64,000 nt of DNA from Tubiluchus corallicola (taxonomy: Eukaryota > Priapulida > Priapulimorpha > Priapulimorphida > Tubiluchidae). Below, piece after piece: positions 1 to 64,000 of this stretch. The position numbers were made by a program, and so were the translations under genes. Numbering within the stretch: the stretch's first letter is position 1; each line of letters starts with the position of its first letter. The stretch spans positions 137,862 to 201,861 of the forward strand of contig JAQGDQ010000422.1 of assembly GCA_030141605.1 (NCBI GenBank), given 5' to 3'. The notes beneath the pieces are model-generated. The model searched no databases. It saw nothing but the letters and a program-made list of their open reading frames with translations, and was not told the DNA's origin.

Positions 1-64
1 TTGAAAAACCGTATTCATCAGAACCACTTTGATGACTTTTGAATACCTTTCTTTTGCAATATAG

Positions 65-154
65 CTTTGAGTTCACTGATTATTTGGACAACATGAATGA
101 CAAGAAGCCATTGATGTCCTTGTACATGTTCAAGGACCTTTTTGAACTGGCAAA
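65..154 (+). CDS. PDE exon: start of catalytic domain
   Basis: The acceptor follows ttgcaatatag and the donor is AA|gtaagt. It encodes [16 protein letters not shown] and then [14 protein letters not shown], the helical lead-in before the KNYR motif. The first base completes a codon begun in an exon outside the window; the last codon AA|A is completed at 1835. The window therefore opens inside an intron. Confidence 0.8.
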
Positions 155-3100
155 GTAAGTATACTGATGAAGCCATAATGTATGTCCATGCATTTTGTGG
201 CATGACTAGTTACTTTACAGAGTTTCAGCACCCTACAAGCCGGAATCAAGCAATAAACGATGGGGCCTCCTCGACGTTAATGATTGTGGAAGGACTGGAA
301 TCTATCTCGTTATTAAAGATAATTCTCTAAGATAATATATTCCACCGGCATAAGTATCTTAGCTGTTAATACATTCTCTCTGTACAGGGAAAGCAGCCAG
401 AATCAAGCATGATAATATAAACCACCCAGAGCGAGTATCGAACCCAAGGGGTCAATCACCCATTCACTAGCCAGTCTCTGCACTATTCTTAACTTCGGTG
501 ATCAAGCACGTTTTGTGGTGACTAGTATGTAGTACAGTGCTGTAGGTTCTGCGTTGCTGTGATACTAATATTATTAGATATAGTTCTCAGGAAGTTGTTA
601 TGCAATGTTTGTAATAATTAAACGCAACTGGTGCAATTCGAGACTTGGATTGGTGGTTGTGTGCTTGAAGCTGAAACAATGTTGTTCTAATTTTCTGTTC
701 TGACAAAGTTACACATGTCACTGTTACAGATACGTTTTTTTAAATAATTGTGATCTAACCAATTGCTAATTTACTGCTAATAAGGGCATGTTGTCATTGC
801 GTTTCAGTAGTACAAGGGGAACAGACACACGGTTTGTAGCTATAATAACTGTTTTTGATTCGCTTAGAGTGTCTGCTACCAATATTATAGAGATGATTAT
901 TTTCCTTATTTAATTGACAAATTTTTAGTTTGTTTCTCGTCTTCTGAATTTGTTGTTTGCGATTTTTAAATTTATTTCTGGTGTTTTTGATGAGTAGGGA
1001 ATCGTTTTAGTGATTGGGCTTTAGTTAAAGAATGACATAAAAACGAACATTAGCCCGTACTTAATACTTTTTTACTAATTCGTTCTTCATTGTAAATTTA
1101 ATTAAATTATGTTGCGGCTTTGAAAAATAAAAACGATGTCATTGAACTTGAAATTTTATTAAACGGTCAAGTCTTAAAGCTTATTGACTCTACAGCGTTG
1201 TTAACAACTAATCAATTACTGCACGGCTAAAGTTTGTATTTCATTGGTACAGATTTTCGTCCGTGGTGTTCAGTCTTGTTAATTGCAGCATTAATTTCAC
1301 ATTTTAGAGAAGCGCTGTTTTTACCACACATACCTCACGCACAAAGGCATACCTTTTATTTACAAATGCGCATTTTCGTCTACCACTAGATACTTACCAT
1401 TGTTGCACTAGAGACTTATTACATTTTATTGAGAATAGACTGAGATTTTTTTCTGTTGATATTTTAGTATGTAGATAAGCAACCGTGATAGTCTCCCGTT
1501 TATTTTTGCACTTTTTAAATTATGGAGCAAAATTTATTGTAGGTGGATAATATTATTAAATTTAATTACGTCTAAATTGATCATACTTTCTGTGGTGTAA
1601 CTATCAAAATTAATAAAAATTGCACGGCAGTTCAGCTAACAGTTTTTCAGTTTCAGAGGCGCTATTTACACCTCTTATGGAGGTATATTAGACCTAAGTT
1701 AGAATCTTAAATTTTACCTTGTTGACTGTGGCAAATGATTTACAAATATTTTGTTGAGTAGACCAAGCGAAGTCTATGATCAGTTCCGTCATAATTGTTA
1801 AACGTAAGCTGACCTTACATTCTAATTTCTACAGATTTGATGTCAGCCATCTAATTCGATTCACTCTGACTGTGCGCAAGAACTACAGACGAGTACCGTA
1901 TCACAACTGGACTCACGGTTTTTCTGTTTCTCAGTCAATGTATGCCGTTATCAAATCAGATCCAATGCGTTGGTCCTTACTTGAGGTACAGTGTATGTTT
2001 GCACAGGAAGCTGTTTATAGGTCTGTGTCTCTGATTCTTAAGTTGTCTCCTGTTTTGGCCAATATATGATTTGTTACATCCATGACAGTGGGGCTTGTAA
2101 TATACACAAAATTTTTTGTAATCTGGTTTAACAATTTTGGACAAAACTAGCAATAAATTTGCCTTACTTATTAAGAAGGTGTTTTTTAGAAAGTAGTTTG
2201 CAGTTGCACAGCAAACACTAATCTCCCAGCCGTCTAAATGTACTACAGTATGTATACATTGATTTTGTGTCTTATTTGAAAATTTGATGTTCATTTGGTA
2301 GGGCTAAGCATTCTCCACCAGAAAGCGAATTCGAATCGAAACGAATTTGTGACTTTCGATTTCGAATCCAATCGAATTTCAGTATTTCGTATATGTGTAT
2401 TCAGATTATTCATGTATTCAGATTATGTATATTTTTAGATTTGCTTCTGCAGTAAATCACTGACAATTTATTCAAAATTTTGCACAGAAATCACACCTAA
2501 ATTGTGCTAAGTGCATTTAGTTTCAAACGTTTTAATGATAAGGAATATATGTGGTTGAAGTGCTGAATTATTCGATTTTATAATTCTAGGTTCGAATCGA
2601 ATTCGAATTAAAAAACTCGTTCAAATTCGATTCGAACGTTTCAAACTCTAACGTTCGTTTCTCACCCCTATTGGCTACATCTGAGAATTCTTTTTTTAGT
2701 CTTTATCAATGTTTGTGGCTGCTCTTTGCCATGACTTGGATCATCGAGGAAAAAACAACGCTTACATGATCAAAAGCGCCTCACCGTTAGCAGCCATTTA
2801 TTCCACGTCCACCATGGAGCACCACCACTTCAACCAGACTGTGTCCATATTGCAGCAAGATGGCCACAACATACTCCGCTTTCTATCTTCAGAAGAGTAC
2901 AAAGTGGTAGGTTGCTTTTCATTTTCACAATAATTTGCGAGTTGATTAGCATTCTGCGCGATTTAAGAAGCAGTTATTGTGCTTAACTGAAGCACTTTGT
3001 CAAGAATCAGCTCCCAGCACCCCTAGTGGAAGTTTGATGAATTAACTAATGATATAATAGCATACATAAAGTCTACAATTGAGCTAAAGTTATTCGCTTC

Positions 3101-6100
3101 AAAGCTTATGGTACTATAAGTTCTCAAATCCTACCATTGACAACTTTACTCTGAAGCTTATTGGGTTTACCAACCAAGCAGTCCCTAGAGTGAAACAGTA
3201 GGCCATGAGACGTGAATTATTATTAATAGAATAAATCTTCCTATTGCATTTCTTAGTAATTATAGGGTTGTGTAAGGTAACATGCAGCCTATGTAGGGCC
3301 TGTCTGAGTGAAAGTTGCTGAAATAAAGACTGAATGCTTCTAGCTAATCAGTAGTAAAGTAAGAGTGAAGATACTTATATAGTTCAGTGTAAAACTAAGA
3401 AATTATGAACTTAAAAACATTCTATTCTGGCGCTTCGATCCGTTTTTAGCACCAATTTTTGACTGACTAATTTATTTATTTCTTGTTGTTTGTTGAAGGC
3501 TTCTTAATTTAGGTAAGATATGTAATCAGTCGAACGTTTCGATTCAAATGTGTTTTGCTCAGCTTTGTAACATAAACAACTTCAAATAGTTGCATCGTCA
3601 GCTGAATTTCGTTAAGATAATTAATTATCAGAGAACTTAATATCGGCTATGCGTAGCGGATGTCACATTCTCTGTTACTATGAATCAAGATTAACCCTAA
3701 ACTGAACATGACCTTAATTATTGAAAGTAGATAAAGAAATAAATTAGGTAATTACATGAAATAAATATTTACAGTTGAAACACCACAACTTTATTAAAAC
3801 TTTTAATTTTTATAGTTAACAATCGTGCCAAATGTTTCGGTAAGGCTGCTGCTGTCATCATCAGTGGTAAATTTTTAAATGTTTACAAACATACAACCAG
3901 TTTGTGTAGGCACAGCCTTCAATGTAGAACATTATGTACTAATTATGTATTTAATAGAAGCCAAATAGGTAATGAATAAGCAGACCAGTAGAAAGAAATT
4001 GAAATAGTAAATTATGCACTAATTATATATTTACAAAAGCCAAAAGCCAAATAGGTAATGATTAAGCAGACCTGTAGAAAAGAAATTGATACAGTAACAA
4101 ATAGCTAAGTGTTTGTAAATAAAGTTAAAGGAATTGAAATACTTTGAACATTAAAAGAAGGCTTATTATGGTACATAGATAAACTTTCTTTTATTAATAA
4201 GTCCCAGTACATAGATAAACTTTCTTTTATTAATAAGTCCCAATTATTTTTAATAATGTAAATTAAAAGTTTTAATAAAGTTGTGGTGTTTAACTATAAA
4301 TCTTTTTAAGTGGCTGTAATAATAAAATAAACAAATCAAATCCACGATCAGCCACGATTTCGTTTTTGCTATAGACAGAATCAACAATAATACTTTTCTT
4401 GTTAAGGTTTTAGCCAATATCAAGCACTGTATTTTGGCTACGGATCTTGCATTGTTCTTTCCAAATAAGGCAAAGCTGAAAGGCCTTGTCGATTCGAATG
4501 AGTTCAGCTGGGAGAAAAAAGAGCACAGGTAAAAGACGTCTACCTTGTTAAAATTAAAAATAATTAGGTTTTTTGCCATAACTATCATCTCTTCTCATCG
4601 ATCTCCTTTAGTTGGACATTAAAATGGTCGAATTTTTATGAACTGGTTTCTGCATTCGTATTCGCCACAATCGCGTGTCACATTACAGTCGAAAAAAAGG
4701 TTTTTGACATCGCGCGACTCTGACTCAACTAGAATTGGATGTGTGCCACCTGTGATGCGTCTTATATACTTGAAACATATACAAAAATCAGATAAAAGAT
4801 GATTGCATGCTATTGTGTCTTGTCGTGTGACACAGCACATCATATTGTATTGCATTATAGCGCATTGCACCGTTTCGTATTGTAATGAACCATGCAGCAG
4901 GCATTGCACTGCACTGCAATCTGGTGCATTACATTTCGGATGCAATGCATTGCACTTCATTGTATTGTGCGGAATTGCCTCACCATGTTCCAAGTAGCAT
5001 TACACTTTACAGTATATATTGTACGGAAACTGTTGACCTTAAGTACACAAATTAGTACACATGCATCGTAAACACCAGTACTTATGCACCCTATTAATCC
5101 AAGGCAAAAGCCTCACTTGCCACAGCCACCCTCAAAGTGTTCGGTGTTACCCAGCCGCGGTTTCGAACCCGTGATTTTCCAACAAAAGGAAGACGTACTA
5201 GTGCTATTAGTTTATTTATTCACTTCCTTTGTGGAAAATCTCATACTTCCTTATGCGTTTACTAAAACTGGTCTCATTTGACAAGGAAAATGAGTAAATA
5301 AAATTGGAATCACTTTTGTACTTTTTAGAGAACTTCTGCAAGCTATCATAATGACAGGATGTGACTTGTCAGCAAGCATCAAACCCTGGGATATTCAAGT
5401 GAAAACCGTTAAGGTGATATTCGAGGAGTTTTACGAACAGGTAAATGAAAGGTGCCACAAAATACATATTTTATACACTGGGTAATTCTCCAATTATTTA
5501 AAAAGCAAAAGGGGGTAGTTTGAAAGGGGTAATTTTTTAAAAACTCATATTGTATAATAGTTTGGTAAACAAATCTGAAGTCAAAATTTATATTGCTATC
5601 TTATTAACCCTGCCTATCTTATTATCCCTATTTTAATGTGATTTTGGTACCTATGATAGCTGAATAGATGAAAACCTTTTATTTGACTCACTAATGAATG
5701 CCGTTATTCTCATATTATTTAGTTACAATGAGAATATACATACATATATATGTATATATATGTATATATATATATATAACGGCATATATGTATGTATTTT
5801 CTTCGATGCGCATTCAAATCAAATTTCTAAATTTCTAATGCAATCACTACGTGCAATAAATTCATTTCAGTGTACTTTAATTCCTAATCTTTTTTCAAAA
5901 ATTCTTTTATACGATCATAACATTTTTTCGTCTTCTAATTTTGAATGTGAGCTGTATTGTTTACTTTGTGATGTTTTGATGTAATGAAATCTGCAATTCG
6001 ATCAACTGATGATAAAATCAATATCAAAATTTTAGGGTGATGAAGAAAAGGCACAAGGTCGGACGCCCATTCCCATGATGGATCGTGACCGGGCTCACGA

Positions 6101-9100
6101 ACTTCCCGGATGTCAGGTAAATTGAAAGTCACTTTCCTTTTTCTTGCAGCTGAAATAAAAATTTTAGTCGAATTAATTTATTATCTGTTATATAAACCTT
6201 GGTGCAATTACTGTACATACCATGATTTGAATACTTGTGCGTCACTATCATGCTATAGTGGATCATATGGATGCGATTGCGTACAATTTTATTCAATTCC
6301 TTTCTTGTCTTTTCTTTCATGATAGTAAATTCCTGCGCGCACAGAAAGAAGGTGGATTTTATTCGCACAACAGTTGCATATTTGTTGATACTACAGTTAT
6401 GCAACTAATGTCGAGCGTGTGTCATTTATTTTAGGTGTGGTAGTTAGAATTTTAAAGCCGCTTGCATGCAGAGAGGTGCGAAAATCTCAATCATGTTTAT
6501 AGCGTTTTTTGAAAGCCTCACCATCTTGCCACTAGAGGTCAGGTGAATACAATAGGTTACATTACAATAGGCGCATAATTGTTGAATTCAAAAACAATGG
6601 AAAACGTTGATATGCCATGTAAAACAAAGATGACTGGTTTTTGAGTTGGAACTTGGATTATGTACACTTCTGGTATCATGACCATAGAAAATTTTAAATA
6701 AATACGTTAACTTATAAACTTTTTCCATGACATTTTCACTTTTTATTCTCTGATGATAATAACAACTTAATTTGTGAAGATTAGCGCTTCACGGTTAAAC
6801 TTTTGGAGGGGTGTGTGTGTGGGGGTGGGGCAGATGGCAATTTTTAACTTTATATTAAACAGTTATTAATAACACCTAAATTTTAAAAATTAGTCCCACT
6901 TTCCAGCACTTTGCAGAACAGCTGTGTGGCTGTGGGCACGTTAACAATTTTACTTTTTCGGCAATAACTCTTTCAGCACGCACTTTTTGTGCTAGTGAGC
7001 GTACAACCAAAATAACATTATTCTAATGCTATAGCAACCGTTTTTATGAAACTTTTATGGAATTTATGGCTTAATGCCCGTATTAGAGTGACTGTTAAGT
7101 GTCCTACGTACAGCTTGTATATTCAATAAATTTAATTTTGCCCTTTGTCAATTTATAGGCGTATGTAAAAATTTATTAGTATAGCGCATTACATCACTTA
7201 ATATCTCAGCACGCAGAACAATAAAATACATATAAAATTTATAGTTAAAACACCACAACTTTATTAAAACTTTTAATTTACATTTTAGTTAATTAACATA
7301 TATTAAAATCAAATGTTAACTAATTAACTAAGTAAATTATAACTTTTAAAAAAGTTGTAGTATTTTAACTATAAATGTTTTTAAGTGCATGTAAAAACAT
7401 TTAAAATTCATAAGATACATTAAAAATATCAAAAAATTAATTCATCGCAAAAGTGCAATCTAAACAGGTGCGTTTTAAGATGTTTAAAAGAATCTAATGA
7501 GTTTCAAGAGTATTGCAACAGGTAAATTATATCAGAGATGCGGAGCACAGACAGAAAAAGTTTTTCACCATAGCATACCGCATTTGGAATTGGATGATAT
7601 AAATGCATTTGTTTGTTGGGCTTAGAACGAAGTGTTCGGCCTGTGTTACGGCCTATCAAAATATCCGTGAGATATGCAGATGCTAAACCATGTAGTATTT
7701 TGTATCGTAATATCACTGTTCGAAAATATGCATATTTCATTTAGGTTGGGTTTTTAACTGGCATATGTATGCCCTGTTATGACCTGATGCAGATTCTCAT
7801 ACCAGGCTCCCACCCCATGTATGATGGGGCTATGTAAGTACAAGAAGCTGACAAGCTGCCCTTTTTCATAATCGATGTCGTGTTGATGTGCACAGATATT
7901 AACAATAAAAATTTATTGCAGCCAAGGTGTCTGGAACAACGTGGCATCTAATTTGAACGATTTTATAGGTGGCAGTAACGTGAATAGTCGAGTTTTCTTA
8001 TTTCATTCTTCTTCTACAACCAAGTTGATGTCGTGTTTATTTGTTTGTGACACTCTAGGTAGGCTTCTTAACAGGTATATGCATACCTTGTTATGACGTC
8101 ATCACCAGTGTTATGCCAGAGTGTAGGCCCATGTTTACGGGAGCAAGGTATAATTTGCTATTAATAGAATTCTACAGAGTGACGTTAACGCTGTTTCTGG
8201 TAATGTGAACAAATGTATATATTGCACATGATAACGGATATGGCTTTTACAGGTTGTAAAATAATAGGCAAGGTACTCTCTGGAAACAGTGGCATTCTCT
8301 GAAACTGGGTAGCTTTATCACAAACGGAAACTAGTTTTGGTTGGTGACATAGAACCAAAAATGAGTGGGAAACAGCTTTAATGTCACTCAATTTTCGTCT
8401 TTGTTAGTCTATATGTTATCATAAGTTCCTTCTCTTCCTTTATTTGCATCTTTTTACCGTTTCTCTTCGTGAAATGCATGTTTACTGTCTTAAATTACGT
8501 AATTTCACTTAAAATTTGTAAAAAAAATTATAGATGATATACGATAAGCGTTCTTCCTGGTGGTTGCCTGCTAATTCGTACTGTTGGCTTCGTAAAACGG
8601 TGTCCTATGCATCAATGTCAAAATTTTGTTGAAAAACTACTTTGTTTTTGAATTGTTACGGCTAACGTTGAATGCATTGATTTGATATGTATATTATCGT
8701 TAAACCTGTGTTGACATTACGATTTCGTTATTTGGCTTGACACCTTTTCGTTCATTTTTAAAAAAAGTTTAAAGTTAACCTATGTTGTCTTTAAGCATGT
8801 GAAGAAATTGAATTCTGCGTTATGTCTACAAAGCTGTGCAATAAATATTTTATAGAAACTGCTGATATTTTATTCTTATGCAATATGTAAATGTTCTAAA
8901 ATAGCTTGACGACCCATGTCTTTGTAGTTTGCATACAAACTGATTCTCCATGTCTAAATTTTGTGTGTAGAAAGCTCTAATTATACGTCAGCATGCAGTA
9001 ATTAACTGAAATTCAGCTAAATAGAACGTACGTGTAAAAAGTAAAAATTATATCTATTTTAGCAAGTGTGTTTGATCATACATTATGATCACGAATGAAG

Positions 9101-10836
9101 GAATATTATGGACTTATAATCCATAGTTCTAAGCAATTAATGAAAATCTAATGCTGAATAGTTAAAACAGATTGGCCTTGAACTAAAATTAATGACGAGT
9201 GGCGATCTTTGAAATTTTGCAAATTTAATTATAGTTTGATAATAAACGAAAATATTTACATTTTATTATTTTCGTATAGCCTATGCTTTGCGAGCCATCC
9301 TTGCAGACAAAGTCGTAGAAGCCCCTTGTTCATGCTTTGCAAATGGCATTCACTAAATCGCTTTACTCTTCAATTCGATTACCTCTTATAAGTATATCAA
9401 TATTTTCCCCCTTCCCGATCATTTACTATTTACGTGAAAGGGATAGCCTCTAGGGATCAGCATGCTGGTTACTAAATACAGACATAGTGTCATCATCAGT
9501 GCTAGAAATTAAGCCAAAAGAAATGATCAGTGCCTTTATGACGTTGCAATTACCACGGCACAAAAATCATTGCAAAATTAAAAGAGTGAAATTGAAGTTG
9601 CCAGTATATAAGTAGAAATACCCATAGAAAGAGATTCACAAATACGTAAAAATTGGTACAACACGCTTTTCTGGTCAGAGTATCCATTGGTAGGTATTGT
9701 AAAATGCAAGAATCCCTTTAGAATTCAAGAATTTGTACTCTGCAATCAATTTCTAAGGGTATATTTAATTGCATTTTGGTAACTTTAATGTGATTTTTCC
9801 TTATTTTGTAATGATTTTTGTGCCTTGTTAATCGTAGTGTCATGAAAAAATACTGATATATTCTTTTGTCTTGATTTCTAGCGCTGATAATGTAGTTTTT
9901 GTCGAAACGATTATCTGCACTCAATGTACAGCAGGTTTATTCCTGTATTGTTTATTTTCCCTACGTAAAGCAGAACAAGCTTCATTTTAACGCTTTTTGT
10001 TTCTTGCTCAGCGCCAACTTGGTTCATTGGAAAGCACTTGCAGAAGAGCAGAAACCGAAAGAAGAGGAAAAGAAACAAGTGAAGGAATCAGAAGAAAAGA
10101 AAGAAGCGAAAGGTGCTTTACGCATTTAAAAATTATAGAAGTGTTAACTAGTGTTTGTCAAGTATGAATTTTTACACCTATGACTACAGCCATTTACAGA
10201 ATAGAAGCTGAAAATTTTACAGCTGATTACATTTCTGTTGTTTGTAATTTTGTTATACTTTTTAGATATCTTCTGTAGTTGTATAGCCCGAGTAACAATA
10301 AAATTGAACTCTTTGCTCTGGTACATGAGAGACGATGACGACGGTTTTTGAATTGTGGAACTGGGTTTTAAATTTTCGGGTTTGCCAGACCTTTTCAAAC
10401 CTAACCAGAATGTTGTTTCAGCTGCTTTTAGTTATCATTTTTATTCATTGTGCCTATATTTACAAATAAAACCTGGCCATTCACAGATTAAAGCTAAAAT
10501 GTGTACAGCTGTTTACAGGTTTGTTATCTGTAGCTTTGTTGCAATTTTTACACCTGTTCTCTAAATATAACCAAAATAACAATAAAATTGAACTTCTTGC
10601 AGGGGCGACGGCGTTTTTTGCGTTAAGGAACGCTGTGGGTTTACATTATCGAATTCGCCATACTTTTTCTAGGCTTGCTAGAACTTTGTTTCTGTCGCTA
10701 CAAGCTCCGACTGTGATGGTGAATGAATTCAGTTCGCCATGTTTTTCAACATTGATGAATGTTCCTTATTCTTTATTCAGGTCATGCAAAGGAAGCAAAG
10801 AAGAAAGAATCGATAGGAAAAGAAAAGGGCAAATAA
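65..10836 (+). CDS. cyclic nucleotide phosphodiesterase, PDE5/6/11 clade (3' part, 9-exon path)
   Basis: Hydrolyses cAMP and/or cGMP; this is the C-terminal catalytic domain of a class I PDE. Exons read 65-154, 1835-1985, 2700-2906, 4407-4528, 5329-5440, 6036-6116, then 7745-7833 or 8059-8147, then 10012-10112 and 10781-10836. All introns are GT-AG and frame is kept, giving 335 residues. Visible signatures are [13 protein letters not shown] (general-acid His codon 1902-1904, metal His 1914-1916), CHDLDHRG (metal His-Asp 2730-2735), [13 protein letters not shown] (metal Asp 5363-5365) and ELPGCQ followed by VGF, the invariant Gln and hydrophobic-clamp Phe of the PDE5/6 type. The end is a Lys/Glu-rich tail with no lipid-anchor motif. 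Family members usually carry N-terminal GAF domains; here they would lie left of the window. The clade is clear from motifs, but the exact orthologue (PDE5, 6 or 11) and nucleotide preference cannot be decided. Confidence 0.93.
155..1834 (+). other. PDE intron, mostly unique AT-rich sequence
   Basis: Apart from a tRNA-like SINE relic near 408-500, nothing recognisable was seen. Confidence 0.6.
408..500 (-). repeat. tRNA-derived SINE relic
   Basis: On the minus strand, GGGTTCGATACTCGC (a pol III B-box) follows a block resembling the copies at 42135-42285 and 42365-42515 (CATTCACTAGCC, TTAACTTCGGT in + sense). Degraded. Confidence 0.5.
1835..1985 (+). CDS. PDE exon: [11 protein letters not shown] motif
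   Basis: Acceptor tttctacag, donor GAG|gtacag. It encodes [19 protein letters not shown] and [19 protein letters not shown], holding the catalytic general-acid His and the first metal-binding His. It ends in phase 0 with SLLE. Confidence 0.92.
2022..2115 (-). pseudogene. GIY-YIG endonuclease fragment of a Penelope-like element
   Basis: The minus-strand frame reads [19 protein letters not shown] and [11 protein letters not shown]. The pattern VYxIxCxxCxxxYIGQTxRxLKxRxxxH is the GIY-YIG domain of Penelope-like retroelements. No reverse transcriptase is seen beside it, so it is a broken remnant. It lies 37 bases after a PDE exon. Confidence 0.6.
2300..2675. mobile_element. TTCGAA-rich MITE-like element, copy 1
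   Basis: About 375 bp with ends AGGGCTAAGCATTCTC and (reverse complement of the right end) AGGGGTGAGAAACG. Clusters of TTCGAATCGAA lie inside each end. A second copy in the opposite orientation lies near 32070-32450. The ends resemble hAT-type termini but no exact target duplication is left. Confidence 0.6.
2700..2906 (+). CDS. PDE exon: HDLDHRG metal site
   Basis: Acceptor tttttttag, donor GTG|gtaggt, 69 codons in phase 0. It encodes [19 protein letters not shown], then [20 protein letters not shown] and [15 protein letters not shown]. This is the PDE signature HDxxHxG and the METHHF-like helix (here MEHHHF) of the catalytic core. Confidence 0.95.
3768..4310 (-). mobile_element. Penelope-like/inverted-repeat element tail, copy 1
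   Basis: Left and right ends are reverse complements: CACCACAACTTTATTAAAAC near 3782 and GTTTTAATAAAGTTGTGGTG near 4270. An internal minus-strand block, ACTGATGATGACAGCAG followed by GAAACATTTGG, is shared with 13972-14345. It holds a 36-bp tandem duplication (4171-4242). Confidence 0.6.
4407..4528 (+). CDS. PDE exon: ATDLALFF helix
   Basis: No usable ATG opens this exon; it was found by the need to join 2906 to 5329. Acceptor cttgttaag, donor AG|gtaaaa, 122 nt. It encodes [18 protein letters not shown] and [20 protein letters not shown], and the last codon AG|A (Arg) is completed at 5329. A second AG at 4412-4413 would break the frame with the previous exon, so 4407 was chosen. Confidence 0.9.
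4795..4995. repeat. CATTGCA-rich low-complexity block
   Basis: Irregular repetition of ATTGCA/TTGTATTG words (about ten near-copies) leaves frames open on both strands. No gene match. Confidence 0.5.
5329..5440 (+). CDS. PDE exon: [13 protein letters not shown] metal Asp
   Basis: Acceptor actttttag, donor CAG|gtaaat. It encodes [20 protein letters not shown] and [17 protein letters not shown]. The Asp in CDL is the fourth metal ligand of class I PDEs. Confidence 0.93.
5735..5785. repeat. AT/GTATAT microsatellite
   Basis: TATATATGTATATATA-type simple repeat inside a PDE intron. Confidence 0.8.
6036..6116 (+). CDS. PDE exon: ends at the invariant glutamine
   Basis: Acceptor aaaattttag, donor CAG|gtaaat, 27 codons. 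It encodes [19 protein letters not shown] and AHELPGCQ. The final CAG codon (6114-6116) is the purine-binding invariant Gln by alignment with the PDE5 motif QVGF, so the next exon begins exactly at the clamp region. Confidence 0.92.
7225..7388. mobile_element. short palindromic copy of the Penelope-like/inverted-repeat family
   Basis: Arms ATTTATAGTTAAAACACCAC and its near reverse complement ending TTTTAACTATAAAT fold on each other with only an AT-rich centre. The arm sequence matches the ends of the elements at 3768-4310 and 13972-14345. Confidence 0.6.
7504..7740 (-). pseudogene. non-LTR retrotransposon (LINE) ORF2 C-terminal fragment
   Basis: The minus strand reads [18 protein letters not shown], then [12 protein letters not shown] and a YGEK block, the usual [16 protein letters not shown]...LRS...YGERAF end of reverse-transcriptase ORFs. 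It stops before the LWNSLP motif. Its 5' side reaches the splice acceptor of PDE exon A. Confidence 0.7.
7745..7833 (+). CDS. PDE alternative exon A (mutually exclusive with B)
   Basis: Acceptor tatttcatttag, donor AT|gtaagt, 89 nt. It encodes [15 protein letters not shown] and [14 protein letters not shown] plus two bases that join C at 10012 (ATC, Ile). It aligns with the PDE5/6 segment after the invariant Gln, including the clamp Phe of VGF. It is 17/29 identical to exon B in protein, and nine of those 17 codons differ silently. Confidence 0.88.
8059..8147 (+). CDS. PDE alternative exon B (mutually exclusive with A)
   Basis: Acceptor tgacactctag, donor AG|gtataa, 89 nt, 225 bases after exon A. 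It encodes [15 protein letters not shown] and [14 protein letters not shown] plus two bases that join C at 10012 (AGC, Ser). Clamp Phe and the CxPCYD core are kept; the loop differs from exon A (PECRP against PGSHP). Same length and phase as A, so either fits the frame alone. Confidence 0.88.
8148..10011 (+). other. PDE intron, no recognised content
   Basis: AT-rich. The only echo of a known repeat is GTGTCATCATCAGTG near 9487, like the Penelope-type tail words. No coding signal found. Confidence 0.5.
10012..10112 (+). CDS. PDE exon: last catalytic helix and charged tail
   Basis: Acceptor tttcttgctcag, donor AAAG|gtgctt. It encodes [14 protein letters not shown], matching the final NRxxWxxLAEEQ-type helix of PDE5/6, and then a Lys/Glu-rich run ([19 protein letters not shown]). 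Confidence 0.88.
10186..10612 (+). repeat. diverged direct duplication inside the last PDE intron
   Basis: 10186-10345 and 10477-10612 share ordered words (GCCATTCACAGA.., TTTACAGCTG, AACAATAAAATTGAACT, GACGACGG/GACGGCG). The second copy carries an acceptor-like CTTCTTGCAG at 10602, which was not used in the model. Confidence 0.45.
10781..10836 (+). CDS. PDE terminal exon, stop TAA at 10834-10836
   Basis: Acceptor ttctttattcag. In frame with 10112 it gives [18 protein letters not shown] and a stop. Its Lys-rich composition continues the previous exon, which supports the join although no homologous sequence anchors it. Confidence 0.75.
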
Positions 10837-11021
10837 ACTGACACAATACAAACAAGCTTTTGCGTGTAGTAAACAATGCAGTAGCCATGAAAAACAGAAA
10901 CGGGAAAGGAGCACACGATGTTGCAAAGCAACGTTTCCCTAGAAGCATGGACAATTTTTTGCTAAATCGCCAGAGAGATCAAATACTCGAGAAGCACAAG
11001 AAAACCCTCCACTTACATAAA

Positions 11022-11480
11022 GTTTAAAGAATTCGTCTTGAAATTTTATACGACTTGCATACTGCGTTTTTGCATGCAGGGCTTGCGTCGGCAGTAATGC
11101 TGTATAAAACTTGTAAATCTAAACTCCCGCAATGATCGTTACGCGCAGCCATTTTAATGGTAGGTCATTTGAAACAAGTTTACATAATTTTGGGAGAAGT
11201 TTGAAAAAATAATCAGAGTATGGGCTTAGCACACAGGTTACTAACTAAGTAAAATTTGAAATTACTATATCTTGTCAATAACATTAAAAAATACGTTTTA
11301 TGTTAGTGAGCGGCGCACTCTGGAGAGTGAGCCAGTGACATTTTACCAATTGGCACTAACATTTTAAATTATTTCCAGTTACATGAGTCTTTCCAGGAGG
11401 TAAGCGAAATACTAAGTAATACAGATTTGCATTGAAAGTTTTTGGGACATAATTTAACATTGTCTTTTCCTCCCCTGATT
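11022..11480 (+). repeat. R2-family dispersed repeat (named here), copy 1
   Basis: Shares TAAACTCCCGCAATGATCGT, GCAGCCATTTTAATGGTA and TGAAACAAGTTTA with copies at 36755-37110 and 43486-43960 (+), and 26720-27010, 33705-34140 and 40805-41165 (-). Non-coding, family not recognised. Confidence 0.65.
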
Positions 11481-12535
11481 TACGTTTGCGTAGTGACGTC
11501 ATGTAATGGCGACTTCGGAACAGTACTGCGTGAGTATTCCTTTTAAGGCGAGTACGATATATGCATAAAAATGCTGCAAAGTAATATAATTTATAAGGCG
11601 ATACTTCTGAAACCCATTTCAGGCACCCTTTTCTTGTCCTTTAAACCCACACTTCTTTTTTCATTTTCATGGTTGTCTCGTGCTTGGTGGACATGATTTT
11701 TTGCTCGTTATTGTTCTAGTTATCTAATTAATGCTCTAGTAATTATCTAGTTAATTGTGAATTTATACTTGTTATGTAACAAGTGTGCAGTAATGTACTG
11801 TATGTACATAATTACGTTAATTTAATTATTTGATTTCGTGACAGTATTACAGCTAGTTATTTGTTAAGTTAAGTTTATTAACGTATTGAAAAAGAGTTTT
11901 TATTCAAATTTCAACGATGCCGTTTTTAAACATGTCTATGTATTTACAGGCCTATACCTACACTCATATTAATTCATATTAAACATTTTTAACTTTAAAT
12001 AAGTGTTCATTCGTAGACTCGTATTACTGAAAATTTCTTGCTTATCTATATGTCTAAATGTTGATGCAAAAGTTACTGTTATGTCTTCAAATAAAATAGT
12101 GCAAACCTGTAAATAATTTTATAAATACGATGCTAAGTGTTAGGCCTATCATAATGTTTAGTAAGCGTTCGTAATACGTAATAAACTCTTAAGCCATTAG
12201 TACATAAGTATATGGACCTATGGCTCTAAAGTTTTTTCTATCCTATTGTTGTAAGTCCAAACATCATTTACTGCTAAGAAATTTCTATTCAAGAGCTTGT
12301 GCAATGGCAGACAAAATATGCAAAAAATTCATGGTGTATGTACATGTAGTTTACTGTATAATTGTAACAATACTCGTACCTTACATTCTTTGTTAAGAAT
12401 GTAATCATGTTGAGAATGTCTGAAGTAACTTTTTGGAGTTCTAGTTAGTTTATTGAAACTGCTAAGTCACTGTATGGTTGTTGATTCGTTTATCTCTTCA
12501 TTTCATTCACCGTTCACTATAAAAGTTTATTAATA

Positions 12536-12700
12536 GTGCGAGACGAATGACTGAGTGGTTACAGTGTTGGCTTAACGACCAAATTTTTTCTCTGTCTGGT
12601 CAAAAATGGATAGAAAAGTGCTTATCTTTTACTCTGCCACCAGCTATGTACCTCTGATGGGAGATCGTATGCGCATGCATAAGGTTAAAACATAGAATAG
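12536..12700 (+). repeat. possible tRNA-derived SINE head
   Basis: GAATGACTGAGTGGTTACAG resembles a pol III A-box; no clear B-box follows at tRNA spacing. Weak. Confidence 0.3.
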
Positions 12701-13499
12701 CGTCCATCCTGAAAAGGTTATTGTCTTTAATTATCTCTGTTATTTACGACGCTGGGAGCCATTACGAAAACGTCAAAAAAACCTTTACCAAAATTAACGC
12801 GATGTTTGGGGTTCCTCGGTGCCAGACATTTTGACGCCGCTATAGAAAAAACGCATTAGTACACAGTAGGGCCTATGCTGTCTAAAGGCTTGTGCTAGTT
12901 TATACTCTCGTTGAAAACGTGTCAACGGAATAATAGAAAAGTGCGGTTAATAATTCATTTAATTATAGGACATCTTTTGCACACTATTAGATGCATAACT
13001 CGTGCGCCTTGTGGATTGCGATCATCATGGTAAAATAAGGAAAATTACTAAAACTGCCAAGTTTAACGTTTTTATTATTGTACACTATTATTGGCAATAA
13101 ATATTTCCATCCAAAAGTTAGCAGTTTATTTTTTTAACCGAGAAATTTTTATTGCGCCTGTATAGTACAAAGCTTACACCCCTAAATCTGATATTGCAGG
13201 TCCAGCCAACAAAATTTCCAAAATCCTATACTACGACGCGTCGACGATATACCTCGCGCGTTGTGTCAAGTGTTTCAAACATGCCCTAAACTGACACTTA
13301 ATTTGTGCATGATAGTTAATAATAGTTAATGAAACTAAATAACTGATATTTTATTTACACACATAGCTGTACGGAGAGAAATTTTTTGTTTTCGCGCTAT
13401 TATATTCTCTGATATGTCTTCTGTAAGCTCCCAGTGTAGGCCTATAATTTTTACTTTCTTTGATCATAAGTTTGAGGAACGCAATACAGGGAGTTGAAA

Positions 13500-13625
<126 letters not shown>

Positions 13626-13971
13626 GGAGGGAATAATTATTACCGCTGGATGCATTTGAATCACAAACTAAGCCACAGCTGTGTGCATTACATATACTTT
13701 TAATCTTGACTAGGTTTGACAGATAAATCTTAATGCCCAACATATAAATTCAATGTTGTATATTGTCTAATATACACAATTGCAATAACTGTAAACACAT
13801 ATTTTGAAACAATTTAAAGTGAAATCGCTTTTGGATTCGGCCAAATAATTTTTCTAATCGTGTTTTAATTTGTGAAATTACTTCCAAAATGAACCAAATG
13901 TGAAAAACACAAGTATTTCATTTTCTTATGAAAAACCCCCATATTAATTTTGTTACAGGCACATAAACACA

Positions 13972-14345
13972 TTTATAATTAAAAACAACACAACTTTATT
14001 AAAAACCTTTAGGTACATTAAAAGTTAAAAGCTGAAATCATGCGAAACGTTTCGACTAACTGTCGCTGTCATCATCAGTGGTAAATTTACAAATATACAA
14101 CCAATTTATATAGGTAGAGCCTATTAAGTAGAGCACTAATTAAGTAGTTAACAGAAGCCATACATGTAATGAATAAATAGACCTGGAGAAAAGAAACTGA
14201 TACATTAACAAATAGCTAAGTGTCTGAAAATAAAGTTAAAGGAATTGAACTACTTTGTACATTAAGAAAAGACTTATTAGGGTACATAGATTAATTTTTA
14301 AATGTAAGTTTTTAATAAAGTTGTGTTGTTTTTAACTATAAATCC
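13972..14345 (-). mobile_element. Penelope-like/inverted-repeat element tail, copy 2
   Basis: Inverted ends: ACACAACTTTATTAAAAA near 13989 and TTTTTAATAAAGTTGTGT near 14308. Internal minus-strand ACTGATGATGACAGCGACAG and CGAAACGTTTCG. Collinear with 3768-4310 but without its internal duplications. It ends about 460 bases before the VAT1 start codon. Confidence 0.6.
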
Positions 14346-14802
14346 CATATTATTATTATTTATAAAAATTTCTTGTAATTGATGACATTTCGAGAACATT
14401 TCTTCTCCTCTAACCGTCGTTAGCAGCAATAAAAAGTGTAAATAACATTGTAGGATTCTTTGAAAAATCACTTGATTTATGCTCACGTCATTGTACATTA
14501 TGGTGACCAATTTTATCAAAATCAAGCGAGAGATGGCAGCACAACAGCTGGGAAACGCAACACGTGTGAACTTCGGCAAGAATCGTTTGCATTTTGTTAT
14601 TTGTTCGCTGTGCAATTGACGCGTAAAGTAAACTGACTTTAGATCTTGCTGTTGTTGATGGGCTAGCTCTCGATTATTAGCTTGTTTAATCAGCAGTTTT
14701 ATGAGATGTTTTTAGTGTCTTGAATAATATACTTCTATGTATCGCAAAGCGTCGAATCATAGCTAGGATAAATTCCAGGTGCTGCCTTCGCTTGAAATAA
14801 TT

Positions 14803-15120
14803 ATGGACCAAAAAGAAAATGTTAAAGGTGCAGGCGATTCTGCGGCGATGTCAGCTGAGAGAAAGCCGTCTCAGGACTGCGTTAAAAGTATCGTATTAAC
14901 TGGTACTGGTGGATATGACAGATTAAAAGTTAGAACGGGTCCGAAACCCAAGTTAAATGAATGTGAAGTATTAGTGCGAGTGAAAGCATGTGGACTAAAT
15001 TTTGCAGAACTTGGTGTTAGACAAGGATTATATGACCGCCCAATTAAACCTCCATGCGTGCTTGGACTGGAATGTTCAGGTATTGTTGAAGAAGTTGGGG
15101 CAGGTGTAACAAAAGCGAAG
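14803..15120 (+). CDS. VAT1: VAT1 exon 1
   Basis: 106 codons, donor AAG|gtaaaa. The first ~25 residues (MDQKENVKGAGDSAAM...) are polar and unlike vertebrate VAT1, which is usual for this variable N-terminus. The MDR catalytic fold starts at CVKSIVLTGTGGYD. Confidence 0.93.
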
Positions 15121-18100
15121 GTAAAACTAATGTACCTTAGTTGCTAAGCTTAGTCTTATAAATATTAATAATCCATTAAAAGTGATGAAAGTTGTCAGTA
15201 GCACCAAACAGGATGTTATAGTATTAAAACAAAAACCAAATGTGGACACATTGCCATATAATATGAATATGAGTAATAGTATAATATTTCATAAACAAAT
15301 GTTACTAAAACTAAAAGCATTTTTGTCTTCGCTATATTTTTAATCTATTTTAAATTTATTTTAATGTACTATTTTCAATATTATCAAATATTTCTATCAC
15401 ATTATCTATCTATCTAGAAGAAATTGCATGATAACAAGGTAACAATAAGTAAATAATTTATTTGTCATTAAATGTTACAAAATAAACATAAACAAAAGCA
15501 AAAAACTAAAATAAAGATGGAAAAGAGACCGGGTGGCGAAAAGACCAAGGGTCACCAGGTCAACCACCCCATCCAAATCGAAGAAAATTAAGTGACCTGT
15601 CAAGTAAGGTATTTACAAATGAAAATAATCAGCAACTTAACAAAAAAGATGAGGCAACAAGTTCAAATGGGTTTAAATTTAGAAACAATAAATAAATTTG
15701 GCAATGAGAAGAGGCAAAATTTAAATTGGTAAACAAAACAGAAAATTTAAATTAAAACCAAGAGACTAATTCCAACACAACAAAAACAAAACTAAAAATT
15801 ACATATAAATCAAAAAACTCAATCCAACATAAGCAAAAAAAATGAAGCAATGTCAAGGTATTATATTTATGACAAAGCCTTTTTTGGGGAATCTACCGAC
15901 ATCGGTGAATTAAAGAGATTTGTTTGAATAAAAAATTAGTAGAACTTTTTAAATACAAACCCTTTCTTTTAAGCACATTAAAAATTTTCTGACCTGATTT
16001 TGACTCTTATATGCTAGCGAATTTGACTGCAATAAAATGGCTGGTTGTAGTATACAATATTTGGAAATGTGTCCGCAGTACTGAATATACAGAATACAGA
16101 ATAATTTATTTGCCTCAACATAATCAACATAGCATTAACAAATGATGTGACTACTAAGAGAGACAGGGTGGCAAAAAGACCGAAAGGTCATTGAGTCTAC
16201 CACCCTTCTACTAATTTAATAACAAAACTCTACTTAGATTAGTACTGTGAGCTACGTAAATTAAACTATAATGTAATTGTAAATTAGATTATTATATTTT
16301 ATCTAAAACATTATTCTTGTATAGCTGCAGTTGTTAGTTAGTAGCGCAAGCATATGTTATACTTGCGTAGCTACAACTACTAGTGATAACAAACCGATTG
16401 TACCTTGTACAGTAACTTAAACATAAATGCTTTTTGATACATAACATTAAACATTGAAACAGAAATATATTATGTTATCTTCCTGTTTTTTTAGCTGCTT
16501 AGTAGTAGTCTGCTTACATTCTGTTTTTTTTTTGTAAAATGATGTGCGAGTATCGTGTTTTACTTTCCGGTATTACGTTAAAGACAAACTGAAAAAAACT
16601 TCAATTAATGCACTTGTGTGATCGCATTTGCAGTTGTACATTAATTTTCTACCTTGGTAGATACTGAATGGTGCTGTAACATTCATGATAGTGACATTCT
16701 GATTTAGTCAAATTTAGTCTTTATGGAACAGACAATTTGCTCAGCTTTTACTGTGACCGACTACTTATATATTTGATTAACCACATTTCTTTCATTCATA
16801 CGTGGTATTATCACTGCAGGCATATACCATATATATATATATATATATACACTGTTAATACGCAAATGTGTCCGGTGCAAAAAATTAAAAACCAAGAGTG
16901 CAGTAGGAGTGCATAAAACACAAGTAATAAAGTCAAAAATAATATAAGCTACAGCAAAATACACCTATCTAAAAAAACTTAAGCACACTTTTACGAATAC
17001 AATCTCATATAAAATAATACATGTCACAGTGGTAATATAAACATGCATCTTGACATAAACACAAGTTACACAAAACCATCTCACGGTACATTATACATAT
17101 ATACATATAATTTTATTAATACCAAAGGTGTTGTTATTTAATTAACTCAGCTTTTCACTTTGCAGAAGTGCAAACACTCAGCACCAGTTTTCATACGCCA
17201 GCATATCCTGCAATTAAAATTTCTTTGTTTACCAAGTAAATTTATTACGCCCAGGCATATTTACAGAGAATGTTGGATATTTACAATATTTACTACGTGT
17301 ACACAAAATTTTAAATTTGATAGAAGTACGCGGTTTCTTACAAGCAAGATAGATTACATACCTGGTGACGTTGTTTGCTTGCTACGTGAAGCATTACTGT
17401 GATTACGAGTGCTGTATTATTTTCGTTTAAATAATGTTTGTTTGCTGGTGTTTCCATTTTTTATTCCCACTTTGTATTAATTGTAATTTGTAATTCAGAT
17501 GTGTTTAAGGCTTCTTTTTTCTAAATATCTTGATGTATGTATGCATATTGTTTATTATGTTGCTTGCCTTTTGTTGTTGCCAAAATTGCGTTCTTTTGCT
17601 TAGATTTTTGCATTTAACTTTATTCTATTATTTTTTGTTTTTAGTTTTTTTGACAGTTTGTACTATTTTTTCTTCTTATTTGATTTTGTTGTCACCATTT
17701 ATTTTTGTTATACCTGTCTGATGAAAGGGCGGGGGACTAGATGACTCTCCTTTATTCCCTCCCTTCCCTGCTCCACGATTACAATTATTTAATATTTGAC
17801 TAAAACTTTTGCTGTAAAATTATATTGGAGAAAATAAATGTTCAATGTCTATGTGATTTGTCAGGCCTGTGAATGTTATGGTTTAGTCACAAGGTGTTTG
17901 GTTACATTTTTGGGACTCCTTATAGGTGATCTATAAACGGCATCATTTGGTTGGTATAAAATGCGCTTGTGGCAGAAATTTCCAAGCGGGCTTATTTCTT
18001 TTACTGAGGGATAACCTGAGCCGGTTAATCCGCCTTTAGCCCTGTCACACACCCACGGAATTCAGATATCAGTCAAACTTAGTCCTGTACGACAATTAAA

Positions 18101-21100
18101 CATGAAAAGTAGTACCTTACAACAAAGCACCGGAACTACTTTTGGCAAAAAATTTTACTTATTGCCAAAAATACATAGATATTAGCAATAATGTATAACT
18201 TATTATATTTATTATTATAGTAATATATAATTTATTAATATTTTATAATATATAAAAACGTGTAGACATTGCCGTTCGGATCATGAATTTGTTATGAATG
18301 CTGGGACTACAAGATATGCAAGGAGAGGTCTGCATGATTTTCTAAATCAAATTTGCTTATTCCTTCAAGGAAAACAGCAATAATATTAATTTGTTACATC
18401 ATAAGACATGTTGTGTGATCACTGATGCTCTCATCTTCATATGAAACCACCATTCTCAATCTTCTTGGAATCAATATTGTTAAAATAATTTGTTGGGAAT
18501 TATGTGCCCAAAGAACATGAAATATTGTGTCGTGTGACGCATTTATTGCGCTATAAATTGCATTCCTAAAAGTCGTGATATCAAAAATTCTGGAATCAAA
18601 GAAAAATGAACGTGGTTCGAGTGAATAATCCTCTGATAATAATAGTATATCTTAGCCAAAATAATTAATTGAAATTTCAGAACCAATGTTCTTTTACTAT
18701 TCAGAGTTTTTAATTATAGTATAAGAATATCTTTTTATCAGGCTGTTACTGCATTCAATAACCCCAAACCCATAAACAGTGCACCAAAGTGAGTAAAAAA
18801 TCTAGGATCCTGTGACTATAATTATATCATGTTAAATTCAATATTAAAAAATAATTCAATTGCATACATTTTACATTAATCAAATGCTGCATAGCCTAAA
18901 TGTAAGAATTTGACATGTAGCACAAAATCAAGCAGGTGGAAAAGCTTTTTTTTAATCATGTTATTTTTTGAAATTAAATAATTTTCAGCTTAAATAAGAT
19001 TGGTCTCACAATAGGCGCATATATGCATATGAGATGGTAACATTGATTTACATATTCGTTCACGATTTACTTTTTCTGTTCACAAGGTAGGAGATAGAGT
19101 AATATGTCTAAAGGACTTTGGGTTGTGGACTGAACTAGCCGCCCTGCCAGAACAGCAATGTTTCCCCATGCCAGAGGGGATGACGTTTGAAGAGGGTGCA
19201 GCCATTCCAGTGAACTACGTCACAGCTTATCTGATGTTATTCGATTTTGGGAACCTGCGACAGAAGAAGAGTGTTCTTATTCACATGGCAGCAGGTTTGT
19301 GATGTATTTTTTGTGCTGACCAACTTTTCTAATGAGTGAAAGTCATTTCTGCGGGTAATACTGGGACACAACACCAGGGTTGCCACGGTCAGGGAAAATC
19401 CTTGAAAATTCATACTATCCTGGAAAGTCAGGGAAAATGATTAAAATAGGCCGAAAAGTCAGGTAATTTGGAAAGGGTTGCAAAAATAATCACCATGAAC
19501 CGATAGGTTTCCAAACATATTTTTTAGCAATGGTAAAATAAATTTTGCTAGGGCAGGCTCCCAGTTTCGATTTCTGTTCCAAAATAATGATTGGATTAAA
19601 AAAGTTTTTTTAATATGATTAGTATAATTTTGGATGCACTACTGCAACTGTGCCGACACATTATATATCAGTCTATGTATAAATGTCCATAGACAAAAAT
19701 GTTTGAATGTGTATATTGGTAATACAATTTCTGCTTATCTTGCCAACACATTATATATCGGTATATGTATGAATGTCCATACTCAAAAATGTTTGAATAT
19801 GTATACTGGTAATACAATTGCTGCTTATGGAAAATCAATATTTGGTCAGGGAAAATGCATGGAAAAGTCTGGGAAAATTATTTTAAAATTCTGTCAGAAT
19901 TCTGCAACCCACAAACATAATGTTTTTTTCACTAAAGCCACAGTAATGCATAGTACTTGGCCAAGAACTTTTTTATTTTCATTTTTTGTCTCTTGTTGCA
20001 GTTTTAAAACATTTGGAAGGAATGTATACAAATCCGTATTTCTATTTTCATTAAAGCAGGTGTATAAAAAACTTCATAATACATGAAGTGCATTTCAGGG
20101 CAGCATCCCTTTCTGGATTGTATTACAGCATTCGGTGAGCTTACAGTGTTTTCCTAAACCGCTTAGCTAGGGCATTGCAGATATTTCTTTTTTTGAGCTT
20201 TTGTGTTCTTGCAGTGTCTAAGGATTCACAAACGTCAATATAACTTAAATTAGAGGCTTAGAAACTGTCAAAGTTGCATGGAATGCTGTTTATAAGAGAA
20301 TACTCAATTATAAAAGAAATGAGAGCGTTAGATTGTTTCAGTACTTCTGTAATACAATGCCAACTGAACTATTTAATCTATTTAAGAAAACTTACATTCT
20401 ATAAAAGTCTTACGTCTCACCCAGGTAGATATAGTATCTATCTATGAAATTAATAACTTTTACTTTTTAAACATTGATGACAAACTAATTTGTATGATGC
20501 AATCTCATAATGTCACTGTTCAATGTGCTGTAGCTAAGTTTGTTGGCATTTGTAAAATTTTGCTGTATGGTGCTTGTTGTTGATCTGCCCTATTGGCAAA
20601 AAATCAATAAATTACTATACTATACTACTATGAAATTAATAAGCCAGGTCAATCCCTACGAAATATAAGACACCATTGAACTTGTCTTTTATTAATGTAA
20701 AAAGTCTAGTAGAAAATGAATTTTATAAGGACCTAAACATCAGAAACTTTTATGAGATAACATATTTGTATTGTAATTTATTTTAGATGTGAATTTAATT
20801 GTATTGTAATTTTAGTGATTACTTTTTGTGATGTATTGTATCTTTGATACCAAATAATAAGCTGTAAAAAGAGTTATATCAGTGTCATTTTTCATTATTT
20901 TTTCATCATAGCATCAATTAAACGTCATTTGCCATTTTTTCCTATAAAATTATAAGCGTTGATGACTAATGTGATTTCATGCAGTTTCGTTTTGTTTTAA
21001 GAATTGTCATTTTCAGGAGGTGTTGGCTGGGCAGCAACACAGCTCTGCAAAACTGTTCCAGACGTGACCGTTTTCGGCACGGCTTCTGGATTCAAACACA

Positions 21101-24100
21101 AGGCAATGCAAGAAAATGGCGTCCACCACGCGATTGACTATCACACAACAGATTACGTTGAAGAAATCCTTAAGATCTCACCTAAAGGTATGATTCCTGT
21201 TTGCCTACCTACTGTCTGCTTGATTAGAATTGTGAGTTACAACACTGGGTGTGTAATAGATCCCAAATTGCTATCCTGTTAGAGGTCTATTCACCTGTGA
21301 CAGATATTATTCACCTCTTAATTAAGGTGGCACACCTGCTGAGATATCTTGTCACGAAACAAAATGAACAGCATACGTTGCTCTGCAGGAAGAGTTTTTG
21401 CACAGTATTGTATGAAATGTGGGTGGTGCTGTGCATCTGTGATTTACAAAAGAGGGGGGAAGGCAATTATTGGGCAAATGAAAAAACTGTGGTTTTAAAG
21501 TTCAAGTCCACATTTCGCGAGGTGCAAATATATGATCAGAATAAAGTTTGTTACTATCGAAATTCTGAGTAGTAATTCCGTTTATAAAAAACAAGAACGA
21601 TAAATTTAAAATATGCGCATAGTTATTTTAACCATACACGAACATTTAAGAAGATTTACACTGATTATTTGGAAAAGAACGCTTACATGATAATGGCGAT
21701 GCGAATAAATACAGCTAAGTTTTAGGCAGAGAAAAAATAGAGCGAAATGCTATGTATGAGCCATTGGCTACATTAAGTTAACGACTACATCAAAATGAGC
21801 ATGAGTGAAACAATTTACGTAAATGCTACAGAATACAAATATAATGACTACATTCTGAGAAATGGCTACGAATTATCTTCGGATTAGGAGGAGGCGGTGG
21901 AGTGCTATAACACGATAGTATGACACCCCAAGCTAGCTAGAAAAGTTTTGACAAGATTACAACTATATATGCCTTCTGAGCAGGAAGCCTATATGCAAGT
22001 GATTACAGGGCTAATTGGGAAGGAATCCAAAACTAGTTTACATAGAGTTAAATGTATACTATGAAACAGGTTTGCAAGGGCAGATCTATGCAACCACGAA
22101 TAAACACTTTTACCTGAGTAGTGCCATACTGGCATTGTTCTTGACAAGTTTATCCTATCCAGTTTTTTGCACAATCTGGCATACATCCATTTGTTCACAA
22201 GCTTTACTTTTAAGTTATCTGTTTTCATATATTTACATATGCTGGATTACTGCTACGTTTAAAGTTTTGCTTGCTCATTGTCTGTAATAGACGTAATGAG
22301 CATATGATGATGATGAGTTTTAAAGCAATATTATAGCTATTACATTACCTACTACTGATTTGCACAATCAAACTAATGTACATATATAATTGAGCACACT
22401 ACGAGTGGGAATCCACCATTCAGCAACAGGACCAACTGAGTATTCATGTTCATGACGACACTGAAGCCTGGTTCATTGTCAATGGTAAGCCTCTAAGGTG
22501 AGCCACTGAACCAGTGGAGGCGTCTTAGCCTCTTTCAGATGTAATTTTTTATACATTCTCTTTCAACAAAGTTAAACGGCGAAAAATACGTTTGATACGT
22601 CAATATGACAACACGTATATTATACAGTTTTGACAAAAATACTAAGTCTTTTAAACCACGTTACTCCAGTTGTTTAGAAAATGAAGTTTCTTTGATAAAA
22701 ACCCAAGGCACCTTCAGCTTTCAAGAAGATGCAATGTTCTTTGAACGATTTATAGCCTGAAGAACTTTGGGACTTGCCAAGTAGGTTTTGCAGAATTTCA
22801 TGATCATTCATATTTAATAAAGACACATGTATGAATGATGAAATGTCTGTTAATATTAATTGATCATTAGTATTCTAAACTGGATTTCTCACTTTACCGT
22901 GCCTGGATTTTCTGTCAAATTTAACTTTTGTGCTTTTGACGCTGACCTAAATGTTTTTGGATTTATTAAATAATCAGAGCCACTTTACTAACAATCATTT
23001 TAATCTTTGCTCATTTGTGAAAAGCTGCAAAACAAATTTGAGTTAAAGTTGTATTTTTGGATTTTCCTGATTAAGGCAACACCTCTTCCTTGAATTTTGG
23101 TCCAGTAGTTACTGAGATATGAATTTTTGAAATTTCAGGCAAATGCAAAAGAGTTCAAACATCCCAAAATTTCAAATTGTCATAACTTTTGAACTGGTGG
23201 GCCAATTGACCTAAAAAATTTGAACGTAAACTATTCTCATAAGGCCCAATAACAATGCCAACTTTCGTCGAAATCCGAGACGGTCGGGTGTAGATGATCC
23301 AAAATTTTGGGTGACTTGACATGGAATGACATGGAATAGGGCATTTGTCCTGCCTATACGGAATAGAACAACTCAGACTTGATTTTATTCGAATAACCAA
23401 ATTAGCCATGCAATGTTTGACAGACTTGTGTTTTTGGTTGTCAGGTAGGGAAGGTTGCTTAGAACTTGTACTACTGAGTGACCCTATTGACTAATTAGTT
23501 ACTTAGAAACCTTTCAACTTTCAAGACGCAGATAAGTGAATTGGTTATATAGGCTTTTAAGGGTGGCTTCACTGTTGTAATGCAGATTCTCTTTTCTATG
23601 AGCTTGAGCTGCAGGCTGTATTGTCAGTGTGCGTGCCCAATGACTAGAAGTACATGGCATTTAGCCCAATGGATTCACTTTTCAGAACTTGGCGGCTTTT
23701 GTTTGTAATTAGTTCAGTAGGTAAATGAAGCCATCTTAGATTCACAGGTATGCAGCCTTATTAAGCTGAATGTTAAGCTGCATGAATCATAGGAATGTAC
23801 GTGCTCAATAGCTTGGTTTGATCAGCTGACTTTGTAAACATTAAATGTGACAAATCCGCTAAAGATTTATTTCCTTCTTAGACGTTTCTTATTAAATAGA
23901 ATAGACTAAAGAAAATAGTTCGTGGCAAAATTGATCTACGTATTACTTTGTGTTGATTCTAGTGAATCGAATTTGAATTTTGAAATAGGTTTATTTGTCA
24001 TAAAAAGCATACATGAATACACACTACAACACTGTAGTTACATCAATAAATATGAATGAAAATGTTAGTAAATAAAATTTGGTGTAAAAGAAAAAAGATG

Positions 24101-27100
24101 CATCTGATCAGTAAAATACTTTTCTTTGCTAAACTCAAGTAACTAAAATAAAGTAGATTTGTTCTTTCAATTTGCTTAACTTATAAGCATTTTCGGTGAT
24201 TTTTTTAAAATTTGATGAAAAGTATTCCGCATTCGATGCATAGAAAGATCTGCCACTACAAACCATGCGTATGTAAGCTGATTTACATAACAAAAAAAAA
24301 ACAGTGACAGCCACAACAGGGTTGTGGAGAAGTTTTCTGCCACGGAAGTTCATTTCCTCACTCATCAGGGACTTTTTCTTGGTGCTAAACGAGGAAGACC
24401 ACTTTCCCAGTCAAGGGGAACTGATCGTCAGCCGGAGTCCATGTATTTCATAGATATTCTATTGGTCACAGTTGTTACAGGATTATTGATTTTTTTAAGC
24501 ACATTTTCTGTTCCTCGTTGAAGCTGGTACTAGGCTTGCAACTAGGACACTGACTTAGTAATTATTTATATCAACCGGCACATCAAAAATATCACCTAGC
24601 TAGAATGAAGCTTCCTGATTTAGTGAAGCGTTGGCTGTTTAGAAATATAACACAAAAAGCTGAGACACTGTCAGTAACTAACTGGCAGTCATTCAGTAAA
24701 CCCTCTGACCAACTCACACTCAGTCTCTGGCAAGGCAGACTTTTAAACTGCTTCTAAGTTTTAGCATTCTTGCCTCATTGGGAAAATTATCCTTTATCAT
24801 AGTGATACATTTGGAACAGTCAAGTCACAAAAGGTGCTTTATCTTCGAAATAAGCGAACTTCGAAAACCAAACACGCAGTTCGGTGTATTTTCATCGGAT
24901 TCAACTTTAACTGTTGTAACTAACTCAATGTGCTACACCCCGATCATGAGCAAAACCGCAACATAAAATGACGCTATAACATAGTGTTGGATACAAAAAT
25001 GGATACATGGAAGTGCCTGTCTGGAGGTAGTCATAAGTTGTCTACGGGACTCTTGTGTCATTTCTATTTAAATTTTCAATTAGCATTCCTGAGCCAATGT
25101 CTCAGAACGTCAACATCGATGTATTGATGTGACATGACAAGTCTAATGTCAGGCTGCTGTTAAGTTCTTATTGAGTTTCTCTGGAGACTTCCGTTGTCAA
25201 CTTGGCATTCATATTTCAAGACTTCAAGACTTCAATTGATTCTCTAATTCAAGTCTTCAATAGATTCTCTAATTCAAGTTCTCAATGGATTCTCTAATTT
25301 CCTATACAGATCCGACTCCTTTATGTGTTTGTATGAAACGTTGCTGTTTTTAATTTAGCGATGCGTAGGCCCTGTTTTTTAGGGTGATTATGTAAAAAAG
25401 ACCCGCTTCAACTTACTTTAAACTATTTTGCATCATGGTCTGTCTTATCCAACTTATCCTGACCAAGTTTCAGAACGGTTTTAACCAGTTTTTTTCTAAT
25501 GTTCAGAACTTCTTATTGTACATGAATATATCTGCAGAATTATGACGTTCAAATTCATCCTGTTCCTTTGTTGATCAGGTAAACTTACCTGAACAACTGC
25601 CGGTGTTGTTGGTCATGTCTCTCACACTTGCCAGACCAGTGCAGAGAACGGTAGCAGTTTTGGACAGTATCGCTAATTGCCCTCGGTACGCTGATACTGA
25701 CTTATTTTATAGCTTTTATAGTTATAAGAGTCGATTGGCCTTATTTTATAAGTTTAGCTTTTTAGTTACTGCAAGAGTAGTTCTTTTTCATGTTTGACCA
25801 AATGTTAACATACCTCACTATTTCAAAACTCGCTTTCCTAAAACTATTGTAGAACTTCGTCATTATTGCTGCCATACTGTCTTATACCTTCTTTTGTGTC
25901 AAAAAAGGGAGGTTAAAAGAGCTTCTTATTTTAACGTTTTTATTTTCTTCTTTCTTTTCTTCAAAATCTTTTTCATTTTTATTTGTGAATAGTACCACTC
26001 TTGTCTGAAATTTGAGCGTGAACAGTTTTCGTGACCGTTTTAGAATTGAGATTCTCTTCAAGGGAGTCAATCACCGAACTTTGCCCTATAAATGAACTTA
26101 GTGCACGATTTTGGCTCTAGACTGTCATCTGTATATTAGACTAGCTCGTTTAGCGAGTTTTGCGCTGGTTAAAGGATGCCAATATACAAAATGCCAAGAG
26201 GTATTTAGTTCATGTGAATTCTATCCATCTCTCTTCTCTTGGTTCGGTCAGCTTGCAATTTGCAAAAGCGCATTTTCGTAATCTGCTGTGTGACCATTTT
26301 AACTCACTTCCCTACTTCCCGTTTACAAACCGTCAACAGGCTGGCTTGTTTTGCTGTTAACAGCTACTATTTTTAAAGCGTTGATCTAGGAGAAATTTGG
26401 CTGTAAATTTATCGAGGCAGCTCGAACTTTTTTTAATCTCTCGCTACTCATCGCCTGGAATTCCCCGCACGTTTTATCGCTTCCTAAACAATTTGCTCAA
26501 GAAGTGCACGCAGCTGTTTCCACGAGTCTCTCGGTTAATCCAGGCTTATGCATCAACTGAAATGCTTAAGGAGTGTCATTTAGTAAGATTTTCCAGATTA
26601 GCTGCATGGATACTTGAAATAATACTGAAGAAATGAACATCGGGGCGAGAAAATCATTTAAAATTCATTTACCGAGTGGAGAGCCAGTAAATCATGTTCA
26701 CGTCTGGGGAAGAAAACGGAATTTTGACGTGTATTCCAAAAAACTTTCCATACAACGTTATATTACTTAGCTAGGAGTGTGTTACAAATGTTCTGATGAT
26801 TTTTTAAAACTTTACTTAATGTTTAAAACTTTACTTAATGTTATCTAAACTTGCTTCAAACCATTTACTGCTAAAATGGCCGCGGATCGTAGGGAGGGCG
26901 TAGATCGTAAATTTAAGCTGTCATCCTAGGAGTTTAAATTTACAAGTTTCATACAGCATTACTGCTAACGCTGACTCTGTATGCAGTAAGACGATGAGTA
27001 TATAAAATGAACCTTTTACGTTTTTTATGAAGAAAAATTTTGTTTTTCTTGTGCTTCAAAATTCATTTAGGTAGTGCGCAAAATCAATAAGTCATGCCTA

Positions 27101-30100
27101 CCTAAGCACATTATGTTTTCACTTGCTGATTATGGTTTGGGGTTATGTTTGTTATGGCTCCGAATTGTTTGTTTTCACAGTTTTTTTTGCTATGCTGCAT
27201 TAAACTGGTATTTTTGGCAAGACGTCAGTGGTCTTTAGTGCAATGAGGTTTACTGTGCTGCAACTTTAATGTAACGGGGTTTTGCTAACGTAATAGAATG
27301 GGGTGTGTAATGGTATTACATTTGTTAATATAATGTGATGTAACGTAACATAACCTAACGTTTAGTTCATCACAGTTTGAATATAGCGAAGTATGTAATG
27401 GGGTTTACTTTGTTACAACAAAGTGTTACTAAAGTAGGGCTTAAATTTGTGTAGTTTTTGAGATCATTGATTCTAACTCTTTGTGGACTTAAATACTGAA
27501 TTGAGAATTTAGTAATTTAGTATATTAATTTATCTGCATTTTTATGTTACTAAACGGGAAACTTGCTTCAGTAATAACCTTGATTTTAGCACTAACTTTA
27601 ATACTCCTTGTTTAACATCATCTTATACACACAAATTAAAAAAAATAATTACAAAATGCGTGACATGTAATATGTAGAACTCACTCTGTCTAGTGTCTAC
27701 GTAAAATTGTATGTTTGTAATGAAATTTTTGCCTGCAAAAAAGGCTAATAAACATTTATCATCATCATCATCACCAATTTGTTACAACAGAGAATTATAC
27801 AAAACCTGAGAACTTGCTGCCCTTATAGTTCGGACAATGACGGATTGCAGAGGTTGCTTAGCAATTTATTGCGTTTACACTTATTATAAATATTTAATAC
27901 ACATTGCTCTGTACTTTATTGTAGTCACTACAATAGCTTGATTGAAGCATCATCCAATTAAACAAATGCGAATCTTGCGTGGACGCTTGGTCCGCTGGTC
28001 GTGCGGTGGTAAACCGATAAATCACTACTTATTTTCTCTAAAAAACTGAAAACCTGACGGCGTGTTCACACTAGAGAATTTTCTCGGTAAGTAAACTTAT
28101 CGAGTAATTCGCAAACGAGTTACTCTCCGACAGCAAGCACCAGCTTATATTCCCTTCTCTATTCACTGCGAGAAGTGTCGAGAGTAACTTGCCGAAGCGT
28201 TCACACTAGACAGTAACTCGCAGCAATTTCTTGCCGACTGTAGCTTGCAAAGCAGTTCACACTTGCTTTCAGAAAGAAAACTCACTAGTCTGAACTCGCC
28301 ATAAGAGCGCCGCGCAAGAAACATTTTAAAACATATCAATCAAGCCAGTTGCAAACAAAATTTGTTAACAGAATGACCGGAAATTATAATTTCCTTGTAT
28401 TAACTTTTTGTTAGCGTACCGTGACACGGATGCAATTTTTGCCAAGATACAGAGGCCATGATTTTGCCTTCTCAGTCACGTTCCGATAATTTCGCAAAAA
28501 AGTCCGTCTACAAAACGTTATTAAAATAATTAAACCATTAATGAATGAGCATATCCATTTCAGAATTTCTTCCATATAATTAGTAAGAAACACGCAAAAT
28601 AGAAATGTACCATTTTAAAGTTAATGAAACACAGTACCTTTTAAAGACGCAAACAGTCTTCATTATACCATGTCACACGCATGAGGACAACGGCACGCGT
28701 GCTATTGCTATTTTTAAACAGCAAAAGTTGAATATGCCAGAGTTCTGATATGCTTGATCCGGATTTGATATCAAATACCTGGTGAAAATCCGTGCAAAAT
28801 TGCTTTGATGTTGAACCTGAATGCAGGCGAAGTACTGACATGCTTTAAAGCTGCATATAGAGTAATTTGGTATTTACTCAGTAAAAAATAATAATTCTTA
28901 TCGCTGCATACTGTTAGGCTGTATTTTGTAATGTGCTGTTTACACCATGACGGCAGCAGCAACAAAAATGATTACTGAACATTAGTTTATTGCCTATAAG
29001 TTAATCAGGGACATGAGGTTTAAAATAAAATAGACTTTATTGGCGCCATCTATAGTCCGCAATTTGAAAATTCACTTTATTATACGAATTTTACCATTTA
29101 TTTGTTTAACGATTTCTGTGGAGAAGTAGTTTGTCTTTTATTCTAAAAGCAGAGCATCGAAATTCGGTTAGAAAAAAAATCAGTTTAGTGTTGTTGTGTA
29201 AGATACACATTTCGTTCCTAGCTGTAAATGAAACACAAAAAGACAAGAATCAAAACGACGTAGCAAATAATAATTGTTGCAATAGAAAACGATACAAAAC
29301 GACAAATCTTATAAATTCGTTTGACTTCTCATTATAAGTTAATGGAATGTAAATATATCGTTCTAGCTGTAGATAAATCACATTCTAAGCTTATTATACG
29401 GTACTAACACTTTTACATACCATCAAAGCTAATTACTTTGCAAAGACAGGTACATGCCTTACACTACATGATAACTGTTTTCCAGTCCCTAAACGGCGGG
29501 TTTTTATACTGTGGGCCCATCTAAACGAATTTGGTATTCTTTCAAAAAGCATTTTGTGGTTACTAATTACAAAGAAAAAGGATTTAATATCCTGTAAAAT
29601 TGAGCCTGTCACGTAAGATCAGTGAACAAAATAGTTTGAAATTATTCTAATACAGCCTATTACGTTCACACTGTGTCTAAGCTATAGCAAATATTAATTA
29701 AAACCGGATTGCCGTTTCCAACAATTTCATACATTCACAATTCTCTTATGTCATAAGCTGCAGCTCAACTCATTTCCTCTTACATACGTTGACATCTTGA
29801 TAGTTAGCCTGGTGTCAAGAATCATTACATCGATCCGCTGGGTAGTTTGAAAAACAAATTTTGCTATTTTGTGTGAAAAATTGATGCGGATGATTGCCAG
29901 AAAAATTGATGCGAGTGCAAATGAAATTTGCCTCCTCATGAAAGTCGTCTGTTGTCAGACGAGGCAGGAAAATGATTGCATTAGTCTAAAAACGTCAAAA
30001 TTTGCAAGTCTTCACGACTGTCAGACGTATGCGTTTGGCCAAAAGTTTCTGTGATGTTGCAATAATGGTAAACAGATTCTAATGGCGATCATGCAGTGCT

Positions 30101-33100
30101 CGTACATGGTGCATCGGAATATTTTGAGTTTAAAGGAAAAGACAAGTCACTTAGCATATTGGGTTTATTTTACTGTTATCACTTAAACTTAGAAAAATAT
30201 AACAAACAAATTTGCAAAAATGCTGTCTATAAAGCATAAACTTAATTTATGTTACCGTTGTACAGATATTTTCAGGCGCGGTGGTGTCCGTCATTCACTT
30301 GAAAATTATGACGTAACTGGTGGATTTCGTGACTTTTTGTAAGCGCATCGTGGCTTTCCGAAAGCGTGTTTCAAAACTTATACTATTTCAAACTTCTGCA
30401 TGTTATCTAATGTTGATGCAAAAATATCACAATCTAATTTTTGTAAAAACTTATTATGCTTTTGACGTAAATTGACAAGGTGCTGCTTTGTTTCAGACAC
30501 TCAATGACGTCATTGGTGGAAGACTAGGCGTTTAAAATTTGAGCGCTCGAGTGTGAAATTATCTCGACTTTAAAATGGTCTTACTAATTACACGAGGCGC
30601 TTATCACACTTTTATTACAAAATCATTTTTACGTTTTTCACGAACATTGAAATAAGCTTCACTCTTCCCACAAGGTGAGGGCTTTCCTTTAAGCTTTCAC
30701 CCCACGTTTTCAAATTGACATAATGCTAAAAATACCGTTTCTGGCATAAATCAAAGCTAATTTCTGTGATGTGAACATTTCTAGTTTAGAGTTTAGTTAT
30801 GTACAAGTTTAATTGAAAATGTACAAGTTTTGGATTACAGTTGTGAACGAGGTTAAGTTCCACAAAGTGCTTTTCTAGAGGCTGCGATTATTACTATATT
30901 ACTACAAAAATAATTGTTGTTGTTGTTGGCATCCTTCTGTCTCGGAAGACAATGGAGTGTGCGCCAAGAGAGTCAGTTATTGATCACATTGATGGAGCTG
31001 CAGCGTCTACTGTGGCTGAGCAGTGCGATCCTTGAACGTCTCCAGGGCGCACGCCTGGGCAAGGTGTATGAAGATCCTGCATTGCCCAGACAACAGGAAC
31101 CCCCTCTCTTCCTCGCTGGTGTAGTCCAAAGGAAAGCGGAGCGATACGTTTGGCACTAGGTTGGCTGCAGGAGCTGCCGGAGTCAGTGAGCATGGCTCCA
31201 CTCCTGATTTGGAAGGTTTACTCCTCTACACATGGCCAATGGGTCACTTGACCTCCTCCGCCCTCTAGTCGTTGGCTACTTGTGCAGCTCCTCCGCCTAA
31301 TGTCGAGATACAGTGTGGGCATCCCGCAAGCCTACAGCACCTGGTATTCTTAGGCGGTCACCCATCCAAGTACTAACCAGGCTCTACGTTGCTTAACTTC
31401 AGTGATCAGACGAGAAACGGTGTTTTCAACATGATTATGCCGTAGCTCCAAAAATAATATTTCTACGTTATGCCATTATTTCGCTTTTTTCCAAACATGT
31501 AACTTCGTATAGGCCTATTTGTTGGTATTTATGTGGCGTAATCTTTTGTACCACCCTGTAGATTTAATGCAAACCTTTAACTTACTTTTCTTTAATCATG
31601 CATGCTTATTCATGGTAAAATTCGGTCTGCTAAGTGACTTTTTTGCCACTGTAAATCCAGCAAAACAGAGTATTCACTCGTTCATTCTTGGTTATTCATT
31701 GTTTCTTGTGATACAACTTTGCAATGAAATAAAATAATTTTTCATCAAACAACATGCAGGAGATAGCTTTTTATTCCACCTAAATAATCATTTTATCTCG
31801 AATGTGAACATCATTTCTTTCAATCTGCCCTGTAAGATTGAGAATGTTTTCATTTGTCTGCATGAGATTCATAGATGTCGGAAGCGATGACGCGTGATAT
31901 TGTTTCGCAATCTCCTGTTGATACTGTCAAACTTTGGCTTGCTGCAGAGTAAATACAGTTGACAACCTTCATAGGTTAATGGCCGGTTGACTTGTAAGTT
32001 GTTGGCGCAAATGGACGTGATTTTTCCTTTCCAGTTGCTTTTTTCATTGACATCGACCTCCAGTTTGTTTGGTCATCGAACGTTCGAGTACGAGTCGAAT
32101 GGTTATTTTTAGTTGAAATTCGATTCGAACCTAAAATTATAGATTCGAATAATTCAGCACCATACGGTCTTTGTGATTAAAACGTTTGAAATAGCATGCG
32201 ATCAGCGCAATTTAGCTGCGATTTCTGTGCACAATTTTTGAACAAATTACAGTATACATGTACATGTTTTTACTGCAAAACAAGTTCAAGTAATATGCAC
32301 GAATTGAAACCCTGTTTTATCAGTGTCTCCAAATTCTTTAGAATTCGATTTGGATTCCAAATCTCGAAATTCGGTTTCATTCGAGTTCGAAAGTCACAAA
32401 ATCGATTCGATTAGAATTCGTTTTCTGGTAGAGAATGCTCATCCCTATTTTTTAGACAGTAAACTTCTTGAGGTGCATTCAAGTAATCTCTAAAATGCAG
32501 TGCATCTCAACCAGCGTCATCTACCGGCTGCATTCTGCATCAAGGCTCTTTCATCGAGGTTAAAAGTTTGATTAGGAGGGGACCAGTTAATTAGTCATGA
32601 TTTTTAAAAATAATACAAATATGAATTAGGTGTATTTGTCATCATTGCAGCCAAAAGCTTGAATTACAGCACAGCATAAAATTACAAAATATGAAATTTT
32701 TTAAAAGAATGAGCAAGTTAGAACGTACAGCAACAAGCAGTATTACACTGTTACAAGATACATGGACGAAATAGATTAAAATGAGTCTAAACTCATGTTC
32801 AGAAATTAAATAAACCATATGAGATAAAACTGTTCTTGAATGTGTCTGTTCTGCTTCTAGGTTAGGTGTATTTCAGATTGTGGCCAGTACTATATCTGTG
32901 AGTATGGTCATCTGGCAATAGACTGTGGATTTTATTATTAGGATTTTTATTGATAAGAACAACTTTCTGCAAGAATTTTGGCGACGGTTAAATAAAGGTT
33001 GAAGATTAGCCAAAATACAATCATTTATTTACTTTTGGTTTAGAAAAATTATTTTCAGTGAGCGTTTTTAGCAGTTTCTAGAAATGTCAAAACACTGATT

Positions 33101-36100
33101 TCGATCAAGATAAACAAATCTTTAAAATTACGGTGGTGAAAAACGTGCTCCCATTGTTTCATTCTAATTTCTCCATTTATTAAGAAAGTTTTTGAATTAA
33201 AATTGTACAAACACTAACGCAATTTTAGTTTACCCGTGTCCTTTATAATTTATTTTATAACGTTTTTCATGAAAGGCACGATATCAGTGCAAACTTGGGA
33301 AGCAGATGAAAGCATGTTCTAATGTAAACAAACCCGCCTGTAAGCGTTTAAATTTTTCTAACATCTTGAAGGTTATATCCATCATCCCTCTGGTTTTAAT
33401 AGAGGAAACTAGGAGACGAGTGATTATGTGTTTTGCGATGTTTTTATCGCTGGCCTTCGTAAAGAAACCACTACTCAGAAGCCACTGCTGCTGCTAGCTG
33501 CACTATTTTATCGGTCACGCGTCTCGACGCTAATCGTGTCAATATCAGATTGACTGACATTTTCAAAGGATTTGGAGAAATTAGTTCGCTCAGTCAACAC
33601 ACATGCCTCAATTGCTGTTTCTTTTCCATGTATTGAAATTACTGAAATTACTCGATTATGGATGGACGTGCACTCCCTCACGTAGTTTCCTTGGTACGTG
33701 CTTTCTTTTTAAAGGGGAAGAAAGGGTAGTTTTAAATTACGTCCAAAAAGCTTTCCATGCAAATGTCCGTGCATTACTTTGCATTGCATTTATCTGTTTG
33801 AATGACTCAAGTAACTAGAAAACAAAATTCTTAATAATTTAAATGTTGGCGTCAGTTGGTAAAGCGTCACTGTTGCACTATCCCAGTGTGCACCACTGGC
33901 TCACCACAAAACACATTATTGTCCTTATAGACAATATAAAGTAACTCATACTTTTGCTTAGTTAGTGCTACGAATGCTCTGATTATTTTTTCAGACTTCA
34001 TTCGGTGTTATATAAACTTGTTTCAATAAACTTAGCGTTAAAATGGCTGAGCTTAACAGTCATCGCGGGAGTTTTAATTTTCAAGATTTATACAGCATTA
34101 CTCCTAAGGCAAGCCCTAATGAGACAACATGTAAGTGGTGTAAAACTTCAAGCTTTATTTATAAAGAATGTTTTCTCGTGCTTTAATTCTATTGAATTTA
34201 AAAACAGTTTGCTTGACAAGACTTGTCCGTAGTTGAGCAGGTGAAGTAAACGCGACAATGAAAATGGGCTGAACAATCTACAGCTGGCCTGTATTCTACA
34301 TGCCCAAACTTCCATAGGATACGATTGTTCTTGTGATGTAAACCGGTTAGATTTTTTTATTGTTATCGTGTTTACCTGGTAAATAGAACCGGATTTTCGC
34401 TTGATTTTTTTTCTTTTAAAACCAAATGTCCTTGCTAGTAGCCATGCCATGTAACCAAGCTCCTTTACGCTTCTCATTTCCATGGAATGTAATAGTACAT
34501 CTAATGATTTTAGATCTACGAGATGGATATTATGATTTACACTCATTGATTCCATCGATGAAAGTTTGGAAGCGTCGTTGTAATAGTACTTTTCCAAAAA
34601 CATTTCCAGAATAACAGATTTACCTTTTTTCCAAATCCTATCGTTAATTCCAGAACAAGCAAGCTAAAACAAATTGGGACAAATACCCACTACGGAACGA
34701 ACTCTGTAATCAAGCAAGCAATTCTACTTTGGAATTCTCTACCTTTACAGGTTAAACAAATCAAGTCCCTATCAGCATTTAAAGCAAAATTAAAATCGCT
34801 AATATTAAACAGATATGAAATACCAGCACACCAGTACGACAACATACACACTAATTCAGAATTTGTATATCCACGGCCATATTAATTAAATCATAATTTT
34901 TTATTTTTTTGTGCATAGTTGTAAATATGTTTGATTTTATTCGTCGTTACTTTCCATTACTGCACAGTAGTTTAGATTGCACTGGCGCATTTGCCTTTAG
35001 CAGTGTAAGTTTTTATTAATTAACGCTGATTGATCATCTCTTTAAAGTTTTTATCAGTGATTATCAATGTATTTTAATGGCAAATAAAGATTATCATATA
35101 TATATATTATCATATATATCTCAATGCTGCTATGCAGAAATATATATATATATATATATATTTCAATTTTCTTTTATGTAATAAGGGCCAGTTTTCGCGG
35201 AAATCTTGTTAAATTTGACTTTGCAAATGCCAGTATTCTTTTTTTGCGAAATTGCACATTCACTGATTTTTAGTACATTTCTATTCCTTTCAGCAATTTT
35301 CTAGATAATTTCATTTTTACTGAAATGATCTCTATTGAATTCGCTCTTGATCAGCTTGTTACACTGCTTAAATATGGATCTGTCAGAATACGAAGTTTTG
35401 ATTCAAATTGCGGTATATCTCAGGGCTGCTATGCAGAAAATGGGTATTTAAAGGAAGACATGATGATTTTTCACATATTATTAAGTCTGATAAAAAGTAT
35501 ACATTTTAACATAGTTAATACTGCAAAAGCGTTCTGATAATTAAATAATGGATTAAAAACTTAATTAACGGCGGGCGAGCCCAACTATTGATGATATCAC
35601 AAACTAACATAATTTTCAACAGCAAAAATATTCCACGAGCGTATTGCACGTGTTTGCGAAAGTGAAAATTGAAGTACAGTGCTACTGTAAGGTATTCAGT
35701 GTGTTATGCTAAAACTAGGCAAATTTTAAGATAAAAATTCCAGTTTCAAGTTAACTGCTGTCCTCACGCATGAGCTGTCGAACGTGTGTAGTTCGTCACA
35801 AACTAACACATCTGAACTGAGAGGTACAGCACCTGTTTTTGTGCAATGGGTTTCCGAAATGCAGACGCTATTGCCCGTCTAACTAGCGAAAGGCGAAATG
35901 CAACAGCGAAGAAGTAGTGGCGCGAACGTGAAATTGTGTTTGTTTGATAATAATTCTTTCACGTAAGGCATTCTGGAAAAATGGTACGTTTCCTTTCAAC
36001 ATTTTAAAGAGTAAATTATTTTGATCTACAGTTTAACATTGGGCCCGGTTTTGCTTTAAGAGTTGGGCTAATCATCATATCAGGGCTGCAACTGCAGTTG

Positions 36101-39100
36101 TTGTCAATAGCGATGGCAACAGTTATTAGTCATTTTTGGCACCTATATATATATCTAATACTTTATGAACGAACGTTCAGTTGTGACGTCTCTCCTTGAG
36201 GTAGTGAGCACCGTTATAGCCGGAACGGATGCTGAGTATGTGAGCATTGAGTGTGTGGGCACCAAGACACGTCAGTTTGCTCATTCGTTCACGTGGTATT
36301 TTAGTTTTTAATCTTGTGTGACAAAAACGCCTGCGCATTTTTTCATCATGACTTTTCAATTCATTAAACCCGGAGATGATTTCCGCTGAGTTTCATTAAA
36401 TCGTTGCATTTTTTACAAAGCTCATATTGAATTGCAAATCTATGTCTACTAAGCAGTTTAATCTACAATCAAAGAGAGAATTAAATTGAGCTGAGTACCT
36501 GTCGGCACTCTTGATTACGCACATGTTCTGCTCTGCTATAGGCTTCAGCACATCACTGCAAGAACACTCAGCAATCATATTTTGGGGCCAGCATAACTAA
36601 TCTCTTTATTAGCTGGCTTTTACTGTTATTATGCAGAGTATCTGCCAGCCTATTAGTTTCAATCACTAACGGGATAAAGCAGGGTGATAAGACAACAGGC
36701 AATAGCCTATGGAAAATGACAACGACCGGTAACTGATAACGTTGAATAAAAATTGTAAGTTTAAAGTCCCGCAATGACCGCTAGGCGGAGCCATTTTAAC
36801 GGTAAATCGATTGAAACAAGTTTATGTACTCTTAACATTAGGTAAAGTGTATTTAGGTAATCATATCATTCGTAGCACCTACTTCACTAACTAAGCAGAA
36901 GATTAAATTCCTTTGTATTGTCAGTAAAATTAATGATGTGTTTTTGGTGAATCAGTGGTGCACACTGGGTGGTGATGCATTACTGTTTTACCAGGATTAT
37001 TGTGAATTATAAAGCATTTTTTCTTCAATTACATAAGTCTTTGAAACAGATAGGCGTAATAATACTAAGTATTTTTGGACATTCTTTAAATTTCCCCTTT
37101 TAAAAATATCTATACCATGTTTAGTATGTAAATTTTTATATATGGTAGGTCAGTACTGATAAAATTAATTTCTCTTGGCCAACTTTTTACTTTCTTGCAA
37201 ACTAGTTAGTTGGATGGATCAGATTTTAATGAGAACTTTATTAATGTCGCTTCTCAGATTTCTGCCTAATCATGTTTTACATCATAGTTTTTTTGTACAT
37301 CTGATACGAATGCTAGTGGCGGACCGTTGCGGTACACAGTTTATTTATTTATTCACTAATATTATTACCACCTACACGTGACCCTATGTACAGAAAAACA
37401 ACTTTAAAAAGGAATCCAGTATACAGTTACAGTTACAGACAAAAGAGGAAAATGCGAATGAAATTTATGATAAAACGGTACATGCCGTTTCCCAGTGTTA
37501 TGGGGATTGTCTTGATTGTCTACCTCAATACAATTGTCTATGATGTAGTCCCTTCCTCTTTCTGTTTCCCTTAGAAGCTGCGTGGCAATAAATGTGACGG
37601 AGAAGACACGTATTTATGAGTTACCGCATCTTCCTGCGGCTGCAGAGTTATAATTTATCTGCAAGCGTGATGGTGATTCATTGTCACTGAGTTACCGTCA
37701 ATATTACTTGCTTATGCTAAAACATGGTACAGTATTGTGGGTCATGGGATTCTTTACAAAAACAATGTATGAGAATTACTGAAAATATGCGGAACGAAAA
37801 ACGACAGGGACGCTTGATGAATAGCAACAGGAATTGCTGTCGTTATTGCGGAACCTTTTGTAACACTATACGTGTCACGAACGGCACGATAGAGGTATGA
37901 GTACTAGGTCTACTGGGAGTGCAATAGTAGATCAAATGATTAACCTTATGGTGTTTTAAGCTGATGGGTGAGTCAGTGCTAATACACAGTGGCACTTCAG
38001 GTGATCAAGAGTGATTTATGAGATAATAATGAAAAGTCTGTGCATTGACTGTACGTGTATTCTTTGTCTTTTCAATCAAGCGCCAATTAATAAACAACTT
38101 ATGTTTGGGATTGTTGTACATTGGGATTGTTTTGGGACTGCTGTACGTTGGGATTGTTTTGGGACAGCTGCTGTACATTGGGATTGTTTTGGGACTGCTG
38201 TACGTTGGGATTGTTTTGGGACAGCTGCTGTACATTGGGATTGTTTTGGGACTGCTGTACGTTGGGATTGTTTTGGGACAGCTGCTGTACATTGGGATTG
38301 TTTTGGGACTGCTGTACGTTGGGATTGTTTTGGGACAGCTGCTGTACATTGGGATTGTTTTGGGACTGCTGTACGTTGGGATTGTTTTGGGACAGCTGCT
38401 GTACATTGGGATTGTTTTGGGACTGCTGTACATTGGGGTTGTTTTGGGACTGCTGTACATTGGGATTGTTTTGGGACTGCTGTACATTGGGGTTGTTTTG
38501 GGATTCCTGTACATTGAGATTGTTTCTGCAATTCTATTAATTGCACAGGTGTCTCATTTTCGAATTAAGTATCAGTCACTGAACATCTTATAAGTTCGTA
38601 TGGGCTTGTGGGCTGATCTGCATTGAGAACAATTGTTTCTGTTATCGTATCTGTTTTATGGGTTTTTTATGTTTCAATTAAGTATCAGTAAGCCTTTTCA
38701 CAGTTCCAGCGATTGATCATGATCGTTAAAAGGTCAAAGACTAAGTGTACCAGACAACACATTTGTGTACAGTTGACAACGCCTCGCAACCCATGCTGTT
38801 GTAATAGTAACATGTTTTACAGCTAGCTAGAACACATTGCCTAGTTCTCTTTTTCTTGTTCCTAAGCAAGATTCTGCTAGTAAATCATTCTACACACAGA
38901 CTAATGCATTATTAAGTAAAGTCCACGTAGAGCAACTGAAGGTACTGAACTAATGCTTTGCGTTACACGACACGTCAACTGAACGCTTAACCTTTGATCT
39001 ACAGCAACTGCGCGTGCGCACAACGAAACTGTGAAAAGGCTTATTAGTTGAATAACTCGACATTTTAATTAACTCTATTGGCTGATGTAGCATTGAATTA

Positions 39101-42100
39101 ACGATTTATGTAATTATATTCTCCAACTAACTTTGTGTTCAATTGTATACATCTATCCTTAATTAAAATGCACCTGTCCTCCACATGACAAAGTGAAAAT
39201 ACTGTGATCAGTTATACAGTACTGTAAATCCGTTTAAAATATATAAATTTATATGTATATAATGGAAAGTTTTCAATGGACACTGATGAGGGTGTCTACT
39301 GGCCTGAGTCGACTTTGGTCATCCCGCTTAGAGTCATGGATATAGCTGAGTAAGTTCCTTTTTGGTGAAACGCCAGACAGGAGGTAATCATTTTTTCGTG
39401 AAACTTATTAAAGCACACATTTATGCAGGTGCTGTAACGCAGCAAAGAGTATGATGCCATCTGTTGACAGGAAAAAGAAGCATTATGAAGAGATGCTCTT
39501 TAAATTGCCTGTCATTTTATTATACTGCGAAGCCCCTGTTCAGACGACAAACTTGTAATGTAATAGAAATTCCACAAACAAAATTAATTAAATATTAATC
39601 AAATTTTCCTTTATGATTCTGGAAAACGTATTAAATTTATCAAAGAAGAATGTGTGTTTTACCGTGTTATACAAACACGGATCTTGTTCTTAGTTTCTTA
39701 GGCTTTTCTTCTTTCTCCTTTTGTTCATCTTATCTGTTTCGTTTGAAGCTTGTCAATAATAAAGACAGCGGCTTAAATTACGTAAGTCTTCTCTCTCTTT
39801 GCAGTTAAACCGCCATAATTATAGCTCGTACTTTTAAGCGGTCGGATAAAATGTTATAGACTAGCTGCATCTAGCTACAATGTTAAGTTACATGTATACT
39901 GTAGCCACTGTCCCTTTAGTTTCAGTTAAATGGGAACAAATGGAATTTTAAACCTTTCAGAAAACTTTCATACATAATAATAATATAATAATAATCTTTT
40001 TATTTATCTTGTAACACACGCACAGTTATAATACAATTAATTTGGAAACAAAAATGTGAAGAAAGGGCAGCGAAAGACCAATTGGTCATCTAGTCAGCTG
40101 CCCTTTGGTTAGTGATGAACATTTTTATAGGCGCTATGCTATAGTGTGTTAGTGTTAGTACTGCTTATAATAAAAATTAATTGTTACGAATGACATTAAA
40201 TTGATATGCTTATAACGTGTTTGTACAATTCATACACAGTAATAATAAGTGCATAGTAAAAAAATCAAACTGAAAATAACTGAAATAAAAATCTGACAAC
40301 AGAAACATAATAACAATTGCAAATGAAATATACTTTATAACACAAGCATAATTCTTAGACATAAGCAAGCGAATGTATAATAGAGTCATAATATATCATA
40401 ATAATGTAAAAAAATACAGAGCGATTTTTGATGATCTGAGGTAAAATAAATAGGCAGGTGGTTAAAGCACAAAAAATTACCTGTATGACTGCATGAGGAG
40501 ATTGACAATTGGAGTCCAGACTTTGAAAATGATCTACAGAAGTTAAACAATAAACAATTAAATATTGAAGTTAATTGAACCTGCCATAACAGTAATTGCT
40601 CTTGCGCGCAGTTCGACAATTTATTATAGTGGGCAAATTAATAAAAGTTGTTGCAAAATACTGTACGCTTATATGTAGTTAATCTTAGTAATAAGTTTGC
40701 AAGAGTTGACATTTATATAATTTACTGAAGTGACAGTGTTATATTCCTTTGCATTACGCCTACCAGCTTGAAAGACATACGTTATTGAAAAAGATCTTTA
40801 ATTATAAATGCTCACGCCAGCTGATAAAACGTCACACTTTGCTATTCCGGCTTCCACAAAAAAAAGCATAACTGGTTCACAAAAACACGTGTTATTAATC
40901 TTATTGACAATATAATAGTAATTCGAACTTTCGTTTAGTTAGTAAAGTGTCCATTACCTATTCTCTGATTAGTTTTTCGAACTTTTTGCAAAGTTATCTA
41001 AATTAGTTTCAATCGACTTGCCGTCAAAATGGCTACGAATATATAACTGTCATCGAGGGAGTTTAGATTTTCGTGTTTTCTATAGCGTTGTGCACTGCTA
41101 ATACAAACTCTGTATGTAATAAGACAGCATTTAGGTGATACACGACTTCAAGATGTGTATCAACCTTTATTGTTTTAGCGATATTAGTCTGATCTGATCT
41201 GATCTGGATGTATGCTACAGCGTTCCTTTAAAGCATAACATATGTATGGTTTAACACTTCTGTCTATTCTGCAAGATGAACCAGAAATGAAAAGACAGTT
41301 AAAGCAAAACCGGACCCAATGTTAAATTGTAGATCAAAACAACCTGTTCTTCAAAATATTGAAAGAAAGCATGCTATTTTTTCAAAAATGACTTACGTGA
41401 AACAATTATTACCACACAAACGAAATTTTGCGTTCGCGCCACTAGTTCTTCCCTGTTACATGCACTTCGTCATTCGCTAGTTAGACGGGCGCCTGCATTT
41501 CGGAAAGCGTTGCACAAAAACAGGTGTTGTACCTCTCAGTTCAGAAGTGTTAGTTTGTGACGAATTGCACACGTTTGACAGCTCATGCGTGAGCAAAGCG
41601 GTAAATTTCAAATTTGAATTTTATCTTAAAACTTGTGCAACACGTGCAACGCTGTTTTTTCTGGTGAAAATTGTGTTAGTTTGTGATTATGAAGCCGTTA
41701 ATTAAGATTTTAATTTATTATTTAATTATCAGAAACGCTTTTGCAGTATTATTGATGTTACTTTTACCTTACTTTAAAATGGGGTAGTTCATGGAAAATC
41801 ATCCTGTCTTCCTTTAAGAATGCATCTGCACCACACACACTGTATGTTCTGAAAATGCCTAATTTTTGGCACCTGAACATTTATTTACCAATTTTTTTAT
41901 GTCCGCAAGATATTATTTATCAGCTATTTTGCCTAAGTATTTTGTTTCGTTCTTTGTTTGTACACTGCAAACCGAAATCTAGCATTCAACATTGATGTTT
42001 GTGGCAAGACCAGTATCGAGCGCTTTATCAAAGCTATAGCTCAAGTTGAACCACTAAACTGGCTTAAGTACCATAGCCATGTTTGAATGTATATACAATC

Positions 42101-45100
42101 CCCATGTATGGAGCAGGCACTGAGAGTCAGTTTCATAAATGAAACTTGCTAGAGGGAGTATTGACCCTGCTGGTAACGAGCCATTCACTGACGAACCCAG
42201 GGTGCTTTAACTTCGGTTTGTAAACAACGTGCACGTGACCACTTATCCACTCGGCTATTTATCCCTTCTAGAAAAGGCACTCGTTTCTTTGTTTGTTTGT
42301 TTGTCTGTCCTGTTGTCTGTCTGTTTGTTAATCTTCCTGTACAAGGCAGACAAGCAGAATCTGTATAGCAAATGAAACGAACCAAAGAGAGTATTGAACC
42401 CAGGCGGTAACAACCCATTCAGTGACGCTCCTAGGATGGCTTAACTTCGACTTGCAAAGTACATGCCTGTGACCACGTAACCATTCGGCTATTCATCCCA
42501 TCTAGAATAGGCATCCTTTTACTAGCTATGTATCGCTTATGACTTGTTCGTTTTGTATTTAGCTATACCGAGTAACTCTTCAACTATTTTGAATGTTCTT
42601 TGTTCAACGCTCTTGAGTTTTTAGTAATTTTGCACAGTAATTATTTTAAACCAAGCGAATGGCTTCTATTTAATTAAGACTCTTGCAGCTAGTGTTAGCT
42701 GTAATTAAACGCTGGCTGCACGAATATCGTCTCCTGTGACTTAATTTTCTCAGCGGCTGTAGCTAAGCACCAGCTCCCGTTTCAGTTTTTGTGTTTAAAG
42801 CTCGGTGTTTGTTCAGTTTTGTACTACAACATCAATAACCACCATGAGCGACGGTAAAGAATGAACCTAATCATTACGTGAACGAAATTGCTTGTAATAT
42901 TGGCAACTTCTGTGGGTGTAACACAACTTGTTTAAACACAGCCAGCCAAGGAACTCATAAAGACCTGCCGTAATTCTAATTAGTTTCACATTTTGAGTTG
43001 CTTTGTTTCTTACCTAGGATCGAGTTCACGTTTCTGTTCTTTTCTTGAAAATTTATTGCAGTAAAATTAGCAGCATTACTGTTAGACCAGACACGTTCTC
43101 GTTCTCCAGAAATAAGAGGTATAAGTTTCGCAAAAAATGGAGGTTTTTCGCCCTCCTCCCGCTCCTCCCGGTGGGTCCGATTCGAAAAATAAATTGTCAG
43201 TGAGACGACACTAGATCGAAACCTTTCGTTTGATACACAGATCGCCGAAAATGGTGCCGTCGTTGGAGCTGTAGCCTCGAATATTATATATATATTCTTC
43301 GGTTTGTTTACCGATATACATGATATACATATAATGATATAATATAATATATTATATACATAAGTATAGTATATATAATATGTATGTGTGTGTGTGTATA
43401 TATATAGTATGTATGTATATATAGTATATGCCACCGAATCAGCAACGTTAATGTTAGACAAGATTCAAACACAAGAAAGCACTTTCCATGAATAAAGTTT
43501 AAAAAATTCGTGTTGAATTTTTATGTCACTTGCTACCTTGTTGCACACAGAGACTGCGTTTTTGGTAAGTGTGCGTAAAACTTGAAAATGTAAACTCCTA
43601 GCAATGATCGTTAGGCGCAACCATTTTAGACGGTAAGTCTAATGAAACAAGTTTAAATAGCCTTGTGTAAAATTTGAAACAACTTTACTAACTAAGCAAA
43701 AGTTTAAATTACTTTCTATTGCCAGTAAGATCAATAACGCGTTTTTTGTTAAGCCAGCATTGCGTATTGGGATTGTGATATATAGTGACGTTTTACCAGT
43801 TGGTGCGAACATGTTAAATTATTAAGAATTTTTTTCTAGTTACATTTAGTCTTTGAAGCATGTAAGCGAAATGCCAAGTAATGTAACTTTTTATGGATAA
43901 TTCTTTGGGATATACTTTGAAACCACTTCTTCCCTTTTAAGCATTGAAACTGTAATTAGCTAATACTTTAGCGTAGCATTTTAAAGGGAAGTTTCAAGAT
44001 GCCAGTGTAGAATTGGAGGAACACTTACCAAACTGCAATATAAGGGAAAAAACATAAATTATTGAAAAGTGCCACTCTCTGTTGGTACATTGTTTTTGTA
44101 GTTCTTTATTGTAGAATATCGCAAAAAAGTTTTAGGGAGTGAGCGAGCGTTGTATTTGTTGTTGTTGTACTCGTTTGCTAAGTAACTTTGTAAAGAGGCC
44201 TATTTCGCCGTGATGCTCTTCTCCGTCTCATTTTCCATGCAATACGTTTTGAAACAGCTTCTTATTGTGACGTCACAATGGAATTCCATGTTTTAAATTT
44301 TTGTGAAAAACGTATTCCGTAGTCAAGGCAAATGGAATTCTAAGTGAACACACCAAGGCAGTTGGACGGAATGAACACAATGAGCAATTAACCTATTACT
44401 TCGCATTCCGGACTAGCATGTATGTTTCTCAGTCAAATATGGTTAACTTCTCTTGAAAAATGTCTGGTAGCTACTGTCATGGAGATGCATGTTTGATGAT
44501 CCTTGTAGTTATTTAGAACTACTGTTCTGGTTTGCTCGAAGCAGTGAAACAAGACTAGACGGTACAGTGTAATAGGTAACGCGCCTGCGTCTGAGAGATA
44601 ACTGTGAGTTCGATACCACGGTCGGCTCATACTAAAGACTCTAAAAACGGTGCTTACTGTTGCCTGTCTGGCGTGTTGTATTTCGAGTAAAAGAGCAATA
44701 ATAATCTCTGTTATATCAGTGTAGTTTGTTGTTTACCGTCAGCGGTAAAAACTTCTTGGCTCGTGTTGTATGGTGAGTTTAAAGCCGTCGGGAGCTATTG
44801 ATCCATTTTCACTAGATCAGGTGTTTACTGTGATACAGTTTTTCCCCAGGACTTCTTATTTGTGAAACTCTTTACCAGAAAGTTGCTTTCTTATGAACTA
44901 CAACCTTGCTTATTCCAAGAAGACAGTAAACACCTCCTGTAGCGATAGATTTAGATACAAAAACATATTCTTTCATGTTGGCTTTCAATTTGCGTCTAGC
45001 ACCCTTCAGGTTTACTGTTGCCTGTCTGGCGTGTTGTATTTCGAGTAAAAGAGCAATAATAATCTCTGTTATATCAGTGTAGTTTGTTGTTTACCGTCAG

Positions 45101-48100
45101 CGGTAAAAACTTCTTGGCTCGTGTTGTATGGTGAGTTTAAAGCCGTCGGGAGCTATTGATCCATTTTCACTAGATCAGGTGTTTACTGTGATACAGTTTT
45201 TCCCCAGGACTTCTTATTTGTGAAACTCTTTACCAGAAAGTTGCTTTCTTATGAACTACAACCTTGCTTATTCCAAGAAGACAGTAAACACCTCCTGTAG
45301 CGATAGATTTAGATACAAAAACATATTCTTTCATGTTGGCTTTCAATTTGCGTCTAGCACCCTTCAGGTTTAGTGTCAAGCTTTAATGGAATTGCCTCTT
45401 CTGTAGATGTACATTTAAAGGAAACAGGAAGGATCCTGTGTCCTCTGCCTGCATTCAGGAAGCTGAATTCGTAATTGCGTGCAAATGCAAGTAAAGCTGA
45501 TGAAAGGCGCTGGGAGATCGTACAATTTTCATCAACAGAATGCTTGTATTATTAATATTGCAGAACTTCGTTGCGGAATTCAAATTGCTAATCCTCAACG
45601 ACCTCGCGATGCCAAGGTGTGGTATCTTTGTTTGTTTTGTATTGCAAAATGCAGATCCATGAGCTTGCACGATTTTAAAAATAATTGATTTTTTTGTATT
45701 TATATTCATATTCATTCATATTTATTAGTGCCAAACTCATACAGTACAAAAAACAAGACACATCCAATTTCAACTTGAAATATAATGACACTACAGGCAA
45801 ACAAAAATTGATTTTTTTATATTTATATTCATATTCATATTCATTTATATTTATTAGTGCCAAACTCATACAGTACAAAAAACAAGACATACATCCAATT
45901 TCAATTTGAAATATAATGACACTACAGGCAAACAAAAATTGATTTTTTTATATTTATATTCATATTCATATTCAGTCATATTTATTAGTGCCAAACTCAT
46001 ACAGTACAAAAACACAAGAGATACATCCAATTTCAATTTTGAAATATTGTGACACCACAGACAAATTTTGCTGACACAAATATTATAAAATCGCTCCTGT
46101 TAGTCATTTTAGTTATTTAAACGAATCTTTTTATAACAGCACTAAGTTTTTTGTAAACAGTGCAAGGCTTATATTGCTCGGTACAAATGTATTTTGCCAG
46201 TAATAAAAATGTAGGCGATACTGAGTAATTACTTCGTAATGAATGATTAAAAAACGATGCTTGAATAAGACTCTGTAGATAACAACGTGTTTTTACAGAG
46301 CTGAACTTCTTCAACACAAAGTAAAATACTTTTATCCTTGTGAAAAGCGATAACTGCTTGAGAAAATTTTGTATAAGAATAAAAATAGCTTAAGCATCCC
46401 GTTTTTTTTGCATACACTGTTTTAAGTCCGTTGTTAATTTTTCTGTAGTAATACAATTACTAACCCTACAGGCAGTGAAAACTGGTGATCGTGCCCTATT
46501 TATTACGCGCTGTATGAAATCTACCTGTTACTGTGACTTTATAAAGGTAAGAATCTGCGATCAAAGAACAAAGTGCGTAGATTCTGTTCAAGCAATTAAT
46601 GCCTTAAGGAAATATGTGTGTACTAGACAGTCGTAAATTAGCTTCCTTTGTTACACACACGATACGTATTGATCATTCATTAACTGTAATTTCTAGTACC
46701 AAGAATCTTGGGGATAATGGCATTTAGTAGTCCAACCTAACAAACGGCGATAATTTCCAGAGTTGGGAAGTTTAAAAAGATATTGATGTTTGATAGTCCA
46801 AAGCCGCGTTCACAATAGCCAGGAAAAAATATATATCATCTTTATTCGCACATGAATGAAAAAGACCAGAAAAATTATTTACAATAAAAATATGTACGGA
46901 TAATGGAAAAATAAAAAAAACGTCTAGAGAGGACTTATAAAATCACATACTAATTAACACATATTTCTTTAATTATTTTTTATTTATTTATTAAATATAT
47001 CCACAACGATCATTACAGCATTGCACATAAAATAATGCCATCGATATCCATGTGACCTATGCACATCACAGTGTAGGATATTTTCAAGCAAACAACTCAT
47101 TTATCTTAAGAGACTGTCTTTACTTTTAACATCGACAGGAATGTTATTATACTATTTATTTTAAATATCAGTACGTAGAGGCGTCAAATTGTGCGTCAAA
47201 AATATTACTTCTGAGCATAATGTTTCTGCCCATTTTGAACTTTTCAGATCCAGATTTGATATCAACGGTCACATAGCCAGAAGTACTACAAAGGGTACTG
47301 AACTTCAATTATTGACTCACATATGTAATGTCAAAAGGATCTGAATTTGTTTTGTATAAAAGCAAAACACACACCCATCTCTACTACAGCAGCGTCTACA
47401 GCACAGCCCTAGTCAAAAATTCCCATTGCATGAAATATTCGGACAGTTTTTAAATGAATGAGAGGTCCAATAAGTCCTACATATCTATATGCAGTGTAAA
47501 TGGGGGTACAAGTGGACACAAAACATTAAAGTGTTACATATTTACATGTAGCGTAAACGGGTGTACAAATGGACAAAATCATTAAAGTCTTACGTATCTA
47601 CATGTAGTGTAAACGTGTACATGCGGGTGCAAGTGGATAAAATCGTTAAAGTGGCGAAATTGATTAGGAAGACCAGTTCGCGTCGCGTCCACTTCTAGCA
47701 AATGGAGCAGAGTTTTGGTCGGCTGCTTTCGATGCAGGGCATATTTCAACAGCTAGCAAGCTGCGTCGGTGAAATTGAAAACTCGGCAATGATTGATACT
47801 TTACACTCGGCTAAGTTGAGCTCATTCCTCTCTACTTGAAGTTAACGTCAGCCTTTATATGTCATAGTCCTTGCAGCCAGTCATTTGCACCGCGTGCGTT
47901 GAGACATGGAGTTACCGCTGTTGTTACCGTTGACGTAGTTTGAATGAATGAAAACATGTTTTCAGGTGGTTCAGTAATACTAATTGCAGGTTGCATATTG
48001 CATACAACAGTGGTATCAGAAAACTGTTTCGTTTAAAGTATGATTAGTGTGCGTCTGGTATGTATGTAAACCCATCACTACCCCATTTTAGTCAAATTCG

Positions 48101-51100
48101 CAGAAGATCGTGTTATATCGTTCGAAATAGAATACTACTGTACACTGACAATAGCATTGTTGTTGTTGGCATCCTTCTGTCTCGGAAGACAATGGAGTGT
48201 GCGCCAAGAGACTCAGTTATTGATCACATTGATGGAGCTGCAGCGTCGACTGTGGCTGAACAATCCGATCCTCGAACCACTGCCTCTCCAGCGCTCACGC
48301 CTGGGCATGGTGTATGGAGATCCTGAGTTGCCCAGACAACAGGAACCCCCTCTCTTCCTCCCTGGTGTAGTCCAAAGGAAAGCCGAGCGATACGTTAGCA
48401 ATAGTATTACAATTGCTATTATTAACTCATATAGACTTGTCAGCTCTTGCTTTTTTGCGAAAAAGAATGAAATGTTACATAATTAGTTTATAAAGTTTAT
48501 TTCGTTCTTCATTTTCTGACCCTGTATTTACATTTAATAATCTTGTGTTTTTCTATTTCATTGTATACTATTTCATTTTAGTACTACATTTGTGTTTTAT
48601 ACTAGCTTTGTTACCGGAATAAAAATGTAAATTGAATTGAATAACTGTATATACTTATTACTGGAATCGGCACTTAGTCCCATGTGTAATTTCTGTTGCC
48701 CGCATTTTATCCGCAACAATATCATAACTCAATTATTTTATTACACCAGCAGGATGTCATAATGGTCTTTTTACTTCGTATACCACTGTACGTATATTTG
48801 TTTGAAATGAACGGCATATTTACTGCTTTTCCTTTACTGTCACATGCCCCCCCCCCATAAAAACATCAGTGGCTGTGTTACCCGCTGTCGGTTAAGCCAA
48901 GCAAGAATATCGTTATTTTCTCAGGCTTTTTGAATGGTGGGTAAATAATTCTTGTTGCTGTTTATCGAACTAGTTGAAAAATCGCATGTTGGTAATGATG
49001 ATACTTTTCTTTGGTTTACATTGTTGTATTCTTTGCCTTTTTGAATTGTGGGTAAAATAATGCTTGTTGCAGTTTATCTAACCAGTTGAAAAATCGCATA
49101 TTGCTAATGATGATACTTTCCTGTGGCTTACATTGTTATATTCTCTATCATTTTGAATTGTGGGTAAATAATGCTTGTTGCTGTTTATCGAACCAGTTGA
49201 AAGTCGCATATTGCCAATGAGGATACTTTTCTGTTGCTTAGTAGGTCGCAATTCACTTTGCTTGAGAAGTGCAAGTACATTTTTTAGTTTGCTGAACTTT
49301 TTTATTGTGAAATTGATCAGGAATTACCTTTTTCAGGCGTTGATATTGTTTTGGATCCATTGTCTGGCACAGATGCAGCCAAAGGGTTCAACCTTCTTAA
49401 ACCCATGGGAAAAATTGTGCATTTTGGTGAGTCATAAAGTTCATTTATCAGAAACTGCTTACCATTTAAATGCAATGAGTCATGTTGTGTAAGCTAACTG
49501 AAACACTGCAGCTTCATATTAACGTAAGTACTGTGCGACAGTAAAGATCTGTTCACATTTGAGGCAACGGTGAGCTACCGTCGACCATGATCCAAAAAAA
49601 ATCCTCAAGTGTACATAGCTACCTAGTAGGCCTAATATGTCTTAACATTACTAGGTAAAGTGTGCAATGCAGTATATTTTTCAATTATTCAATTAGTAAT
49701 TGCCACACCATTACCAATTCCAAGCAGATGTGAACTACACTCTACCTGCTTTTATTACTAAATATTATAATTATCGCTGTAATCGCTTATCATCTTATAC
49801 GTAATGTTGTCATAAATATAATTTTGGTGTGCAGGCAACTGGCAAGTGAACAAATATTTTTGCAATTCAGTTTTGATCGAATTATCTTGGCAGTAAACCA
49901 TTTCTCAACCGTTTCTGCAAATGACTTAATATTACATGATTACTGTTTTTCCAAATTGCTGGTTTGGGAAATTACTGTGTGCTGGTCGTAATGATTGAAC
50001 GCCTCTGCAGTTTCTAACGGCAAATTTATAGAAATAAACTCAAGTTAAGCTAGAGAAGAACTTGTTGATTAAACATGATGGATTAATTCTCTTATCCTAT
50101 AATAGTAAAAAAACCCTAGTCAGGATTTGAACCATAAGCTCATAGATTTATAATTTTCTCGTGAGAATTATACTGGTTTAACAATCTTTCTACTAGCCCT
50201 ACTGAGACCACTGTGTTCTGTTTACAAACAGCAAAGTCCATTTTCTGTGGGGAAAGCAAACAAACTTTTTTGTAAATATATTTTTGTGCTCACCGTAGAT
50301 CGACAAAGCGAAGCCTACAAGCAGGCTTTTTGCCCATAGTTGTCTCTCTTGTTAAACCTCTGTTAATTGTTTTATCACACGTTTTCTTTCTCGCGTTTTA
50401 TATTTTTGTTATCTCTCTAAAGTTGTCTCTCAGGTGGAAGTGCCGTCTAGCGGTAGTTGTCATGGTATGGTGAGAAAACAAGGTCGGTGGTGGTATGGCA
50501 ATGGGGCCAGATGTGTTGGTTTATGATTCTATGTTATTTGAGCCTATATTAGAGAACAATGTTCGCATCAGCATTTGTGTTTGAACAATTTCTTAAAGTA
50601 ACGGTAATAACCTGGTTTCTGCATTTCCAAGTACAAATCCAATATCCACCCCATAATGGATGTAACGATATTGACTGCTCTGTTGAGTTCGTCGAAGATG
50701 GTGCTACAAGGTTAAGAAGAAGAAGAAGAAGAAATCACCTACCACTGACGTATGGACAGGTTACCGTATCTATTTACGATAATCGGCACACGTAAAAAAC
50801 AGAACTGCTGAGTTCTTCCAAATAGCCTAGGGAAGAGCAATGTTCACAGCATTTGTTGACCAAAGCCACACTCAGCATCCAGAAGAACATTCTTGATTTG
50901 GAATACTGGCTAACAAGATCAGCAGCAATAAGCCTTTTCATAGTTTCGTTGTGCTCACTGGCAGTTACTGTAGGTCAAAAGTTAAGTGTACCATAGCAAC
51001 GCGTCTTAACTACAATCGTCACGTCACATGCGGGTAACGCAAAGCATCAGTTCAGTACCTTTAGTTGCTCTACGTGGACTTTACTTAATTATGCATTAGC

Positions 51101-54100
51101 CTGTGCGTAGAGTCATTTACTAGCAGAATCTTGCTTGGGAACAAGAAAAAATGAACTAGGCAATGTTCTAGCTAGCTGTTAAAACTGTTACTATTACAAT
51201 AGCACGGGTATGCTGGGCGTTGTCAAGTATACACAAATGTGGTGTCTAGTACACTTAACCTTTGACTTTTTAACGATCATCATCAATCGCTGGAACTATC
51301 AAAACGCTTATTCTTACCTTGCTTTTACTCTAATGATATAGCGTGCTTGGCAGAGATACTTTTTATGAAAGGCCCCGCAACCTCCTACGTGTGTGCAACC
51401 AATTAAAGGTGTGCGTGCGACCTGCAATAATTATTGATATGTATCTTTTGTTTATACTAGGCATGGCCAACATGATCCGGGGAGAAGTGAGAAGTATCTT
51501 CTCAGTAGCAAAGACGTGGTGGCAAATGAACAGCATATCACCCATGGAACTTATCAGCAAAAACAAAGCCATATGTGGTTTCCACTTGGGCCATCTCGTT
51601 GGTACGTAACAGCGCGTTCAGACTAGCAAGTTTTCCAGTGCATTAGTTTTTTCTCTGACAGCAAACTCACGAGTGTGAACTGCTTTTCGAGTTACTGTCG
51701 GCAACTTAGTGCAAATTCTCTGATAGATGCTACGAGTTACTGTCTAGTAACATAAAAGTTCTTAACAATGTGATCTCCAAAAACTATCTCCAAATGCCTC
51801 AAAAATGTGAGAAATGTACCGGAAAGGAACTCCAAGAATTGTTGTACAACTTGCATAACTTTTACGGCTTTTTAATGCCTAAAATCAAGAAATTTATACT
51901 CTGTCGTCATCATTTCCCGATTTTTGTTTCTGAAAAAAGCCTCATAAAACGTCTGAAATACAGGAAATGCTTCGATTCTCATACTTCCCAGATTTCCTAG
52001 CTGGTTCTTGGCTCCTGGTTTCAGTTTGTGGCAAAGTGGCAACCCTAAGTCAGTCAACTAAGTATGTAGTATGATATTTATTGACCAAGTGGTATGACCG
52101 TTTGCCATGATATTTGAACTTATCTACAAGAGATAAGTTGCCAAATCTTAAAGCACGAGCAAAATAGAGTGATAGAATGATAGAATGATCGAATAAAAAA
52201 GGAAAATGCCTTTTACGAGATCTTACAAATTCCTCTTGCAACAGGAGGTTAAATTGGTCAGCGGCAGTGACATCTTCCGGCTTCACTTTGCAGGGAAACA
52301 GAATTTATGTCTCATTTCTATTCATGCTTTTGTATTCTATTCAGTAATAAAATGAGCACAGCATGGAACAGGCTTCCGAATATTGACTGCAATGCAAACC
52401 TTAATATTGTAATTGGGCGCATCGACCGAAACTCAATGCGATTTTATTTCACTATTTATCCATTTATAAATTGTCCAGTGACCGTCTGTTATTGACAAGT
52501 TTATTTGTGAGCAGATGGGAATGCACTTATCAAATTCCCGGACTCTCTTTCACAGGGGAAGTCGATTTGATCAGCAACGTGATGCTGGAGCTGTTGGAAC
52601 TTTATAAGGAAGGAAAAATTAAGCCGAAGATCGACTCTGTCTGGCCGTTTGAGCAAGTGGGTATATTGTACGACACAATTAGTTTACATAGGTGGAATTG
52701 CTGTATTGATCGTTTACTTACACACCAGTTCATGAGCAGCGCAAGTGACGTTATTGACACACTTCATGATATCTATATTAATTTTCTTTCTTCAACCTGA
52801 CAAAAATGCTGCTTCCCTCTTGTCTGAGTTAATATGGTGAATGTTAGTGTACAAAAAGCTTTTATCATAGTTATTGTAGTAGTAAAGTCACAATGGTATA
52901 CTTTATGAAAAATAGTAAGATAAACGTGCTAAATTCAGTTTGACTGCAGTAATTTCTTATTCATGCAGACGTGAATTACGCATACATGAATCATGCATAC
53001 ATTTACAATTACTACTACTATTGTACTATCGTTCGTTTTTAATTGATTTTCTTTCCTGCAACATCACTGATTATTTTTAATCTTGTTGAACTTATCTATT
53101 TGTAAGTGCAGGCGACTAAATGACCCTTCGGTCCTTCCCTGCCCTTCTCCATGACTGCAGTTATCTAACATTTAATTAACACTTACTGTAAACGATTTTG
53201 AAGAAAATAAATATTCTATGTTATATGTTCATACATTTTAGGAGTAATTGCCTTCAACATTTCTTAAATTATACACTATTTAGGTTCTCTTAGTATACTT
53301 GACCTTACAATTATATAGATTCCATGACTTGGGCCCCAAAAGTTTCACCATTTTTGATAGTTCATATGTGTCACACGAAAGGTCAAAGTCTATTGGTTTC
53401 AAACTCGTGGTATGCAGACGTGGTTTAACATTTTTGCTACAAAACTTAGATTTTATTCTGAAATATTGATAACATGTTTGTTGCATATGAAATTCGTGAT
53501 TTCTTCACAGATTAAATACTTCTGTTGTTGCATCTTTTATTATTTTCCGCATAAAGTAATTACTGTGCAGATCTTATTGAGGCATCACTGATTACTGTCA
53601 GGTAGATGTTGTAGTTTTACAGCAGACAGATTTTGCAGTGTTCTGACTTTGTGCAAATTGTCTTTGCACATCATTTATCATTTACAACTAAAACATTGTT
53701 TATGGTAGTGAGTAAGTGAGTGTGTGAATGAGTGAGTGAGTGAGTCGGTCAGACAGTCAGTCAGTGAGTGAACTGAGAAAATATTTATTAAAATGACATG
53801 TTTACAGCCATCGTACATTACGATCATTTTTACGCTTCTATGCATGACAAAATCTTTAATCATAAATCCAGCCATTTAGGCTGACAAGTCACTGCCTACT
53901 AAAGCCAAAAGATTGCCTTAGTTTGTACACATAACAAAATTCATAACTGTCATATGATCCTACGTATAATACACGATTACTGAACAGTTCTAGAAAAAGT
54001 TACACAAAACTGACAGTTATTGCTTATAAATTTATTTATGCTTCTTCCGGTATAAATTTTGTATAAAGCTTCTAGTGAAAATATCAACAGTCCTTTTTCA

Positions 54101-56175
54101 GGATTCACCCGGGGTATGAAAGTTTGCTGTGTTACAGCATTCTTTAAATAAATCCCTTCTTTGTGCATTCTAAATTGAGCAGTCAAGAAGGAAATGTATC
54201 TCGTTTTCTGTCTAACCATTACTATCGTATTAGAAATCAATCAGGCTTCTTTTCAATGCAGTTTGCAAAACAGAAATGGTATAAAAATTTATATAATCAG
54301 GAAATAACAGCAATTATCAGCTTGTATCATCTGAGACATAGACCCACGGAGAAAAACACGTTAATTTATTTCCTTGTGTTAGTTGGTCGACAATGCCAAC
54401 AACAACAATGATGACGACAACAACAACAACAATAGCTACAACTACAGTGATAATGACGACACCAACAACGACAATGACAACATTGACAACGACGAGATAC
54501 AAGTGACAAGTTACAAGTGATGCAGATACAGATACATATACAAGTGACGACGACGACACCAATGACAGTAACAACAACAGTGAATAGCCACCACTGCCAC
54601 CGTCTGGACAATGCTTAAGGATTACGTATTAAGTCTCGTGTATTTAATGTTTAAGTGTAAAAATGTTCATTTTCTGCAGTAGCCGCAAGCTACCTGTCTA
54701 TGTTTGCCATAAATGCGCACAGAGTAGCAAAGCAAAGCATTTCTCATTATTCTTTACCAGTCCCTTGTAATTCTAATCGCTTTCAGCATCTTACAAAAGA
54801 ACAGCAAGAGCTTTTTAGTCGACCGTTTTCAGGTAAATACAAAGTGAAGCACTAAAACCTCTTAGCCTCCTTTCCAGAGCAAATTACACGACAATAATCT
54901 TGAGATTGAAACATAATCTGCCTTTCTTATTATTTGGTGCAGTAATTGCCGGAAATCCGATATATTATTTCATCCAATTGCACTGATCTTGTATAAACAA
55001 GCAAGTGTGTAGAACAAATGTAAAGCCAGGCGATATCAGATAAATAACCAGCCCAAGAGCTATAATGTTTTAATAACTAGCCTTAATATTATTTTAATAT
55101 GAATGTTTTATAAATTCAAAATAAAACTGCTTATACAAAAAGAAATGTATTATTGCTATGTAGCAAGATATTTTTTGTCTTTAGTATACAATATCCCTGT
55201 GCCACAAGTCACAGTTTATATTAAATGGGACTTTTTTATACCTGTCTTTATGTTGCGAGCAGATGGAACTAAAGGCGTAGATATCATAAGATTTCCAAAT
55301 GTTAACAGCAACCTATCTATTAACAGAAGTAGTTTGTACTTTCGACAAACTACAGTTTAGTTTTCTCAATGTACTCAAATCATAAAGATTGTCAAGACAT
55401 TGTCAAGGAAGCAGGGCCTATTTCAGGGGGGGGGAGTGGGGACACTTCCCTGGGGCCTCACTCTCTAGGGGGGCCTCGCGCCAAGGTAACATTTTTTGGT
55501 TTACACGAATATACTGCCTCCTCTCTCCCTCTCCTTCTCTCTTGCCGCACGCGCGCCATTTGCCAGCATTGACAAGTATTAAGAACTGGTCTTGAGAATA
55601 AAGCAGTTTTTCTTTCAATTGTTCTTTCCTTTAACAACTGTATAACTCCATATTTTCTCTTCGAAAATGCTTCTCCGGCGTTCTAGAAGTTCAAAAATTT
55701 TCTGGGCGCCAACCATTGTGTCACCGAAACCCCGAGACCCGGGCCTCGCTTAGGCTCAAATAGGCCCTGCAAGGAAGCTATCCCGTATTCCCAAATTTCA
55801 GATTTCACAGTTTTCCTTAGTATTTGAACTCTTGGCTTCTCCGAGAACACTGAAAGTTCACTTACAAGCGTTAGTTAATAATTCTCAAACTTTTGTCTCT
55901 CCTTGCATGCCTTGATATCCTAACGACATGACTTGACGAAAATCATTGTTACGGAATGAAATACAAATTTAGAAAACTCATTCGATGTGAAACGTGTCAT
56001 GACTGGTTACATGTTGCAATGTTTGCAGGTGGGACGAGCCATGGCACAGATGCACGACAGAAAGAACATTGGGAAGTGCATTCTGTCACCGGAGCAACCT
56101 GCTGATGCGGATGTACCGGCTGCAACCAATTCCATCTTGGAAGCGCAGGGCAGCATGGAGTCTGCTGATAGCTAA
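14803..56175 (+). CDS. VAT1: VAT1, synaptic vesicle membrane protein VAT-1 homologue (complete, 7 exons)
   Basis: Medium-chain dehydrogenase/reductase family protein of the zeta-crystallin/quinone oxidoreductase group. Vertebrate VAT1 is a cytosolic, vesicle- and mitochondria-associated NADPH-binding protein linked to membrane trafficking. Exons are 14803-15120, 19087-19294, 21017-21187, 49337-49426, 51461-51601, 52556-52656 and 56029-56175. All junctions are GT-AG and in frame, giving 391 residues, close to vertebrate VAT1. Landmarks in order: SIVLTGTGGYDRLKV, CGLNFAELGVRQGLYDR, YVTAYLMLFDFGNL, the nucleotide-binding AAGGVGWAATQLC, VTVFGTASGFKHKA, HAIDYHTTDYVEEI, LDPLSGTDAAKGFNLLKPMG, AKTWWQM, CGFHLGHL, IDSVWPFEQ. 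The start is the ATG at 14803; an in-frame GTG at 14779 is an unlikely start. Intron 3 is 28.1 kb and full of repeats. Catalytic activity is inferred from family only. Confidence 0.96.
15440..15590 (-). mobile_element. LINE 3' end
   Basis: On the minus strand GGTGGTTGACCTGGTGACCC, CTTGGTCTTTTCGCCACC, and then an A/T-rich tail with AATAAATT. It shares the layout 'short hairpin with TGACC...GGTC, then AATAAA' with four other sites in the window. Confidence 0.55.
16080..16210 (-). mobile_element. LINE 3' end
   Basis: Minus strand: GGTGGTAGACTCAATGACC, TTTCGGTCTTTTTGCCACCC, AATAAATT, ending in a short ATTCTGT repeat. Same layout as 15440-15590. Confidence 0.55.
17715..17850 (+). mobile_element. 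LINE 3' end
   Basis: GGGCGGGGGACTAGATGACT, then a C/T block and GGAGAAAATAAATGTTCAATG. It closely matches the layout and words of 53095-53215 (GCGACTAAATGACCC...GAAGAAAATAAATATTC). Confidence 0.55.
19087..19294 (+). CDS. VAT1: VAT1 exon 2
   Basis: Acceptor ctgttcacaag, donor GCAG|gtttgt. It encodes VGDRVICLKDFGLWTELA, then MPEGMTFEEGAAIPVNYVTA and YLMLFDFGNL...VLIHMAA. It ends one base into the Gly codon of the nucleotide-binding GGVG motif. Confidence 0.95.
19360..19890 (+). repeat. TCAGGGAAAA-type repeat with a 90-bp tandem pair
   Basis: Words GTCAGGGAAAATCCTTG, GTCAGGGAAAATGATT and GTCAGGGAAAATGCATGG flank two 90-bp units, 19651-19740 and 19741-19830 (TGCCRACACATTATATATC...). As 90 is a multiple of three, a 150-codon frame stays open; it is not a gene. 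Confidence 0.7.
20520..20640 (+). mobile_element. LINE 3' end with ACTAT tail
   Basis: GTTGTTGATCTGCCCTATTGG, then CAAAAAATCAATAAATT and a short (ACTAT)n tail. Typical of a non-LTR 3' terminus. Confidence 0.5.
21017..21187 (+). CDS. VAT1: VAT1 exon 3 (NADPH-binding motif)
   Basis: Acceptor tcattttcag, donor AAAG|gtatga. It encodes GGVGWAATQLCKTVPDVTVF, then GTASGFKHKAMQENGVHHAI and DYHTTDYVEEILKISPKG. GGVG is the glycine-rich dinucleotide-binding turn. Confidence 0.96.
23000..23420. repeat. possible dispersed repeat of unknown type
   Basis: The block with TTTTGAACTGGTGGGCCAAT, CGAAATCCGAGACGGTCGGG and GGTGACTTGACATGGAATGAC is GC-richer and more patterned than its surroundings and reads like a repeat consensus. 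No second copy is in this window. Confidence 0.3.
25226..25302. repeat. short tandem array, ~28-bp unit, 3 copies
   Basis: Three near-copies of TTCAATNGATTCTCTAATTC in a row. Confidence 0.8.
26720..27010 (-). repeat. R2-family dispersed repeat, inverted copy
   Basis: Contains CCATTTACTGCTAAAATGGC and CCTAGGAGTTTAAATTTACA, the reverse complement of the R2 core, with TTTCATACAGCATTACTGCT after it. Confidence 0.55.
27700..27778 (+). mobile_element. LINE 3' end with hairpin and (ATC)n tail
   Basis: TTTTTGCCTGCAAAAAAGGC forms a stem-loop followed by TAATAAACATTTATCATCATC. This is a common 3' end for L2/CR1-type LINEs. Confidence 0.55.
28059..28300. mobile_element. MITE with GGCGTGTTCACACTAG ends
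   Basis: 242 bp. The left end GGCGTGTTCACACTAG and the right end CTAGTCTGAACTCGCC are inverted repeats with two mismatches. GTTCACACTAG also recurs inside. No transposase. A partial reverse copy lies at 51611-51751. Confidence 0.65.
30915..31447 (-). mobile_element. 5S-rRNA-headed SINE (SINE3 type)
   Basis: Reading the minus strand from 31447, the first ~120 bases are 5S-like: CTCGTCTGATCACTGAAGT, TTAAGCAACGTAGAGCCTGG, TTAGTACTTGGATGGGTGA, CCGCCTAAGAATACC, GGTGCTGTAGGCTT. These cover the A-box, intermediate element and C-box of the 5S promoter. A ~410-bp body follows and the element ends with CCAACAACAACAACAA. The 5S part is too diverged to be an rRNA gene. Confidence 0.85.
32070..32450. mobile_element. 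TTCGAA-rich MITE-like element, copy 2 (inverted)
   Basis: Reverse-complement relative of 2300-2675: GAAATTCGATTCGAACCTA near 32116, a shared middle with GATTTCTGTGCACAATTTT, and TAGAATTCGTTTTCTGGTAG with GAATGCTCATCCCTA at the right end. Confidence 0.65.
33705..34140 (-). repeat. R2-family dispersed repeat, inverted copy
   Basis: TTTTTAAAGGGGAAGAAAGG at the left end and GTTAAAATGGCTGAGC, GGGAGTTTTAATTTTCAAG near the right match the reverse complement of 43486-43960. Confidence 0.6.
34625..34884 (+). pseudogene. non-LTR retrotransposon ORF2 C-terminus
   Basis: Open frame to TAA at 34882-34884 with TNTHYGTNSVIKQAILLWNS, LPLQVKQIKSLSAFKAKLKS and LILNRYE. The RTxYGxxSxxxxxxxLWNSLPxxVxxxxSxxxFKxxLKxxL pattern is the standard end of LINE reverse-transcriptase proteins. 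Upstream domains are absent, so it is 5'-truncated. An AT-rich 3' UTR follows to about 35160. Confidence 0.8.
35095..35160. repeat. AT microsatellite, probable tail of the preceding LINE
   Basis: GCAAATAAAGATTATCATAT is followed by (AT)n, where a LINE tail is expected. Confidence 0.6.
35405..36062 (+). repeat. R1 repeat, left arm of a nested inverted pair
   Basis: Reverse complement of 41291-41830 over most of its length. Shared words include CACAAACTAACACNTCTGAA, TGAGAGGTACARCACCTGTT, CGTCTAACTAGCGAA, AGTAGTGGCGCGAACG and CCGGTTTTGCTTTAA. No coding signal. Confidence 0.75.
36755..37110 (+). repeat. R2-family dispersed repeat, inside the left arm
   Basis: TAAAGTCCCGCAATGACCGC, GGAGCCATTTTAACGGTAAA and GAAACAAGTTTATG match the R2 core. 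Confidence 0.65.
38115..38534. repeat. 57/27-bp minisatellite with higher-order structure
   Basis: Five 57-bp units (38115-38399) each join a 27-mer (TGTACATTGGGATTGTTTTG...) to a 30-mer (TGTACGTTGGG...GGACAGCTGC). From 38400 about five plain 27-mers follow. All unit lengths are multiples of three, so five frames stay open; the resulting 139-182 residue proteins are artefacts unless expressed. Confidence 0.95.
38689..39043. mobile_element. MITE with TAAGCCTTTTCACAG ends, copy 1
   Basis: About 355 bp bounded by TAAGCCTTTTCACAGTTCC and its near reverse complement GAAACTGTGAAAAGGCTTA. No transposase. Its reverse copy is at 50929-51310. Confidence 0.75.
39990..40105 (-). mobile_element. LINE 3' end
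   Basis: Minus strand: GGGCAGCTGACTAGATGACC, AATTGGTCTTTCGCTGCCC, then AGATAAATAAAAAG and a (TTA)n tail. Belongs with the other GATGACC...GGTC 3' ends. Confidence 0.6.
40805..41165 (-). repeat. R2-family dispersed repeat, inside the right arm
   Basis: AGTTTCAATCGACTTGCCGT, CAAAATGGCTACG and GAGGGAGTTTAGATTTTCG are reverse-complement R2 words. Confidence 0.6.
41291..41830 (-). repeat. R1 repeat, right arm of a nested inverted pair
   Basis: Inverted copy of 35405-36062. Both copies are moderately diverged from each other, so the pair is not recent. Confidence 0.75.
42135..42285 (-). repeat. tRNA-derived SINE copy
   Basis: Minus strand: GGGATAAATAGCCGAGTGG (A-box like tRNA GCCGAGTGG) and, ~95 bases on, AGGGTCAATACTCCC in the place of a B-box. 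Direct repeat of 42365-42515. Confidence 0.6.
42365..42515 (-). repeat. tRNA-derived SINE copy, tandem with the previous
   Basis: Minus strand: GGGATGAATAGCCGAATGG and TGGGTTCAATACTCTC (B-box). The spacing is longer than in a tRNA gene and no anticodon arm is formed, so this is a SINE, not a tRNA. Confidence 0.6.
43280..43432. repeat. AT-rich simple repeat
   Basis: Runs of TATATA, GTATGTATATATA and GTGTGTGTGTATATATA. Confidence 0.85.
43486..43960 (+). repeat. R2-family dispersed repeat, longest copy
   Basis: Holds GTAAACTCCTAGCAATGATC, GCGCAACCATTTTAGACGG and CATGTAAGCGAAATGCCAAG, collinear with 11022-11480. Confidence 0.65.
44560..44645 (+). repeat. tRNA-derived SINE head
   Basis: TGTAATAGGTAACGCGCC (A-box place) and GTGAGTTCGATACCACGG (B-box) with near-tRNA spacing; the stems do not pair as in a functional tRNA. 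It directly precedes the 358-bp duplication. Confidence 0.55.
44654..45369. repeat. perfect 358-bp tandem duplication
   Basis: 44654-45011 and 45012-45369 appear identical base for base by eye. Each unit includes a 13-bp inverted repeat, AGGTGTTTACTGT and ACAGTAAACACCT, about 90 bases apart. No coding signal. Confidence 0.95.
45684..46066. repeat. three-unit tandem repeat, 123-131 bp
   Basis: Units start at 45684, 45807 and 45938 with ATTGATTTTTTTRTATTTAT and share TTAGTGCCAAACTCATACAG. The unit-length difference comes from an inner TATTCA slippage tract. Confidence 0.92.
47470..47655. repeat. three-unit tandem repeat, ~60 bp
   Basis: Units share TACRTATNTACATGTAGYGT, AAACG, ACAARTGGA and ATTAAAG. 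Confidence 0.85.
48158..48396 (-). mobile_element. SINE3 body copy lacking the 5S head
   Basis: Closely matches 30915-31155 (GGCATCCTTCTGTCTCGGAA, GACAACAGGAACCCCCTCTC) and stops at AGCGATACGTT, where the full copy continues toward its 5S head: a 5'-truncated insertion. Confidence 0.85.
48927..49245. repeat. three-unit tandem repeat, 111-112 bp
   Basis: Units start at 48927, 49038 and about 49150 with TTTTTGAATTGTGGGTAAA; TTGCTGTTTATCGAAC and AATCGCATATTG recur. The array ends 92 bases before VAT1 exon 4. Confidence 0.9.
49337..49426 (+). CDS. VAT1: VAT1 exon 4
   Basis: Acceptor cctttttcag, donor TTTG|gtgagt. It encodes GVDIVLDPLSGTDAAKGFNL and LKPMGKIVHFG. Its phase matches exon 3 across the 28-kb intron. 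Confidence 0.95.
49427..51460 (+). other. VAT1 intron 4
   Basis: Contains a LINE-like end with (AAG)n near 50640-50740 (ATGGATGTAACGATATTGAC, GATGGTGCTACAAGGTTAAG) and the MITE at 50929-51310. 49427-50640 shows nothing recognised. Confidence 0.5.
50929..51310. mobile_element. MITE with TAAGCCTTTTCATAG ends, copy 2 (inverted)
   Basis: Reverse complement relative of 38689-39043. Ends TAAGCCTTTTCATAGTTTCG and GGAACTATCAAAACGCTTA. Shared interior includes AGTACCTTTAGTTGCTCTAC and AGCAGAATCTTGCTTGGGAA. Confidence 0.75.
51461..51601 (+). CDS. VAT1: VAT1 exon 5
   Basis: Acceptor gtttatactag, donor GTTG|gtacgt. It encodes MANMIRGEVRSIFSVAKTWW, QMNSISPMELISKNKAICGF and HLGHLVG, with the VAT1-type AKTWW and CGFHLG motifs. 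Confidence 0.95.
51611..51751. mobile_element. partial copy of the GTTCACACTAG MITE (inverted)
   Basis: GCGCGTTCAGACTAGCAAG at one end, GAGTGTGAACTGC and CGAGTTACTGTC inside, matching 28059-28300 in reverse. It starts about ten bases after the donor of VAT1 exon 5. Confidence 0.55.
52556..52656 (+). CDS. VAT1: VAT1 exon 6
   Basis: Acceptor ctctttcacag, donor CAA|gtgggt. It encodes GEVDLISNVMLELLELYKEG and KIKPKIDSVWPFEQ, matching the IKPxIDSVWPFEK segment of the family. Confidence 0.95.
53095..53215 (+). mobile_element. LINE 3' end
   Basis: GCGACTAAATGACCCTTCGG, TCCTTCCCTGCCCTTCTCC, and GAAGAAAATAAATATTC. Best-preserved example of the GATGACC...GGTC 3' end family here. Confidence 0.6.
53705..53775. 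repeat. (GTGA)n imperfect microsatellite
   Basis: GTGAGTGAGTGAGT with GTCAGTCAGT variants. Confidence 0.9.
54385..54585. repeat. imperfect ACA/GAC trinucleotide tract
   Basis: About 200 bp dominated by AACAACAAC, ATGACGACA and GATACA words; gives open frames on the minus strand with biased Val/Cys content. Confidence 0.85.
55412..55769. mobile_element. hAT-type MITE with intact target duplication
   Basis: 358 bp. Perfect 12-bp inverted ends CAGGGCCTATTT and AAATAGGCCCTG, flanked on both sides by the 8-bp duplication CAAGGAAG (55404-55411 and 55770-55777). CAGGG-type termini with 8-bp duplications are the hAT superfamily mark. No transposase; the interior has a G-run and a CT-rich tract. Confidence 0.9.
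56029..56175 (+). CDS. VAT1: VAT1 exon 7 (terminal), stop TAA at 56173-56175
   Basis: Acceptor aatgtttgcag. It encodes VGRAMAQMHDRKNIGKCIL, the conserved family C-terminus, followed by a ~28-residue acidic/Ala-rich tail (SPEQPADADVPAATN...) that looks lineage-specific. Confidence 0.94.
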   Translation: MGRAMAQMHDRKNIGKCILSPEQPADADVPAATNSILEAQGSMESADS

Positions 56176-56208
56176 TGGCATTCCTATGTTCGCTTGTTTT
56201 CATCTGAG

Positions 56209-57135
<927 letters not shown>

Positions 57136-58584
57136 GCTGCAGTACTTGTATTACTTATTTAGTCAATTGAAGAGTACACTTTTATGAAATTTTTCCCACT
57201 AGAGGTTGTAACACAGAGCTCACCAAACCTAACTGATCAATTTATAAAGTGCAAAGTAAGCTGAAAAATATTGACATGCTGTTGTCTTTGAAGGTTACAA
57301 AAGGTTACCTAGATGCCATCAATACACATCTGCCTCTCCAGTCATTTATACAAACAACCTTTAGTTGGTAATACAGTTGTAAATAGTTCTGAACAACAAA
57401 AGTAGTGCAATAACTATAGTGTAGTTGGTGAGAGGGAGTTAATTATTAAGAGCTACAAAAGCAAAATGAGCTGATAAAACTATAATTTGACGACATTAAA
57501 TATACTGACAAATGCCATTAAATTGCACTCACTGTCTTTTATTCCTATAAAACTTGAAGGAGCACCATCCATGTACAATTGCTTCATTGTAATGTTGCAG
57601 TGGTTTACTAGCAAAAACTGAACAATACTTTGCAAAAGAATTTATATTAATTATGTAACTGAAGATAGCATGTCGAAAGATAAGTACTTCATTGGCTATT
57701 ATGTATAGGCCTTCCTGCTTAAAAATGGTGAAAGGTAATCTTTCAACACCATTTTTTGAAATGCTATTTTTGTTAGATAATGTAATGATGTGTGATATTA
57801 GCTGCTGTAAGCAAGGTGAGCTGTCTCATTGAAGCTTGTTTATGTTCATCAAGGAAGCCATGGAATGAGTTTTAATTATCAATATTTTATCATTTTAGTG
57901 AATTGATGTTCTACAAATTTTGTTTTGTAATGTTATTAGTGTCATTATTAATAATGAAATTCAAAAAAAAACAAAAACACCACAAAACAAAGTTCGCATT
58001 TGCTGCAAACAAATTAAATTTTAAGACAGAATTGTATGTTGAACAGACCACATGTTGTGCAACGTATATTTTATTTGATGAATCTGACGTTTGTTACTAA
58101 ATTTTACATATATGAGTATGTTATTTATGTCTAAAGTCCAAACAGTACTTGTCTAACTGAATTGTTGTTACTTTTGCAGTTCTGTAAATTACACGAATTT
58201 GTAAGCAGTTATAGTACTGTTGTAGTTTCTGTTGCTTTCACCTAGATGTGTGCGTAATGGGTGTAAATTTACATGTTTGTCACAGTTACTTTGTGAACTG
58301 ATGTTGATAAAAATTGATAATAATTATTTTGGTCTTTAATTTTATGAATTTTGAAAATTTATTTTGTAGAATTTTTCATCTGCATCATGATTTCAAAGTA
58401 ACATTTTTCATGTAGTTTTTCAGACACTCTATAAGCTACATTCCTGCTGTCCGTGTCAGGGCTATTTGTGGAATAGTTGTAAGGCACCCAAATTTGTCTC
58501 ATTAAATTGGTAGTCTGGCAGAGACATCAAAACCACATTCTGGTATGAATCTTTCTCTACTGAGGTAAACAGCCTTAATCAATA

Positions 58585-58695
58585 TGGTTACTGAAACATC
58601 CCATTTTGAGTATTGAACCTGAAGATGATTTGCTTAACATTAATTGCTAACCACACACTGTTACCACTCGGCTAGCTATGTTTTCACCCAAAACG
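58585..58695 (-). repeat. tRNA-derived SINE relic
   Basis: Minus strand: ATAGCTAGCCGAGTGGTAAC (A-box) and TCAGGTTCAATACTC (B-box). Same family as 42135-42515. Confidence 0.55.
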
Positions 58696-59329
58696 CTTAT
58701 GACTAAATAGATTCTGGGTGGTAGCTTCGTAATTATAGTGCCAAAAATTAATTATCTTTACATTGATAATTACAATCTGCACGAGTCTTCTAAAGTATTA
58801 TGTTCATAGTGACTCATGATTGCTAACTTGCGGGATATTAATTTTTTGCTAACTGGACAATTTTATTATCCCTCTCACCGTAGTCTTTGTCAAGTAGATT
58901 AACTGTTAAAATATATATGCAAGTGTGTCAATCACTTCGGGAATTATTGTAGAAAATCACGTTCTTCGTAACAGACATCTTCCAAACCACAACCAAACTT
59001 GTGAACAAAAAATCATTCCTCGGGCAACAGCAAAAATAAAAGGTTCTTTTGCACTTCCTGTGTTTTTCTACTTCTGCAAAACTGTTTGCAGAAAAGTTAA
59101 ATCGTTAGTAAATAAACTCAATTTTTCAACTCATCTAATGCACCCATCCTGTTATGAGAAAGATTGCCCTTTGAGTAGCTGAAATATCGAGTTTATCTAT
59201 TGATAAGCGCAACATAGCGCAATCTATTATCTTTCTTCCTACCATTTCCACTAACACATTCTTCTACCCTTCCTGTGTGATCTAACCTTTCTCCCAGTTC
59301 TTTTTTGTTCACTCATCCTTTTTTATCAG

Positions 59330-59515
59330 GTTCACATGACAGTGGGCTTATACAAGCCTTTGCTTCTCTAGCCCACTGCAGTACAATTATTATTTTATGA
59401 TAACGATAGTGTATGAAACATAACAATTTAATATAGTAGATGTAATAATTTTGATGTCACTGTGTGCTTTATATATTGTACTAAATCTGATAATAATAAT
59501 AAATAAAATAAAAAA
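59330..59515 (+). mobile_element. LINE 3' end with AATAAA tail
   Basis: GTGGGCTTATACAAGCCTTTG hairpin, CTCTAGCCCACTGCAGTAC, ending in AATAATAATAAATAAAATAA. Confidence 0.5.
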
Positions 59516-59707
59516 AGGATAAATTATCTCCTGTACTCATTAAACAGTTTCAGAGAAATTAAAATAGTTTAATGAGTTAAATTATAATTTCTTTGCAAAA
59601 TTGTATTTTTTACACTTTTACATTACAGCATAAATACGAATTGTTGGTCAACTTTTCCCTAACTTGTGACGTTTAGGACGCTGTGAGCAGCATACTTTCA
59701 GACGAAT

Positions 59708-59839
59708 ATGGTGCGTCGAGCGGAAGGGGATTTCAAACACAAAATTACAAAAATCATGGATGCCAACCGAAGCAGTAAAATTGAATGCATATTGTTTAGT
59801 GAATTTCACCCAACCGCTGGACCAAAAATAACTTACCAA
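59708..59839 (+). CDS. NPRL2: NPRL2 exon 1
   Basis: Donor CAA|gtgagc. [16 protein letters not shown] precedes [18 protein letters not shown]. Both ATGs have A at -3 and G at +4, so context does not decide between them. Confidence 0.9.
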
Positions 59840-62648
59840 GTGAGCCTGTTAACCGTCATGTATTAGTGTGTGGTTGTAATGCGAATAGTCTCCATAAACA
59901 AGTATTAGCAGATGTACAAAGCCACTAACCCAAATCACTATAACTGCGCTGACTTAGTAAACATGAACTTTTTATTAAAACAGTACAGTAAGTTTTACAG
60001 TAACAGACAAATTAGCTTAGAGGGTAACGTTACAGTTGACTCCAACAGGGAAGCCCAAATAGCCGGATATTAATAGTATTCCCTATGTCACAAATAGGAT
60101 GTAACCAATGAGGTAGAGGTTAGTGTTGGTACAATTGAAGCTATAGTGTTTTACTGATGTAAACAAATTTGCAAGATGCAGGCCTGTGTCTGAATTTTTC
60201 AATAGAAGGCAGTGCTTGAGCCTGAATAAGACATCATCTACATGGGCGAGTGTTACTGGTGCTTAGTCTGCATTCTCTTTAGCGGTGTTCAACGAGCTTG
60301 TGAGATCACACTTCACTGACTTCACTAAATCTTGCTGATAGGCGATACCAAGCTACGATTTACTTTAAGAAGTTATAGGGAAGTCAGATGTGGTCCCTTC
60401 TCAAAGATGCCGTGAAGCAATTTATAAATGGGGCATTTACGGGTGCGGTTAGCAATTTGTTCTATGGGTTGCACAGGACAACACAGGAAGCAAAAAATAG
60501 GAACGCATATTGGTTCAGGAATAAGGGACAAATTTTTTCAAACGATGTCCATGAAGAAGTCTAGAAGGGTCGAAAAAAAGAAAGCCCTGACCTTTCAAAA
60601 GTTGTAGGGACCTAGAGTTGAACTTGACCGCAATCTCTTCTGAAATACAATTTAAAACTTAAATATTTTTTCTCTGAACAAAGCATCTTCTGCAGTTATG
60701 ATAGCATTGAAGACAAAGTTTGCAAGCAGTCATGTTAAACAATATGCATTATGCATTCTGTTCCACATATCTAATAAAACCCCTTCTGTAATTTATTCTG
60801 CACGTACGTGCACCTGAATTTGCAAGAAACAATCGACAACACATAATGCAATTCTAGACATCTGCTAAACATAGATTATCTATACCATGGGTATTTCAGA
60901 AGTGTTCCACAACACAATCATGTTCAACACAAAATAAATTATTTAAAATGCAGTTTGTCAAATTACGATAAAAGAAAAAATAGTTAATTAAAGACAATCA
61001 AAATGCAAATCCTTGCTACAAACAATAGGCGACTGTATTGCTATTTTTTATTCCCCACTAAACTGTTTACTAACTTGCTTTGTGTCTCATTTATGACTAT
61101 TATGCAGAAATGTCAATACTGAACTTTGCTTTTTTAAATGATCCATTTATGTAATACAATAATAATTAGTCTCATAATTTACTTTCAGGTTCCTGAAGAT
61201 TATATCAGCAGAGAAATCTTTGATGCTGTTCACGTTTATATTATAACTAAACCTCAGTTACAAGGGAGACTCATTATGTCGTAAGTGCAAGCCAAACTGT
61301 CATTCAGAATCAATGTTAAAGCAAACTTAACTTTTGTTCGTATTAGTGTTTTTAGTATGTTGTTCTCAAAACCCCTTAAAAAGCCCATAACTTGGAAAGT
61401 TATAGTGTGTAACGTAATATGACCTGTGTAATACATACCTTTTAGCATTTCCCAATCAGCAAAAACGTTCTATGAACTTAATTTAACAAATCACAGCAAT
61501 AGCTGAGAGTGTAGTCACATTGTAGTTGCTTAGATAGTTACATTAACTTTGGTTTAAGAATTATTTTCTTACAAGTAGTACTATAGCCAAGTAGTCGTGC
61601 GTAATGTACTTCGTGTGAATGCCATGTAACCGCCAGTGTTCAGCACTTGCTTTGAGTGGTTGCATTAGCCTTGGTGATTTTGACTCTTTACTTTTTAGAG
61701 GTAATATGTATATCCAAATATGATTTACGCACTTCTGCCACTGTTGTTCACTAGTTCATCTTAGATTGTGAGATTGGCTCCGATCTTGCCATAAATATCG
61801 TTGCCCAACTGTCGTTGAATGCCAGATTCCGACTTGCAGTGCATCAAAGTGTATCAAGAAAATGCTAACTTGTCACTGTGGTAAGATAAAACGTGAAAAT
61901 TCTTTAACACAAGCTTAGCACTGCAGTTGCAGAAACACCCCAGTTCCCTGGTAATAAATCATTCTACTCTGATGCTATAAGCAACTGTCCTCAACTTTGT
62001 TTAGTATATATGTAAGTGCTGTTTGATTTTTCGCATGTCATTTGCTGTTGATAAACAATCAAGCAAAAGTCTGTGAAAAACATTTTCACTCCAGTTCCAA
62101 AAACATGTAAGTTTTTTATGTTTAATGCATAAAAAGTATAGTTAGTAAACAAACACACAGTATTTCTGCATAATGTGTTAGCAAACTTCACTATTTACTT
62201 TCTGTCGCAAAAGCCTTAATAAGTTGTACTGAGTGCACAGTAGCAGGCTCAATTAAATAAAGCACACATGTCTAATATCAATGTTTAATAATGTGTGTGG
62301 GAAAAGACACCAGTTAGAGTTACTGTATAGTCATTTCATTAGAAGCTTTAAAAAATAACGTGAATTTTTTTCCTTTTTTTAAATTTAATAAAAAGAAATT
62401 ACTAGTGGAACAATGATTATTAAAAATTTCTGTTTTATTTAGACAGTACTATATTTTCGTTGTTATTGTTTTAATTTAGCAATGCATTTGGTAAGAAGAT
62501 AATGGGGTGTCCAGTTTGCATTGATCATACGAAGTACGCTCGGAATGCTCTCATCTTTAACATGTGCTTTGTGTTTGAAGCTAGTGCCAACAGTCGACCT
62601 TACGAAAAGATTGTGCGCAAATTATCAAATTATCTCATTAATTTAGAG
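59708..62648 (+). CDS. NPRL2: NPRL2 (GATOR1 complex subunit), 5' part
   Basis: NPRL2 with DEPDC5 and NPRL3 forms GATOR1, the GTPase-activating complex for RagA/B that restrains mTORC1 when amino acids are scarce; it acts at the lysosome surface. Exons 59708-59839, 61189-61280 and 62480-62648 give 131 residues from the first Met. Landmarks: [73 protein letters not shown]. This is the N-terminal longin-like part, roughly 30% of a protein of about 380 residues. Exon 3 ends in phase 0 with GAG|gtttgt, and I found no next exon before 64000, so the rest lies to the right. Two in-frame starts are possible: 59708 (16 extra residues) and 59756. Starting at 59756 matches vertebrate length best. An in-frame TGA at 59684 bounds the frame upstream. 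Confidence 0.94.
59840..61188 (+). other. NPRL2 intron 1
   Basis: No recognised repeat or coding content. Confidence 0.5.
61189..61280 (+). CDS. NPRL2: NPRL2 exon 2
   Basis: Acceptor tttactttcag, donor TC|gtaagt, 92 nt. It encodes [20 protein letters not shown] and [10 protein letters not shown], with the split Ser codon TC|C. Confidence 0.94.
61281..62479 (+). other. NPRL2 intron 2
   Basis: No recognised repeat or coding content. Confidence 0.5.
62480..62648 (+). CDS. NPRL2: NPRL2 exon 3
   Basis: Acceptor gttttaatttag, donor GAG|gtttgt, 169 nt. It encodes [37 protein letters not shown] and [25 protein letters not shown]...YxRNALxFN is the family's most recognisable block. Confidence 0.95.
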
Positions 62649-64000
62649 GTTTGTATGATACCTTACATAATCATAATAATCATTTGATACATTATCATTA
62701 TATTTCAGAAAGTACAACAGTAAACTCTGCTTAATTCAAAATATATAACTCAAAACTTCGCCAACTCAAATAAAAAAATTACTGTCCATTTAATCAAAAT
62801 ACACGTAATTACATTGCCTAACTCAAAAATGCAATTTACATTCAAGAAAAATAAAAAATTTCGTACAACTCAAAAACAGTATTTTCTTCCGCGAAAATCC
62901 TGATGTCTTACAAGTCACCCCCCCCTCCCCCCCCCCCATTATTTTCTTATTGTCATATTGTTTAACAGCGTTGTACACGTGTTCTTTTGCAACTTTAAAA
63001 AATCGGGTCTCAGTAACTAATTTGTTATTTATTATGTAATTGTCATGAACTCTCATTGTTTATGTATAGAAGGGTTGACTTTCTGCCTTCTATTTAGCTC
63101 GTCATTTGGAGGAGGGGTTTAGAGTTTCTATGCTGGAAAATGCTCAAAGTTTACTGTAGTAACATCAATTATAAAAAGTGAAATTTTGCGGTTGCTTTCT
63201 TTTTTATTATTGAAATAGTAAAATCTGTAACTTATTTTCGAGAATATCTTGTATGTTCTTGAATCAAACCAATCTTCAATGTTGTAATACTCTTCAAAAG
63301 TCTGATGCATAATATACAGTTCATTTGAATAGCTTTTAGCCACAAAAAACTTAATACAGTTCATTTGAATAGCTTTTAGCCACAAAAAACTTAACTCTGT
63401 TTTCGTGCACTTTTTACAGAAAGAGCCTGTATTTTTTGCTGTTGCATGATGTGAAAAATAAAAACCAGTTGATTGTTCATTGCCGTCCTTGTTTTCTTCA
63501 AAAATTTAAGATCGCATTTTAACTTTGTTGCAAAAAAATCACTTCTAAACAATAATGGCATTTTAATGAATGAGCTGTGTAATTTGAATCTTTATAACTG
63601 CTTGTTGAGAATTTAACAATTTGTGCATGGAAAGACATTTTGTTTTACTTTATACCGTTGGCAATGGTACAAAATGCCTTGAAATTTTTAGCTATTGCAC
63701 TTTGTCCCATTTTTTGTGCTAAAGACTATAGGAAGTAGGTTGAACAATGCATATGATACAACAAACATTTAGTGCCTGGTTACCAGCCTCCAGCATCTAG
63801 CATTCGCAACGAACAATTAACAATAAAGCATCTGGTGTTCATTCCCTTCATTCTTCACAGAAACACCAAAATGGACAATATCAAATGTATTTCTCAATAC
63901 TTCCTTTTTGCGACTTTATTTATTTGCTGGCCTAGTCATAACCATAAATCGGAAGAACTTCCAGCGTCTGCTGCCAAAATCACCCATTGACAATATATAT
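62649..64000 (+). other. NPRL2 intron 3 (continues right)
   Basis: Contains a C-run near 62917-62938 and a 40-bp direct duplication (63315-63354 and 63355-63394). No match to the next NPRL2 segment was found. Confidence 0.55.

Follow-up and report, generated by a model that had tools for sequence, protein, structure and literature searches.

Can a single gene be built to make alternative cyclic nucleotide phosphodiesterases (PDEs), and if so, which property of the enzyme would the alternatives change? The question is raised by a 64,000-nt stretch of a contig from the priapulid Tubiluchus corallicola (JAQGDQ010000422.1, positions 137,862 to 201,861; hereafter the window), in which a PDE gene carries two adjacent, similar exons, here called A and B. 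An earlier note on this DNA had proposed that A and B are mutually exclusive exons that exchange the pocket segment of a PDE5-type enzyme. We consider below the identity of the gene, the location of A and B in the enzyme, the constraint on their sequence, and a second exon pair that lies upstream of the window.

The phosphodiesterase gene and its family

A class I phosphodiesterase gene occupies the first 10.2 kb of the window as nine coding exons on the + strand (Table 1). The internal exon borders from W1 to L are all AG/GT, and the spliced model contains HNWTH, HDLDHRG, CDLSA and ELPGCQ, which we take to be the metal-site histidine and aspartate motifs and the invariant glutamine of class I PDEs. 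With either exon the product scores above the cut-off for the PDEase_I domain (PF00233), at 5.6e-77 with A and 1e-77 with B. Of 60 kb taken from upstream of the window, the half closer to it (30 kb) was examined for open frames. The GAF-B exons located there match PF01590 when joined (1.6e-16 and 1.5e-15), and traces of a GAF-A domain also lie upstream, as exon matches to a human probe sequence (E values of 0.002, 3.7 and 5e-7). A genome-wide GAF search run exon by exon did not list the PDE10-like gene.

Table 1. Exons and intron of the PDE gene. Positions in the upstream stretch (L011) become window positions when 10000 is subtracted.
Feature	Position in L011	Position in window	Strand	Length and phase	Remarks
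Exon G1	2421-2566	-7579..-7434	+	146 nt, phase 0 in, 2 out	GAF-B
Exon G2	3087-3232	-6913..-6768	+	146 nt, phase 0 in, 2 out	GAF-B
Exons G3-G6	6532-6624, 7523-7591, 8956-9070, 9207-9346		+		GAF-B side, joined to W1
Exon W1		65..154	+	first base completes a codon	start of catalytic region; AG/GT sites, frame open through the chain
Exon W2		1835..1985	+		part of the open chain; aligned with PDE10A
Exon W3		2700..2906	+		metal-site region (CHDLDHRG); best PF00233 match in the genome search
Exon W4		4407..4528	+		part of the open spliced chain
Exon W5		5329..5440	+		part of the open spliced chain
Exon W6		6036..6116	+	phase 0	last codon is the invariant Gln
Alternative exon A		7745..7833	+	89 nt (29 residues + 2 nt)	aligned with PDE10A residues 727-756 in PDB searches
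Intron between A and B		7834..8058	+	225 nt	
Alternative exon B		8059..8147	+	89 nt (29 residues + 2 nt)	PDB alignment to PDE10A
Predicted last coding exon L		10012..10129	+		ends KGALRI, stop TAA

The PDE5-type assignment of the earlier note gave way when the product was compared with chains in the PDB. Over the catalytic domain in its A form, PDE10A scores 268.6 bits, a PDE5/6 chimera 256.6 and PDE5A 252.4, a modest margin of 12-16 bits within a comparison that covered the best 60 of 151 chains, PDE11 not among them. Over GAF-B, PDE10A (2zmf) again scores higher, with 166.6 bits for the form with G1 and 160.4 for the form with G2, against 149.1 and 148.9 for PDE5 chains when the scores of two GAF stretches are added (107.8 and 109.4 for the better stretch by itself) and 128.2 and 129.7 for PDE2A. 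PDE5-type identity was rejected on these two sets of scores. The C-terminal piece taken by itself is an exception when it carries A, cone PDE6 then standing one bit above PDE10A (49 vs 48); with B, PDE10A is narrowly first (55 vs 54.5 bits). Among the chains compared, the best assignment by PDB scores is to the PDE10 type, and PDE10 orthology, judged by these scores, is likely rather than proven. On this assignment, the window contains the 3' portion of a class I cyclic nucleotide PDE gene of the PDE10 type, with tandem GAF domains. In the PDE5/11-like locus of the same genome (L012) the sequence reads ELPKMQVGFIDAICIP, and an intron is absent after the glutamine (a Gln/Val junction).

Several other features of the window and of the assembly were recorded. 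Downstream of the PDE gene, at 14767-15147 and 52405-52800, are exons of the zinc-binding alcohol dehydrogenase/quinone reductase type (ADH_N 3.1e-11; an ADH_zinc_N_2 match below cut-off), from a gene that we take to be probably VAT1-like. A 57-nt tandem repeat array at 38104-38525 (7.3 copies, 97% matches) is free of stops in several frames of both strands; two 358-nt tandem copies with 99% matches at 44654-45376 either arose by duplication very recently or reflect a join made in assembly; and long TC and ATT microsatellites lie at 56885-57069 and 13500-13624. Hox-type homeoboxes (L027-L033) are scattered among contigs, one of them 97% identical to Antp and one with a Ubd-A-like tail, which suggests a protostome; a search for COX1 gave no hit.

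Exons A and B: pocket, constraint and reading frame

The alternative exon begins right after the invariant glutamine and carries the clamp phenylalanine, as the earlier note had described, and it covers PDE10A residues 727-756 in the alignment. It is predicted to encode the helix that follows the glutamine, the loop after it and the first part of the last helix. Such a position favors the idea that exchanging A for B alters the substrate or inhibitor pocket, and hence the choice between cAMP and cGMP or the response to drugs. The residues listed in a section of one review as forming the PDE10A pocket are Val678, Thr685, Ala689, Ile692, Tyr693, Met713, Gly725, Gln726, Phe729, Tyr730 and Trp762 (PMC12571622), to which a docking study, in the part that names contacts, adds Val733 and Ala734 (PMC12918786). 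Four of these positions, 729, 730, 733 and 734, fall within the exon, and they are identical in A and B (F, L, I, C), while Tyr693, Met713, Gly725, Gln726 and Trp762 align to exons common to both forms. The pocket reading is not supported because the reported pocket residues within the exon are the same in A and B, and both forms would be expected to be catalytically competent.

The two exons do differ at PDE10A positions 735, 740-745, 747-749, 752, 753 and 756, so that most of the differences would fall in the helix's outer half and in the loop. Position 735 (M or I) lies beside the reported contact 734. A helix rises 1.5 Å per residue; if the segment is helical, the main cluster of differences starts about 10 Å beyond Val733, with 735 alone close by. 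Second-shell or dynamic effects on the pocket are possible, yet with its reported contacts unchanged we regard a swap that alters the pocket as unlikely. The exchange would most likely bear on stability, on dimer or domain contacts or on partner binding, and not on the catalytic pocket.

Both exons follow W6 in phase 0 and join L in phase 2, and their splice sites are intact: A stands after ...tttag and before gtaagt, and B after ...tctag and before gtataa. They share 57 of 89 nucleotides and 17 of 29 residues, and nine of those 17 codons differ silently. Several tests bear out the earlier view that the pair is old and under selection. Changes are concentrated at third codon positions (19/29, vs 13/60 at first and second positions; Fisher p = 1e-4). 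When the number of differences seen between A and B was placed at random in 100,000 simulated copies of each starting exon, a stop-free copy with protein similarity at least as high as the real one arose 36 times from A and 36 times from B. The Nei-Gojobori method gives dN 0.31 and dS 2.73, the latter a rough value near saturation with a rough lower bound of about 1.05; had one copy drifted freely throughout, a dN of 0.52 would be expected even at a dS of 1.05. In the 30 nt adjoining the exons there is no similarity (8/30 nt identical before them and 7/30 after), so the duplication is old rather than recent.

One of the two exons could nonetheless be a dead relic of duplication, with the other alone spliced in. 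Exon duplication relics exist, the evidence here comes from a single genome sequence, and A is less like PDE10A than B is (47.1 vs 54.3 bits with the same flanks). Against this, B matches PDE10A at 9/30 positions and A at 7/30, every one of which is also kept by B, so that A retains seven of B's nine matches; moreover, neither exon contains a stop, both keep matching splice sites and precisely equal length, and dN falls below the free-drift expectation at a dS near saturation. The constraint tests speak for long joint constraint of A and B. A very recent loss of one copy is possible, but we consider it quite unlikely that either exon is a relic.

With A alone or B alone, reading proceeds from W1 through 322 codons before it meets the stop. 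Since 89 nt is 2 modulo 3 and the two exons have equal phase, a transcript with both stops early and one with neither is frameshifted. Joined to A, exon B brings a stop right at the junction (AT from A, then G TAG; nucleotides 2-4 of B are TAG in the frame that A leaves), 85 nt before the last exon junction. Under the usual 50-55 nt rule of nonsense-mediated decay (NMD) this is far enough, and transcripts with both copies would be expected to undergo NMD. The form without A and B would not be removed by NMD because its stop sits in the last exon. This frame rule would favor use of one of the two exons, whatever selects the copy. It is not universal among validated human exclusive exons, for which the relevant portion of PMC5740500 gives 20 genes (71%) in which joint inclusion breaks the frame; reads joining both exons exist there for 18 clusters with incompatible frames, so the frame rule alone does not prevent joining.

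The immediate stop after joint inclusion and the frameshift after skipping would also suit a pair that acts mainly as an on/off switch, lowering the enzyme level when both exons are included or both skipped. A switch, however, does not need long conservation of the protein sequence of both copies, and we hold this explanation to be very unlikely. An assembly artefact, or two alleles set in tandem, is extremely improbable, and a haplotype or assembly duplicate was rejected: the assembly is a draft of 2344 contigs with N gaps, but the 57/89 nt identity and the unrelated flanks are far beyond allelic difference, and the DNA of each exon lies at one place in the assembly.

Searches of the 343.5-Mb assembly, by DNA and by protein, gave no additional copy of either exon; the protein searches hit A and B, one of them also giving W6 and two weak flank hits in other PDE genes. 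Among the matches listed for 12 other PDE loci (5.0-9.9 kb, parts of genes) there was no tandem exon pair resembling A/B, and the matches listed within four of them (L013, L018, L020 and L023) are repeats. In L020 a tandem array repeating in 58-nt steps (about 255-600, gene strand) contains copies of the exon part that codes CHDLDHPGYNNT, a metal-site motif; this minisatellite seems to have grown out of an exon end.

A second pair in GAF-B and the probable use of both pairs

About 15 kb upstream of A and B, outside the window and in the same gene, lies a second pair of exons, G1 and G2, which would encode the strands with which the GAF-B sensor domain begins. Of their 48 residues 23 are identical, and for 16 of these 23 the codons differ silently; dN is 0.47, with dS at saturation. 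The random-change null is reached in only 2 and 6 of 100,000 trials, and changes are again in excess at third positions (p = 7e-4). All four combinations of G1 or G2 with A or B give 510 open codons and one common terminal stop. G1 joined to G2 meets a stop after six whole G2 codons, and a message lacking both would reach a stop 20 codons into G3, provided that the exon before the pair ends in phase 0. The contig was also compared with itself over 71 kb, of which 13.4 kb are N, using + strand frames of at least 25 codons; A/B and G1/G2 were the only PDE-coding duplications among 70 of the 114 rows, and the others look like repeats. A 28-nt tandem repeat occupies about 1650-2085 of L011 and ends some 330 nt before G1.

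The presence of two pairs of exactly equal lengths in one gene is the strongest argument for real use, as it makes chance or decay unlikely. Both pairs are adjacent, homologous, equal in length, matched in phase, bounded by GT-AG and stop-free, the properties by which mutually exclusive exons are recognized in the corresponding part of PMC5740500. Taking together the stop in A+B, the second pair in the same gene and the intact, constrained exons, we infer that mutually exclusive use is the best reading of A and B. It is quite probable, in our estimate, that this PDE10-type gene has two exons that are each tandem-duplicated and alternatively used, one copy per mRNA. What stands of the original proposal is a tandem, equal-length, phase-matched, intact and protein-constrained pair; what finds no support is the pocket swap.

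How a copy would be selected is less clearly marked in the DNA. Weak donors are a common mark of regulated exons, and by U1 pairing the four alternative donors are weaker than the ten others, by a small margin (26/1001 permutations); the donors of G4, G5 and G6 are about as weak. An intron of 225 nt is long enough that a steric block between A and B is not expected. Competing RNA pairing of the docking/selector kind, between neighboring introns and either the A-B intron or the A flank, is marginal at most: 4, 45 and 3 of 60 shuffles equal or surpass it. For the G1-G2 intron, 46/60 shuffles are as good upstream and 0/60 downstream; the downstream stretch holds GTAG-type simple repeats, and we do not rely on its pairing. 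The RBFOX-like TGCATG is not enriched, and the four GCATG in the intron between B and L are reached in 15/200 shuffles. Exon choice would presumably be under tissue control.

Exchange of the GAF-B segment may bear on the ligand. In the alignments, the position that follows the conserved ADR-x is occupied by Ser in both PDE2A GAF-B and PDE5 GAF-A; PDE10A GAF-B has Ala there, and the two GAF domains of chain 1ykd, which we take to be a cAMP-binding cyclase GAF, have Thr. The PDE2A serine presumably contacts cGMP; a literature search for the GAF contact residues of PDE2A gave nothing relevant. In our gene this residue is Ser in G1 and Ala in G2. As stated in a passage of PMC13095499, cGMP binds PDE2 GAF-B and PDE5 GAF-A, and cAMP binds PDE10 GAF-B. 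The single-residue difference between G1 and G2 could be a hint of a difference in ligand. One could imagine a two-by-two set of enzymes in which the GAF-B pair shifts the allosteric ligand or its affinity and the catalytic pair tunes the response, splicing thereby choosing between cGMP and cAMP, an idea that we put forward as rather unlikely.

Comparison with known systems

Mutually exclusive exons are a known kind of gene structure, and two sets in one gene are known too; in the open-licence literature we found no report of an exclusive exon pair in PDE10 or any other cyclic nucleotide PDE. Neither 'PDE' nor 'phosphodiesterase' appears in the main texts of PMC5740500 and PMC9741552, which treat human events. 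A study of splicing in mouse striatum names Pde10a and counts exclusive events, and does not describe an exon pair in the part concerned (PMC10048575).

Human PDE10A, which gives the top PDB match both in the catalytic domain and in GAF-B, shares the domain order of our gene, with GAF-A traces lying upstream here. Its variants differ primarily at their ends, according to a section of PMC12571622. The C. elegans PDE10 orthologue, pde-5, is a PDE10 family member in a protostome; the passages of PMC12346295 that treat it give one isoform, report only GAFb and mention no exon pair, in contrast to the two pairs here. PDE5A and PDE6 belong to the same superfamily and have the invariant glutamine and the clamp phenylalanine, but their scores in these two domains are below those of PDE10A.

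Parallels in exon arrangement lie outside the phosphodiesterases. The gene unc-32 encodes a V-ATPase subunit. As is proposed for the gene described here, it has two separate clusters of exclusive exons, and their usage has been demonstrated by reporters and RNA, whereas the PDE10-like pairs are known from sequence alone (compare the account in part of PMC3585155). Invertebrate NALCN, a sodium leak channel, has likewise had exons duplicated in tandem in two events within one gene, with a change of function; its exon choice sets calcium/sodium selectivity, as one part of PMC9741552 relates, whereas the reported pocket residues are constant in A and B.

The diversity of PDE families is attributed mainly to separate genes and to alternative ends. 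The gene in T. corallicola could in principle yield four enzyme forms. If both pairs are used, they would offer natural, matched variants for locating where in GAF-B and in the catalytic helix the allosteric signal is carried, and one PDE10 gene would do by splicing, in both its sensor and its catalytic domain, what other animals do with separate genes.
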